Source: Promethearchaeota archaeon | Lineage (GTDB): Archaea; Asgardarchaeota; Lokiarchaeia; Sigyniarchaeales; Promethearchaeaceae | Assembly: GCA_004524545.1 (NCBI GenBank) | Contig: SDNX01000009.1 | Location: 1 to 43,591, forward strand | Direction: 5' to 3' | Length of the DNA stretch: 43,591 nucleotides | Part shown: positions 1 through 43,591 of the stretch, in pieces | How the letters are laid out: every line of letters starts with the position of its first letter | Position numbering within the stretch: the stretch's first letter is position 1 | Translations under genes and position numbers: made by a program | Notes under the pieces: model-generated | Databases searched by the model: none | Told to the model about the DNA's origin: nothing | What the model saw: only the letters and a program-made list of their open reading frames with translations

Positions 1-1
1 A

Positions 2-1018
2 ATCCCCGCTGCAATTACCAAAAGATGTTATTTCCAAGGAGAATTCACGGCTGATAGTAAGATTGTTTTAGACGACAGGGTATATAATGAGATCATCCAA
101 ATCCCATTTGATAAACAACGGAAGCAAACTGGATATGAATTAGCCAAGAATGATTACCTTAAGGCTGTTCTCAATGTATTCATCGAGAAAGGATTATTGA
201 AAAACAAGAATCCTGAGTTAGGATTTAGAGGTAGTTTGAGAAACGACGTCCCTCAAAAATCTGGTTTATCAAGTTCTGCAGCCTTATTAGTGGCATTTGC
301 AAAATTGTTAGATGAGATGTTCCAATTGAATTTGGACGAAATTGAAATTGGAACCATTGCTTATCAAGCAGAACATGATCAATTGGGAATTCCATGTGGT
401 CAGATGGACCAATTAGCAGCATCAGTTGGCAATTTATTTCACATGAAATGCCTTGAGCCACCTATAATAAAAAAGATCGACATATCTTTACCAGGGTTAG
501 TAGTGGGAGATACATTAATCCCAAAATCGACAAATAACGTGCATTCAGTACGAGTTAAAGAAATAACGGATGCCATTAATTTCTTAAAAACACAAATAGA
601 TTTTAACATCAATACAACCTCATTTGAAGAAGTGGAGGGGTTTTTGAAGACTAAGAATAAGATATGGCTAAAAAGAGTAAGAGCTACTCTCAATAACAGG
701 GATATTACCCAACAAGCATATAATGAATTACAGAAATCAAATTTAGATTTAGAATATCTGGGTGAGTTGTTAAATGACCATCAAAAATACCTTCGAGATG
801 ATTATGAAGTATCAGTGAAAAAAATTGATGATATGCTATCAGCTGGAATACAAGCAGGTGCTTTGGGGGGTAAACTCACAGGAGCAGGAATGGGAGGTTG
901 CGTCATTATGTTAGCACCTGAAAAACAAAAAGAGGTTGCAACAGCTTTGACAAAAGCTGGGGGAAAAGGATACGTGGTGGATGTTGATAAAGGTGCGTCA
1001 GTAGTATCTTCCTTTTAA
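2..1018 (+). CDS. GHMP kinase (mevalonate kinase/galactokinase-like), 5' truncated
   Basis: The reading frame is open from the left edge, so the true N-terminus, including the first GHMP motif, lies outside the window. GHMP kinases transfer the ATP gamma-phosphate to a small-molecule alcohol such as mevalonate or a sugar. Two family motifs are visible. The glycine/serine-rich ATP-binding loop PQKSGLSSSAAL is encoded around 250-290. The C-terminal glycine motif KLTGAGMGGC is encoded near 870-905 and is closer to mevalonate kinase than to galactokinase. A segment reading GIPCGQMDQLAAS (near 388-425) resembles the galactokinase substrate-side motif instead, so the substrate is not settled. The stop codon overlaps the convergent gene's stop by four bases. 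Family membership is secure; the exact enzyme is not. Confidence 0.85.
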   Translation: MPAAITKRCYFQGEFTADSKIVLDDRVYNEIIQIPFDKQRKQTGYELAKNDYLKAVLNVFIEKGLLKNKNPELGFRGSLRNDVPQKSGLSSSAALLVAFAKLLDEMFQLNLDEIEIGTIAYQAEHDQLGIPCGQMDQLAASVGNLFHMKCLEPPIIKKIDISLPGLVVGDTLIPKSTNNVHSVRVKEITDAINFLKTQIDFNINTTSFEEVEGFLKTKNKIWLKRVRATLNNRDITQQAYNELQKSNLDLEYLGELLNDHQKYLRDDYEVSVKKIDDMLSAGIQAGALGGKLTGAGMGGCVIMLAPEKQKEVATALTKAGGKGYVVDVDKGASVVSSF

Positions 1019-1527
1019 ACTCCTAAATCATCCAATATTACATCTAAAGCGATATTAGAAATAATATCTTTGAATATTACTTTTCCAATCGGAGTTATAA
1101 GCAAATAGGTCTCTTTTTGCAAAGTATGTTCTTGTAGGTAACCCTTTTCTTGGAGAAACGATATTTCTTGCCACTGGGATGTGAAAATTTCTTTCGCTTC
1201 AGGTAGACTTATATCTCGAGAAAATTCTTTTTGAAAACTAAAAATTAACCCCAATATTCCATACATTTGAGGTGTCAAATTTTTATCCATCCCACTGCTT
1301 GCAAGTAGATAATAGGCTTCATCCATAAAGGAAGTTCGTATCAATTCATAACCAATCTCTTCAAATCTAGAATAAACTTCACCAATAATTTCCTGAAATA
1401 AACCCTCATCATTCTCAACAAGAATGAGGAGATCTTTTTCTTTAATTGTTTTTTCTTGAGATTCTAATAAAAGCCTACAAATTCGTTTTATTTTAGATTC
1501 TTGATTTTTATTTGCGTGTTCTGTCAC
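1015..1527 (-). CDS. Tandem winged-helix protein, MAGE/Nse3-like (KITE-type) candidate
   Basis: This is the last gene of the eight-gene minus-strand operon; its GTG start lies 14 bases after the preceding stop. The 170-residue protein has no enzyme motif. By eye it follows the MAGE/Nse3 layout. A first winged helix (about residues 12-70) reads IKRICRLLLESQEKTIKEKD, then a GLFQEIIGEVYSRFEEIGYEL stretch split by FEEI, then a YYLL strand. A second half opens with MYGILGLIFSF, like the 'LLMIILSLIF' helix of MAGE domains, and ends with FLQEKGYLQE and a wing. KITE proteins (ScpB, MukE, Nse1, Nse3) bind kleisin and SMC proteins, and the gene directly upstream encodes an SMC-like C-lobe. A generic archaeal winged-helix regulator remains possible. 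The family call is inference. Confidence 0.5.
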   Translation of the reverse strand: MTEHANKNQESKIKRICRLLLESQEKTIKEKDLLILVENDEGLFQEIIGEVYSRFEEIGYELIRTSFMDEAYYLLASSGMDKNLTPQMYGILGLIFSFQKEFSRDISLPEAKEIFTSQWQEISFLQEKGYLQEHTLQKETYLLITPIGKVIFKDIISNIALDVILDDLGV

Positions 1528-1541
1528 TTTTATAACCTATT

Positions 1542-3149
1542 TTATTTTGAGGTAAGGGTGGTGATAATTATGTCTTTTTGCGTAGTTTCCTCTAAAATGG
1601 GTTTGGAGAGGATAACCACGATTCTATGTTCTGGTTCTTTTGCAAGAAGTCCATTTTTAAGAAAAATACTGGTTTTTTCTATCAAATTTTTGGTCCGTTT
1701 TATCTTAAAATCTGAGTCTAGAAAAACATGCGTCTTAATTCCTGCACTTTTATTCAATACGTACTCAAATGAGCACATTATGAAGAATTTCTCCTCTGGT
1801 AGTAATTTCTCAAACATGATGGATTTTTTACTTTTAAGCAGATGAAATTGAATTCCATACTGAGGGATTGATTTCTCTGATTGTTCGACAAGTGGGAGTT
1901 TGTTAAACAAAATTTTTAAGCCAATTTGCTTAAAAGCTGAATTTAAAGAGCTTTGGATTGATTCTATAATCATTTGAAGTTGATGAAGGGATGCTTCAGA
2001 TAATAATTCTGCTTGCGAGGTCACGATATCAAGTTTCTTCTTAGAAAGATTCCACGACTTGAGAAATTGAGATTTATATGCTTCCGGAGTTGATTCAGAT
2101 GTAGAAATGTACTTAGAAAGTTGAATTTCATTAGATTTTAATTCGGCTTCAATGATCGATGAGAATCTTACGTTTGGAGGAGAAACACCTAAACCAATAG
2201 GTGCATTCTCTTTTGTTTGCGATTTTATTAGATTTTTTCTCTCATCGCGATATTTCTTCAACTGAGAGCTAATTTCCAGATAGGATTTTTGGATTTCAAT
2301 AAACTTTGGGCTCGTTTGAGCATATAATTGTTTTATTTCTTTAAGTTTTAGTTTTAAATTTTTTATTTTGGTTTTATCATGAATGATATCTTCCGAGATA
2401 CCAGCAACATCTTTCTTATACTGCGAAATAGATTTGTTTACGGATTCTAATTTAGCAAAAATACGTTTGTAGTCTTCGCTATCAGATAGTTTTGATTCCG
2501 GTATTTGGGATGCCAATTCTTCTAATTTTTCGGTGTAAAGATCACTTTTTGGTTTTTCAGCATCAATTTGGCGTTTGAGTTTGTTAATTAGGGTTGTTTT
2601 TGAGATATAGGTCTTATTTAGTAGTTTGATTTTATTATCTAAGACATTAAGAGTTTTTTTAAACGAAGTCTCCGTATCTTTCAAGAATTCAAATTGGGGT
2701 TCAATAATTTGTTTTTTTTTTTCTAAGGCAGTAATTTCATTATCCAGTCTCTGAATTCGCTTTATTCCCACATTTGATTTCGATAGAGATTCTAGATAGT
2801 GTGCCCATTGTAGTTCTTGTTTTAAAGTGGTATGTTCGTTGAATAAATTTAGAAATTCAAAGAATTCTTCTAATTCACGAAATTGGTTCAACGCAATGGG
2901 TAAATCTTTCAAATAATCTTCAGTTATAGCAATCGTTTCTGCAATTGTATTGAGTGATTTCACTATTGATGCATTAAAAATTCCATGATTTTCCATGTTG
3001 GTGACGAAATTTTGCATCGTTTTACCGATGATCAGTTGACTGTCAAGAAGATTTTTGTCTTTCCAATCAATCCATTCTATTGAACGGGGAAGATCGGTAA
3101 TATCCTTCTCAGAACTGCCTTGAATGATATATAAAGGGGCAGATGGCAA
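1542..3149 (-). CDS. Coiled-coil protein with a degenerate SMC/Rad50-type ATPase C-lobe
   Basis: The 535-residue protein begins with about 110 helical residues, followed by long heptad-like coiled coil broken near residues 205-215 and 310-330. The last 150 residues resemble the C-terminal lobe of SMC ATPases. A stretch ending YGIQFHLL precedes LLPEEK (about 449-454), where SMC proteins carry LSGGEK. HVFLDSD follows after the SMC-like spacing (about 474-480) in place of the Walker B FYVLDEVD. RIVVILSKP (about 509-517) sits where the H-loop strand is expected. The signature glycines and the Walker B glutamate are missing, and no Walker A is visible at the N-terminus, so ATPase activity is unlikely. 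The only standard start is TTG at 3149, while AAAGGAG lies about 22 bases upstream with an in-frame ATA six bases after it. The operon pairs it with a KITE-like protein. Homology is inferred from motif spacing. Confidence 0.6.
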   Translation of the reverse strand: MPSAPLYIIQGSSEKDITDLPRSIEWIDWKDKNLLDSQLIIGKTMQNFVTNMENHGIFNASIVKSLNTIAETIAITEDYLKDLPIALNQFRELEEFFEFLNLFNEHTTLKQELQWAHYLESLSKSNVGIKRIQRLDNEITALEKKKQIIEPQFEFLKDTETSFKKTLNVLDNKIKLLNKTYISKTTLINKLKRQIDAEKPKSDLYTEKLEELASQIPESKLSDSEDYKRIFAKLESVNKSISQYKKDVAGISEDIIHDKTKIKNLKLKLKEIKQLYAQTSPKFIEIQKSYLEISSQLKKYRDERKNLIKSQTKENAPIGLGVSPPNVRFSSIIEAELKSNEIQLSKYISTSESTPEAYKSQFLKSWNLSKKKLDIVTSQAELLSEASLHQLQMIIESIQSSLNSAFKQIGLKILFNKLPLVEQSEKSIPQYGIQFHLLKSKKSIMFEKLLPEEKFFIMCSFEYVLNKSAGIKTHVFLDSDFKIKRTKNLIEKTSIFLKNGLLAKEPEHRIVVILSKPILEETTQKDIIITTLTSK

Positions 3150-3163
3150 ATCGGATAGTTTTA

Positions 3164-3952
3164 TTATGACCCACTCCTTTTTCTTTTCTTTCCACGTTTC
3201 CTATTAGAATATTCCCCTGTTCTTTTCATTCTTGCTATTTCTCGTTCATCTGCTTCTAAATAAGCCCTATAACCATCAAAATTAGATTTTTCTTCAATTT
3301 CCTTGGATCGAGAGGGAGTAAGATTAGAAGTCGCTTTCTCGTCAGGATATTTCGATTTTAAAAATTCTTCAATAGGTACCCTTGTTTTTTTGTACGCTTC
3401 AATATATTCATTCTTATCGGTATCTGATATATTTACGTGGTTTTTCAAGACAGCCCGAAGTTCTTCTGTAATTCTTTTCTCAATATGAGAATTTTGAAAT
3501 TTACGCAATATACGTGCAGATTCTACAAGTCCAGGATCCGATTGCAATATGTCAAGTAACTCCATCCAAGATTGTTCAGATATTGATTTTAACGGAGCTA
3601 CTCCGAGGAGTGGTTTTGCTTGATTAGATTTTAGAATATTAATACCGGTTGTTTTTAATCCATTTGTTAAATTCTCCCGTGAATCAAGAAGCTTTTTCAT
3701 TACTTCCTGGATTTTTAATCCACCGGTCAAATTGTAGATTATTCTCCAAAAATCGATTAAATTATCGCATGAATGAGTAATTTCGTCCATTTTTTTGTTT
3801 GTGTTTTGAAAATTAGGCCTAATTTCAGAAAAATTAGAATTATCCGAGATCTGGTGATTTTTTTGAGCGATTTTTTCCTGAATAAGTAAAAGTTCCAGCT
3901 TACTCTTGTTCAGAAATTCCAAAATTTCGCGGTAGGATTGAGGTACTGTCAT
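3164..3952 (-). CDS. Helical protein with strongly basic C-terminal tail, unknown function
   Basis: I do not recognise this 262-residue protein. The first 65 residues look like an amphipathic or coiled-coil helix (LNKSKLELLLIQEKIAQK). A helical middle follows, containing a LLGVAPL turn near residue 115. A charged region leads into a final 16 residues dominated by Lys and Arg (NRKRGKKRKRSGS), a likely nucleic-acid contact. It lies 11 bases after the AAA+ ATPase gene and 14 bases before the SMC-like gene, so co-translation is likely. A kleisin-like bridging role between the SMC-like and KITE-like neighbours would fit the gene order, but no kleisin motif is evident. That role is speculation. Confidence 0.75.
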   Translation of the reverse strand: MTVPQSYREILEFLNKSKLELLLIQEKIAQKNHQISDNSNFSEIRPNFQNTNKKMDEITHSCDNLIDFWRIIYNLTGGLKIQEVMKKLLDSRENLTNGLKTTGINILKSNQAKPLLGVAPLKSISEQSWMELLDILQSDPGLVESARILRKFQNSHIEKRITEELRAVLKNHVNISDTDKNEYIEAYKKTRVPIEEFLKSKYPDEKATSNLTPSRSKEIEEKSNFDGYRAYLEADEREIARMKRTGEYSNRKRGKKRKRSGS

Positions 3953-3963
3953 TGTCGGAAACT

Positions 3964-5013
3964 CTATATATCACGAGGTTTCTTTTTAGTTGATGAATTT
4001 GAGATTTTCTTCTCTGTAATTTCCCCCTCTGTCCTAGAGAGAACTGATTGTTGCTCTACGTGTGTACGAGTTCCTCCAACGAATTCCATAGCGTTGATTA
4101 GGTCTTGGTATTCTAACACTCCCCTTTGAATTGCTTTCAGAAGAGAAACCCGTATAGCTCGTTCAATATCTGCCCCAGTATATCCAACTGTAATACTTAA
4201 TAGTCCAGTCTCTTTTTTTAGATTGTTTTCATAATCTAGCAAGGTCAATTTCCGAGATTTTTTCTTCATTTCTTCAAAATTTAGCAACAGTTCTTTTTCT
4301 TCATTTAGCAATCGATGAAAAATAGAACTCTCTACTTCTATGGACGCTTTTTCAAGCCTTCTAAGGAATCGTTCTAAAATTTCTTTTCGAATTGATAAAT
4401 GTGGAAACCCAAACCAAATATGATATGTAAATCTCCTCCAGACTGCGCTATCTAATTGATTTTGATGATTAGTTGCACCAAAAATTGCTAAAGGGATTCC
4501 CTCGTAATCAATTCTATCAATTATCTGAAGAAAAGAGATAACCCCTCTTTTGATTTCTCCAACTTCATGAACATTTGAACGTTCTGAAGCAATAGCATCC
4601 AATTCATCAAAGAAAAGCAAGAAAACTTTATTCTCTTTTGCGATTTCAGCTGCAAGCTCAATTACATTCCTCATATTTTTTAGCGTATCACCCAAGAGGG
4701 GGGAAACTAATTTGTCTGCATCCACTATGCACATAGGGACCTTATATTTTTTTGCGAGAGCCCGGGTTAATGAAGTTTTTCCGGTTCCTGGAGGCCCATA
4801 CAGAAGTACAGTGATCGATGGTGTAATCCTTACTTGTTGGAGCTTCTGTGCATATTCTTGATATTTATCTAAGGATTTAAAGAAATCTTCTAGAATTTCT
4901 TTGTTATTATCAATCCCGATTAAATCGTCTTCTTTATCACGGATATCCTTCGGGAAGTATACAGTTCCATATTTTTGCATCCGTTTTCGAATTTCTGCTT
5001 CTGTAAAGACCAT
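3964..5013 (-). CDS. Classical AAA+ ATPase
   Basis: This 349-residue protein is a single-module AAA+ ATPase that would couple ATP hydrolysis to remodelling of a partner. An N-terminal stretch of about 30 residues leads into LIGIDNNKEIL. Walker A is GPPGTGKT (73-80) and Walker B is FLLFFDELD (131-139). Sensor 1 is the Asn of GATN (about 182), and the paired arginines of VWRRF (193-194) sit at the arginine-finger position. The C-terminal lid contains VGYTGADIERAIR, as in Cdc48, 26S and katanin-type ATPases. All catalytic residues are present. There is no substrate-recruiting domain such as an OB fold, zinc site or transmembrane segment, so specificity probably comes from its operon partners. 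It is the only obvious energy-consuming enzyme of the eight-gene operon. Confidence 0.92.
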   Translation of the reverse strand: MVFTEAEIRKRMQKYGTVYFPKDIRDKEDDLIGIDNNKEILEDFFKSLDKYQEYAQKLQQVRITPSITVLLYGPPGTGKTSLTRALAKKYKVPMCIVDADKLVSPLLGDTLKNMRNVIELAAEIAKENKVFLLFFDELDAIASERSNVHEVGEIKRGVISFLQIIDRIDYEGIPLAIFGATNHQNQLDSAVWRRFTYHIWFGFPHLSIRKEILERFLRRLEKASIEVESSIFHRLLNEEKELLLNFEEMKKKSRKLTLLDYENNLKKETGLLSITVGYTGADIERAIRVSLLKAIQRGVLEYQDLINAMEFVGGTRTHVEQQSVLSRTEGEITEKKISNSSTKKKPRDI

Positions 5014-5023
5014 GATATACTAC

Positions 5024-6268
5024 CTATTCTTCAATAATTGATGTTATATATTTTGATATTTCTACTATGAGTTTTTTCATAGATTGTATCTGGGATCCAA
5101 TTGAGCTGAAGATTTCTTTCCTGTATTGGACTGAATCCCTAATTTTTGTTCTATCTATTCCTAGATATTTGTCAAAACAGATTAGTTTCATCATATATGG
5201 AAGGATTTTTTCTTCCGTTTTCAGGTCTGTAAATATTGTATAGAAAATATTTTCTTCAGATACAAACGTCAGTAAGGAAGCATTATATATTAGTAATGAA
5301 AAGATGGAACTAATCCAATTTATTAGTTCTTTGGAGATAAATCCTCGTTTGTATGAGAGTTTTGCTAAATATATTAACACAAGAGTCTCATTACTTAATT
5401 GAGGTTTAATACGTTCCTTAGAATCGGATATTTTTTCTCGCGAGAAGTAATTATGTGGCTCTCCTACTCGGATAAGATTCATTGTTGGACCAATGAAAAT
5501 ATCATGGATAAGTTGTAATTCCATTCTTTTCAATATTTGCTGGAGATTGATTAGCTCATTATTTGCAACTGAGTCGATAAAGGGTAAAAAAACTTCATCC
5601 TTTAAAACAACAGGTATTTCTATTGTTTCGTCCTTGGGGGATTCCAAGAAATTTGGGTCTAAATTAAATAGGGAAGTTATTTCATTAATAATCTTAAATA
5701 AAAGGGGACTGAGTGCAGGAGACTCGAAACTTTCATCTTTTTCTCGATAAGATGATGTTGGCATAAGAAGATGCCTTTGAGTCTCATAATATTCCACAGA
5801 TTTCTCAATAAGGTGATCATATACCTCTTGTAATGAATTTCGTCTAGGAAAAATTTGTTCTTGGATGTATTGGACAATTAAAAACAGTGGTGTAGATTCG
5901 TAATTGAATTGTTCTGGTGAAGTTATTGTTGATAAAAAATCTAAGAATTCAATGGAATCTTCAAAATCGTCAATAACTATGTCTCGAATCTCTTCTAAAT
6001 CAGTAGTACTTCTTAAATCCTCCACACAATCCCAAATTCGAGTAAATATGTCCCGCCGATACATCGCGCTAAACTCGGAGATTGCTTTTACTTTTCCCAC
6101 AGATCGCTTTTCTTCTTCTGTTAAATACTCCGTAATCTTTGTTTTATCTTCTAAATCTTCCGGAAGAATATCTTGCATAAATCTATTGGATTGTTCAAAC
6201 AAGGGACGCATATTTTGTATATAATTTTGATAGTAGGGATAAATTTCCATCCAAGATTCACGAACCAT
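5024..6268 (-). CDS. Large helical protein of the AAA operon, unknown function
   Basis: This 414-residue protein is not recognised. It is predominantly helical and acidic, with no signal peptide, convincing membrane span or metal motif. Its first residues (MEIYPYYQNYIQNMRPLFEQ) are aromatic-rich. The middle carries helical hydrophobic blocks such as FLPFIDSVANNELINLQQIL. The C-terminus is a long amphipathic helix ending IVEISKYITSIIEE. Its ATG shares one base with the TAA of the upstream gene (TAATG), a strong sign of coupled translation, and it ends 10 bases before the AAA+ gene. A structural or adaptor role in the ATPase complex is inferred from the operon only. Confidence 0.78.
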   Translation of the reverse strand: MVRESWMEIYPYYQNYIQNMRPLFEQSNRFMQDILPEDLEDKTKITEYLTEEEKRSVGKVKAISEFSAMYRRDIFTRIWDCVEDLRSTTDLEEIRDIVIDDFEDSIEFLDFLSTITSPEQFNYESTPLFLIVQYIQEQIFPRRNSLQEVYDHLIEKSVEYYETQRHLLMPTSSYREKDESFESPALSPLLFKIINEITSLFNLDPNFLESPKDETIEIPVVLKDEVFLPFIDSVANNELINLQQILKRMELQLIHDIFIGPTMNLIRVGEPHNYFSREKISDSKERIKPQLSNETLVLIYLAKLSYKRGFISKELINWISSIFSLLIYNASLLTFVSEENIFYTIFTDLKTEEKILPYMMKLICFDKYLGIDRTKIRDSVQYRKEIFSSIGSQIQSMKKLIVEISKYITSIIEE

Positions 6269-7389
6269 TATTCATTCCCTCCCTCAGCGCCTAATATGAT
6301 TTCGCTGAATATATTAGATATTTCGACAAAAATGGGAATTTCTACTCTGCACATGTTACCTAAAACCCATTTATTTACATCTTTTAGAAGGAATTGGGCT
6401 TGTAAATGTAAATTTATTTTCTTATCTGTGAGAAGAATTTTGTCTAACCAATTAATTCCTCCTACTCGATAGGCAACGATCTGAACTAAAGGAGTCATTA
6501 ACTCTCCCAATATGCCTTTGGTTAACCAAGATTTAGGAATAATCGACATGGTTTGGGGATTGAAATGCTCATCGCGGTTTATCGGATTAGTTTCATCAAC
6601 CTCTAATTTTGGCATAAAACTCAGTAACAAAATTAAGGAAAAGATCGCGCATATCCCGTTGATTGCATATTTATCTAAGTTTTTTCGATTGATTGATTGA
6701 GTAGCGAGAAAATAGCTGATAAAAACCATTTTATCGAAATCTTCGGTGATTACTTTTTCCCCATTATCTTGTACTTCAATATATTTACCCTCCAAAATTT
6801 GGGTAATTTCCTCAGGAAATGAATAGAATCGATAATTTTTCGGTTTACCATCCCGTACATCTTGTTCTACATGAAGATTTTCTACTTCTAATCCCAAAAA
6901 GTCTGCAATTTTATCCAATCGTTCTTGAACATATTTCCTTGGTTTATTTGGATCACCAAACATAGCATAAAATTGATGATCGACAATTTTAAAATCTCTA
7001 CGTTTCTTGAATGCTTCCACCAAATTATCTAAAATTCTTCGGTTTGTTCCACCGAATAATGTTTTACCTTGAGAGCTAATGAATCCATCAATTAATTCAC
7101 TTATGATCGAATCTTGTTCTAGGGTACGTGCATTAAGAATTTGATTGAACGCAATTGTGTGATTGGTAGTATTTGGAAATAACTTGGATTGAATGGAATT
7201 ATTGATCATTGTTATCAGTAACTCCCCATTATTTCTAGGGAGAAAATTTCTCAATTGAGTGAATTTTTCAACCAATCGCTCTTTTGCACCGGGAATGTTC
7301 TCCACATCCCGTTCAGCAAGAAATTCAATTGATTGAGTCAATCCATTCTGAAATTTCTCTATTAGCTCACTCCATACAGTTATCGCCAT
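6268..7389 (-). CDS. Conserved-looking protein of the AAA operon, unknown function
   Basis: This 373-residue protein has no recognised domain. The first 120 residues are helical. A middle segment around residues 135-200 alternates short helices with strands (KPRKYVQERLDKIADFLGLE, then YRFYSFPEEITQILEGKYIEV) and could be a winged helix. A hydrophobic stretch GICAIFSLILLLSFMPKL near residues 245-262 is the only candidate membrane helix, but it may simply be a buried helix. The gene begins eight bases after the zinc-ribbon gene ends and shares one base with the next gene's start. It is therefore firmly within the operon, but its role is unknown. Confidence 0.75.
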   Translation of the reverse strand: MAITVWSELIEKFQNGLTQSIEFLAERDVENIPGAKERLVEKFTQLRNFLPRNNGELLITMINNSIQSKLFPNTTNHTIAFNQILNARTLEQDSIISELIDGFISSQGKTLFGGTNRRILDNLVEAFKKRRDFKIVDHQFYAMFGDPNKPRKYVQERLDKIADFLGLEVENLHVEQDVRDGKPKNYRFYSFPEEITQILEGKYIEVQDNGEKVITEDFDKMVFISYFLATQSINRKNLDKYAINGICAIFSLILLLSFMPKLEVDETNPINRDEHFNPQTMSIIPKSWLTKGILGELMTPLVQIVAYRVGGINWLDKILLTDKKINLHLQAQFLLKDVNKWVLGNMCRVEIPIFVEISNIFSEIILGAEGGNE

Positions 7390-7397
7390 CTTTTATT

Positions 7398-8333
7398 TTA
7401 CTCCCAAATTGACTCTATTTTCTTTAATGCTTCGATTAAGGGCTTAATTTTGCTTTTTTCATAAATATTAGGAGATTTTACGCCTTTTCGAGATTCCCAT
7501 GCAAGTGATTTATTCGCATGTTGGTCCACGATTAACTCACTAGTTATATACGGTTGCAAATCCCGAGTCCACCAATAAAATCGTAACCATTTTCTATCAG
7601 AGTTGGATTCTTTGTAAATTACCGATATTGCTTTCCAATCTCCAACATACATTTGAGTTGTGATTCCTACCACGGGTAAATAAAATGCGATAGGAAGGTT
7701 TTTTACAAATCTCAGTGGTAAATTCTCAGAGGGATAATTAAAAAGAGGAATTCCTTTCACGATGACAAAGAGTTCTCCACATACTTGATTTTCGCATTCA
7801 TAGAATTTTTGTTGCTTTTTCAAGGTTTTTCCACACACTGGACATTTCCTATCAGTAAATTTGAAATTTAAAAACTCTTGATCGTCAAGATTTGGATCAG
7901 CGGGTACATCCCCTGCTCCAATCCAATTGAATTCTTCATCAAAATTTTTATCTATGTTTTCTAGTGCTGAGATTGTGTTTCTGAGAACGCTTTTTTCTCG
8001 TATTTTTATCATACCCCAATGAATTCGAGCGACTTCTTTAAACCAAGAAAGCCGAACGTACTTACTTTTTGGGAAGTCTGGGCTATGGCAGATAAGTACT
8101 GCAATCATCATTTTGGGATCTTGGTGGGCGATTACACCTTCGTCACATATCTCGTATTTCTCATTGAGTTTAGTATTTCTCATAAACCAAGCCCCAGATG
8201 TAACAGATAATTCAGCCGGTTTCTCCTCTTTTTTTTTCTTCTCTTGCACTATGGTCTTACATTTTGGACACTCATAGATACTCCCCGGGACGAGTGTACG
8301 GAGTTCAGTCTCACAATTTGGACATTTGGTCAG
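7398..8333 (-). CDS. Protein with two zinc ribbons; probable CTG start
   Basis: The first conventional start is a GTG at 8249, but the frame stays open upstream to a CTG at 8333-8331. The 28 added codons encode a clear zinc ribbon, with CPNC at residues 4-7 and CPKC at 22-25. The CTG overlaps the TGA of the upstream gene (CTGA), and a GAGG sits 10 bases before it, a typical coupled arrangement. No ATG, GTG or TTG occurs in this extension. A second zinc ribbon in the middle of the 311-residue protein (CPVC, then CENQVC) precedes a beta-rich, aromatic C-terminal half (WLRFYWWTRDL). The product is probably a nucleic-acid or protein-binding adaptor of the AAA operon. The function is not recognised. 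Confidence 0.72.
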   Translation of the reverse strand: MTKCPNCETELRTLVPGSIYECPKCKTIVQEKKKKEEKPAELSVTSGAWFMRNTKLNEKYEICDEGVIAHQDPKMMIAVLICHSPDFPKSKYVRLSWFKEVARIHWGMIKIREKSVLRNTISALENIDKNFDEEFNWIGAGDVPADPNLDDQEFLNFKFTDRKCPVCGKTLKKQQKFYECENQVCGELFVIVKGIPLFNYPSENLPLRFVKNLPIAFYLPVVGITTQMYVGDWKAISVIYKESNSDRKWLRFYWWTRDLQPYITSELIVDQHANKSLAWESRKGVKSPNIYEKSKIKPLIEALKKIESIWE

Positions 8334-9442
8334 TCTAAATCATCCTCTTCAAATTCAATAACTTCTCGTTCTAAATCAAGATTCAGTAATTTTAGCTCTT
8401 TCTCGCTATAGGTATGAAGGAAATCATTTGATTTTTTCAATTTTTCTCGTATTTCCAGTAGGGAATCACGGATGAAGAAGGATGTTTCTTCTTCATTTTC
8501 AGTCAGTTGCTCGATAAAAGTGAAATATGACATTTTTTGTTTTCTCCCTGAGTAAAAACTCCGAATATCTTCAATTTGTTTATGTATATCGAAAAAACTC
8601 GATTTCATTTCCAATAGTTGAGAGATCGTTGTCTTCCATTGGGTGTAAATTTCAGTTTTTTCAGGAGGGTTAAATTTCATAGGTAAATTCCGTGATTTAG
8701 ATACTAGATATTCAAAAATATCATTGATTTTTGGATCTTCTGCAGCTTTTTTTATTTTTTGCATGTATTTTGCATTAAGCATATCAGAATGATAAATTTT
8801 CAAATAATTATCGATAGAATTTTCCAGTTCTTCCGTTTTTAACTCAATATCTACTACGAACCGCTCCAACCGCAGAGATAAGAATGGATTTCCTAAAAAA
8901 AATAAAATTTCATATAATTCGTCATCTAAAGCAAAATCCTCATCAAACTTGTGGACAAGTGCATGAGTGATATTACTACTCTCACATGGAATTCCTCGTA
9001 ATTTTTTCAAGGAGTCATTGATTTTTTTTAAAGTTACTATTGGGAAGTATGGTTTGATTATTCTTAGTAATCCTTCAGAGGAGAACATGACTTTTTCTCC
9101 CTCAATATATACTTCATCAGAAAGGAGTTTTACACTAGTATCATCTGGAGTTTGTTCAAAAACAGCATAACTGGAGATATTTTTGACTAAATTGTATACG
9201 AATAATTCTTCTATAACATCTTCAGGTAGGGATTGTTTTAGATCTTTTGCCGTCGTTGAACTTGCTCCAATTCGATCCAATCGTTCAAATCCATCAACAA
9301 TGGCATCATCCTCGAGATTTTGAAAGACATGTACCCTTACCAAGTACATATGAAGCAGAATGTAACGGATTATCGGGTCATCAAAAACTGATTCAAGCAT
9401 TGCTCGATCAACATCAATATCCAAAGTGCTATGTTCTTCCAT
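8330..9442 (-). CDS. First gene of the AAA operon: acidic helical/coiled-coil protein
   Basis: This 370-residue protein opens the eight-gene operon. It is acidic and almost wholly helical. Residues 1-100 contain hydrophobic helices (DDPIIRYILLHMYLVRVHVF). A 240-residue middle follows, and the C-terminal third is probably coiled coil with a very acidic end (EREVIEFEEDDLD). No catalytic or metal motif is visible. GGAAAAA lies about 10 bases before the ATG. The 240-base gap to the divergent elf1 gene must hold the operon promoter, though I could not pick one TATA box with confidence. Its stop codon overlaps the next gene's CTG start. Confidence 0.78.
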   Translation of the reverse strand: MEEHSTLDIDVDRAMLESVFDDPIIRYILLHMYLVRVHVFQNLEDDAIVDGFERLDRIGASSTTAKDLKQSLPEDVIEELFVYNLVKNISSYAVFEQTPDDTSVKLLSDEVYIEGEKVMFSSEGLLRIIKPYFPIVTLKKINDSLKKLRGIPCESSNITHALVHKFDEDFALDDELYEILFFLGNPFLSLRLERFVVDIELKTEELENSIDNYLKIYHSDMLNAKYMQKIKKAAEDPKINDIFEYLVSKSRNLPMKFNPPEKTEIYTQWKTTISQLLEMKSSFFDIHKQIEDIRSFYSGRKQKMSYFTFIEQLTENEEETSFFIRDSLLEIREKLKKSNDFLHTYSEKELKLLNLDLEREVIEFEEDDLD

Positions 9443-9587
9443 TTGAGATTTTTCCTTTTGTTAAATGCCTAGGTATTGGTAATTCCCGAAAGAATGAGCG
9501 TAGAGATTAAATCATGCTCAGAAATTAAAATTAATAAAGGAATAGAAGCATATGAAATAAATTTTTCGCTTTTAGGTCACACTCGCA

Positions 9588-9597
9588 TTATATAAAT
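9588..9597 (+). promoter_or_regulatory. TATA box for elf1
   Basis: The sequence TTATATAAAT is a good archaeal TATA element. Transcription should start about 25 bases downstream, leaving a leader of roughly 60 bases before the elf1 ATG at 9683. The rest of the 9443-9682 gap shows no further clear element. Confidence 0.6.
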
Positions 9598-9682
9598 AGA
9601 AAAACTTATTTTGGATGTAGGACTGTGCTAGTTGGTATTGACCTTTTTCTAAAGTTAAACTAATAATGAGAATCGATGTGAA

Positions 9683-10297
9683 ATGGGAAGACGAAAAAGG
9701 AAGAAAGTAGTGTATAAGCCGGTTAGGCGCCTCCCAAAGGTGTTTTCTTGCCCTAATTGCGGACATAAGACAATAAAGACACGTATTGAGAAAGATAAAG
9801 CAAAAGCAATGGTAATTTGCGGTTTCTGCGGATTAGAACAACAAGTAGAGGCATCCCAAATAACCGAACCGGTCGATGTATTTGGAGATTTCATTGACAT
9901 CTATTTCAAAGGTCAAGAATATAGCCGATTGCTTAAACGGGCCCAGAGATTAGAAGACAAACAAAACTTCTCAGAGCTTGCCTTGGTATATGAAATTCTT
10001 TCTGATATATGCAAGGATAATTCTAATGAAGCATTAAAGGAATATGAAACACACCACCTTGACGAAGACATGGAAAACGCCCAAAAATGGAAAGCACAGG
10101 CCGATGAATATTTTAGATTGTCCAGAGACATTTACCAAAAATTAGATCTGAAAGAATTAGAAAATGGTCTTGATGACGGTATTTATGAGGATGTTGAAGA
10201 CCAACAATATTCTTCCGATGGCAAAACAGGTAAAAAGCCCAAACGTGGTCGAGATCTTGACGAAATTCTAGATGATAAAGGATTTCTTGAATTATAA
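9683..10297 (+). CDS. elf1: Elf1-family transcription elongation factor with C-terminal extension
   Basis: Elf1 (ELOF1) is a small zinc protein that binds RNA polymerase during elongation in eukaryotes and some archaea. The first 80 residues match it well. A basic start (MGRRKRKK) precedes CPNC (23-26) and CGFC (46-49), which form the zinc ribbon, and the signature TEPVDVFGDFIDIYF follows (about 61-75). Typical Elf1 proteins are about 80-120 residues, whereas this one is 204. The extra 120 residues are charged and helical, with possible TPR-like character and a basic KTGKKPKRGR patch near the end. The gene stands alone, divergent from the AAA operon, with its own TATA box. Confidence 0.88.
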   Translation: MGRRKRKKVVYKPVRRLPKVFSCPNCGHKTIKTRIEKDKAKAMVICGFCGLEQQVEASQITEPVDVFGDFIDIYFKGQEYSRLLKRAQRLEDKQNFSELALVYEILSDICKDNSNEALKEYETHHLDEDMENAQKWKAQADEYFRLSRDIYQKLDLKELENGLDDGIYEDVEDQQYSSDGKTGKKPKRGRDLDEILDDKGFLEL

Positions 10298-10334
10298 ATC
10301 TAAATCCAATTTATTTTTACTATTTCTCGAATTA

Positions 10335-10460
10335 TTTTAAATAACATTTATCTCTACCGTAGGGACTACGGAAAGTCACGCTTATGGAAATGATGTCAGA
10401 CTTTCTTTACGAAAGCAATTATCGATGAAACAAGAATCCACAGCAATAATTTAGTGGAAG
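10335..10460 (+). ncRNA. Candidate structured RNA with competing hairpins
   Basis: The gap between elf1 and the COG1395 gene contains a TATA-like TTTTAAATAA (10335-10344) followed by nested inverted repeats. CCGTAG/CTACGG (10357-10362 and 10366-10371) closes a three-base loop. GAAAGTC (10371-10377) can pair with GACTTTC (10399-10405). CTTTC (10401-10405) can instead pair with GAAAG (10411-10415), so these two hairpins are mutually exclusive. TCCAC/GTGGA (10437-10441 and 10454-10458) forms a further stem. A T-rich stretch follows near 10496-10510. A small non-coding RNA is the simplest reading, and no known family is recognised. Confidence 0.35.
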
Positions 10461-10513
10461 TCCAATATTTCTACTGCTAGGTTTAAAGGGATTGAATCTT
10501 TCTTTATCTTAGG

Positions 10514-10523
10514 CTATATAATA
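10514..10523 (+). promoter_or_regulatory. TATA box for the COG1395 regulator gene
   Basis: CTATATAATA is a strong TATA-like element. A start site about 25 bases downstream, near 10540, lies after the GTG at 10527 and before the GTG at 10557. It therefore supports 10557 as the translation start. Confidence 0.5.
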
Positions 10524-10556
10524 AAGGTGCACCAATTGACACTACATACAGCAAAG

Positions 10557-11537
10557 GTGGTTGATCAAGTAGAAAAAACTTTTCAAGAGAGTTCTTTTGA
10601 TACAACTAGAATAGTATCTGCACCGAAAACTAATTGTTGCGATGTAATAGCTACTTCTCGAGATCGGTCAAAATCTCTCGTAACGAAAATAGTGGAAAAT
10701 ATTGACACGACGAGTAAAGAATTGTTTACCGAATTAGTGTTGTTAGGTTACTTTTTGCGAGCAACTCCCATTGTTATCGGTTCCTGTAACCGACGTCAGG
10801 AATTGGAAGATAATACCATTTATTTTCGAATGGATGGGCATATTCTAGCATTTAATTTGAGTACCCTAATGCAGATTGTGAAACATAATATTCATCCTCA
10901 CAAAATCGCACAACGCGGTGGATATATGTATCAAATTGACGGCGAGGAGATTAAAAATCTTAGAGAAAACCAAAATATCTCCCGTAAATCCCTATCTGAA
11001 GCATTAGATATCTCTGTTAAAACGATTGCAGAATATGAACGAAGAAAAATGGTAAACAGCCAAATTAAACATGTTGAATTATTGGAAAAAATCTTGCAGT
11101 CTCCTTTGAAGCAACCCGTCAGAATATTTGACATTCCCAAAAAAACAAAAAAAATTGAGCAAAATCGTCCTTCCTCACAAACAAATAATTCTGAAATAGC
11201 GTATGAGATATCAGATATACTAGCAGATATGGATATTTTTCAATTTTGGACCAGTAATAGCCCTTTCGATGTGTTTTTAGTCGTTCCAGGTATGGGAAAC
11301 CAAGTACAAGTGGTTTCCGGCATTTTTTCGAATATCCAAAAAGAAGACCTTGAAAGATTATATAAAATCGCTCGGATTGTGAATGTTAGAAATAAAATGG
11401 GTGCAGTTCGCGCTATAGTAGAAGATCACGATGACGCCAAACAATGCAAGAAAATCGGCGTGGTCCCAATCGAAAGCAAGGAATTAAAAGAAGCCAAAGA
11501 ACCCAAAGAAATTGTGAAAATTCTATCCAAGCAGTAG
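10557..11537 (+). CDS. Archaeal COG1395-type HTH transcriptional regulator
   Basis: The protein has a three-part layout known from a conserved archaeal family of predicted regulators (COG1395). An N-terminal alpha/beta domain of about 120 residues includes TPIVIGSCNRRQELEDN, in a nuclease-like fold without an obvious active site. A central Xre/Cro helix-turn-helix follows (IKNLRENQNISRKSLSEAL, then SVKTIAEYERRK). A C-terminal alpha/beta domain ends in a lysine-rich tail. I place the start at GTG 10557 because a TATA box at 10514 puts the transcript start near 10540, and because MVDQVEKTFQES resembles the usual family opening. GTG 10527 and TTG 10536 are alternatives. The regulated genes are unknown. 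RNase HII follows eight bases later and may be co-transcribed. Confidence 0.82.
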   Translation: MVDQVEKTFQESSFDTTRIVSAPKTNCCDVIATSRDRSKSLVTKIVENIDTTSKELFTELVLLGYFLRATPIVIGSCNRRQELEDNTIYFRMDGHILAFNLSTLMQIVKHNIHPHKIAQRGGYMYQIDGEEIKNLRENQNISRKSLSEALDISVKTIAEYERRKMVNSQIKHVELLEKILQSPLKQPVRIFDIPKKTKKIEQNRPSSQTNNSEIAYEISDILADMDIFQFWTSNSPFDVFLVVPGMGNQVQVVSGIFSNIQKEDLERLYKIARIVNVRNKMGAVRAIVEDHDDAKQCKKIGVVPIESKELKEAKEPKEIVKILSKQ

Positions 11538-11545
11538 GGATATGA

Positions 11546-12229
11546 ATGAAAAAATATATGGGGATAGATGAAGCTGGTCGGGGGCCAGTACTTGGAGGAT
11601 TGTTCATTGGAGGAGTAGTATTCGCAGAAAATTTCTTACCGATGCTGGAATCTAGTGAAATTAACGATTCCAAAAAGTTGAGTCCCACTAAACGGGAAGT
11701 CCTCTATGATTATATTATTGAAAATTGTATTTCGTATTCGGTAGATGAGATTAGAAACACGGCAATTGATGAAAACTCTCAGAATAATGGAAATTTAAAT
11801 GAATTAGAAATCAAGAGTATGGCAAATTTGATTTTAGATCTAGCTCCAGATGTTGTCTATATTGATGCGTTGGGGCAGAATTTAGAAAAATTCAAACAAA
11901 AATTAAAAGAAATAATTCAATCCCAAGGGAAAATCGCCCCAGATATAATAACTGAGCATAAAGCGGATGAAAAGTATAAAGTAGTCGGTGCTGCCTCTAT
12001 CTTAGCTAAAGTTCAAAGAGATCGGTCTATTTCAGAGTATAATAATGAATATATTGAATATGGAGGTGTTGGTTCCGGATATCCTTCAGACGAAAAAACA
12101 ATCACTTTTCTTCGAGAATATATAAAGAAAAATCATAAGCCCCCAAGGATTGCACGCCATTCTTGGCAAACTTGCAAGAATTTAATGAATGATATTGTGA
12201 ATCAAAAAAAGTTGGATGAGTTTTTTTAA
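11546..12229 (+). CDS. rnhB: Ribonuclease HII
   Basis: This enzyme cleaves the RNA strand of RNA/DNA hybrids and removes ribonucleotides misincorporated during replication. The 227-residue protein begins with the catalytic motif GIDEAGRGP (Asp8, Glu9). The other acidic residues fall in VVYIDALG (Asp107) and EHKADEKY (Asp141). SGYPSDEKT and the C-terminal ARHSWQT are typical of the archaeal/eukaryotic type. Length is normal for the family. It lies eight bases after the COG1395 regulator gene. Its TAA overlaps the convergent fibrillarin stop by four bases, leaving no room for a separate terminator. Confidence 0.96.
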   Translation: MKKYMGIDEAGRGPVLGGLFIGGVVFAENFLPMLESSEINDSKKLSPTKREVLYDYIIENCISYSVDEIRNTAIDENSQNNGNLNELEIKSMANLILDLAPDVVYIDALGQNLEKFKQKLKEIIQSQGKIAPDIITEHKADEKYKVVGAASILAKVQRDRSISEYNNEYIEYGGVGSGYPSDEKTITFLREYIKKNHKPPRIARHSWQTCKNLMNDIVNQKKLDEFF

Positions 12230-12918
12230 GTTTTATTTTGAAAAAAACGAGCGATTATCAATAGGTGATCTCTCGAATAAGGAGCAAGATTTATTTTTTC
12301 CATAATTTCGAATCCCGCTTCTTCTAATTTAAGTATTTGATCATTGAAAATTTGTTGTATAGGTCTTACCACATCAATGCTTTTTGCCTTTATTGCATGA
12401 ATCAGGATTCCTCCTTCTTTGAGATATTTTTTACAATTAACAATCGCAATATCAGTTAAATTTGGTTGTGCAATATCAACATATACAACATGAATCTCCT
12501 CAAAAATGAATTTCGCATACAATTCTGGGAAGTTGGCATCTGCTAAGATAGGGATCACGTTTTCTCGGGAGACACAGTTTTGAATTAGTTCCCGAATACT
12601 TCGTGGGGCAAATTCTACTGCATAGATAGTGTTTTTTGTGAGATCCGAAACATGAGAAACCGTCGTACCCGAGGATGCTCCTAAATACAAAATCGTAGTG
12701 TCTTTATTGATGTAAATATTTCTTGCTTTATTCATAATTGCTGCAGCAAGTTTACTTCGATAAGGGTTCCATTCACGATATTCATCATTTCCTTCTAACA
12801 GTACCCGTTCTCCATAAACGATATGACCCTTATCAATATTCTTTGTAAATAAACGATATTGATCCCCAAAACCCGTATAATAAATTCCTTCGAATTTTTG
12901 ATGTGATTTGACTTTCAT
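12226..12918 (-). CDS. flpA: Fibrillarin-like rRNA/tRNA 2'-O-methyltransferase
   Basis: Fibrillarin is the S-adenosylmethionine-dependent methyltransferase of archaeal box C/D RNPs and methylates ribose 2'-OH groups of rRNA and tRNA at guide-directed sites. The 230-residue protein has the diagnostic SAM-binding segment YLGASSGTTVSHVSD (about 79-93), followed by AVEFAPRS. It also carries the conserved EWNPYRSKLAAAI stretch and a late catalytic Lys in IHAIKAKSID. Length is normal. It follows nop5 after only two bases, so the methyltransferase and its scaffold are made together. Confidence 0.96.
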   Translation of the reverse strand: MKVKSHQKFEGIYYTGFGDQYRLFTKNIDKGHIVYGERVLLEGNDEYREWNPYRSKLAAAIMNKARNIYINKDTTILYLGASSGTTVSHVSDLTKNTIYAVEFAPRSIRELIQNCVSRENVIPILADANFPELYAKFIFEEIHVVYVDIAQPNLTDIAIVNCKKYLKEGGILIHAIKAKSIDVVRPIQQIFNDQILKLEEAGFEIMEKINLAPYSRDHLLIIARFFQNKT

Positions 12919-12920
12919 GC

Positions 12921-14207
12921 TTATCTCCTCCCTTGTTTTTTCACACCTGATTTATATTTCGATTTTGAGAGGTGATGCTCCTTTTTCCGGGCAAGTTCTT
13001 TTTTATTCTTTGAGCTATACCCCATTTCTTTTTTCTTCTCAATTTTCGGAGGTTCTGGAAATCGTTCTTTAATTTCTGCGATTTTTTTCTCCAGTTCTTC
13101 TAAAATTTTATCTCCAATAAAATCTCCATGGAAATAATCAACTTTGGCACAGATACTAATTTTTCCTGACAATAGGCGAGAAATTTTTCCACGTTGCCAA
13201 TATTTTGCCGATCGAATATGAGGCCAAGTATAAATTACTCCATGTTTTGGTGAGTCTGTTTTCTTTCTTAATGCACGGAAGAGGGCTTTTTCTGCACCTA
13301 GCACTTGAATAGTGGAAGATGCCATTTTTGCTAACTTGTCCAATCCATTTGCATGAGAAATGAGTTTTCCAGTCAGTTGGGTCCCGAGAAGCACGAATAA
13401 GTTTGGAGTTAATTCTTTAAGGATATCATTTACTGATTTTTCCAAACTTTTTTGGAAGTCCACTAAAACTAAAATATTTTTACTAAAAATGCGAATAGCA
13501 GCAAGTTGAGAATCGGTTAGATCTCCCCCCATAGAGTTTTTTGCTTGGATTTCAATCTCTTTTGCATATTCCTCTTTCACTTGAAGTTCAGAAACTAAAC
13601 GATCCGCAGTAATGGCATCCCGTTTCTCATAAATCGACACGATTTTTGCATATAATTCAATATCACTGACTAGTTTATCTGATAGTTCAGGAAAATGGCT
13701 GCCATACCATTCTCGTAGCTGAATTGCATAAGAATTGATAAATTTAGTTGTGTTTTCAAGAACACCAACGGCATTTATTATATGCACATCAGAGTTTTGC
13801 CCACTTTCTCTGATAAGGTCTCGGGACATTCGTTTAGCATTTCTACGAGATATCTTTGTTAGTTCATCATATGAATACGTTATTCCAATAGTATTCAAAA
13901 TTTCTGTTAAATTGGATCTCTGCTCCCTAAATACCGAATCGAGAGGAGATATGGTTATATTACCTTGAAAGAACGGTTCTAAAAGTGTTTTCATACTTTT
14001 GGTTTCGGTTACTAAATCATATTTTTTTTTATTTAACTCTTCTAAAAATTCAGAAAATAGAGGAACCTCATGTATTTTTACATCATTTAGCAAGAAATAT
14101 AACAAATTTTCATCATTTAATATCTCAGATAGAAAATTATCCATGACGATTCCTTTTTGATTAATCACCAAGAGACCAACTGGCGTTTCAAGAATATATC
14201 CTTTCAT
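12921..14207 (-). CDS. nop5: Nop5/Nop56/58-type box C/D RNP scaffold
   Basis: Nop5 bridges fibrillarin and the L7Ae-bound box C/D RNA. The 428-residue protein shows an N-terminal fibrillarin-binding domain, a coiled-coil centre (about 150-240) and a clear NOP domain near residues 265-350. The NOP domain includes LTGKLISHANGLDKLAKM, STIQVLGAEKALFRAL and HGVIYTWPHI. The final 35 residues are a lysine-rich tail, as in other family members. The gene reads divergently from pyrD across a 70-base gap, and its reverse strand carries TATA-like CATTTATAGG before the ATG. Confidence 0.96.
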   Translation of the reverse strand: MKGYILETPVGLLVINQKGIVMDNFLSEILNDENLLYFLLNDVKIHEVPLFSEFLEELNKKKYDLVTETKSMKTLLEPFFQGNITISPLDSVFREQRSNLTEILNTIGITYSYDELTKISRRNAKRMSRDLIRESGQNSDVHIINAVGVLENTTKFINSYAIQLREWYGSHFPELSDKLVSDIELYAKIVSIYEKRDAITADRLVSELQVKEEYAKEIEIQAKNSMGGDLTDSQLAAIRIFSKNILVLVDFQKSLEKSVNDILKELTPNLFVLLGTQLTGKLISHANGLDKLAKMASSTIQVLGAEKALFRALRKKTDSPKHGVIYTWPHIRSAKYWQRGKISRLLSGKISICAKVDYFHGDFIGDKILEELEKKIAEIKERFPEPPKIEKKKEMGYSSKNKKELARKKEHHLSKSKYKSGVKKQGRR

Positions 14208-14277
14208 TTAGAACCACAAAAATCCTATAAATGTTACATAAATAATTAAAATAGATAAATAAAACCATCTTGATGGA

Positions 14278-15216
14278 ATGAAATTGAATAAGCCATTAAA
14301 CGTGTCTATAGCTGGTTTAGAATTTAATAGCCCATTGATATTAGCTTCAGGTATTTTAGGTGTGTCCCCACCTACTATGCATATTCTAGCAGATTATGGA
14401 ATGGGAGGTATTACTACTAAATCTATAGGACCAGTTAAACGAAAAGGGTATCCGAACCCATCTATAATAGGATTAGGAAATGATACTTTTTTAAATGCGG
14501 TGGGACTTGCCAATCCTGGGATTGAGCGATTCTCTCATGAAATTACGGAGATAAAAAAGAAAGAAGGACTGGTAGTGATTGTCAGTGTTTTTGGAGATAA
14601 CTCGAATGATTTTGCTCGAACAGCTTCTTTAGCCGAAAAAGCAGGAGCGGATGCGATTGAAATAAATATATCATGCCCTCATGCAGAAGTATCTTCAATA
14701 GGAGTAGATCCAAAGATCACTTTTGAATATGTACGTGCCGTAAAGAAAGCAATTCATTGTCCCTTATTTGTGAAATTAACTCCTAATGTTACAGATATTG
14801 TAAAAATTGGGATGTCTGCTGAGAAAGCTGGAGCTGACGCATTGGTAGCAATAAATACCGTAAGTGGATTAGCGATTGATATAAACACACATCGTCCTAT
14901 TTTAGCTCATGGAATTGGAGGATTATCTGGTAGAGCAATAAAACCGATTGGTGTAAGGCATGTATTCAATTTATCAAAAGCAGTATCGATTCCAATAATA
15001 GGGTGTGGTGGTATCTTTAATTACGAGGATGTGCTAGAATATTTCCTGGCTGGAGCATCCGCGGTTCAATTAGGCTCTTGCTTATACTATGGGTATGATA
15101 TCATTACCCAAATTCGTGATAATTTAATTCGGTATTTAGAAACGCGTAAATTAGATTCCATTTCGCAGTTAACGGGATTAGCTCACCACTACAAGGAGAT
15201 TGGTTTTGATGACTAA
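14278..15216 (+). CDS. pyrD: Dihydroorotate dehydrogenase, catalytic subunit (class 1B)
   Basis: This FMN enzyme oxidises dihydroorotate to orotate in pyrimidine synthesis. The 312-residue protein is a TIM barrel. Its catalytic cysteine is in INISCPHAE (Cys133), the 1B/1A-type base. NAVGLANPG binds substrate and the C-terminal PIIGCGGI and GASAVQLGS loops bind FMN phosphate. Class 1B enzymes pass electrons to PyrK, which is encoded directly downstream with an eight-base overlap. The TATA-like TAAATAATTAAAA near 14240 would give a very short leader. Confidence 0.95.
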   Translation: MKLNKPLNVSIAGLEFNSPLILASGILGVSPPTMHILADYGMGGITTKSIGPVKRKGYPNPSIIGLGNDTFLNAVGLANPGIERFSHEITEIKKKEGLVVIVSVFGDNSNDFARTASLAEKAGADAIEINISCPHAEVSSIGVDPKITFEYVRAVKKAIHCPLFVKLTPNVTDIVKIGMSAEKAGADALVAINTVSGLAIDINTHRPILAHGIGGLSGRAIKPIGVRHVFNLSKAVSIPIIGCGGIFNYEDVLEYFLAGASAVQLGSCLYYGYDIITQIRDNLIRYLETRKLDSISQLTGLAHHYKEIGFDD

Positions 15217-16081
15217 AAACGAGCAATCTATAACGGATAAACCATTTACTACTGAAATTAAGTCGGTTGTCCAAGAAACTCCTCTAATGAAAACATATTA
15301 TGTCAGTTTCGTCGTGCAAGGAAAAATTCCTTCAGTTATTCCTGGACAGTTTATACTTGTGTGGATACCAGGAATAGACGAGATTCCAATGGCAATATCT
15401 CATGTACTCGATAATGGGGATATCGGATTCACTGTTAAAGATGTTGGAGAAGCAACGCATGCACTTCATAAAATGAAAATTGGAGACTTGATAGGGATAC
15501 GAGGTCCATACGGTAACGGATATCAACTTAAAGATGGATTTAGTATAATAATCGGAGGCGGAATCGGAATTGCTTCCATTCGATTGTTAGTCCAAAAAGC
15601 TCTTCAAAAAAATCCAAACCATCTACTGGTAATAGTAGGTGCACAAACTGCAAAAGAGCTTCTTTATTTAGAGGAACTTCAAGAAATTTTGAAACCATCC
15701 CAAATGTTGGTATGCACTGATGATGGAAGCCATGGAAATGAGGGATTTGTCACAATGATTTTAGAGAAAAATCTTCTTCACATCAAAGAAAAAGCAGGAG
15801 CAAATAGAATTACCGTATATGCATGTGGACCTGAAATCATGTTAACAAATTTACTAAAGGTATGCAATACACATAAATTGGAATTAGAAGCATCTCTTGA
15901 ACGATTTATGCGATGTGGATTTGGATTGTGTGGATTATGTGTCGTGGATCCTTTAGGTATAAAAATCTGTCAAAATGGTCCTGTATTAAATTCTGCTGTA
16001 CTAAATGAGCTTGATGATTTTGGTAAGTTCCATCGAGATGTAACCGGAGAGAAATATAGGATTGATTCCAACCATGGATGA
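15209..16081 (+). CDS. pyrK: Dihydroorotate dehydrogenase electron transfer subunit
   Basis: PyrK carries FAD and a [2Fe-2S] cluster and transfers electrons from PyrD to NAD+. I chose ATG 15209 because AAGGAGA lies about nine bases before it; a TTG at 15200 is the in-frame alternative. The 290-residue protein has a ferredoxin-reductase FAD domain, with GIRGPYGNGY and the following IIIGGGIGIASIRLL nucleotide motif. Near the C-terminus is the cluster signature with four cysteines, CGFGLCGLC followed by the Cys of KICQNGP. It overlaps pyrD at its start and elp3 at its end, so the three genes form one transcript. Confidence 0.95.
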   Translation: MTKNEQSITDKPFTTEIKSVVQETPLMKTYYVSFVVQGKIPSVIPGQFILVWIPGIDEIPMAISHVLDNGDIGFTVKDVGEATHALHKMKIGDLIGIRGPYGNGYQLKDGFSIIIGGGIGIASIRLLVQKALQKNPNHLLVIVGAQTAKELLYLEELQEILKPSQMLVCTDDGSHGNEGFVTMILEKNLLHIKEKAGANRITVYACGPEIMLTNLLKVCNTHKLELEASLERFMRCGFGLCGLCVVDPLGIKICQNGPVLNSAVLNELDDFGKFHRDVTGEKYRIDSNHG

Positions 16082-17696
16082 TGGAAAAGAACCCAGCCAA
16101 TTGGAATGTGCATGTAGAGAAATTATCAAAGAATTAATTGAAAATCCTACCTATCCTAAAGATAGAATCACCCAATTGAAAAATCGTATCTTGAGGAAAT
16201 ATTCGATTACCCATACTATGAAAAATTCAATCATCATGGAATTCGCTTCAGAATACGAGTTAGAAATAATATTACCTATCCTAAGAAGAAGAGCTACCCG
16301 TACAATTTCAGGAGTTACTGTCGTAGCGGTGATGACGGAACCTTTAGAATGTCCCGGTAAATGTTTATTCTGTCCGGGAAGCGATTCGCAACCAGGTGAA
16401 AAGGCTGCAAAATCCTATACAGGCCAAGAACCCGCTGCAAAACGATCGATTATTTATGGATACGACCCTTATTTGCAAACCAGACATAGGATTCTAGATT
16501 TGCAAGCAATAGGACATAAAACAGATAAAGTAGAGATTATCCTAATGGGGGGTACATTCTTATCCGCTCCAGACATATACCAGAAATTTTTCGTAAAAAA
16601 TTGTTATGATGCAATTACATTTTTTCACAATCCGGAGACTGATCCAATTCATTCCGATTCTTTAGAATCTGCGATTGCCCATGCAGAATCATCTCAGATA
16701 CGAGTAGTGGGTTTAACTATTGAAACAAGACCTGATTATTGTTTACCCCCCCATATTGATAAAATTCTCTCCTATGGAGGGACACGAGTGGAGATTGGAA
16801 TCCAAACTACCCGTGAAGCAATCCTATCCAAATTGAATCGAGGTCACACAATTAAAGATAGTATAAACGCAATTCACTATTCTAAGGATGCAGGTTTGAA
16901 AATCAATGCCCATATGATGCCGAACCTTCCTGGAACGAATCCAGAAGAAGATTTTGAAGATTTTATGGAATTATTCTGTAATCCAGATTTTCGACCGGAT
17001 ATGTTGAAAATTTATCCCACTTTGGTCGTAAAAGGGACAAAACTCTATGAGATGTGGAAGAGGGGAGAATATGATTCTTATTCCCTAGATACCACAGTGG
17101 ATTTGATTGCTCGTATGAAATCCCAGGTCCCAAAATATGTGCGAATACAAAGGATTCAAAGAGATATCCCCGCTTACTTGATCGAAGATGGCGTAAAAAA
17201 GAGTAATTTGAGACAGCTAGTTCATAATCGGCTCAAAGAAAGAAATGAGATATGTAATTGTATTCGCTGTAGAGAACAGGGATTTGTAAAGGATTCACAT
17301 CTAGATGTCGATAAATTTAAACTCGAACGAATGGATTATGAAGCTTCAGGAGGATTGGAGATATTTCTTTCCTATGAATTTGAGAATACGATCTTAGGAT
17401 ATTTAAGATTACGTAAACTATCTGAACTAGTTCACAGGCCAGAATTACAAGATAAAACCATGGTCGTCAGAGAAATTCGTGTTGTGGGTGAATTAGTACC
17501 ACACACGGACAAACCCCAAATATCTCAAGTTCAACATCGTGGATATGGTCAGAAACTATTGGAAAGTGCAGAAAAAATTGCTCGAGAGGAATTTGGGATG
17601 AATAAGCTCTCCATAATTAGTGGTATCGGGGTGCGAGAGTATTTTTATAAATTGGGATACCAACTTGATGGAGTATATGTTTCAAAAAACCTTTAA
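16062..17696 (+). CDS. elp3: Elp3-type tRNA wobble uridine-34 carboxymethyltransferase
   Basis: Elp3 joins a radical-SAM domain to an acetyltransferase domain and modifies tRNA wobble uridines; archaea have Elp3 without the other Elongator subunits. The 544-residue protein shows the radical-SAM cysteines CPGKCLFC (Cys97, 101, 104). GHTIKDSINAIHY and MMPNLPGTNPEED are typical of the barrel, and a zinc-binding-like ICNCIRCRE segment follows. The GNAT domain lies at the C-terminus (QHRGYGQKLLESAEKIA, then YFYKLGYQLDG). TTG 16062 has GGAGAG at good spacing; ATG 16074 is the alternative. It overlaps pyrK by 8-20 bases depending on the start. The operon link with pyrimidine synthesis is of uncertain meaning. 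Confidence 0.95.
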   Translation: MIPTMDDGKEPSQLECACREIIKELIENPTYPKDRITQLKNRILRKYSITHTMKNSIIMEFASEYELEIILPILRRRATRTISGVTVVAVMTEPLECPGKCLFCPGSDSQPGEKAAKSYTGQEPAAKRSIIYGYDPYLQTRHRILDLQAIGHKTDKVEIILMGGTFLSAPDIYQKFFVKNCYDAITFFHNPETDPIHSDSLESAIAHAESSQIRVVGLTIETRPDYCLPPHIDKILSYGGTRVEIGIQTTREAILSKLNRGHTIKDSINAIHYSKDAGLKINAHMMPNLPGTNPEEDFEDFMELFCNPDFRPDMLKIYPTLVVKGTKLYEMWKRGEYDSYSLDTTVDLIARMKSQVPKYVRIQRIQRDIPAYLIEDGVKKSNLRQLVHNRLKERNEICNCIRCREQGFVKDSHLDVDKFKLERMDYEASGGLEIFLSYEFENTILGYLRLRKLSELVHRPELQDKTMVVREIRVVGELVPHTDKPQISQVQHRGYGQKLLESAEKIAREEFGMNKLSIISGIGVREYFYKLGYQLDGVYVSKNL

Positions 17697-17772
17697 TCTC
17701 CAAGTTTAACTATCTACTCAAACTTAGTTCATTTTAAATTAAATTCCGCTTTTATAATCATATTGATTTTTA

Positions 17773-19710
17773 ATGTCTACATACGATTATGCGAAATTAG
17801 GATTAAAATGTGGAATTGAAATCCACCAACAACTAGCCACAAAAACAAAACTATTCTGTGGATGTGAAAATAAACTCCGTGGTCAAGATCCGTCTGATTA
17901 TACTCTTGAACGGACATTTCGGCCCGTATTGGGTGAGGAGGGCAAATTTGATCCAGCAATGTTAGTGGAATTTGAGAAAAAAAACACAGTTATCTATGAA
18001 GGTTTCACAGATTGTACCTGTACCTATGAGATTGATGAAACTCCACCATTCTTTTGCGATCCAAATGCAATCGATATTGCATTAGAGATCGGTCTTTTAT
18101 TAAACTTGAAACTAGTTGATGAGTTTCATGTATGTAGGAAGAATTATGTGGATGGATCGGTACCTGCAGGATATCAAAGGACAGGCATTATCGGGATAAA
18201 TGGTTCTATTCCAATTTCACCCCAAAAAGATATCGGAATTAATTTATTATGTTTAGAAGAAGACTCTTGTAGAAAATCAAGTGAAGGAAAGAATACGATT
18301 ACATTTAAGTTAGATCGTTTGGGAATTCCACTTGTTGAAGTCACAACCGCTCCTGATATCAACGATCCAGAAGAAGCTAGGTTAGCAGCATTACGGATTG
18401 GAATGCTTCTCAGAAATACAGGAAAAGTCAAGAAAGTATTAGGAGCAATTAGACAAGATCTCAATGTTAGTATTCAGGGAGGAGAACGAATTGAAATTAA
18501 AGGTGTTCAGAAACTAGATTGGATTCCAATTCTCTTAAAAAATGAGGTAACTAGACAGCTGAGCCTACTTAAAATTCGAGATAATATGGTTGAACGAGGT
18601 CTAAAATCTAAGGATTTCCAGGAAAAAGTCTTTGATTTATCTGAAATTTTCCAAAAAACACAATGCAAATTCATCCAAAAAGGAATAAAGAACGGTCTAC
18701 TGGTATGGGGAATGCGTGTTCCATACATGCAAGGATTATGGGGGAGAGAAATTCAAGAAGGTAGGCGTTTTGGGACTGAAGTAGCAAATAAAATGGGTGC
18801 GATTACTGGATTAAAAGGGCTAATCCATAGTGATGAGAAACTTGAAAAATATCAGTTCTCTGAAGTAGAAATCTCCAAAATTCGTAAACAACTGAAGTGT
18901 GGAGAAGAAGATCTGTTTGTTTTAGTTCTTGGTAAGAAATCACGATTAGAACAAGCGTTTGAAATTATTAAAGATCGATTAGTAAAAGCATCAGTTGGTG
19001 TTCCTGAAGAAACAAGAAAAGCATTAGAAGATGGTAATACTGAATTTTTGCGTGAACTCCATGGTGCAAAACGATTATATCCTGACACGGATTCTCGTGA
19101 AATTCCAATTTCACGTGAGAGAATTGAAACCATACGGGCTAAGTTACCGCGATATCCCTGGGAAGCAATGGAGGAATTTGCATCCAAATACAAAATTCCT
19201 AAAGAATCATTAAACCAACTAACTCTAGATGGAAATCTCAAACTGTTGGAAGATATTTTGAATGTATATTCTGGAAAACCAACTGTAGTAGTCAGTACCC
19301 TATTAGAAACGATTAAAACACTTAGAAGAGACGATAAACCCGTAGAAAATCTCACTGATTCTCATTTCATCCAGGTATTTACTCTCTTAGAAAAGAAGAA
19401 AATCGCAAAAGAAGCTATTGAGGATATTTTATCAAATATTTCGGAAAATCCCTCAGTTAAAATAGAAGATATCGTCGAGAACATGAATATCACTACAATG
19501 GATACGAATGAATTGCAGAATATTGTACAGAGAATTATTCCTCAGTTTTCCTCTATGATAAAAGAACGCCAGATGGGGGCAATGGGACCGATTATGGGAG
19601 CAGTTATGACAGAAGTACGGGGTATGATTGATGGAAAACTCGTATCTCAAACAGTAAAGTCTGAAATTATGAAAGAGATCAAAAAGGGAGGAAAGCAAGA
19701 TGGGATCTAA
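17773..19710 (+). CDS. gatE: Glutamyl-tRNA(Gln) amidotransferase subunit E, copy 1
   Basis: GatE, with GatD, converts Glu-tRNA(Gln) to Gln-tRNA(Gln) using ATP and ammonia released by GatD. The 645-residue length is normal. The N-terminal GatB/E catalytic domain opens with GLKCGIEIHQQL and KLFCGC and includes the conserved RPVLGE and DCTCTYEIDETPPF. An AspRS-like insertion lies in the middle, followed by NTEFLRELHGAKRLYPDTDSR. A full GatB/YqeY tail domain occupies the last 130 residues, ending with GAMGPIMGAVMTEVRG; this tail contacts tRNA. The leader appears very short, with the TATA-like CATTTTAAATTAAATT upstream. It overlaps gatD by 11 bases. Confidence 0.96.
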   Translation: MSTYDYAKLGLKCGIEIHQQLATKTKLFCGCENKLRGQDPSDYTLERTFRPVLGEEGKFDPAMLVEFEKKNTVIYEGFTDCTCTYEIDETPPFFCDPNAIDIALEIGLLLNLKLVDEFHVCRKNYVDGSVPAGYQRTGIIGINGSIPISPQKDIGINLLCLEEDSCRKSSEGKNTITFKLDRLGIPLVEVTTAPDINDPEEARLAALRIGMLLRNTGKVKKVLGAIRQDLNVSIQGGERIEIKGVQKLDWIPILLKNEVTRQLSLLKIRDNMVERGLKSKDFQEKVFDLSEIFQKTQCKFIQKGIKNGLLVWGMRVPYMQGLWGREIQEGRRFGTEVANKMGAITGLKGLIHSDEKLEKYQFSEVEISKIRKQLKCGEEDLFVLVLGKKSRLEQAFEIIKDRLVKASVGVPEETRKALEDGNTEFLRELHGAKRLYPDTDSREIPISRERIETIRAKLPRYPWEAMEEFASKYKIPKESLNQLTLDGNLKLLEDILNVYSGKPTVVVSTLLETIKTLRRDDKPVENLTDSHFIQVFTLLEKKKIAKEAIEDILSNISENPSVKIEDIVENMNITTMDTNELQNIVQRIIPQFSSMIKERQMGAMGPIMGAVMTEVRGMIDGKLVSQTVKSEIMKEIKKGGKQDGI

Positions 19711-21070
19711 TCAACCTGAAGGGTATAAGAAAAAATCAAAGAAATTCTTTAAAGATCATAATATTGAAGCATGGGATAAAGTGGAGATTAAGAAAGGAGA
19801 TTCTCTATTTCAAGGAATCATTCTTCCAAGAAATCAATTCGCTGATGATGGATACGTTGAAATTAAGCTAAGTAATGGATACAATATCGGTTTGAAAGTG
19901 GAGGATCTGGAAGAAATCAATGTTATTGGTAAGAATCCCCCTATGATAGTAGAATTTGAAGGTATGAAAATTCCAAAGGATAAATCGAAACCTAACGTAA
20001 CTTTACTCGGAACGGGAGGAACGATAGCTTCTCGTTTAGATTATGTCACTGGTGGTGTTATTCCAGCATTTAAACCTCGTGAATTATATGCAGCTGTCCC
20101 TGAATTGGCTGAGATTTGCAATTTGGATACAAAAATCATATTTAAAATATTCTCTGAAGATATGAAACCGAATAATTGGTTGAAAATTGCTAAAGAAGTT
20201 ACGAAACTCAGTAATTCTGGGATTGATGGCATTGTTGTGACGCATGGAACGGATACACTTGGATATTCTACAGCTGCTGTATCTTTTTTGGTCCAAAATT
20301 TGCATGTTCCTGTAGTTTTTGTGGGTAGTCAGCGTTCTTCAGATCGACCATCATCAGACGCAGCCATAAATTTAATTCATGGAACCAATTTAGCAGCGAA
20401 AGGGGATATAGCAGAAGTTGTTTTGTGTATGTTGGGTAGTTCTTCGCATACTTACGGATTGATTCATAGAGGAACACGTGTACGTAAAATGCATTCTTCC
20501 GTAAGGCATGCTTTTCGAACTATTGGCGATATCCCATTAGGGAAGATCGAGAATGAAAAGATAGTTTGGTTTAAAAAAGACATCCATCACAAATCAGCAG
20601 TAGATCTTGAGCTAGAAACTATATGCTCCAAAAAAATCGAATCCAAATGTGCCTTGGTATATATCCATCCCGGAATGTCCACGGAAATTATTGATTTCTA
20701 TATTGATAAGGGGTATAAAGGAATTGTTCTTGCGGGGACAGGCTTGGGACATGCCCCAAAACATATGTTTAATTCAATCCAAAGAGCAATTTCTGAAGGA
20801 ATAAGTGTAGTTATGGCACTTCAAACCCTTTGGGGATTTACAGGTATGAAAGTATATTCCAATGGTCGAGAGCTCTTGGATTTGGGAGTCATTCCTGCGG
20901 ATATGATTCCTGAAACCGCATTCGCAAAATTATGTTGGGTTTTAGGGAATTATCAAGATGAGAATAAAATTAAACAAGTAATGCAGACGAATATAGCAGG
21001 TGAAATCTTGCCATATGAAGATATTAGAGGTTATCAAATACAACAAGGATTAACAGAAAAAGAATATTAA
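19700..21070 (+). CDS. gatD: Glutamyl-tRNA(Gln) amidotransferase subunit D, copy 1
   Basis: GatD is the asparaginase-like glutaminase that feeds ammonia to GatE. The 456-residue protein has an N-terminal beta domain of about 80 residues, then the asparaginase core. Catalytic elements are GTGGTIAS (Thr108), THGTDTLGY and the lysine of VRKMHSS, plus SQRSSDRPSSDAA. All are intact. It is translated from an ATG inside the end of gatE, so stoichiometric production is likely. A run of eight T residues lies 70 bases after its stop. Confidence 0.96.
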   Translation: MGSNQPEGYKKKSKKFFKDHNIEAWDKVEIKKGDSLFQGIILPRNQFADDGYVEIKLSNGYNIGLKVEDLEEINVIGKNPPMIVEFEGMKIPKDKSKPNVTLLGTGGTIASRLDYVTGGVIPAFKPRELYAAVPELAEICNLDTKIIFKIFSEDMKPNNWLKIAKEVTKLSNSGIDGIVVTHGTDTLGYSTAAVSFLVQNLHVPVVFVGSQRSSDRPSSDAAINLIHGTNLAAKGDIAEVVLCMLGSSSHTYGLIHRGTRVRKMHSSVRHAFRTIGDIPLGKIENEKIVWFKKDIHHKSAVDLELETICSKKIESKCALVYIHPGMSTEIIDFYIDKGYKGIVLAGTGLGHAPKHMFNSIQRAISEGISVVMALQTLWGFTGMKVYSNGRELLDLGVIPADMIPETAFAKLCWVLGNYQDENKIKQVMQTNIAGEILPYEDIRGYQIQQGLTEKEY

Positions 21071-21139
21071 TATCACTTCACTTGTGAAAATGTTAACGAT
21101 CGCGAGGGATCTATAACAACCAGATTCCAACGAATCCTA

Positions 21140-21147
21140 TTTTTTTT
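21140..21147 (+). terminator. T-tract terminator after gatE-gatD copy 1
   Basis: Eight consecutive T residues lie 70 bases after the gatD stop and suit archaeal intrinsic termination. Directly after it is a perfect inverted repeat, TTATAATTT/AAATTATAA (21149-21157 and 21163-21171). The right arm doubles as a TATA-like element for the next gene. Confidence 0.5.
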
Positions 21148-21206
21148 GTTATAATTTCAGAAAAATTATAAAAAAATATTAGGTTAGGAATGACCTAGAT
21201 TTATAA

Positions 21207-21800
21207 ATGCTATCCTCTATTGAAACACTTTTATTGTTTAATCATAAAGTAGATCGCTTGGTCAATAGCGTATTTCTTGAAAATATAAAAAGAAACCCCC
21301 AGCATACTGTCAGGTTTAACGCCCAGAATCGAGGGAATAATAAATGGGACCTCTCTACAACTAATAATTTGCCTTCTGAAAATACTGTAGATGGTTTTAT
21401 TCTTACTCTTAGACAATTTATGCAAAATAATGATCCTATCAGCATCGGAAACATAGCAAAAATTTACGATTCAGAGTCAAAATTGAGTAATGTAAAATCG
21501 GATTTCGATTCACATAGAGCAAATTTAAACTCATATTTAAATTCTGGACCTCGAAACCAAATCATTTACAACAATAAACAATTAAATCGTAGAGACATAT
21601 TATGGACTTTACTTTATGGGCATTACGCTCATTCTGATGAAAAATATTTGAAAGTATCTCAAACATGGCTCAGTAATCCTATTTTAAGTGGATTGATTCA
21701 AATGGAATTTGTCGATATATTAGTGAATATAATGAATGGGCTGATTAAATTCAAGCAAATAAATGAATCTGCTATCAATCTTCTGAATAACACTACATGA
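21207..21800 (+). CDS. Orphan protein, unknown function
   Basis: I do not recognise this 197-residue protein. It is soluble, rich in Asn and mainly helical, with an N-terminal hydrophobic start (MLSSIETLLLFNHKVDRLV) too short and polar to be a signal peptide. The C-terminal half includes RRDILWTLLYGHYAHSDEKYL and a hydrophobic helix near residues 165-180. AAATTATAAA at 21163 is a plausible TATA element, about 40 bases before the ATG. It is the first gene of the accessory region between the two gatDE pairs, which suggests a lineage-specific or acquired gene. The opposite strand shows no better candidate. Confidence 0.6.
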   Translation: MLSSIETLLLFNHKVDRLVNSVFLENIKRNPQHTVRFNAQNRGNNKWDLSTTNNLPSENTVDGFILTLRQFMQNNDPISIGNIAKIYDSESKLSNVKSDFDSHRANLNSYLNSGPRNQIIYNNKQLNRRDILWTLLYGHYAHSDEKYLKVSQTWLSNPILSGLIQMEFVDILVNIMNGLIKFKQINESAINLLNNTT

Positions 21801-21921
21801 AATATTATTTATTGATAGTAGTGGGTTGTATGACAGGAGTGAAGAAACCAAAAAAACCCCTAACCAAAAGTTAGAAACATTAAATATTTATCAGTTCTGA
21901 CTTTGATTATCAACTCCCTAC

Positions 21922-22503
21922 TTAGGAGAATTTCCCCATTGAAGAGAAAATATGATAAGTTTTCCATAATACTGAATTAAAGTCAGCTGCACAATCAATT
22001 TTCTCACATATTTCTTTGATAGTTACCCGTCCTTTCAACCGTATCTTCAAGACTTGATAGATTAAAACAGGAACAAATTTCGTAATGTGCCGCGGATATG
22101 TTTTTTCTTTGAAAGTTTCACAGATAATTGGGTAGAAATACTCAAATGCAGTGATCAGTTCCATATGAATTCCATAAGGTATTTCTAACGCAGAACAAAT
22201 ACGGTGTATCTCCTCACAAGCTTCCTTATGTTTTCTGTTATAATATTTGAGGTCTTCTGATTGAGTTGCGTACGCAATCAGTTCCAAGAATGCAATTTTG
22301 TTTCTTTCCGCATTCGGATAATTCCAAAAACCCGGTAGAGTTTGATCACGGATTTTTTGGTCCGAGATTCCAATATTTATCTCGATAGATTCAGTTGCAC
22401 ATTTTACACACACAAAAAAACCTTGTTTGGTGCGAATAAATTCTGTTGAATAGCAATAATGACAATATTTTCCTTTATGGTTTGAAGTCGTTGATTTTTC
22501 CAT
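21922..22503 (-). CDS. Reduced TFB-like protein: zinc ribbon plus one cyclin-like fold
   Basis: TFB (archaeal TFIIB) recruits RNA polymerase through an N-terminal zinc ribbon and binds TBP-DNA through two cyclin-like repeats; normal length is about 300 residues. This 193-residue protein has the ribbon CHYC (14-17) and CVKC (32-35). A helical region then contains a single cyclin-like pattern (KFVPVLIYQVLKIRLKGRVTIKEICEKI, about 145-175). The B-finger linker is weak and the second cyclin repeat is absent. It is monocistronic with a good TATA box. It could be a divergent initiation factor, an inhibitor of TFB, or an unrelated zinc-ribbon protein. Assignment is by pattern only. Confidence 0.6.
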   Translation of the reverse strand: MEKSTTSNHKGKYCHYCYSTEFIRTKQGFFVCVKCATESIEINIGISDQKIRDQTLPGFWNYPNAERNKIAFLELIAYATQSEDLKYYNRKHKEACEEIHRICSALEIPYGIHMELITAFEYFYPIICETFKEKTYPRHITKFVPVLIYQVLKIRLKGRVTIKEICEKIDCAADFNSVLWKTYHIFSSMGKFS

Positions 22504-22530
22504 TTTGGCTCTGATAATTAGGTTCCTTGG

Positions 22531-22544
22531 AAGTATTTAAAGCC
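22531..22544 (-). promoter_or_regulatory. BRE/TATA for the TFB-like gene
   Basis: On the minus strand the sequence reads GGCTTTAAATACTT. A purine-rich BRE-like start precedes a TTTAAATA TATA box, about 30 bases before the ATG. The leader would be about 10 bases. Confidence 0.6.
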
Positions 22545-22918
22545 GAAAATGGATTTTTTATCTATTAAATTAAGTCGCACTGGTGTAACTTAGCGAGAAA
22601 TTATGACATCAAACAATAAAATATATCAAAATTTCTAGGTCTCACACACAATCAGAAACTTATGAGAATTGTTAGGGTTGGTAAGGCGATTAATATACTT
22701 TTGTTGCAGTTATGATTTTAATCACTTTGCAATTAAGAGAGAATTTCGAGTAATTTTAATGGTTGATAATGCAAATAATGTGGTATAGGTTGGAGTGTTA
22801 AAAATAACGATCATATTTCCTTCCGCGTTTCATAGACAATCTCTTTTTATTTTACGGGATTTATGAAAAAGTTTTCATAGAGTGCCAGAATTAAATCCTT
22901 CTCAATCATTTTTAATTA
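22545..22918. other. Non-coding gap with an 18-base palindrome
   Basis: No credible gene is present between the TFB-like gene and the first secreted-protein gene. The notable element is a near-continuous palindrome TATGAAAA-AG-TTTTCATA at 22862-22879, about 50 bases upstream of the secreted gene's TATA box. It could be an operator. The remainder is AT-rich without repeats that I could recognise. Confidence 0.45.
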
Positions 22919-22930
22919 ATGTATGAAAAC

Positions 22931-22940
22931 ATTTATAAAT
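22931..22940 (+). promoter_or_regulatory. TATA box, secreted protein copy 1
   Basis: ATTTATAAAT is a perfect palindromic TATA element. The leader contains the hairpin GTCTC-TTT-GAGAC (22962-22974). Both the TATA box and the hairpin recur in copy 2. Confidence 0.6.
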
Positions 22941-22996
22941 TTGTAAGATCCTTACTCATCTGTCTCTTTGAGACAATATACATATTGGTGACAGAA

Positions 22997-23515
22997 ATGA
23001 GAAAAGAATTTTTAGGGAAATATATCGTAATTGGGGTATTAATCTTCTGCATTTCCTTCTCTCAATTCCATATTTTGATTGCTGTAGCAACTCCAGGCGA
23101 TATGCCAACGGATGGGACTGGACGTCCAGTTGATGATCGAGAAATCATAGACGGTTCTGAGTCTAATTGGAATGGTGCAACTTTAACCCTTAACGATGGT
23201 AATCATTGGTATCTTACAGCTGAACGGGTTGGTTGGGGATTAGACAGGATTGTTGTAGAGGTATATTTTGAATCTCCAGCGGGTATTGACAGAATATATC
23301 TTCAAGGTTTTCTTGGAGGAACAAGCATCACCTATTATAAGGTGACAATTTACTACACTGATGGTAGTAGTTATGGTAAATTTACGATATCTGAGGGTTC
23401 ACAATCATTCCAAGTAGATGAGGAAAAAACGGTAGACTATATTGAAATATATAAACAGCTTCTATGGTGCAAAAATTTTGAACTTGATTTTGATTACATA
23501 TATGGAGTTGTATAA
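22997..23515 (+). CDS. Secreted or anchored small beta-rich protein, copy 1
   Basis: The ATG at 22997 follows GGTGACAGAA, and both gene copies are alike from there, so I prefer it to the upstream in-frame starts. The 172-residue protein opens with a basic end and a hydrophobic stretch (KYIVIGVLIFCISFSQFHILIAV), a signal peptide or N-terminal anchor. About 140 extracytoplasmic residues follow, rich in Tyr, Gly and acidic residues and likely beta-strand (IVVEVYFESPAGID, YYKVTIYYTDGSSYG). Two cysteines are present (one in the hydrophobic stretch, one in LLWCKN). No family is recognised. Its paralogue at 27759 has the same length, promoter and leader. The two flank the ABC transporter genes. Confidence 0.8.
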   Translation: MRKEFLGKYIVIGVLIFCISFSQFHILIAVATPGDMPTDGTGRPVDDREIIDGSESNWNGATLTLNDGNHWYLTAERVGWGLDRIVVEVYFESPAGIDRIYLQGFLGGTSITYYKVTIYYTDGSSYGKFTISEGSQSFQVDEEKTVDYIEIYKQLLWCKNFELDFDYIYGVV

Positions 23516-24016
23516 TATAAATCCACTATCCTTTTTTACTTTTGCTTTAAAAATTGACTAATCTACACCTAGCGAGTGCTTAGCGTCAAAATTTTAATCC
23601 TCAAGCACTCCTACGTTAAATCCACAAGACTTGATTATGGAAAATAATAACGATAGCTTAGCCGTGGTTTTAATGTAGATAAAGGAAAATATGGGATCTA
23701 TTCATGAAAATACATAGATTAATCCAACCCCTGCGTATGGATGAGTAGGTTATTTTCATCATCTACGTAAGCGCACCTTATACCCGAGTGTATCTCTCGA
23801 GCGTAACACTACAGATGTGGATTAATCAACAAGAAAATCATTATTATTTGAGCAATATCGGACTTTTAGGTTGAATTACTCCTTCCAATTTTACTAATTC
23901 CCATATAATTTACTAAAACAAAAAACCTAGAGATATTATTACTGAATGAATAGATTACATTCATATTCATTGATTAATCTCACAAAGTAATCTTAAAAAT
24001 TATTTTTTTTTCTTCT
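23516..24016. other. 500-base non-coding gap with inverted repeats
   Basis: No credible open frame is seen between the secreted-protein gene and the convergent ABC ATPase gene. Inverted repeats include GAGTGCTT/AAGCACTC (23574-23581 and 23603-23610) and GATTAATCCA/TGGATTAATC (23717-23726 and 23818-23827). Inside the latter are smaller stem-like pairs, for example GTAGAT at 23675 with ATCTAC at 23761. This could be a structured RNA, a decayed gene or a small inverted-repeat element. Confidence 0.4.
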
Positions 24017-24820
24017 CTACTGTCTATCAATCTCTTCTTTAAGTTTGTCTATAGTTTTATAGAGTCGATCTATTTTTAAATCCATCTGTAACTGTGCAGA
24101 TTTTTGAGACTCTAAACTAATTCTTTCAACGCTTTGTTTTATTACTCCATCCTCAATAACAAGGATCTCATCAACATAATCGACAAATAACGGATCGTGT
24201 GATACTATTATGAAAATTTTCGAAGAATTCTTCTTCTGGATTTTTTTTAGTAATTCTGCAATTAAATATTTATTTTCTACATCCAATTGACCAGTAGGTT
24301 CGTCACACAAGAAAATCGAGTTATCTAAAGCAAGTGCTATTGCAACACTCAATCTTTGTTTTTCACCACCAGATAGGGAATCAGGATCGTGATTTACCAA
24401 TTTAGACAAGTTTGTAGTTGTTAGAATATCTTGGAGTTTTTCATCGCTTATTTTGCGATTTCGTGAAGAAATTGCAAATAAAAGGTTTTCTTTTACATTC
24501 AGATAAGATATAAAGACAGGTTCTTGTAATATGTATGATATTTCCGACAATCTATATGATTCAAGTTCTTGAGATGAATAAGTTGTTATCTCTTTTCCGA
24601 ATACCTTTATACTTCCACTAGAAACGGTATCCAATCCTCCAATTAGATTTAACAAAGTTGTTTTACCGCTTCCCGATGGTCCTAAGATTAAATAAATCTT
24701 CCCAGAAGAAAATTTTGAAAATAATCCTCTGAGTGCTGAGGTTTTTACTTCACCAGAATCATAGATTTTAACAATATCTTCACAAATTATCGCATTTTCA
24801 TCATCTTGTTTTTCTGACAT
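24017..24820 (-). CDS. ABC transporter ATP-binding protein (MacB/LolD-type)
   Basis: This 267-residue ATPase would power the FtsX-like permease encoded just upstream. It shows Walker A GPSGSGKT (47-54), a Q-loop in SYILQEPVF, the signature LSGGEKQR, Walker B SIFLCDEPTGQLD and the switch histidine in IIVSHDP. This motif set is typical of the MacB/LolD family, which drives mechanotransmission rather than classical import. The last 35 residues form a short coiled coil (IDRLYKTIDKLKEEIDRQ), which is not usual for the family. It overlaps the permease gene by 20 bases. Confidence 0.95.
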   Translation of the reverse strand: MSEKQDDENAIICEDIVKIYDSGEVKTSALRGLFSKFSSGKIYLILGPSGSGKTTLLNLIGGLDTVSSGSIKVFGKEITTYSSQELESYRLSEISYILQEPVFISYLNVKENLLFAISSRNRKISDEKLQDILTTTNLSKLVNHDPDSLSGGEKQRLSVAIALALDNSIFLCDEPTGQLDVENKYLIAELLKKIQKKNSSKIFIIVSHDPLFVDYVDEILVIEDGVIKQSVERISLESQKSAQLQMDLKIDRLYKTIDKLKEEIDRQ

Positions 24821-27605
24821 TTGTTTTCTCCTTATTAGTAGTTATTGGATAAATGCTCTGAGTATATTTTTTAACCAATTTCTGTGTAACAAAGAATATA
24901 GCTAGAGATAGACCAACAAAAATGAATATGGTTATTAAAACATTCCACGAAAAAATATATTTTATCGAATAAATTTGGCTTGTATAGGTTGTAATATGAA
25001 TCCGATTTAACCAATTTAATATGCTGTCCAATCCAATAGTACATAATCCTACGGTTATTCCAGTAAATATCAAAAACAGAAACATTCTCATAATAATTCG
25101 AGATATATCTGATTTTTTTAACCCATGAAAACATAAAGACTGGAATAGTCTTTTTTGGCTATGTAAAAATGAAAAAAACAAAAATCCGATGAAAATTATA
25201 ACATGAATTATAAGAATATAGTGAACGTTTATCATGAATTGATATATCTCGCTATAATGGTTATTGTTTTCTAAATCTTGGATCTCATCATACAAATTTT
25301 CAATAATTCGATAATCCGATGGAAATTCACTCAAAATTTCATCAATTCCCGTTTCCGGTTGTCGTATTAAATACAGATCATAATGATGTCCACTCACAAG
25401 AAATTCACTTAGATTCAAGGTTGATTTGGTTATTATGGGCAGTACTTCAATGCTATGCAAATGTAATGTTAATTCTGATGTTAGAAACCTTGGTTCTATG
25501 TTAAAAGGTAGTGAATTGTAATAATCACTTATCTCAAGTTCAATAGATTCGTTTTCTAGAATATTTGGACCGTCCTCAATGGTTCTAAAATGCAATTTCT
25601 CGTTAGATGAAAAATCCAACTTGATGGACATAGATTTTGAAATGAGTATTTCATTCTCACCCAATTGATTTACTTTCGAATAGAGATTTTTTTCATAATT
25701 TTCACTCGCATATTCATTTAAAACGGAACTTATGTGATCTGCATCGAATTGGATTAACAACACAGTATTTCGTCCATTATATTCGTCTGTTTCGTTCTTA
25801 AGGCTTGCAACATAAAGACTTATTTTGGAATAGGATATTTTCAAAGAAGAGCCTATCGATTTCGAACTATTATTAGAAAAAATGGGAGAGAGGACCTGAA
25901 AATCCCCTCCTATGTCATTATAGAGTCGTGTTGTTTCCAACTGTATTTCGTTTTCTACGCGATATATCTGAGAAAAAACACTACTCACCAAGATAATGAT
26001 TGTTGTAATAATCGCTCTAAGTATTTTCTCCTTCTTTCTAAGATTTTTCAAGATTTGTTGTAAATATTCCTTGGTTAGAGGGCTAATTTTGATGTTCCAA
26101 AATTTTATTAGTTTATGCATTCCCTGAAGGACAAGATCTCCTCCAATAATTCCAAACAAAACTGGAGCTATAATTTGATATGTTGGATTTGAAATGGGAT
26201 AAAGTAAATCTTTGATGAAGTAAAATGAAGTTCCCATCAATTCTGCTTCAGAAAAATTGTTTTCAATTAAAACTATTCCTGATAAAATGCTAAGCAACAC
26301 AATCATAATGATAGAGGATATTTTATTGATATTTCTCCTCTTTTTTTTCTTAACATATTGGTTGATAATTGGGGAAATTTTCAATTCAGTTTCAATTTCT
26401 AAAACCGTTTTGCGCATTAATAAGAAAAATGGCAGTTGGGTTAGTAAAAACAATAAAATGACTGAAGTTACCGAAATAAATATGAATTTATAAGGGAGAA
26501 AGAAACGAGAGAAAAAATTAACACAAAAGGTTAGAAGAATTGAAATTGTATACGGGACAAAATTATAGAAAATAATCAATTCTCCGATCAGATATTTTTT
26601 CATTTGCCTGGTTGATGTAAAGAACCTTAACTCTTTTATATAGGACGATTTCATTTGTGAAAATGATTTCATTGCGTAATGAAGCATTAATATGGAGATT
26701 ATGAAAATTGGGAGGAGTATAATAAACATGTATTTCATATAAAACCTGAAAAACTCTCCAAATTCGCCATATATGATGTCATCAATCATTGGATTGTAAT
26801 TATGGGAATTAAAATCCTCTCCAATAATACTATTTGATATAAGCTGAGAAATCATTTCATCCATATATCTATTTGTTCGTGAACGTATTTGGAAGATATT
26901 CAATATGTCCAGCTTTTCATGATCCAAATAGAAATATATATCTGTACCCGAATTGTCACTAGCAAAACTCTCTAAAAAAGGTGTTTTACCACTAGTTGTG
27001 AAAATGAGCTCGAATCTTGCTTGATTATCATTGATACCTCTTCCTTCACCATCGTAGTCGGTTTCGATAACACCTGATATTGTCAAATTGGCAATAACAG
27101 AAGAATGATTCGCTTGAATCTCATCCCCTACGGTTAAATTGTGTTTGTAACTATCGGAAGAGAAGATTAGGACTTCATTGCTATTTTCTGGAAAATTTCC
27201 GCCTATTAATGGAGTGTAACTTATAATATAGTCACGAAACTCAATATCCGAAAAGTTCAGCTCCCATGTAGATATTTCACTCGTAATTGGAAGATTGGTT
27301 GTAATATTATTTTGGGACACCTGACGTGTGCGATATCCAAGATAGTTTTGAGTATATTCAGCATTGAATATCTCATGTATAGCTTCTAAATCACAGAAGT
27401 CGCAAAATATCGCAAAATCTGCCGGATACGTTTGTTCATGTAATGTTTCGAATCTGCTATAGTATGTTATTGTAAATTTGGATGTTAGTCCGATTATTAA
27501 GTTGAAAGACAAAAAGAAAAAGAAAATTAATTGTATTGTTTGTTTCCAGTTCTTCGGAACAGATTTTAGATACAATAGAAAACTCGATAATGAGATTTCC
27601 CCCAT
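24801..27605 (-). CDS. FtsX/MacB-like ABC permease
   Basis: The protein has an N-terminal membrane helix (IQLIFFFFLSFNLIIGL), a long extracytoplasmic domain and a bundle of helices around residues 300-510. A second extracytoplasmic region and a final group of three helices near the C-terminus follow. This is the two-FtsX-domain layout of large archaeal and bacterial MacB-type permeases. I place the start at ATG 27605. An upstream ATG at 27686 would lie inside the palindromic TATA box shared with the divergent gene, so a transcript starting 25 bases away would exclude it. The cargo is unknown; the adjacent secreted paralogues are candidates. It is co-transcribed with its ATPase. Confidence 0.85.
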   Translation of the reverse strand: MGEISLSSFLLYLKSVPKNWKQTIQLIFFFFLSFNLIIGLTSKFTITYYSRFETLHEQTYPADFAIFCDFCDLEAIHEIFNAEYTQNYLGYRTRQVSQNNITTNLPITSEISTWELNFSDIEFRDYIISYTPLIGGNFPENSNEVLIFSSDSYKHNLTVGDEIQANHSSVIANLTISGVIETDYDGEGRGINDNQARFELIFTTSGKTPFLESFASDNSGTDIYFYLDHEKLDILNIFQIRSRTNRYMDEMISQLISNSIIGEDFNSHNYNPMIDDIIYGEFGEFFRFYMKYMFIILLPIFIISILMLHYAMKSFSQMKSSYIKELRFFTSTRQMKKYLIGELIIFYNFVPYTISILLTFCVNFFSRFFLPYKFIFISVTSVILLFLLTQLPFFLLMRKTVLEIETELKISPIINQYVKKKKRRNINKISSIIMIVLLSILSGIVLIENNFSEAELMGTSFYFIKDLLYPISNPTYQIIAPVLFGIIGGDLVLQGMHKLIKFWNIKISPLTKEYLQQILKNLRKKEKILRAIITTIIILVSSVFSQIYRVENEIQLETTRLYNDIGGDFQVLSPIFSNNSSKSIGSSLKISYSKISLYVASLKNETDEYNGRNTVLLIQFDADHISSVLNEYASENYEKNLYSKVNQLGENEILISKSMSIKLDFSSNEKLHFRTIEDGPNILENESIELEISDYYNSLPFNIEPRFLTSELTLHLHSIEVLPIITKSTLNLSEFLVSGHHYDLYLIRQPETGIDEILSEFPSDYRIIENLYDEIQDLENNNHYSEIYQFMINVHYILIIHVIIFIGFLFFSFLHSQKRLFQSLCFHGLKKSDISRIIMRMFLFLIFTGITVGLCTIGLDSILNWLNRIHITTYTSQIYSIKYIFSWNVLITIFIFVGLSLAIFFVTQKLVKKYTQSIYPITTNKEKTNVRKTR

Positions 27606-27684
27606 GAGTACTGCACATTTTTCGATTTTTATTTGGTTTCTAATAAAATCCTTTTTAATCCCTTTGGTATTTATGTGTAGAAAC

Positions 27685-27694
27685 ATTTATAAAT
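27685..27694. promoter_or_regulatory. Palindromic TATA box between divergent genes
   Basis: ATTTATAAAT reads the same on both strands. On the plus strand it precedes secreted protein copy 2, with the same leader hairpin as copy 1 (GTCTC-TTT-GAGAC, 27716-27728). On the minus strand it is correctly placed to serve the FtsX-like permease starting at 27605. Confidence 0.5.
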
Positions 27695-27758
27695 TTGTTA
27701 GATCCTTACTCATCTGTCTCTTTGAGACAATATACATATATATATATTGGTGACAGAA

Positions 27759-28277
27759 ATGAGAAAAAAATTTTTAGGGAAATACATAGTAATAGGGGTG
27801 TTAATATTTTGCATAGGTCTCTCTTCCATGCGTTTTGTATTTGCTGTTCACATTCCTGGCCAAATTCCAACTGATGGAACTGGACACTCAGTTACTCATC
27901 GAGAAATTATAGATGGCTCTGAGTCCAATTGGAATGGTGCTACTTTAGACTATGATGATGAGCAATATTGGTATCTTACAGCTGAACGGGTTGGTGGGGG
28001 ATTAGATAGGATTGTTGTTGAGGTATATTTTGAATCTCCAGCGGGTATTGATGAAATCTATCTTCAAGGTTTTCTTGAGGGAACAAGTATTACCTATTAT
28101 AAGGTGACAATATACTACACTGATGGTAGTAGTTATGGTAAATTTAAGATATATGAGGGCTCTAAATTCTTTGAGGTAGATAACACAAAAACAATAGACC
28201 ATATCGAAATATATAAACAGCTTCTATGGTGCAGAAATTATGAACTTAATTTTGACTATATATATGGAGTTACCTAA
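27759..28277 (+). CDS. Secreted or anchored small beta-rich protein, copy 2
   Basis: This 172-residue protein is a close paralogue of the one at 22997. It has the same basic start and hydrophobic segment (KYIVIGVLIFCIGLSSMRFVFAV), followed by a nearly identical extracytoplasmic domain containing SESNWNGATL and IVVEVYFESPAGID. Most differences lie in the signal peptide and the strands after residue 120. The similarity extends upstream through the leader and TATA box and stops just after the coding region, so the duplicated unit is one gene with its promoter. Copy 2 has eight extra bases of TA repeat in the leader. It is divergent from the permease gene. Confidence 0.8.
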   Translation: MRKKFLGKYIVIGVLIFCIGLSSMRFVFAVHIPGQIPTDGTGHSVTHREIIDGSESNWNGATLDYDDEQYWYLTAERVGGGLDRIVVEVYFESPAGIDEIYLQGFLEGTSITYYKVTIYYTDGSSYGKFKIYEGSKFFEVDNTKTIDHIEIYKQLLWCRNYELNFDYIYGVT

Positions 28278-28479
28278 TAATAAAATTGTTATGCAATCAA
28301 TTTACATCCAAGACAAATAAGTGAAAATTCCTCTTTTTCTCTCTATTAGCATTAGGTTTCCGAATTCATTTAGAAATGGCATAGCTTTGGCGAATATCTA
28401 TGTCATATGTCGTTATTAACCCTTAATTATTAAATAAATAAGATACACTCCAATTCGGCAAAGTAATTACCCAGAATGT

Positions 28480-28689
28480 ATGAATAAATCTAAGGATAGA
28501 GCCGAAGAAAAGAAAGATTATCGAAGATTTGTGTGCAATAATCCTAAGTGTGAATATGGAACAAAAGATCGTAAAAGTAGAGATGGTAGTGCTGCTCGGG
28601 TGAGTGCCCGATTCACCGAAAAAATGATCAATGATCAGACATTAGAAAAACACGTGGTCTCAGTTATCGACCCAATGAGAGTAACCTAG
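28480..28689 (+). CDS. Small basic protein with half a zinc motif, uncertain
   Basis: This 69-residue frame encodes a highly charged protein with one Cys pair (CNNPKC), the rest being basic and hydrophilic (GTKDRKSRDGSAARVS). The single Cys pair could be half of a zinc ribbon, or a remnant of a larger nucleic-acid-binding gene. A TATA-like TATTAAATAA lies about 45 bases upstream of the ATG, which favours expression. It sits at the right end of the accessory region, directly before the second gatE. No family is recognised, and the frame could be non-coding. Confidence 0.4.
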   Translation: MNKSKDRAEEKKDYRRFVCNNPKCEYGTKDRKSRDGSAARVSARFTEKMINDQTLEKHVVSVIDPMRVT

Positions 28690-28754
28690 TCGAACTAGGA
28701 ATTTTTAATAGATAACTTTCACTTCAATAATCCTCGAATATAGAGGATAACTAT

Positions 28755-30485
28755 ATGCTCGATCCCAATAATATTTCATTTGAGAAACTTGGATTCAAGG
28801 CTGGTCTTGAGGTACATCATCAGATCAATTCCAAACGTAAATTATTTTGTCACTGTAAACCTGCCCTCAGAACAAATCCACCAGACTATTTGTTCGAAAG
28901 AAAATTTCGACCTGTATTGGGTGAAATGGGCGATTTTGATGAAGGTATGCTTATCGAATATGAAAAAGGATATCGGGTGATATATCATGCATACTCAGAT
29001 TGTACATGTTTGTACGAACAAGATGAACAACCTCCCTTTTGGCCCGACTTAGATGCAATATATAGTGGATTTGAATTATCCCATTGGTTAAATTGCTCAG
29101 CTTTGGTAGATGTTGCAATTGTGGCACGAAAACAGTATTTAGATGGATCTATCACAACGGGATTTCAAAGAACTTTAATCGTTGCTAGAGACGGTTGGGT
29201 GGAAGTAAATGGGAAAAGGGTAAAAATTACAAACCTAACTGTCGAAGAAGATGCCGCTCGTAAACTGAAAACTGAAAACTACGGACGAACAGTGTATTAT
29301 AATCTTGATCGTTTAGGAATACCTCTTGTTGAAGTGATCACTGATCATAAAGATTGCTCTAATCCAAAAGATCTTAAAAAACTAGCAGAAATTATAGGAT
29401 TAACACTTCGACTCAGTGGAATCGGGAGAACAGGCATCGGTTCTGCAAGGCAAGATGTAAATATAAGTATTAAAGGGGGAGATCGTGTAGAAATTAAGGG
29501 AGTACAAGATTTACCTATGCTTGATACGTTGTGCCGACGTGAAGCTGTTAGACAAGATATGCTAATACATATCGCTAAGATTTTGAAAGAGCAAGGATTC
29601 AAACCAGATGATTTAGAGCATACATATTACGAAATTACGGAAGAATTACCGACTGAAAGTATTCCCGAAGGATTAAGTGTCATGGCGATTCGAGTTCCTA
29701 AATTCAATGGAATTTTAGGATTGGAGATTCAACCTGGAAAAGATTTCGGTCAAGATGTATTCGAAAAAGCAAGTTTGATCAGTGGAATATTGGTAGATCA
29801 CATGTTTCATTCGGATGAACTTGCAGAAACCGCCCAAAGGAAGAAAAAGGACACGATACCGTTCTTGATTTCATTAATTGACAAAAAAATAGACAATAAA
29901 ATACGTAAAGTGCTTTATTTGAAGGATAAGGATGCATATTGTCTAGCAATGGGAAAAAATTCATGGACAATCCATGCCATGAAAAAAATAATCGAACGGT
30001 TAAAATATGCAATTAAGGGAGTTCCCCAAGAGACACGTAGATTATTACCAAATGGGAATACAGAATTCCTCAGAGTTATTCATGGAAAGGACCGGTTATA
30101 TCCTGATACCGATACACCTGCATTAGACTTAGATTTACAAAAAATTCAACACCTTAAGGAGCAAGTTAAAAAACGTCCATGGGAATTGGAAAAGGAATTT
30201 CAAGAAAAATATGGATTGGAATTCGAACATTTACAAAATTTAGTTCATGAAAATCGTCTTTTAGAATTTATTCATATTGTAAATAAAAATTCCATTAGTC
30301 CTAAACTAGTTTATTCTTACTTAACGGAGACAATGAAGCATTTACGTCGGAAAGGAGTCGACACATCTAAGATTTACCTAGAAGAGATCATGGAAGACCT
30401 CAAAAATGCGTATTCAGTGGAGAAACCATCGATATATGATTATGCAGTAGCAAAGTATTTACAGGAAAAGGGGGATAAGAAATGA
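28755..30485 (+). CDS. GatE paralogue lacking most of the tail domain, copy 2
   Basis: The catalytic and AspRS-like insertion regions match GatE: GLEVHHQI, KLFCHC, RPVLGE, DCTCLYEQDEQPPF, and later NTEFLRVIHGKDRLYPDTDTP. The protein is 576 residues against 645 for copy 1. The shortfall is at the C-terminus: after ETMKHLRRKGVD about 40 residues remain, so most of the GatB/YqeY tail that contacts tRNA is gone. Sequence similarity to copy 1 is clear but moderate, so this is not a recent duplication. It may serve a different tRNA or work alongside copy 1. Its stop overlaps gatD2 as ATGA. Confidence 0.9.
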   Translation: MLDPNNISFEKLGFKAGLEVHHQINSKRKLFCHCKPALRTNPPDYLFERKFRPVLGEMGDFDEGMLIEYEKGYRVIYHAYSDCTCLYEQDEQPPFWPDLDAIYSGFELSHWLNCSALVDVAIVARKQYLDGSITTGFQRTLIVARDGWVEVNGKRVKITNLTVEEDAARKLKTENYGRTVYYNLDRLGIPLVEVITDHKDCSNPKDLKKLAEIIGLTLRLSGIGRTGIGSARQDVNISIKGGDRVEIKGVQDLPMLDTLCRREAVRQDMLIHIAKILKEQGFKPDDLEHTYYEITEELPTESIPEGLSVMAIRVPKFNGILGLEIQPGKDFGQDVFEKASLISGILVDHMFHSDELAETAQRKKKDTIPFLISLIDKKIDNKIRKVLYLKDKDAYCLAMGKNSWTIHAMKKIIERLKYAIKGVPQETRRLLPNGNTEFLRVIHGKDRLYPDTDTPALDLDLQKIQHLKEQVKKRPWELEKEFQEKYGLEFEHLQNLVHENRLLEFIHIVNKNSISPKLVYSYLTETMKHLRRKGVDTSKIYLEEIMEDLKNAYSVEKPSIYDYAVAKYLQEKGDKK

Positions 30486-31930
30486 AAAAAGAAGACTTGA
30501 TGAGGGACCCCACAGGTTACAAAGGAGATTTAAGAGAACGACTTATTCGGGATAAGATCGGGGTCTGGTCAATTGTCAAGGTCACTCGAGGAAATTCGGT
30601 TTATGAGGGTGTAGTTCTACCTCGCTCTGAACACACCGCAGAAGATTATTTGGTAGTAAAAGTTGATACTGGTTACAATATTGGTGTAAAGATTACCGAA
30701 GAATGCACCTTAACTGAAATCGGGTATCAAAAAGGACATTATCATCTTCCTGAAGTTGCTGTAAAGACCAAACCCGAATTACCGAATGTATCATTATTAG
30801 GAACAGGAGGGACAGTTGCATCCCGATTAGATTATCGAACAGGGTCTGTATTACCTGCATTCACTCCAGAAGAATTATTTAGTGCTGTTCCTGAACTCAT
30901 GAATATTTGCAATCTAACGCCTAAAAAGATCTATTCAATTCTATCAGAAAATTTCAAACCTGAGTATTGGGTAAAAACAGCTGAAGCTATCTTGCAGGAG
31001 TTTCGCAATGGTGCTTCCGGAGTGATTGTGGGGCACGGTACAGATACTATGGCGTTTACTGCTTCCGCTTTATCATATTTCTTGAAAGAACTCGCCGCTC
31101 CGATAGTAATCGTTGGATCACAAAGAAGTTCAGACAGACCATCTAGTGATGGTCCGATGAATATCATTAATGCAAGTACTATTGCTGGGTATGCAGATTT
31201 AGCTGAAGTTGTCGTCTGTATGCACGGAAATACTTCGGATACCTACAATTTGATCCATCGGGGAACTCGAGTGAGGAAAATGCATTCTAGTAGACGTGAC
31301 GCATTTAAAACTCTTTCTGATATACCCTTAGGAATGATAGATTCCCATCAAAATATCAGTTTTTTCAAAGATGATGTAAAACCAAGAGGAAAAATTGAAG
31401 ACACCTACCTTGATACGAAAATTGATCCGAAAGTAGCGATATTATATTCTTATCCTGGATGGGACCCTGAAATTCTTAATTCCTTGATTGATTTGGGATA
31501 CCACGGAGTGGTAATACTCGGAACGGGTCTTGGGCATGTTCCTAGCGACTTCTTCCCCGGATTACAACGTGCTCAAGAAGAAGAAATTCCCGTTTGTATT
31601 GTGGTAGAACCTTTGTATGGATTCACAAATTTACGAGTGTACGAAACTGGGAGAGACATGTTGGCGTTAGGTGTAATTGAAGGAGCAAATATGCTACCAT
31701 CAGCCGCATACGCTAAGATGATATGGACGCTGGGACATACTCGAAATGTGAAAGAAGTAGAAAAAATAATGACTACGAATATAGCAGGAGAAATTACAAA
31801 TCGCGAACCAAATTCAGGATATTTATTAATGCAAGGTATCGAAGAAAATATCAAGAAGATGACTACTACTTTAGATCCTAATCCTCGAGAACACTACTGG
31901 GGAACTCAAGCAGATAAGGAAAAAAAATAA
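30482..31930 (+). CDS. GatD paralogue, copy 2
   Basis: The 482-residue protein keeps the N-terminal beta domain and every asparaginase-type catalytic element of GatD: GTGGTVAS (Thr111), GHGTDTM, SQRSSDRPSSDGP and the lysine of VRKMHSSRRDAF. It should therefore release ammonia from glutamine. Compared with copy 1 it has a longer N-terminus and a C-terminal extension of about 25 residues (after MQGIEENIKK). The four-base ATGA overlap with the preceding gene implies coupled synthesis and a dedicated GatD2E2 pair. It ends five bases from the convergent PAN stop. Confidence 0.92.
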   Translation: MKKEDLMRDPTGYKGDLRERLIRDKIGVWSIVKVTRGNSVYEGVVLPRSEHTAEDYLVVKVDTGYNIGVKITEECTLTEIGYQKGHYHLPEVAVKTKPELPNVSLLGTGGTVASRLDYRTGSVLPAFTPEELFSAVPELMNICNLTPKKIYSILSENFKPEYWVKTAEAILQEFRNGASGVIVGHGTDTMAFTASALSYFLKELAAPIVIVGSQRSSDRPSSDGPMNIINASTIAGYADLAEVVVCMHGNTSDTYNLIHRGTRVRKMHSSRRDAFKTLSDIPLGMIDSHQNISFFKDDVKPRGKIEDTYLDTKIDPKVAILYSYPGWDPEILNSLIDLGYHGVVILGTGLGHVPSDFFPGLQRAQEEEIPVCIVVEPLYGFTNLRVYETGRDMLALGVIEGANMLPSAAYAKMIWTLGHTRNVKEVEKIMTTNIAGEITNREPNSGYLLMQGIEENIKKMTTTLDPNPREHYWGTQADKEKK

Positions 31931-31935
31931 CGAGG

Positions 31936-33060
31936 TTAGGTGTAGACTGCAGCACCTACACGTTTTTCTTGAAGCTTTCGGAAATATCGGTTATATCCCA
32001 TTTCAAAATCAAGTTGAGTAACAATACTTTTGTTATTTCGGATTGCATTTAGACCAGCTTCCACACAGATTGCTTTAATATCTGCTCCAGTTAATTTTTC
32101 CCACTTTTCAGCTAATACACTGAGCTTGACATTTTTTAATGGCATTTTTCGTGAATGGATTTTAAAGATTTCTAAGCGACCTACGGGATCAGGATCGGGA
32201 ACATGTATAATCCGATCGAATCGACCTGGACGAAGTATTGCAGGATCTAGAATATCCGGGCGATTTGTTGCTGCTAATATTTTTACATTCCCAAGTTCAT
32301 TGAATCCATCCATCTCTGCTAGTAATTGCATAAGAGTGCGTTGTACTTCACGATCGGATACTTGGGAGTCTGGAGTTCTTTTTGATGCAATGGCGTCTAT
32401 TTCATCTATAAATAGAATACATGGAGCTCGATCTCTTGCAAGAGCAAATAATTCTCTTACCAATCGGGCACCTTCTCCAATATATTTTTGAACCAGTTCG
32501 GAACCGACTAATCGGATAAAAGTAGCATTCGTAGCATTTGCAACTGCACGTGCTAACAGCGTTTTTCCAGTTCCGGGATCTCCTTCTAGAAGTACTCCAT
32601 TGGGAGGTTTGATTCCAATTGTTTTGAAAATCTTAGGATTGGTAATGGCTAGTTCAACAACTTCTCGTAGAGATATGATGACTTCATCCAACCCTCCAAC
32701 GTCTTCGTAGGTTTCTTCTGGTTTTTCATCTAATTCCATTCCAGCCACAAATCTGTCGACATTTGGAGGTAGAATTTTAATAAGATTGAAAGTGGTTTGA
32801 TCTATCCCTACGGAATCCCCGGGACTAAGCTCTTTAAATGGATTTTGTACTAAAAAATCATTTCCCGACGGAGTATGAATAATGCAATAACCATCGTCAA
32901 ACATTCGGGTAACATTGGCGATTAATAGTGGAGGGCGGGTCCGTTGAATTTGGCTTTGTAATCTTTGAAAATTATGTTTATAAAGATCTCTTTCCTTAGT
33001 CAATTCATCTATTTTCGCTCGTAATCGTTTATTGTCTGTAGCAGGTCGATTTTCTTCCAT
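31936..33060 (-). CDS. pan: Proteasome-activating nucleotidase
   Basis: PAN is the hexameric AAA+ unfoldase that feeds proteins to the archaeal 20S proteasome, homologous to the 26S Rpt subunits. The 374-residue protein has an N-terminal coiled coil (8-40), an OB domain (about 45-100) and the AAA module. Walker A is GDPGTGKT (160-167), Walker B is CILFIDEIDA, and the second-region motif is ATNRPDILDPAILRPGRFDR with its arginine fingers. The last three residues, VYT, match the HbYX motif that opens the proteasome gate. The Asp in Walker A replaces the usual Pro. It is slightly shorter than typical (about 400). Confidence 0.96.
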   Translation of the reverse strand: MEENRPATDNKRLRAKIDELTKERDLYKHNFQRLQSQIQRTRPPLLIANVTRMFDDGYCIIHTPSGNDFLVQNPFKELSPGDSVGIDQTTFNLIKILPPNVDRFVAGMELDEKPEETYEDVGGLDEVIISLREVVELAITNPKIFKTIGIKPPNGVLLEGDPGTGKTLLARAVANATNATFIRLVGSELVQKYIGEGARLVRELFALARDRAPCILFIDEIDAIASKRTPDSQVSDREVQRTLMQLLAEMDGFNELGNVKILAATNRPDILDPAILRPGRFDRIIHVPDPDPVGRLEIFKIHSRKMPLKNVKLSVLAEKWEKLTGADIKAICVEAGLNAIRNNKSIVTQLDFEMGYNRYFRKLQEKRVGAAVYT

Positions 33061-33221
33061 TGGATTTCTCTAGTAAGCTATACAATCATTATGAAAAAAA
33101 GTTTTCCTAGTTTATTTATTGGTTTTAATCCTCTTGACAAATGACAAAATTCAAAAATATTGAATAATTGATTAAGCCATTCAGATTCAGATCATGAAGA
33201 TCCCACAATACAGTGATTCAA

Positions 33222-33944
33222 ATGGGTAAGCGTATATTAGTGCAACGGAGAGGTCGTGGAACAAAAAATTTTCAAAGTCCGACCCATAAACGTCGAGGAG
33301 CGGTGAAATACCGATATTTCCACCACACAGTTGAAGGTCCAATCAAAGCTACAATCAAAGATTTACTCCATGACCCTGGTAGAGGAGCACCGGTTGCTCT
33401 AATCCAATATGAGGATGGGGAGAAGGAATTATATCTTCCTCCAGAAGGTATCAAGGTTGGAGATACCATTGAAATTGGAAATAAAACCGAAATAAAAGTT
33501 GGAAATATATTATTATTAGAAAATGTTCCTGAAGGAACGTATGTTTACAATATTGAGGGTCAAAAAGATGATGGAGGTAAAATGGTTCGAGCCTCCGGAG
33601 GTTATGCAACAATGATGACCAAAACCCCAACTCATGCAAATCTTAAATTACCATCAGGTAAGGTTAAACGAATCCCATTGAATGCACGAGCTACCGTAGG
33701 AGTAGTGGCAGGAGGTGGAAGGCAAATTAAGCCATTTGTTAAAGCCGGAACAAAATACCATCTAATGAAAACTCGTCACAGGGTATGGCCTAGAACCTCT
33801 GGTGTTGCAATGTCTGCTGCTATGCACCCATTCGGAGGGGGTGGTCACAAGAGCCCTCATAAACCAACTACAATTAGTAGAAATGCTCCACCTGGTCGTA
33901 AAGTCGGGCTCATAGCCGCACGAAGGACTGGTACTAAAAAATAG
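33222..33944 (+). CDS. rpl2: Large-subunit ribosomal protein uL2
   Basis: uL2 is needed for subunit association and the peptidyl-transferase region. The start at ATG 33222 gives the family opening MGKRI; the in-frame GTG at 33213 would add three residues. Conserved landmarks are APVALIQYEDG-like PVALIQYEDG, the VGVVAGGGRQIKPFVKAG block and the C-terminal MHPFGGGGHKSPHKP, which includes the catalytically important histidine region. The protein is 240 residues, normal for archaea. In most archaea this gene lies in the S10 cluster with uL23 and uS19. Here no other ribosomal gene is adjacent. Confidence 0.97.
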   Translation: MGKRILVQRRGRGTKNFQSPTHKRRGAVKYRYFHHTVEGPIKATIKDLLHDPGRGAPVALIQYEDGEKELYLPPEGIKVGDTIEIGNKTEIKVGNILLLENVPEGTYVYNIEGQKDDGGKMVRASGGYATMMTKTPTHANLKLPSGKVKRIPLNARATVGVVAGGGRQIKPFVKAGTKYHLMKTRHRVWPRTSGVAMSAAMHPFGGGGHKSPHKPTTISRNAPPGRKVGLIAARRTGTKK

Positions 33945-34023
33945 GATGATATGCAAGCATCTCTTTCCACACATATTTTATATCTTAACGATTCATCCAT
34001 ATCTTTTTTAATTCCAAGCAAAT

Positions 34024-34033
34024 ATATATAAAA
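34024..34033 (+). promoter_or_regulatory. TATA box for the VTC-like gene
   Basis: TATATATAAA lies about 75 bases before the ATG at 34105, giving a leader near 50 bases. GAGGA around 34089 serves as ribosome binding site. A six-T run at about 34003-34008 may end uL2 transcription. Confidence 0.55.
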
Positions 34034-34104
34034 AGAGTTTTTTGTCGTTTAGGTCTCTTTGAACTGAAAGAATTTTCTGAGTAATATAGAGGAATGAAGA
34101 AAAT

Positions 34105-35736
34105 ATGCGAAAATCCCTGCCAACTATAGATTTGGAGCGATCTGAGTTACGATATGTGTTTTATTCTCAAGATTTGAAACCCTTAATTAATGATTTTGTT
34201 AAAATTGGGTTTAAAGCTACTACTTTTCCCAGTTCTCCAGTTACTAAAACAATCTATTTCGGTTCAAAATTGGGGGTGCGACCTGGAATCTCAATAAAGG
34301 GTAGAATTTATGAGAAAAATCGAGAAGAAAATACTCTAAGTTTTTCTGGAGAGAGTCGATTCAATGTCTTGGAGATAAAGTCAACACTGAATCATGATGA
34401 GATGTATTACAAGGGATTCTCGGAACAAACTTCACAGGACCAAAAGCTAATCTCTTCTCAAACAGGGAGTGGGGATGACATTATTTTCCGTATCCAGAGA
34501 GCTTCGGAGGAAGGGTTACTTCACCAATCAACTTTCAAAACAAAAAGTCGATTACGAAAAGAAGATATTTCTAAAGAGATAAAATCAAATTTAACTCTTC
34601 AAGAGATTGTCACTCTTTTATGTGTTCCATCGGAATTAGATGAACGGTTAAGCCCCGAATTGCGTAAACTACTCAACAGTCAGGTACGCTCAATTCACTC
34701 AAAAACATTAGTACCCTATTTAATGACGCAATATTCACGAATTCATTTAATTCCTGATAATCCAGTATGGAAACAGACAATTAGGATCACTATCGACCCT
34801 GGTGTAGAATATTATGGATTAGATTTTCTAAACAAATATGATTTCTTAACCCATCCCGATATCACAGGAGAATATTTAGACCGAGAAAAATTTTGCAGGT
34901 TAGAATTCAAAGTAGACCCTCTTATGATAAAAAAAGAGAAGGTATTAGATTCTCATATAAGTGAGATATTACGAAAATATGGATGTTTAGCATTTATCTC
35001 AAAGAAGTGGAGGGGAACAACCTTAGTTTCCGATTCCTATATTCAAAATCAAACATTATGGACAGAACCTTATGGAAAACACATATCAGGGTATTTTCCT
35101 GTTCACCAGTCTTGGTATCGATATGGTAATATAACGGGTTATTTATACAAACTCATCCGTTCATCCAAAACCTTCGCATTATATGATGAGGACGCAAGAA
35201 TGTTGATTAAGAATGAAAATTACGTCTCAGGATATTTGGGATTCCCTATTCCTTCTATGGTGATACGAATACATGGTCCCCAAATCCAATATTATTTACC
35301 ACCAAAAAGCAAACCAATAAAAACCTCATCACCAGAATTTTACATAACTGAGCATTATCACCATCCTATACGGACTGCAATGGTAAACTCCGTGACTAAT
35401 CTGAACGATTATTTATTGTCTTCAATAACCATTGATGGATATGCCTTTTTCCGAAGTTATGGATTTTTGGTAAAACATAACACATCAAATCGGGTGTATA
35501 AATTAACTATCGAAAAATACCAAAAAACACTTGAAAATGATGTCAGAACTGAACTATACTGTAAAATGCGATATATTGGGGCAAAGAATACGGTAAATAT
35601 GGATGTGCATGAGGAAATTTATGAGGAATTAACAGAATTTTATAATGAATTTGCTCCAATTATGATTCACCCCATTGAGTTAGGGGAGGGTGAATTAGAG
35701 TATATTGATGATCATTTAATGGAGTTCATTTCGTAA
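34105..35736 (+). CDS. VTC-domain (polyphosphate polymerase-like) protein
   Basis: The N-terminal 280 residues show the tunnel-fold pattern of VTC/CYTH enzymes, which make polyphosphate or hydrolyse triphosphates. ELRYVFY (14-20) opens the fold. ISIKGRIYEK (62-71) and LEIK (89-92) give basic and acidic tunnel residues. YSRIHL (Arg212), IRITIDPG (Arg227) and RLEFKVDP (265-272) match the later VTC strands. No transmembrane helix is seen, so it would be soluble, unlike yeast Vtc4 complexes. The remaining 260 residues are not recognised and include an HHP-containing stretch (EHYHHPIR). The companion CYTH-like gene follows nine bases later. Confidence 0.68.
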   Translation: MRKSLPTIDLERSELRYVFYSQDLKPLINDFVKIGFKATTFPSSPVTKTIYFGSKLGVRPGISIKGRIYEKNREENTLSFSGESRFNVLEIKSTLNHDEMYYKGFSEQTSQDQKLISSQTGSGDDIIFRIQRASEEGLLHQSTFKTKSRLRKEDISKEIKSNLTLQEIVTLLCVPSELDERLSPELRKLLNSQVRSIHSKTLVPYLMTQYSRIHLIPDNPVWKQTIRITIDPGVEYYGLDFLNKYDFLTHPDITGEYLDREKFCRLEFKVDPLMIKKEKVLDSHISEILRKYGCLAFISKKWRGTTLVSDSYIQNQTLWTEPYGKHISGYFPVHQSWYRYGNITGYLYKLIRSSKTFALYDEDARMLIKNENYVSGYLGFPIPSMVIRIHGPQIQYYLPPKSKPIKTSSPEFYITEHYHHPIRTAMVNSVTNLNDYLLSSITIDGYAFFRSYGFLVKHNTSNRVYKLTIEKYQKTLENDVRTELYCKMRYIGAKNTVNMDVHEEIYEELTEFYNEFAPIMIHPIELGEGELEYIDDHLMEFIS

Positions 35737-35745
35737 GGTGTGAAT

Positions 35746-36318
35746 ATGTGGGAATGGAGAATTTTTTATTCTGAATCACAAAAACCCCAATGGGCATCCT
35801 GTATTCAGGAAATGCTTTACAAAACACCGATGGAAGTAAGAGTGGATCTTTATTACAATCTACACTCAACTGAAATAGGGATGAAAATTCGAGCTTATTC
35901 TGAGATTTATCAATTATTGGAAGTAAAGATTCTTCAAGAAACCAAGGGATATTTCGAATTATGGGAAAAACCTATTAATCAGACAATTGAGTTGATTGAG
36001 GGTGAATCTTTGTTTGATAATGTCGTAATGTCACTTAAGAAATCTACCCAGCATGTGATACAAAATAATAAGATTCTTGAAATTTTATATTCAGGAGATT
36101 TTAATGTAATTCAAATTATAAAACATCGAAGAAAAACCTCGATTAATGGCATATCAATTGAGAGTGTAATGATTGAATATCAAAATAAGAAACTTATGGG
36201 TGTACAATTTGAATGTCACTCCCCACCATTGTTGTCTCAATTCATGCAAGAATCACTGGCAATTCCAATGAAAAAATACTCAAATATTTCTTATCCTCGA
36301 CTTCTAATGGGAATGTGA
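35746..36318 (+). CDS. Small CYTH/tunnel-fold-like protein
   Basis: The ATG at 35746 follows AAGGTG; a GTG at 35740 is the alternative. The 190-residue protein has alternating strands with paired charges, as in CYTH domains: MWEWRIF at the N-terminus, VRVDLYYNL (31-39), GMKIRA (45-50) and LLEVKIL (57-63), then YFELWEKP. Later strands (VMIEYQNKKLMGVQFEC) could close the tunnel. CYTH enzymes act on triphosphates or polyphosphate. Being encoded just after the VTC-like protein suggests a hydrolase or a partner subunit. The key acidic/basic pattern is partial, so the call is tentative. Confidence 0.5.
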   Translation: MWEWRIFYSESQKPQWASCIQEMLYKTPMEVRVDLYYNLHSTEIGMKIRAYSEIYQLLEVKILQETKGYFELWEKPINQTIELIEGESLFDNVVMSLKKSTQHVIQNNKILEILYSGDFNVIQIIKHRRKTSINGISIESVMIEYQNKKLMGVQFECHSPPLLSQFMQESLAIPMKKYSNISYPRLLMGM

Positions 36319-37500
36319 GGTAAATCTGGGAACAATTCGAATTTTTTCGCTGAAAGATTGTAAATTTTGCTGCCATTTGTCATACTGGTGATCATCTACG
36401 ACTAAAAGTTCAACTTTATCAAGAAACTCGATGGTCAGTGTATAGTGAAGATTAGGATTATTGGAAATGTCCAAATAAGCTAATTCCATAAAGTTCAGAG
36501 ATTTTGGTAGAAATTCAATATAATTATGTTGGATATGCAAGTTGGTTAATTTTTTCAGAGAGCTGATACATTCAGGAATTTCAGATATATTATTGTGATT
36601 GAGTATCAATTCTTCTAGATTTTCTAATCGGCAAATTGAAGAGGGAAGGTATTTAATTCGATTGAACTGAAGATCTAATTTATTTAGTTTTTTTAGGTTC
36701 CCAATCTTCTCCGGAATCGTAACTAGTTCATTTTTGTAGGCTTGAAATTCCTCTAGATTACGTAATCTACCAAAATTAGAGCTAAGAATATTAAGCCGGT
36801 TAAATCCAATTTCTAGTCGTTTTAGATTATGTAAATTCATGAAATTTTCAGGTAGTTCACGTAGATAATTATCTCGAACATCTAATCGAAATAAGTTGAT
36901 TAGTTTGCTTATTTCATCTGGTAATTCTGTGAGTTTATTTCTTTGTAGATTAAGAAATTGTAGGTGTTGAAGATTCTGAATTTTTGGTGATAATGTTGCT
37001 AGTTTGTTTCCTCGCATATCTAGTTTCTTCAATTTCTTTAATTCCCAGAAACTAGAAGACAATTGAAGAAGCTCGTTGGTTTTAATGTTTAGGGATTCTA
37101 AATTTTGCAATTTTCCAATATTTTCTGGTAAATTCCCTATCTTATTTCTCCCCACATCGAGAAATTGAAGATTATTTAATTCCGTTAATTTTTCCGGAAG
37201 TACTTTTAATTTATTACTCTGAAGATTTAAAGATCTTAAATTCCGTAATTTTTGAACATCATTTGATAGTTCGGATATAAAATTAGAAGATAAATCCAAA
37301 TGAATCAGATTTTTTAATTCAAAAAGCAAATCAGGAAGGATTCGAATCTGCATATTAGATAAGTTGAGAGATAGTAATTGATCTTCTAAGAAAATTGTAT
37401 TTGAGCGTTTCAATATTCTTTTTACCCGTTCATTCAAATTTAACTCTTGAATGACCATGTAAAATATCTTTGAATCCTCGTTCTCTTTCTCTTGGTTCAT
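36304..37500 (-). CDS. Leucine-rich repeat protein, SHOC2-like, 398 residues
   Basis: After about 45 N-terminal residues the protein is nearly all LRRs of 23 residues with the pattern L..L..L.L..N.L..LP..I..L. Roughly 13 repeats can be seen, for example LQFLDVGRNKIGNLPENIG. This repeat class is shared by SHOC2 and plant Ras-group LRR proteins, which bind small GTPases. There is no signal peptide or membrane span, so it is cytoplasmic. It lies 11 bases after a second LRR gene, both downstream of the pseudo-GTPase gene. Its end overlaps the convergent CYTH-like gene by 15 bases. Confidence 0.92.
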   Translation of the reverse strand: MNQEKENEDSKIFYMVIQELNLNERVKRILKRSNTIFLEDQLLSLNLSNMQIRILPDLLFELKNLIHLDLSSNFISELSNDVQKLRNLRSLNLQSNKLKVLPEKLTELNNLQFLDVGRNKIGNLPENIGKLQNLESLNIKTNELLQLSSSFWELKKLKKLDMRGNKLATLSPKIQNLQHLQFLNLQRNKLTELPDEISKLINLFRLDVRDNYLRELPENFMNLHNLKRLEIGFNRLNILSSNFGRLRNLEEFQAYKNELVTIPEKIGNLKKLNKLDLQFNRIKYLPSSICRLENLEELILNHNNISEIPECISSLKKLTNLHIQHNYIEFLPKSLNFMELAYLDISNNPNLHYTLTIEFLDKVELLVVDDHQYDKWQQNLQSFSEKIRIVPRFTSHSH

Positions 37501-37511
37501 CTAGCATCCTT

Positions 37512-38693
37512 TTATGAATTAGTTTGGATCACGCATTTATTTCTTCCTAATTTTTCAATAACGGATTGATTTTCTGGATGGTTTTGCATTGATTCAGAAA
37601 TCCATAACCCCTTTAAATTTCGTAATTTCGAAAGTGATGATGGTAATTTTTCAAATTTATTATTTGAGATGTCCAAAAAGCGTAATGATATGAGTTGTGA
37701 TATTGATTCTGGAATTTCTTCTAAATGGTTGTTATTTAAGGTTAATTCTCTGAGATTTGAAAGACTGAATACTCCTTCCGGAATGCTCTTCAGTTTATTG
37801 TTATGAAGTTCTAATTGAGCTAATTTTGTTAAAGTTGAAACGTTTGGTGGTAAGTCCTCGATTTTATTATCTGCCAGACGCAAAACTTCTAATTTAGTCA
37901 ATTTACCAACTTCCTCAGAAATTTTACGAATATTATTGGAAATAAGATCTATTCTTCTTAAAGATAATATTGAATAAAGTGAATTTGATATTTCTTTGAT
38001 ATGATTAGACCGGAAATCTAACCTTTGCAATTTGTTAAGTTGACATATTTGGGGTGCTATAGAATGAAATTGGCATTTTTGTAAAATTAATATCTTGAGA
38101 TTTTTTAAAGAATCGAGAGATTCAGGAAAAGATGAAATGAGGTTCCCCCCTAAATCTATAAATTGTAATTTTGTTAATAATGAGCTAAAATGGGGGAATT
38201 GGTAGAGATGCATATTCTTTGCTATTAAGGAACGCAAATTTTGTAATTTTAAGAGTTCTGGAGGAACATATTTGATACAATTATTACTTATATTTAGTTC
38301 CTGTAAATGCTCTAGTTCTAATAATTGTTTAGGAAATTCGGTAAACCAATTTTCTCGCATGTCCAATTTTCGAAGGTGGGTTAAATTGATTATTTCTGCA
38401 GGCAAACTTGTCAGATGATTATTTCTCATATTCAAGGTTCTTAATTGAGATAAAGTGCCAATAAATGGAGGGATTTCCGATAATATGTTATATTTAAGGT
38501 CGAGTTTTCTTAAGGATTGGAAATTTGTGATTTGTTTTTTTAAAACTGATAAATTAAGGTGAGATAAATCCAAACTGATGAGTTCTTCTAATAAAATTTG
38601 GGTTTTCCTACGATTCACAACCTCATCATAGGATATGTCACCTAAATTTTTCATTAATTCTTGAATTTGACTCTCAATTGTTATGGCTGCCAT
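37512..38693 (-). CDS. Leucine-rich repeat protein, SHOC2-like, 393 residues
   Basis: Like its downstream neighbour, this protein consists of an N-terminal helical cap of about 40 residues and then 23-residue LRRs with conserved Asn and LP positions (for example LRTLNMRNNHLTSLPAEII). At least 13 repeats are visible. The repeats are not identical to those of the neighbour, so the tandem arrangement is old. The C-terminal cap ends with NKCVIQTNS. It is probably a cytoplasmic protein-binding scaffold. Placement between a Ras-like pseudo-GTPase gene and another LRR gene suggests a shared signalling or scaffolding complex. Confidence 0.92.
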   Translation of the reverse strand: MAAITIESQIQELMKNLGDISYDEVVNRRKTQILLEELISLDLSHLNLSVLKKQITNFQSLRKLDLKYNILSEIPPFIGTLSQLRTLNMRNNHLTSLPAEIINLTHLRKLDMRENWFTEFPKQLLELEHLQELNISNNCIKYVPPELLKLQNLRSLIAKNMHLYQFPHFSSLLTKLQFIDLGGNLISSFPESLDSLKNLKILILQKCQFHSIAPQICQLNKLQRLDFRSNHIKEISNSLYSILSLRRIDLISNNIRKISEEVGKLTKLEVLRLADNKIEDLPPNVSTLTKLAQLELHNNKLKSIPEGVFSLSNLRELTLNNNHLEEIPESISQLISLRFLDISNNKFEKLPSSLSKLRNLKGLWISESMQNHPENQSVIEKLGRNKCVIQTNS

Positions 38694-38714
38694 TCATGTT
38701 CCCATTCTTTCTTC

Positions 38715-38807
38715 CTACTGTTCATCAAGAACTTCTGGTGTTAATTTAGTTAAATCTTCACTTTTCCTTACTTGATTAGCTATATCAATCAAGAACCAGA
38801 ACCTACT
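38715..38807 (-). other. In-frame open extension after the pseudo-GTPase stop
   Basis: Directly after the TGA of the pseudo-GTPase gene (38810-38808) the same frame stays open for 30 codons to a TAG. It encodes a helical, protein-like segment (FWFLIDIANQVRKSEDL, then TPEVLDEQ). It could be a tail lost through a recent stop, a read-through product or chance. Confidence 0.3.
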
Positions 38808-39338
38808 TCACAATGAAGTATTGCTGGAAAGTATTTCTGCAACTAAATTTTTAAACGTGGATTCCATACGGCTTAAATTATGCATATCAATTTGGATATA
38901 ATGACCTCCTTTTTGTTCGACCCACGCTTTAATGTCATTTTCATTTACAGTGATTTGCTTTGAACTGCGCAAGTTTGAAATCACCATGAAAGGAATTTTG
39001 GTGAATGCGACTTCGATTTCTTTATAACACTCGATTACATGAGACCATGTTGAAGGATTACTTAAATCGAATAAGAATAACGCTCCGACTCCACCTTTAA
39101 AAAAAATCTTCCGTATGTCCTCAAATCTTGATTTGCTAGATATGTCCCATAGAGATAATACTGAATTCACCCGTTTTCCTTCAAATTCTACTGGGATTGT
39201 TTTCAATAGAACATTTACTCCCACTATCGTCTTATAATCAGTTGAAAAATACCGATCCGCTATAATTTTGTAGTTCTCTACGTTTTCAGACCCTAGAATG
39301 AGTATTTTGAGTACTAGATTTTGAGCCATTTTTCTCAA
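38808..39338 (-). CDS. Ras/Rab-fold pseudo-GTPase
   Basis: The 176-residue protein follows the small-GTPase fold but has lost nucleotide-binding residues. The P-loop position reads GSENVENYK (16-24) instead of GxxxxGKS/T. Switch I keeps TIVGVN. The G3 motif WDTAGQERF has become WDISSKSRF (64-72). The NKxD motif is reduced to SNLRSS, and SAK is not seen. Strand pattern and spacing (VLKILILG, ALFLFDLSN) match Ras/Rab proteins. It probably cannot bind or hydrolyse GTP normally and may act as a scaffold. ATG 39329 is an alternative start. LRR genes follow downstream in the same direction. Confidence 0.75.
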   Translation of the reverse strand: MRKMAQNLVLKILILGSENVENYKIIADRYFSTDYKTIVGVNVLLKTIPVEFEGKRVNSVLSLWDISSKSRFEDIRKIFFKGGVGALFLFDLSNPSTWSHVIECYKEIEVAFTKIPFMVISNLRSSKQITVNENDIKAWVEQKGGHYIQIDMHNLSRMESTFKNLVAEILSSNTSL

Positions 39339-39382
39339 GTATTCATCGGTATCTGGGAATAAAAAATGTTGCTTACGAATAG

Positions 39383-39961
39383 CTATTCACCAATTGATCG
39401 AATAAACAAGGTAATTCTTTGATCTAAACAAGAATGCAATAAATCATTAATTGTCTTGATGTATATCCCTTTACTACCGAGAGCAAATTTTAAATAAGAT
39501 TCGTTAGTAAACATATAGATTGAGATTAGTTTTGGTTCTATTCCCTCAATTTTATAATCCAAGAAGTGAATCGGAATATGTGAGAATAAGTTTTTGACTA
39601 AAATGTCCAACCTAACTGGTTCATTATAATTTATCAAGCATATCCTTTTGGTGAATTTTCTAAAAAAAGCCGTTTTCCTACTAGAATACTTGGTATTGAT
39701 TAATCGGTTTTTTTGTGAGGGAATGAAAAAAAATACATATTGGGTATTAAAATAGACAAAAGATGGAAGAAATGCAAAAAACTTCTCAAAAAACTGTAAA
39801 AGAAAAATATGCGAGTTTGTATATAGTGTTTTAAACTTAATTTTAGTTTCTAACAAGTTATTTGAGTGAGAAACAGCGTCTTTGTTCAGGTAGAACAAAC
39901 AACTTGAGATATTTTTGTTTGTGATATTTTTGGAATTCAAATTCTTTTCGGAACCCCCCAT
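39383..39961 (-). CDS. Divergent NusA-like protein with two KH domains
   Basis: Archaeal NusA is a protein of about 140 residues with two KH domains that binds RNA during transcription. This 192-residue protein follows the same order after a 45-residue polar extension. A helix HIFLLQFFEKFFAFLP and strand YVFFFI lead into KH1, with KRICLINYNEPVRLDILVKN at its end. KH2 then reads ISIYM, YLKFALGSKGIYIKTINDLL and RITLFI. The KH2 loop GSKG (162-165) is canonical, but the KH1 loop (KYSSRKTA) lacks GxxG. Aromatic residues are unusually common. It appears to be a specialised paralogue, 44 bases upstream of the pseudo-GTPase gene. TATA-like TTTATATTC lies near 40010. Confidence 0.55.
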   Translation of the reverse strand: MGGSEKNLNSKNITNKNISSCLFYLNKDAVSHSNNLLETKIKFKTLYTNSHIFLLQFFEKFFAFLPSFVYFNTQYVFFFIPSQKNRLINTKYSSRKTAFFRKFTKRICLINYNEPVRLDILVKNLFSHIPIHFLDYKIEGIEPKLISIYMFTNESYLKFALGSKGIYIKTINDLLHSCLDQRITLFIRSIGE

Positions 39962-40066
39962 TCTTATAAAATATAGAAAAACTTCTTATCTATGTAAATT
40001 AGAAAGAATATAAAGTCCGAAAATGTCGAAAAGTAAATTTTAGATGTGATAATGAGTAGGGGAGGT

Positions 40067-41116
40067 TTAAAAACTACTCGAAATATTTGCAGTGATTAGA
40101 TTCTCTTTAAGTTTTTGTTTAATTACCAACACAGTGACTCTTTGTTGCGGAACCAAAGAAACCTTTGAAAGCACTTTTACCGCCCATTTCTCATCTAATA
40201 CACCAATATATTCGACGTTAGAACGTCCTTTACAAATTATAGTTACAGAAATCTTTGCTCCAACTTCTACAGGGGGGGTAATAGGAACGGTGGTGTGGAT
40301 CCCAAAATCATGAGGACCTAATTTCAGTTTGGTATTGTAAGTTTTTTCCATTTCGGATAACTTTTGATAAAAATGAATGAACTGACGTGGCTCTACTTTC
40401 CAAAATTTACGCCCACTCTTATAAACGAGGTAATTTTGGATACCTAAAAAAGGATAGGGTGATGTAAAACCCTTTTCTTCATATTTTTTGGCAAGCTTGA
40501 TGATCTCAATTATATCTTCATCGTTGTACTTAAAGAACCAAATCGGAGCTATTAACAAGTCGATCTGACTTTTCAAAATTGTATCAAATATCGCTAGTAA
40601 TTTTTTAACGTTATAATTGGGTATCCCGCTTAGTTTTTGAGCTCTATCCTCATTTAGGGCATTCAAAGAAATGTTCAACCTACTCACACCAGCTCTTTCT
40701 AGATCTTTTACTACAGTTTCAGTTAAAAGGGTACCGTTTGTCTGGATGGATATAATTTTTACTTGAGAAAATTTTCTGATTCCTTTGATTAATTCTAGAT
40801 ACCGTGGATAGAGAAAAAATTCGCCGTAAGGAGCAATATGTACTTCTATATCATCACATTTCTTGTTGTCTAAAGCGTATTTCAGCCATTTCAGAATATA
40901 ATCAACATCCACTATGAAATTATTTACTTTGGACTGCTTCTCTTTTGATGGTAGGTCTTTATAATCCCCAAAATGAGCGTTAACAAAACAGTATTTACAC
41001 CGCAAATTACATATGGTAATAGGTTTGATCTCTAAGAGGTTTGTTCCTCTGTCTAAAATTCCTATAAAATCTAATCCAAATAAAGGTATCCCGGATTTTT
41101 CATCTACTTTTATCAT
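40067..41116 (-). CDS. Radical SAM protein with C-terminal TRAM-like domain (COG2100-like)
   Basis: The radical-SAM cluster motif is CNLRCKYC (Cys36, 40, 43), followed by barrel elements HIAPYGEFFLYP, ISIQTNGTLLT and RLNISLNAL. After about residue 275 a small beta domain (VGAKISVTIICKG, then QRVTVLVIKQ) resembles a TRAM domain, which binds RNA and is common in tRNA-modifying enzymes. The layout matches an uncharacterised archaeal family I know as COG2100. The start codon overlaps the Pelota stop by four bases (ATGA), so the two are co-translated. The likely role is RNA or ribosome-associated modification; the substrate is unknown. Confidence 0.85.
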   Translation of the reverse strand: MIKVDEKSGIPLFGLDFIGILDRGTNLLEIKPITICNLRCKYCFVNAHFGDYKDLPSKEKQSKVNNFIVDVDYILKWLKYALDNKKCDDIEVHIAPYGEFFLYPRYLELIKGIRKFSQVKIISIQTNGTLLTETVVKDLERAGVSRLNISLNALNEDRAQKLSGIPNYNVKKLLAIFDTILKSQIDLLIAPIWFFKYNDEDIIEIIKLAKKYEEKGFTSPYPFLGIQNYLVYKSGRKFWKVEPRQFIHFYQKLSEMEKTYNTKLKLGPHDFGIHTTVPITPPVEVGAKISVTIICKGRSNVEYIGVLDEKWAVKVLSKVSLVPQQRVTVLVIKQKLKENLITANISSSF

Positions 41117-42201
41117 TGAGTCTTGAACCTCAATAATGATGCCACACCAGAATAATTCTGTAATTGATCTCCCGCAGGATGAAGAGTAGATATTATGTGT
41201 ATTTTACCTCTTCCATTTTCCACAAGATAAAATAATTCTTCTAGTTTTTTCCGATCATCCTTGTTTATTCTTGTTCGCATGACTAAATCAGTTATTAATA
41301 AATCTTGAATAGCACCAAGATTAGCTGCTAAAAGAGTTTCATCAAATCCATATGTAAACAATCCTTGGTCTTTCCCTAGGCGCTCCACAAAATCATTGAG
41401 CAGTTGAGTTTCGTTAGATAGTCGGTGATCGGAAATAAATTCTGCAATAACTCCTTGTCTAATAATTTCATTTATAGCACTGGGCGTAGCAGAACTTGCA
41501 GATGCTAAGCGAATATCGATTTGTATCTTCTCATTAGTAAAGATATTCTTCAGATGTTGACTGAAATGCTCCTTTATAAATCCAGGTCCGCAGAGGATCA
41601 CCATGGATATCTCTTGATTTTTGATATTTTCAATTAACACCTTTGATATCGAGTCATAAAATTCCTTCTCCTCCCGATTTTTATTTTGGGTTTGGTCTCG
41701 ATACCTTTTTCCAGGAATATTATGCCGAATTGTGGATATAATTGATAAACTATAATTACTAATTAGACCGATAGTAGAGAGTCCTGATTCTATCGCACAG
41801 ACAAGTACAATTTTATTGGTTGATGTTCCTGTTGATTTTTCCAACCTTTGAATTTCATGCTTAAACCAATTATCTTTCTGAATTAGAAGTTTCGTTCCTA
41901 TTTCTACATTCAATGTATGATATTGTCCAATTGACACAAATTCATCAGGACCTTCTTTAATTTGCCCGAGTACTCGTAACCTGTTTGAGTACTCATGAAA
42001 TTCACATTTTTCTACTTGGATTTGCAGAACCATAGGACGACGTTCTCCTGCATCACCGTCTCGCATGACGACTCGTCGAAAAGTCCGGGCCCTCACAAGA
42101 TCGTTTGGTTTTATGATGTTGTATAAAGTCCACAAATCCTCAAGTTCTTGGATTAATACCTTTACTTCTCCTTTTTTTGGGTCGCTATGTAGGATTTGCA
42201 T
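41113..42201 (-). CDS. pelA: Pelota, ribosome rescue factor
   Basis: Pelota (Dom34) enters the empty A site of stalled ribosomes and, with ABCE1 and aEF1A, splits them. The 362-residue length is normal. The N-terminal Sm-like domain starts with MQILHSDPKKGEVKVLIQEL and includes the family stretch DLWTLYNIIKPNDLVRARTFRRV. The central domain has VLVCAIESGLSTIGLI and VILCGPGFIKE. The C-terminal eL30-like domain has YGFDETLLAANLGAIQDLLITD. The eRF1 GGQ motif is absent, as expected. It shares an overlapping stop/start with a radical-SAM gene. Confidence 0.97.
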   Translation of the reverse strand: MQILHSDPKKGEVKVLIQELEDLWTLYNIIKPNDLVRARTFRRVVMRDGDAGERRPMVLQIQVEKCEFHEYSNRLRVLGQIKEGPDEFVSIGQYHTLNVEIGTKLLIQKDNWFKHEIQRLEKSTGTSTNKIVLVCAIESGLSTIGLISNYSLSIISTIRHNIPGKRYRDQTQNKNREEKEFYDSISKVLIENIKNQEISMVILCGPGFIKEHFSQHLKNIFTNEKIQIDIRLASASSATPSAINEIIRQGVIAEFISDHRLSNETQLLNDFVERLGKDQGLFTYGFDETLLAANLGAIQDLLITDLVMRTRINKDDRKKLEELFYLVENGRGKIHIISTLHPAGDQLQNYSGVASLLRFKTQ

Positions 42202-42319
42202 AAAATCATCTTCTAAAGTTGTTTGAACTTAATGTATGATACTATTTGGACATATCTGGAGAAAAAAATCAATTAAAAATTATTAAAATTTTAAGCAAGT
42301 GCTGAAAAAAAGAGATTGG

Positions 42320-42327
42320 AAAAAAAA
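42320..42327 (-). terminator. T-tract after the 53-residue gene
   Basis: On the minus strand eight T residues begin just after the TAG of the small gene, and a second run of seven lies at 42305-42311. Paired T-tracts are typical archaeal termination signals. Confidence 0.5.
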
Positions 42328-42329
42328 GA

Positions 42330-42491
42330 CTATTGACCTGCTTTTTCAAGTGCAGCTTTTACTTTTGCTAGTTCTTCTGCACGCTTTTCCTTTTCCGCTT
42401 TAATTCGTGCTAATTCTTCTTCAGAGACCTTTGATAAGTTCTCTGCTCCTTTCCTAAGCTCTTCATCAGTAATTTTTGGTTTATCGGACAT
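42330..42491 (-). CDS. 53-residue charged helical protein
   Basis: A short ATG-to-TAG frame encodes a 53-residue protein starting MSDKPKITDEELRKGAENL, continuing with an alternating charged helix (EEELARIKAEKEKRAEELAK) and ending ALEKAGQ. The composition is typical of a real soluble coiled-coil or helical-hairpin protein rather than a random frame. T-tracts directly after the stop support an expressed unit. It lies between Pelota and a GNAT gene. The function is unknown. Confidence 0.7.
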   Translation of the reverse strand: MSDKPKITDEELRKGAENLSKVSEEELARIKAEKEKRAEELAKVKAALEKAGQ

Positions 42492-42574
42492 GGTTGTTCA
42501 CTTTTTAGAATGTTTTAATAACTAACAAGATCCATAGTCAGAAAAAACCTTAATATTGTGTTGTCTCACAAGGT

Positions 42575-43087
42575 TTATGAAAATCTTTCCAATGATTTTA
42601 ACATTAGAATGGCATCATGCCCCGTGCTGTAATAAGACTGGATAATTCCGATTTCCTCAAACTCACATTTCTTATAAAATTGGAAGGCTCTTGAATTGGA
42701 CGAATCCACTTCCAGATAGAGAAAATCATATCCTTTTTCTATCAAGGTAGTTATAAATTGATGTAATAGAATTGTGCCATATCCTTGATTCCAGTATTGT
42801 GTTCGAATTGCAAAATCTACCAAATGTGCAATTTTCTTTTTATTTTTTAGCAAAGTGTCGACATATTCCATTTCATGAGGATTAAGAAGAGCGGGATTGA
42901 ATTGTGAGATTATTCCAAATCCGATAATTTCATCTGAGTCATCGATGATTTTCTGAAACAATAGGTGATTTTGCAGATAATGAAAGAGTAAAAACACTCC
43001 AAAAGCATCCTCTTTAAATAATTCTTTTTCAATCCTTGAAAGATGAATAAGATCTCCATTTTGAACTGGTTTTATTCTCATTAACAT
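42575..43087 (-). CDS. GNAT-family N-acetyltransferase (RimI-like)
   Basis: The 170-residue protein is a GNAT fold enzyme that transfers acetyl from acetyl-CoA to an amine. The acetyl-CoA loop is encoded in YWNQGYGTILLHQFI. The later pattern LEVDSSNSRAFQFYKKCEFEEIGI, then YYSTGHDAILM, is that of RimI/Naa10 N-terminal acetyltransferases. An insertion of about 30 residues between strands 3 and 4 (NPHEMEYVDTLLKNKKK) is not typical. The ATG at 43087 or the one six bases later could be used. Substrate is unknown; protein N-termini are the best guess. Confidence 0.88.
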   Translation of the reverse strand: MLMRIKPVQNGDLIHLSRIEKELFKEDAFGVFLLFHYLQNHLLFQKIIDDSDEIIGFGIISQFNPALLNPHEMEYVDTLLKNKKKIAHLVDFAIRTQYWNQGYGTILLHQFITTLIEKGYDFLYLEVDSSNSRAFQFYKKCEFEEIGIIQSYYSTGHDAILMLKSLERFS

Positions 43088-43142
43088 TCTTGTATGCTCG
43101 AGATAGAATAAGATTATTATGGATTAAGATCGATCTTGGTTT

Positions 43143-43591
43143 ATGGATTTCATGAAAGGATACAATGGTAAGATACTCAAGGTGGATCTTACAAATAAGG
43201 TAGTTTCTACGATTCCACTTGAAAAAGATCTTGTTGAAAAATTTCTCGGTGGTGCTGGTTATGCCACTGCAGTGTTATTCAAGATGCTGAATAAAGATAC
43301 TGACCCCCTCGGACCTGATAATGTCCTTTTCTTTATGAGTGGACCTCTTCTTGGATCATTTGCAACTTGCACCGGAAGACTCGCAGTATGCGCAAAATCT
43401 CCTTATACTGGAATATTAGGGGAATCGAATTGTGGTAATTTAATTGCCCCTCATATAAAACAGGCTGGTTTTGATGGGATAATAATTACAGGTTCATCAG
43501 AGAGCCCAGTTTACTTGGAAATCACCGACGATAAGGCAGAAATTAAAGATGCGGCCCATGTTTGGGGTAAAGGTATAGTCGAAACTAGTGA
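43143..43591 (+). CDS. Tungsten-containing aldehyde:ferredoxin oxidoreductase, 3' truncated
   Basis: The frame is open to the right edge. The first residues, KGYNGKILKVDLTNK, are the classic AOR opening, followed by EKFLGGAGYATAVLFKML, LFFMSGPLLGSFATCTGR and TGILGESNCGN. These belong to the N-terminal domain that binds the tungstopterin cofactor. AOR-family enzymes oxidise aldehydes to carboxylic acids with ferredoxin as acceptor. The [4Fe-4S] cysteines lie beyond the window. ATG 43143 or ATG 43152 may be the start; the second gives the more usual N-terminus. It is divergent from the GNAT gene. Confidence 0.93.
   Translation, partial: MDFMKGYNGKILKVDLTNKVVSTIPLEKDLVEKFLGGAGYATAVLFKMLNKDTDPLGPDNVLFFMSGPLLGSFATCTGRLAVCAKSPYTGILGESNCGNLIAPHIKQAGFDGIIITGSSESPVYLEITDDKAEIKDAAHVWGKGIVETS

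Follow-up and report, generated by a model that had tools for sequence, protein, structure and literature searches.

What kind of machinery is encoded when a protein that appears to be an SMC relative without a working ATPase shares a tightly packed operon with a complete AAA+ ATPase? In all domains of life SMC complexes are regarded as DNA motors driven by ATP, and the question is raised by eight closely spaced minus-strand open reading frames (A–H, Table 1) covering positions 1015–9442 of the window, the whole stretch of 43,591 nucleotides analysed here. The close packing noted in an earlier sequence-only reading was confirmed, the junctions ranging from a 4-base overlap (CTGA, A/B) to a 14-base gap (G–H). 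C and D overlap by one base (TAATG), gaps of 8, 10 and 11 bases separate B from C, D from E and E from F, and the F–G junction measures 0–14 bases according to the start chosen for G. Gene B needs a CTG start at 8333–8331; relatives show M-KCPxC at this point, so its first zinc ribbon is real. For G, no ATG, GTG or TTG is present before 3149, and since its homologues reach further, to about 3167, translation may start at AUA.

Table 1. Genes of the operon and the flanking Elf1 gene (window positions).
Feature	Positions	Strand	Description
Gene A	8330..9442	-	370 aa, unrecognised, mostly helical
Gene B	7398..8333	-	~311 aa; conserved domain flanked by two zinc ribbons; starts at a CTG that overlaps the A stop
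Gene C	6268..7389	-	373 aa, helical, in part winged-helix-like; predicted paralogue of D
Gene D	5024..6268	-	414 aa, helical; predicted paralogue of C
Gene E	3964..5013	-	349 aa, complete AAA+ ATPase by motifs; closest models IetA
Gene F	3164..3952	-	262 aa, fast-evolving, Lys/Arg-rich tail
Gene G	1542..3167	-	about 535-541 aa, predicted degenerate SMC
Gene H	1015..1527	-	170 aa, KITE-like protein
Elf1 transcription elongation factor	9683..10297	+	divergent neighbour of A; flank, not claimed as a subunit

In two families of the order the operon recurs with unchanged gene order and divergent from Elf1, in 56 of 65 genomes of one and 8 of 8 of the other. Among 60 loci from named genomes the full arrangement Elf1'-A-B-C-D-E-F-G-H is complete in 35, most of the others lying on truncated contigs or carrying an insertion, and Elf1 is divergent from A at nearly every locus. 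The gene set is far beyond chance and its order is fixed in most Lokiarchaeal Asgard archaea, conserved gene order being one of the results that the sequence-only reading had named as support. Other genera have conserved counterparts of all eight proteins, and the order A–H is kept across genera despite identities of only about 18–20% for F and G (39–41% within the genus), compared with 52–54% for C and E (84–85% within the genus). Losses of the operon mostly look like assembly gaps: its apparent absence from nine genomes of family f4 is unreliable because two of the contigs begin inside Elf1 and the other seven genomes lack any Elf1 match. The operon is absent from five genomes of the same order (f3), and Elf1-like matches were recovered in both of those tested. 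Insertion cassettes are seen in a few genomes. One of them (G010) carries a Rad50-like ATPase, a PAPS reductase, an HhH-GPD glycosylase and a C5 DNA methylase after E, and another (L101) carries TGT/DUF5591 genes at the same place; the possibility that the Rad50-like cassette substitutes for F-G-H was rejected, as F-G-H resume behind it in G010.

Protein G had been described as an inactive SMC-like C-lobe on a coiled coil, and this description withstood the analysis. Its predicted architecture comprises a short N-lobe strand without Walker A, an antiparallel coiled coil and a C-lobe in which an LTTPEK-like motif stands where SGGE is expected and Walker B is missing; both Walker motifs are absent from 16 of 16 relatives. 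Since the NCBIfam SMC match of G (5e-6) spans the coil only, G was divided into N-lobe, coil and C-lobe for separate profile comparison, after which an interpretation of that match as coiled-coil noise was dropped. The G profile matched full-length Asgard SMC5/6-type proteins with P=1.7e-10 and the C-lobe alone matched the Asgard SMC profile with P=2.1e-6, unrelated controls giving 0.11 or worse; the reduced N-lobe gives only a weak SMC match around Walker A (P=0.01). The top PDB matches of the AlphaFold2 model in Foldseek all belong to the SMC superfamily (Rad50 3e-8, JetC 1e-6, Smc head 4e-6, MukB 5e-6, Smc6 3e-5), and LmuB is also on the list. By profile and by fold, G meets the definition of an SMC protein as an N- plus C-lobe head on a coiled coil, and it fails that of a functional one, which requires Walker A, signature and Walker B. 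These comparisons and the predicted model mark G as an SMC relative whose ATPase is broken; the same genome encodes full-length SMCs besides it.

The adjacent protein H had been likened to the MAGE/Nse3 class of KITE proteins, a likeness that the analysis supports no further than KITE. The H profile matches the KITE-position proteins of Asgard SMC-kleisin-KITE-RING operons over ~85 columns (P=1.9e-6, next best 1.3e-3), and in five SMC operons HMMER links H to the gene in the KITE position at 1e-5 to 7e-4; these KITE-position proteins themselves match Nse1/MksE models weakly. Homology of H to them is supported at the profile level, no structure of H having been predicted, and a tandem winged-helix fold is not established. 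Alignments of H and G by hhalign against the proteins of the variant loci alone were too weak, and became significant only with larger SMC/KITE sets. Protein F, which has the Lys/Arg-rich tail ascribed to it, sits in the slot where a kleisin could be. Profile comparison of F with Asgard kleisin-position proteins and an Nse4-like protein gave no match and thereby no support for F as a kleisin, and no kleisin was detected in the window operon.

Insight into the ancestry of this arrangement comes from loci in which an SMC gene lies directly 3' of the AAA gene. Four genomes show this, two from the same family and two from a different Asgard family (f16). In Harpocratesius (L039) and in L040, A'-C'-D'-E' is followed by an SMC of 1057–1071 aa in which Walker A, signature and Walker B are all intact, then by a possible MksE-like protein and an Nse4_C-like kleisin candidate; the latter occurs in variant loci only and remains under the cut-off (E=0.0013). 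L039 additionally carries a small H-like protein. In the f16 loci (L141, L156) the SMC comes immediately after E, with a D-like gene ahead of the AAA-SMC pair in L156. In a tree, the AAA-linked SMCs complete enough to be included form one clade (99/99), sister to the SMCs of SMC-kleisin-KITE-RING operons (100/100), and both groups are split from other archaeal SMCs (100/99). The tree included no eukaryotic sequences, and the affinity to Smc5/Smc6 rests on pairwise PDB matches, Smc5 and Smc6 being among the best for the variant SMC, and on a published clade: an archaeal "SMC5/6-related" SMC clade is described in PMC9389158, citing Yoshinaga and Inagaki 2021. Because the AAA-adjacent SMCs of relatives group beside SMC5/6-like proteins, we conclude that the system is SMC5/6-related with a dedicated AAA+ partner, and that the SMC head died in Lokiarchaeales. 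In one Asgard family the SMC-kleisin-KITE-RING operons adjoin ubiquitin-system-like genes.

Protein E is, judging by its motifs, the sole recognisable ATPase of the operon. The earlier view of it as a complete AAA+ ATPase is borne out by Walker A (GPPGTGKT), Walker B (FFDE), sensor 1 (ATNH) and an arginine finger (WRRF), as required of an AAA+ unfoldase or remodeller, and a C-terminal tail, [GK]P[PRL][ED]I, is conserved. It falls among the protein unfoldases of the classical AAA clade, which, together with the fact that every relative of G has lost the ATPase motifs, would suit a protein-remodelling machine that does not involve DNA; G could then be merely a coiled-coil scaffold without DNA contact, its SMC ancestry being historical. 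We give this little credence, as a KITE-like partner is kept beside G, related operons still have a full SMC alongside kleisin-like and KITE-like genes, and the basic tail of F suggests, by inference, contact with nucleic acid.

The best models for E are those of the anti-phage ATPase IetA (179.3 bits in NCBIfam and 197 bits in PADLOC, compared with 95 for CDC48), which raises the possibility of a dedicated defence against viruses or plasmids, with E as an IetA-like ATPase, G-H as an SMC-type sensor or clamp comparable to those of Wadjet and Lamassu, and A–D acting on or recognising invading DNA. The cassettes inserted after E, the very fast evolution of F and G, and a locus (L111) in which A/C-like genes adjoin an E2-E1 fusion and a JAB protein related to Cap2/Cap3 modules are compatible with such a role. 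However, E remains far from the curated IetA cut-off of 510 bits; no IetS-type protease, nor any protease family, was found among the operon proteins, and these contain no nuclease family and no recognised toxin domain. Moreover, relatives of C were not found in viral contigs or plasmids, and a mobile defence system should be patchy or lie in a defence-island or mobile context, whereas the operon occupies a single Elf1-flanked site, with conserved synteny, in nearly all genomes of two families. Defence is for these reasons unlikely, if not to be dismissed, and rather than a mobile defence system we favour genome maintenance directed at DNA that is aberrant or foreign.

Proteins A, C and D are the three helical proteins previously left unrecognised, and they remain so: A–D and F matched no known family, and no usable match to A, C, D, F or H came from direct sequence searches against Pfam, NCBIfam, PADLOC and PDB. 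In the variant loci the gene preceding C belongs to the A family, and in L111 C adjoins an A-like gene. C and D are paralogues as far as sequence comparison can tell (pairwise P 4e-7, without a shuffled-alignment control), which is also backed by their rank among all family pairs and by the C-like protein of L111 (L111C), which matches both. The ribbons of B (CPxC..CPxC and CPxC..CxxC) weakly resemble those of L37Ae/RpoM, and strong matches to B are confined to the same order. Neither PDB nor BFVD yields a significant structural match to the model of C (best E=0.19), the TFIIE winged helix 7nvs_W reaching E=0.23 with prob 0.99. These weak resemblances and the constant neighbourhood of Elf1 could point to a housekeeping chromosome or transcription-coupled complex tied to Elf1, in which the weakly TFE-like winged helix of C and the ribbons of B make contact with the transcription apparatus. 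We regard this as improbable: the match of C is not significant, the f3 genomes lack the operon while Elf1-like matches persist in both tested, and neither the f16 contigs retrieved nor the variant loci showed an Elf1 next to the genes.

Comparison with known systems shows partial likeness only. As in Smc5/6, there is a candidate KITE subunit, and G and the intact SMCs of relatives belong to the SMC superfamily, with the Nse4-like kleisin candidate in variants and RING genes in sister operons; unlike Smc5/6, defined by a Smc5+Smc6 heterodimer with Nse1/3/4, the operon has one degenerate SMC with a dead head and reduced N-lobe and no detected kleisin, its AAA+ ATPase and A–D have no counterpart there, and Nse-type genes are located in other operons of other families. 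Wadjet (JetABCD), MksBEF and MukBEF share the combination of SMC and KITE or KITE-like protein, and JetC and MukB are retrieved with G, but the operon has no toprim nuclease (JetD) and no detected kleisin, its SMC is without ATPase motifs, and it adds an AAA+ ATPase and four unrelated proteins. IetAS (ATPase IetA and protease IetS) resembles the operon over the AAA domain of E and differs in its protease and in lacking the eight-gene context with an SMC relative. Lamassu has the SMC-like coiled-coil protein LmuB, whereas no LmuA effector or LmuC is recognised here and AAA+ and KITE-like proteins are present.

The operon suggests a DNA-handling complex whose original motor has been lost and in which another ATPase is in place. 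With roughly even confidence, we propose that A–H form one DNA-associated multi-subunit machine, derived from SMC5/6 and coupled to AAA+, likely serving genome maintenance. An SMC5/6-type complex would have been coupled early in Asgard evolution to E and to adaptors A, C and D, the adaptor role being a guess; in this lineage G would now be a clamp or scaffold without catalytic activity that keeps coiled coil, head and KITE partner H. Most likely E would form a ring, dock by its conserved tail onto a partner, perhaps C/D, and spend ATP to load, open or remove G-H(-F) on DNA or to remodel DNA-bound proteins. The single complex, the ring, the docking, the direction of action and the binding to DNA are inferred, as is the most likely role, maintenance of the Smc5/6 kind acting on aberrant, entangled or foreign DNA.

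If so, the operon may represent a new class of SMC-derived machine, descended from an ancestral Asgard SMC5/6-type ring with AAA+, in which the SMC ATPase was discarded and a separate AAA+ motor acts via C/D, a possibility we put forward tentatively, at somewhat short of even confidence. An order-wide dead-head SMC whose constant genetic partner is an AAA+ ATPase would show that a motor can be exchanged and the ring retained. Moreover, because its intact SMC relatives group with Asgard SMC5/6-like proteins, the operon bears directly on the origin of eukaryotic Smc5/6 and makes this question testable.

Analysis of the gene layout reveals that the operon is filled by eight minus-strand ORFs (A to H), as tightly packed as the sequence-only reading had proposed; no description of this eight-gene set was found in the literature. 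The window's genome (2.5 Mb, 76% complete) has Lokiarchaeota MAGs as its closest named relatives. The same phylum was searched with C and B profiles, covering 228 genomes, and with E; three genomes (G012, G055, G145) were entered as positives from D/E/H or B fragments. All 8 genomes of f1, the family to which the window belongs, carry the gene set, as do 56 of the 65 from family f4; these searches detected it in none of the six genomes from the order's other two families. Two of the nine f4 genomes without a match have a contig starting inside Elf1, the transcription elongation factor gene divergent from A, at the expected operon start, and the other seven lack an Elf1 match too; genomes of f1 and f4 may thus carry the operon almost without exception. 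Gene order, proposed earlier as a check, is conserved: the full order Elf1'-A-B-C-D-E-F-G-H is observed in 35/60 loci from named genomes, the remaining 25 being mostly cut by contig ends or showing an insertion.

Single-sequence searches with G returned coiled-coil matches only; its identification as an SMC relative came from relatives' loci. In two variant loci (L039, Candidatus Harpocratesius; L040, a Prometheoarchaeum bin) the genes A'-C'-D'-E' are followed by an SMC-type ATPase of 1057–1071 aa with the motifs GKNG(S/T)GKS, HSSGQKQ and IDEFDRGLD, and in f16, another Asgard family, an SMC gene also directly follows the E homologue (L141, and L156, where it extends past the contig end). A profile of Asgard SMCs, including those of the variant loci and f16, matches G over 222 columns (P=1.7e-10; runner-up family E, P-loop region, 6e-4). 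When G is split, its C-lobe matches the SMC C-lobe (P=2.1e-6; unrelated controls 0.11 or worse), its coil piece the SMC coil (8e-6) and its N-terminal piece, weakly, the N-lobe Walker A region as best target (P=0.01). The SMC-like fold expected of G was recovered in an AlphaFold2 model (pLDDT 78, pTM 0.45), whose best PDB matches are Rad50, JetC, Smc head, MukB, Smc6 and LmuB; a few dynein matches are a coil effect. In 16/16 sequences only a G is left of Walker A (GKS/T is gone), LTTPEK or similar replaces the signature, and the acidic Walker B residues are absent. On these profile, fold and motif-loss results G is, judging from alignments and a predicted model, an SMC-derived protein with a dead head, in line with the inactive C-lobe on a coiled coil first suspected. 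The window's genome encodes further full-length SMC proteins; in one SMC ORF (G000:C86) a long central stretch without matches, which could be an intein or insert, separates the family matches.

In a midpoint-rooted tree of 25 SMC sequences, the AAA-linked SMCs (f16 and variant loci) form one clade (99/99), sister to the SMCs of SMC-kleisin-KITE-RING operons (100/100), and both stand jointly apart from other archaeal SMCs (100/99). The best PDB matches of an AAA-linked variant SMC include Smc5 and Smc6. An archaeal clade related to SMC5/6 is already known (PMC9389158), and the SMC-kleisin-KITE context may be partly described in a preprint on prokaryotic SMC roots (bioRxiv 2024.01.07.573240). 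The simplest history, which remains an inference, starts from an ancestral A-C-D-E-SMC operon; its SMC then decayed to G in Lokiarchaeales.

SMC operons of the Asgard families f12, f16 and f18 run in the order SMC, kleisin position, KITE position, zinc/RING protein. For the KITE-position proteins the matching models are Nse1 (0.002), MksE (0.003) or winged-helix ones; for the last gene they are of the RING or another zinc-finger type. None of these matches exceeds its Pfam cut-off. Compared with the KITE-position set, H gives P=1.9e-6 (runner-up family 1.3e-3), and HMMER finds an H match in five Asgard SMC operons. The KITE-like assignment of H is therefore supported as putative homology, from sequence comparison alone.

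Coordinates and sizes of features in the window and in related loci
Feature	Location	Strand	Remark
Operon A to H	1015–9442	-	ORFs overlap or have gaps ≤14 bases
Start of B	8331–8333	-	apparently CTG; homologues only
Start of G	3162–3167	-	ATA start possible; homologues only
C-terminal tail of E	3964–3980	-	[GK]P[PR][ED]I
gatE-gatD-like pair (Glu-tRNA amidotransferase), twice	17773–21070; 28755–31930		judged from translations
Small secreted-looking protein pair	22919–23515; 27747–28277		very similar (ESNWNGATL...)
MacB-like ABC transporter	24017–27686		between the two ESNWNGATL... proteins
Insertion after E	L038:11355–18787, with L166		also L098, L101, L104
SMC ORF	G000:C86 14219–18589		1488 aa
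SMC-kleisin-KITE-zinc operon, f18	e.g. L161:5537–17111		loci L159–L163
Ubiquitin-system-like neighbours	L159–L163		ThiF/E1 1e-35; Prok-JAB 4e-10; RING-like zinc protein
Kleisin-position protein	Asgard SMC operons		about 250–320 aa
KITE-position protein	Asgard SMC operons		about 210–240 aa
Zinc/RING protein	last gene of Asgard SMC operons		about 150–175 aa

E is a classical AAA+ ATPase, complete as had been claimed, with GPPGTGKT, FFDE, ATNH and WRRF kept in all relatives. Among curated models it scores highest against IetA, with 179 bits in NCBIfam (cut-off 510) and 197 bits in PADLOC; CDC48 follows at 95 bits. This affinity favors the main rival reading, a defense system; the main text of an Asgard defense-system survey (PMC11291487) mentions neither IetAS, Wadjet nor SMC. 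Fast evolution of F and G points the same way, as do DNA-modification cassettes found after E in a few genomes. The L038 insertion carries a Rad50-like zinc-hook ATPase, PAPS reductase, HhH-GPD glycosylase and C5 DNA methylase, and that of L101 TGT and DUF5591 genes; these insertions come with a second, degenerate Elf1 copy, and in one genome (G010) F-G-H resume downstream. A further point for defense is locus L111 (G113:C831), where A-like and C/D-like genes adjoin a JAB protein and an E2-E1 fusion (ThiF 1e-20, UQ_con 3e-5). We nevertheless prefer a genome-maintenance role, itself inferred, on the grounds that the operon sits stably on the chromosome and is found nearly everywhere in the two families.

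The helical paralogues C and D share a common domain (P=4e-7), and the single C/D-like protein of L111 matches both. The C model is confident in part (pLDDT 79, pTM 0.78); no significant match to it was found in PDB or BFVD, its best local likeness, a TFIIE-like winged helix, being not significant. A, B and F belong to no recognized family; B contains the two zinc ribbons expected and F a basic tail. The E tail is conserved in most relatives (GPPEI or KPREI), which suggests, by inference, a docking peptide; it is missing or altered in the intact-SMC variant loci and in L038. What the data establish is the gene content, its conservation, the homologies and the loss of motifs. In the preferred mechanism, for which complex formation, docking and DNA binding are inferred, E would act as ATPase on a G-H(-F) assembly bound to DNA, C/D (and A/B) serving as adaptors, and might load, open or remove this assembly or remodel proteins bound there.

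In the f18 loci, ubiquitin-system-like genes lie a few kb from the SMC-kleisin-KITE-zinc operon. It is possible that SMC5/6-like complexes were linked to ubiquitin before eukaryotes.
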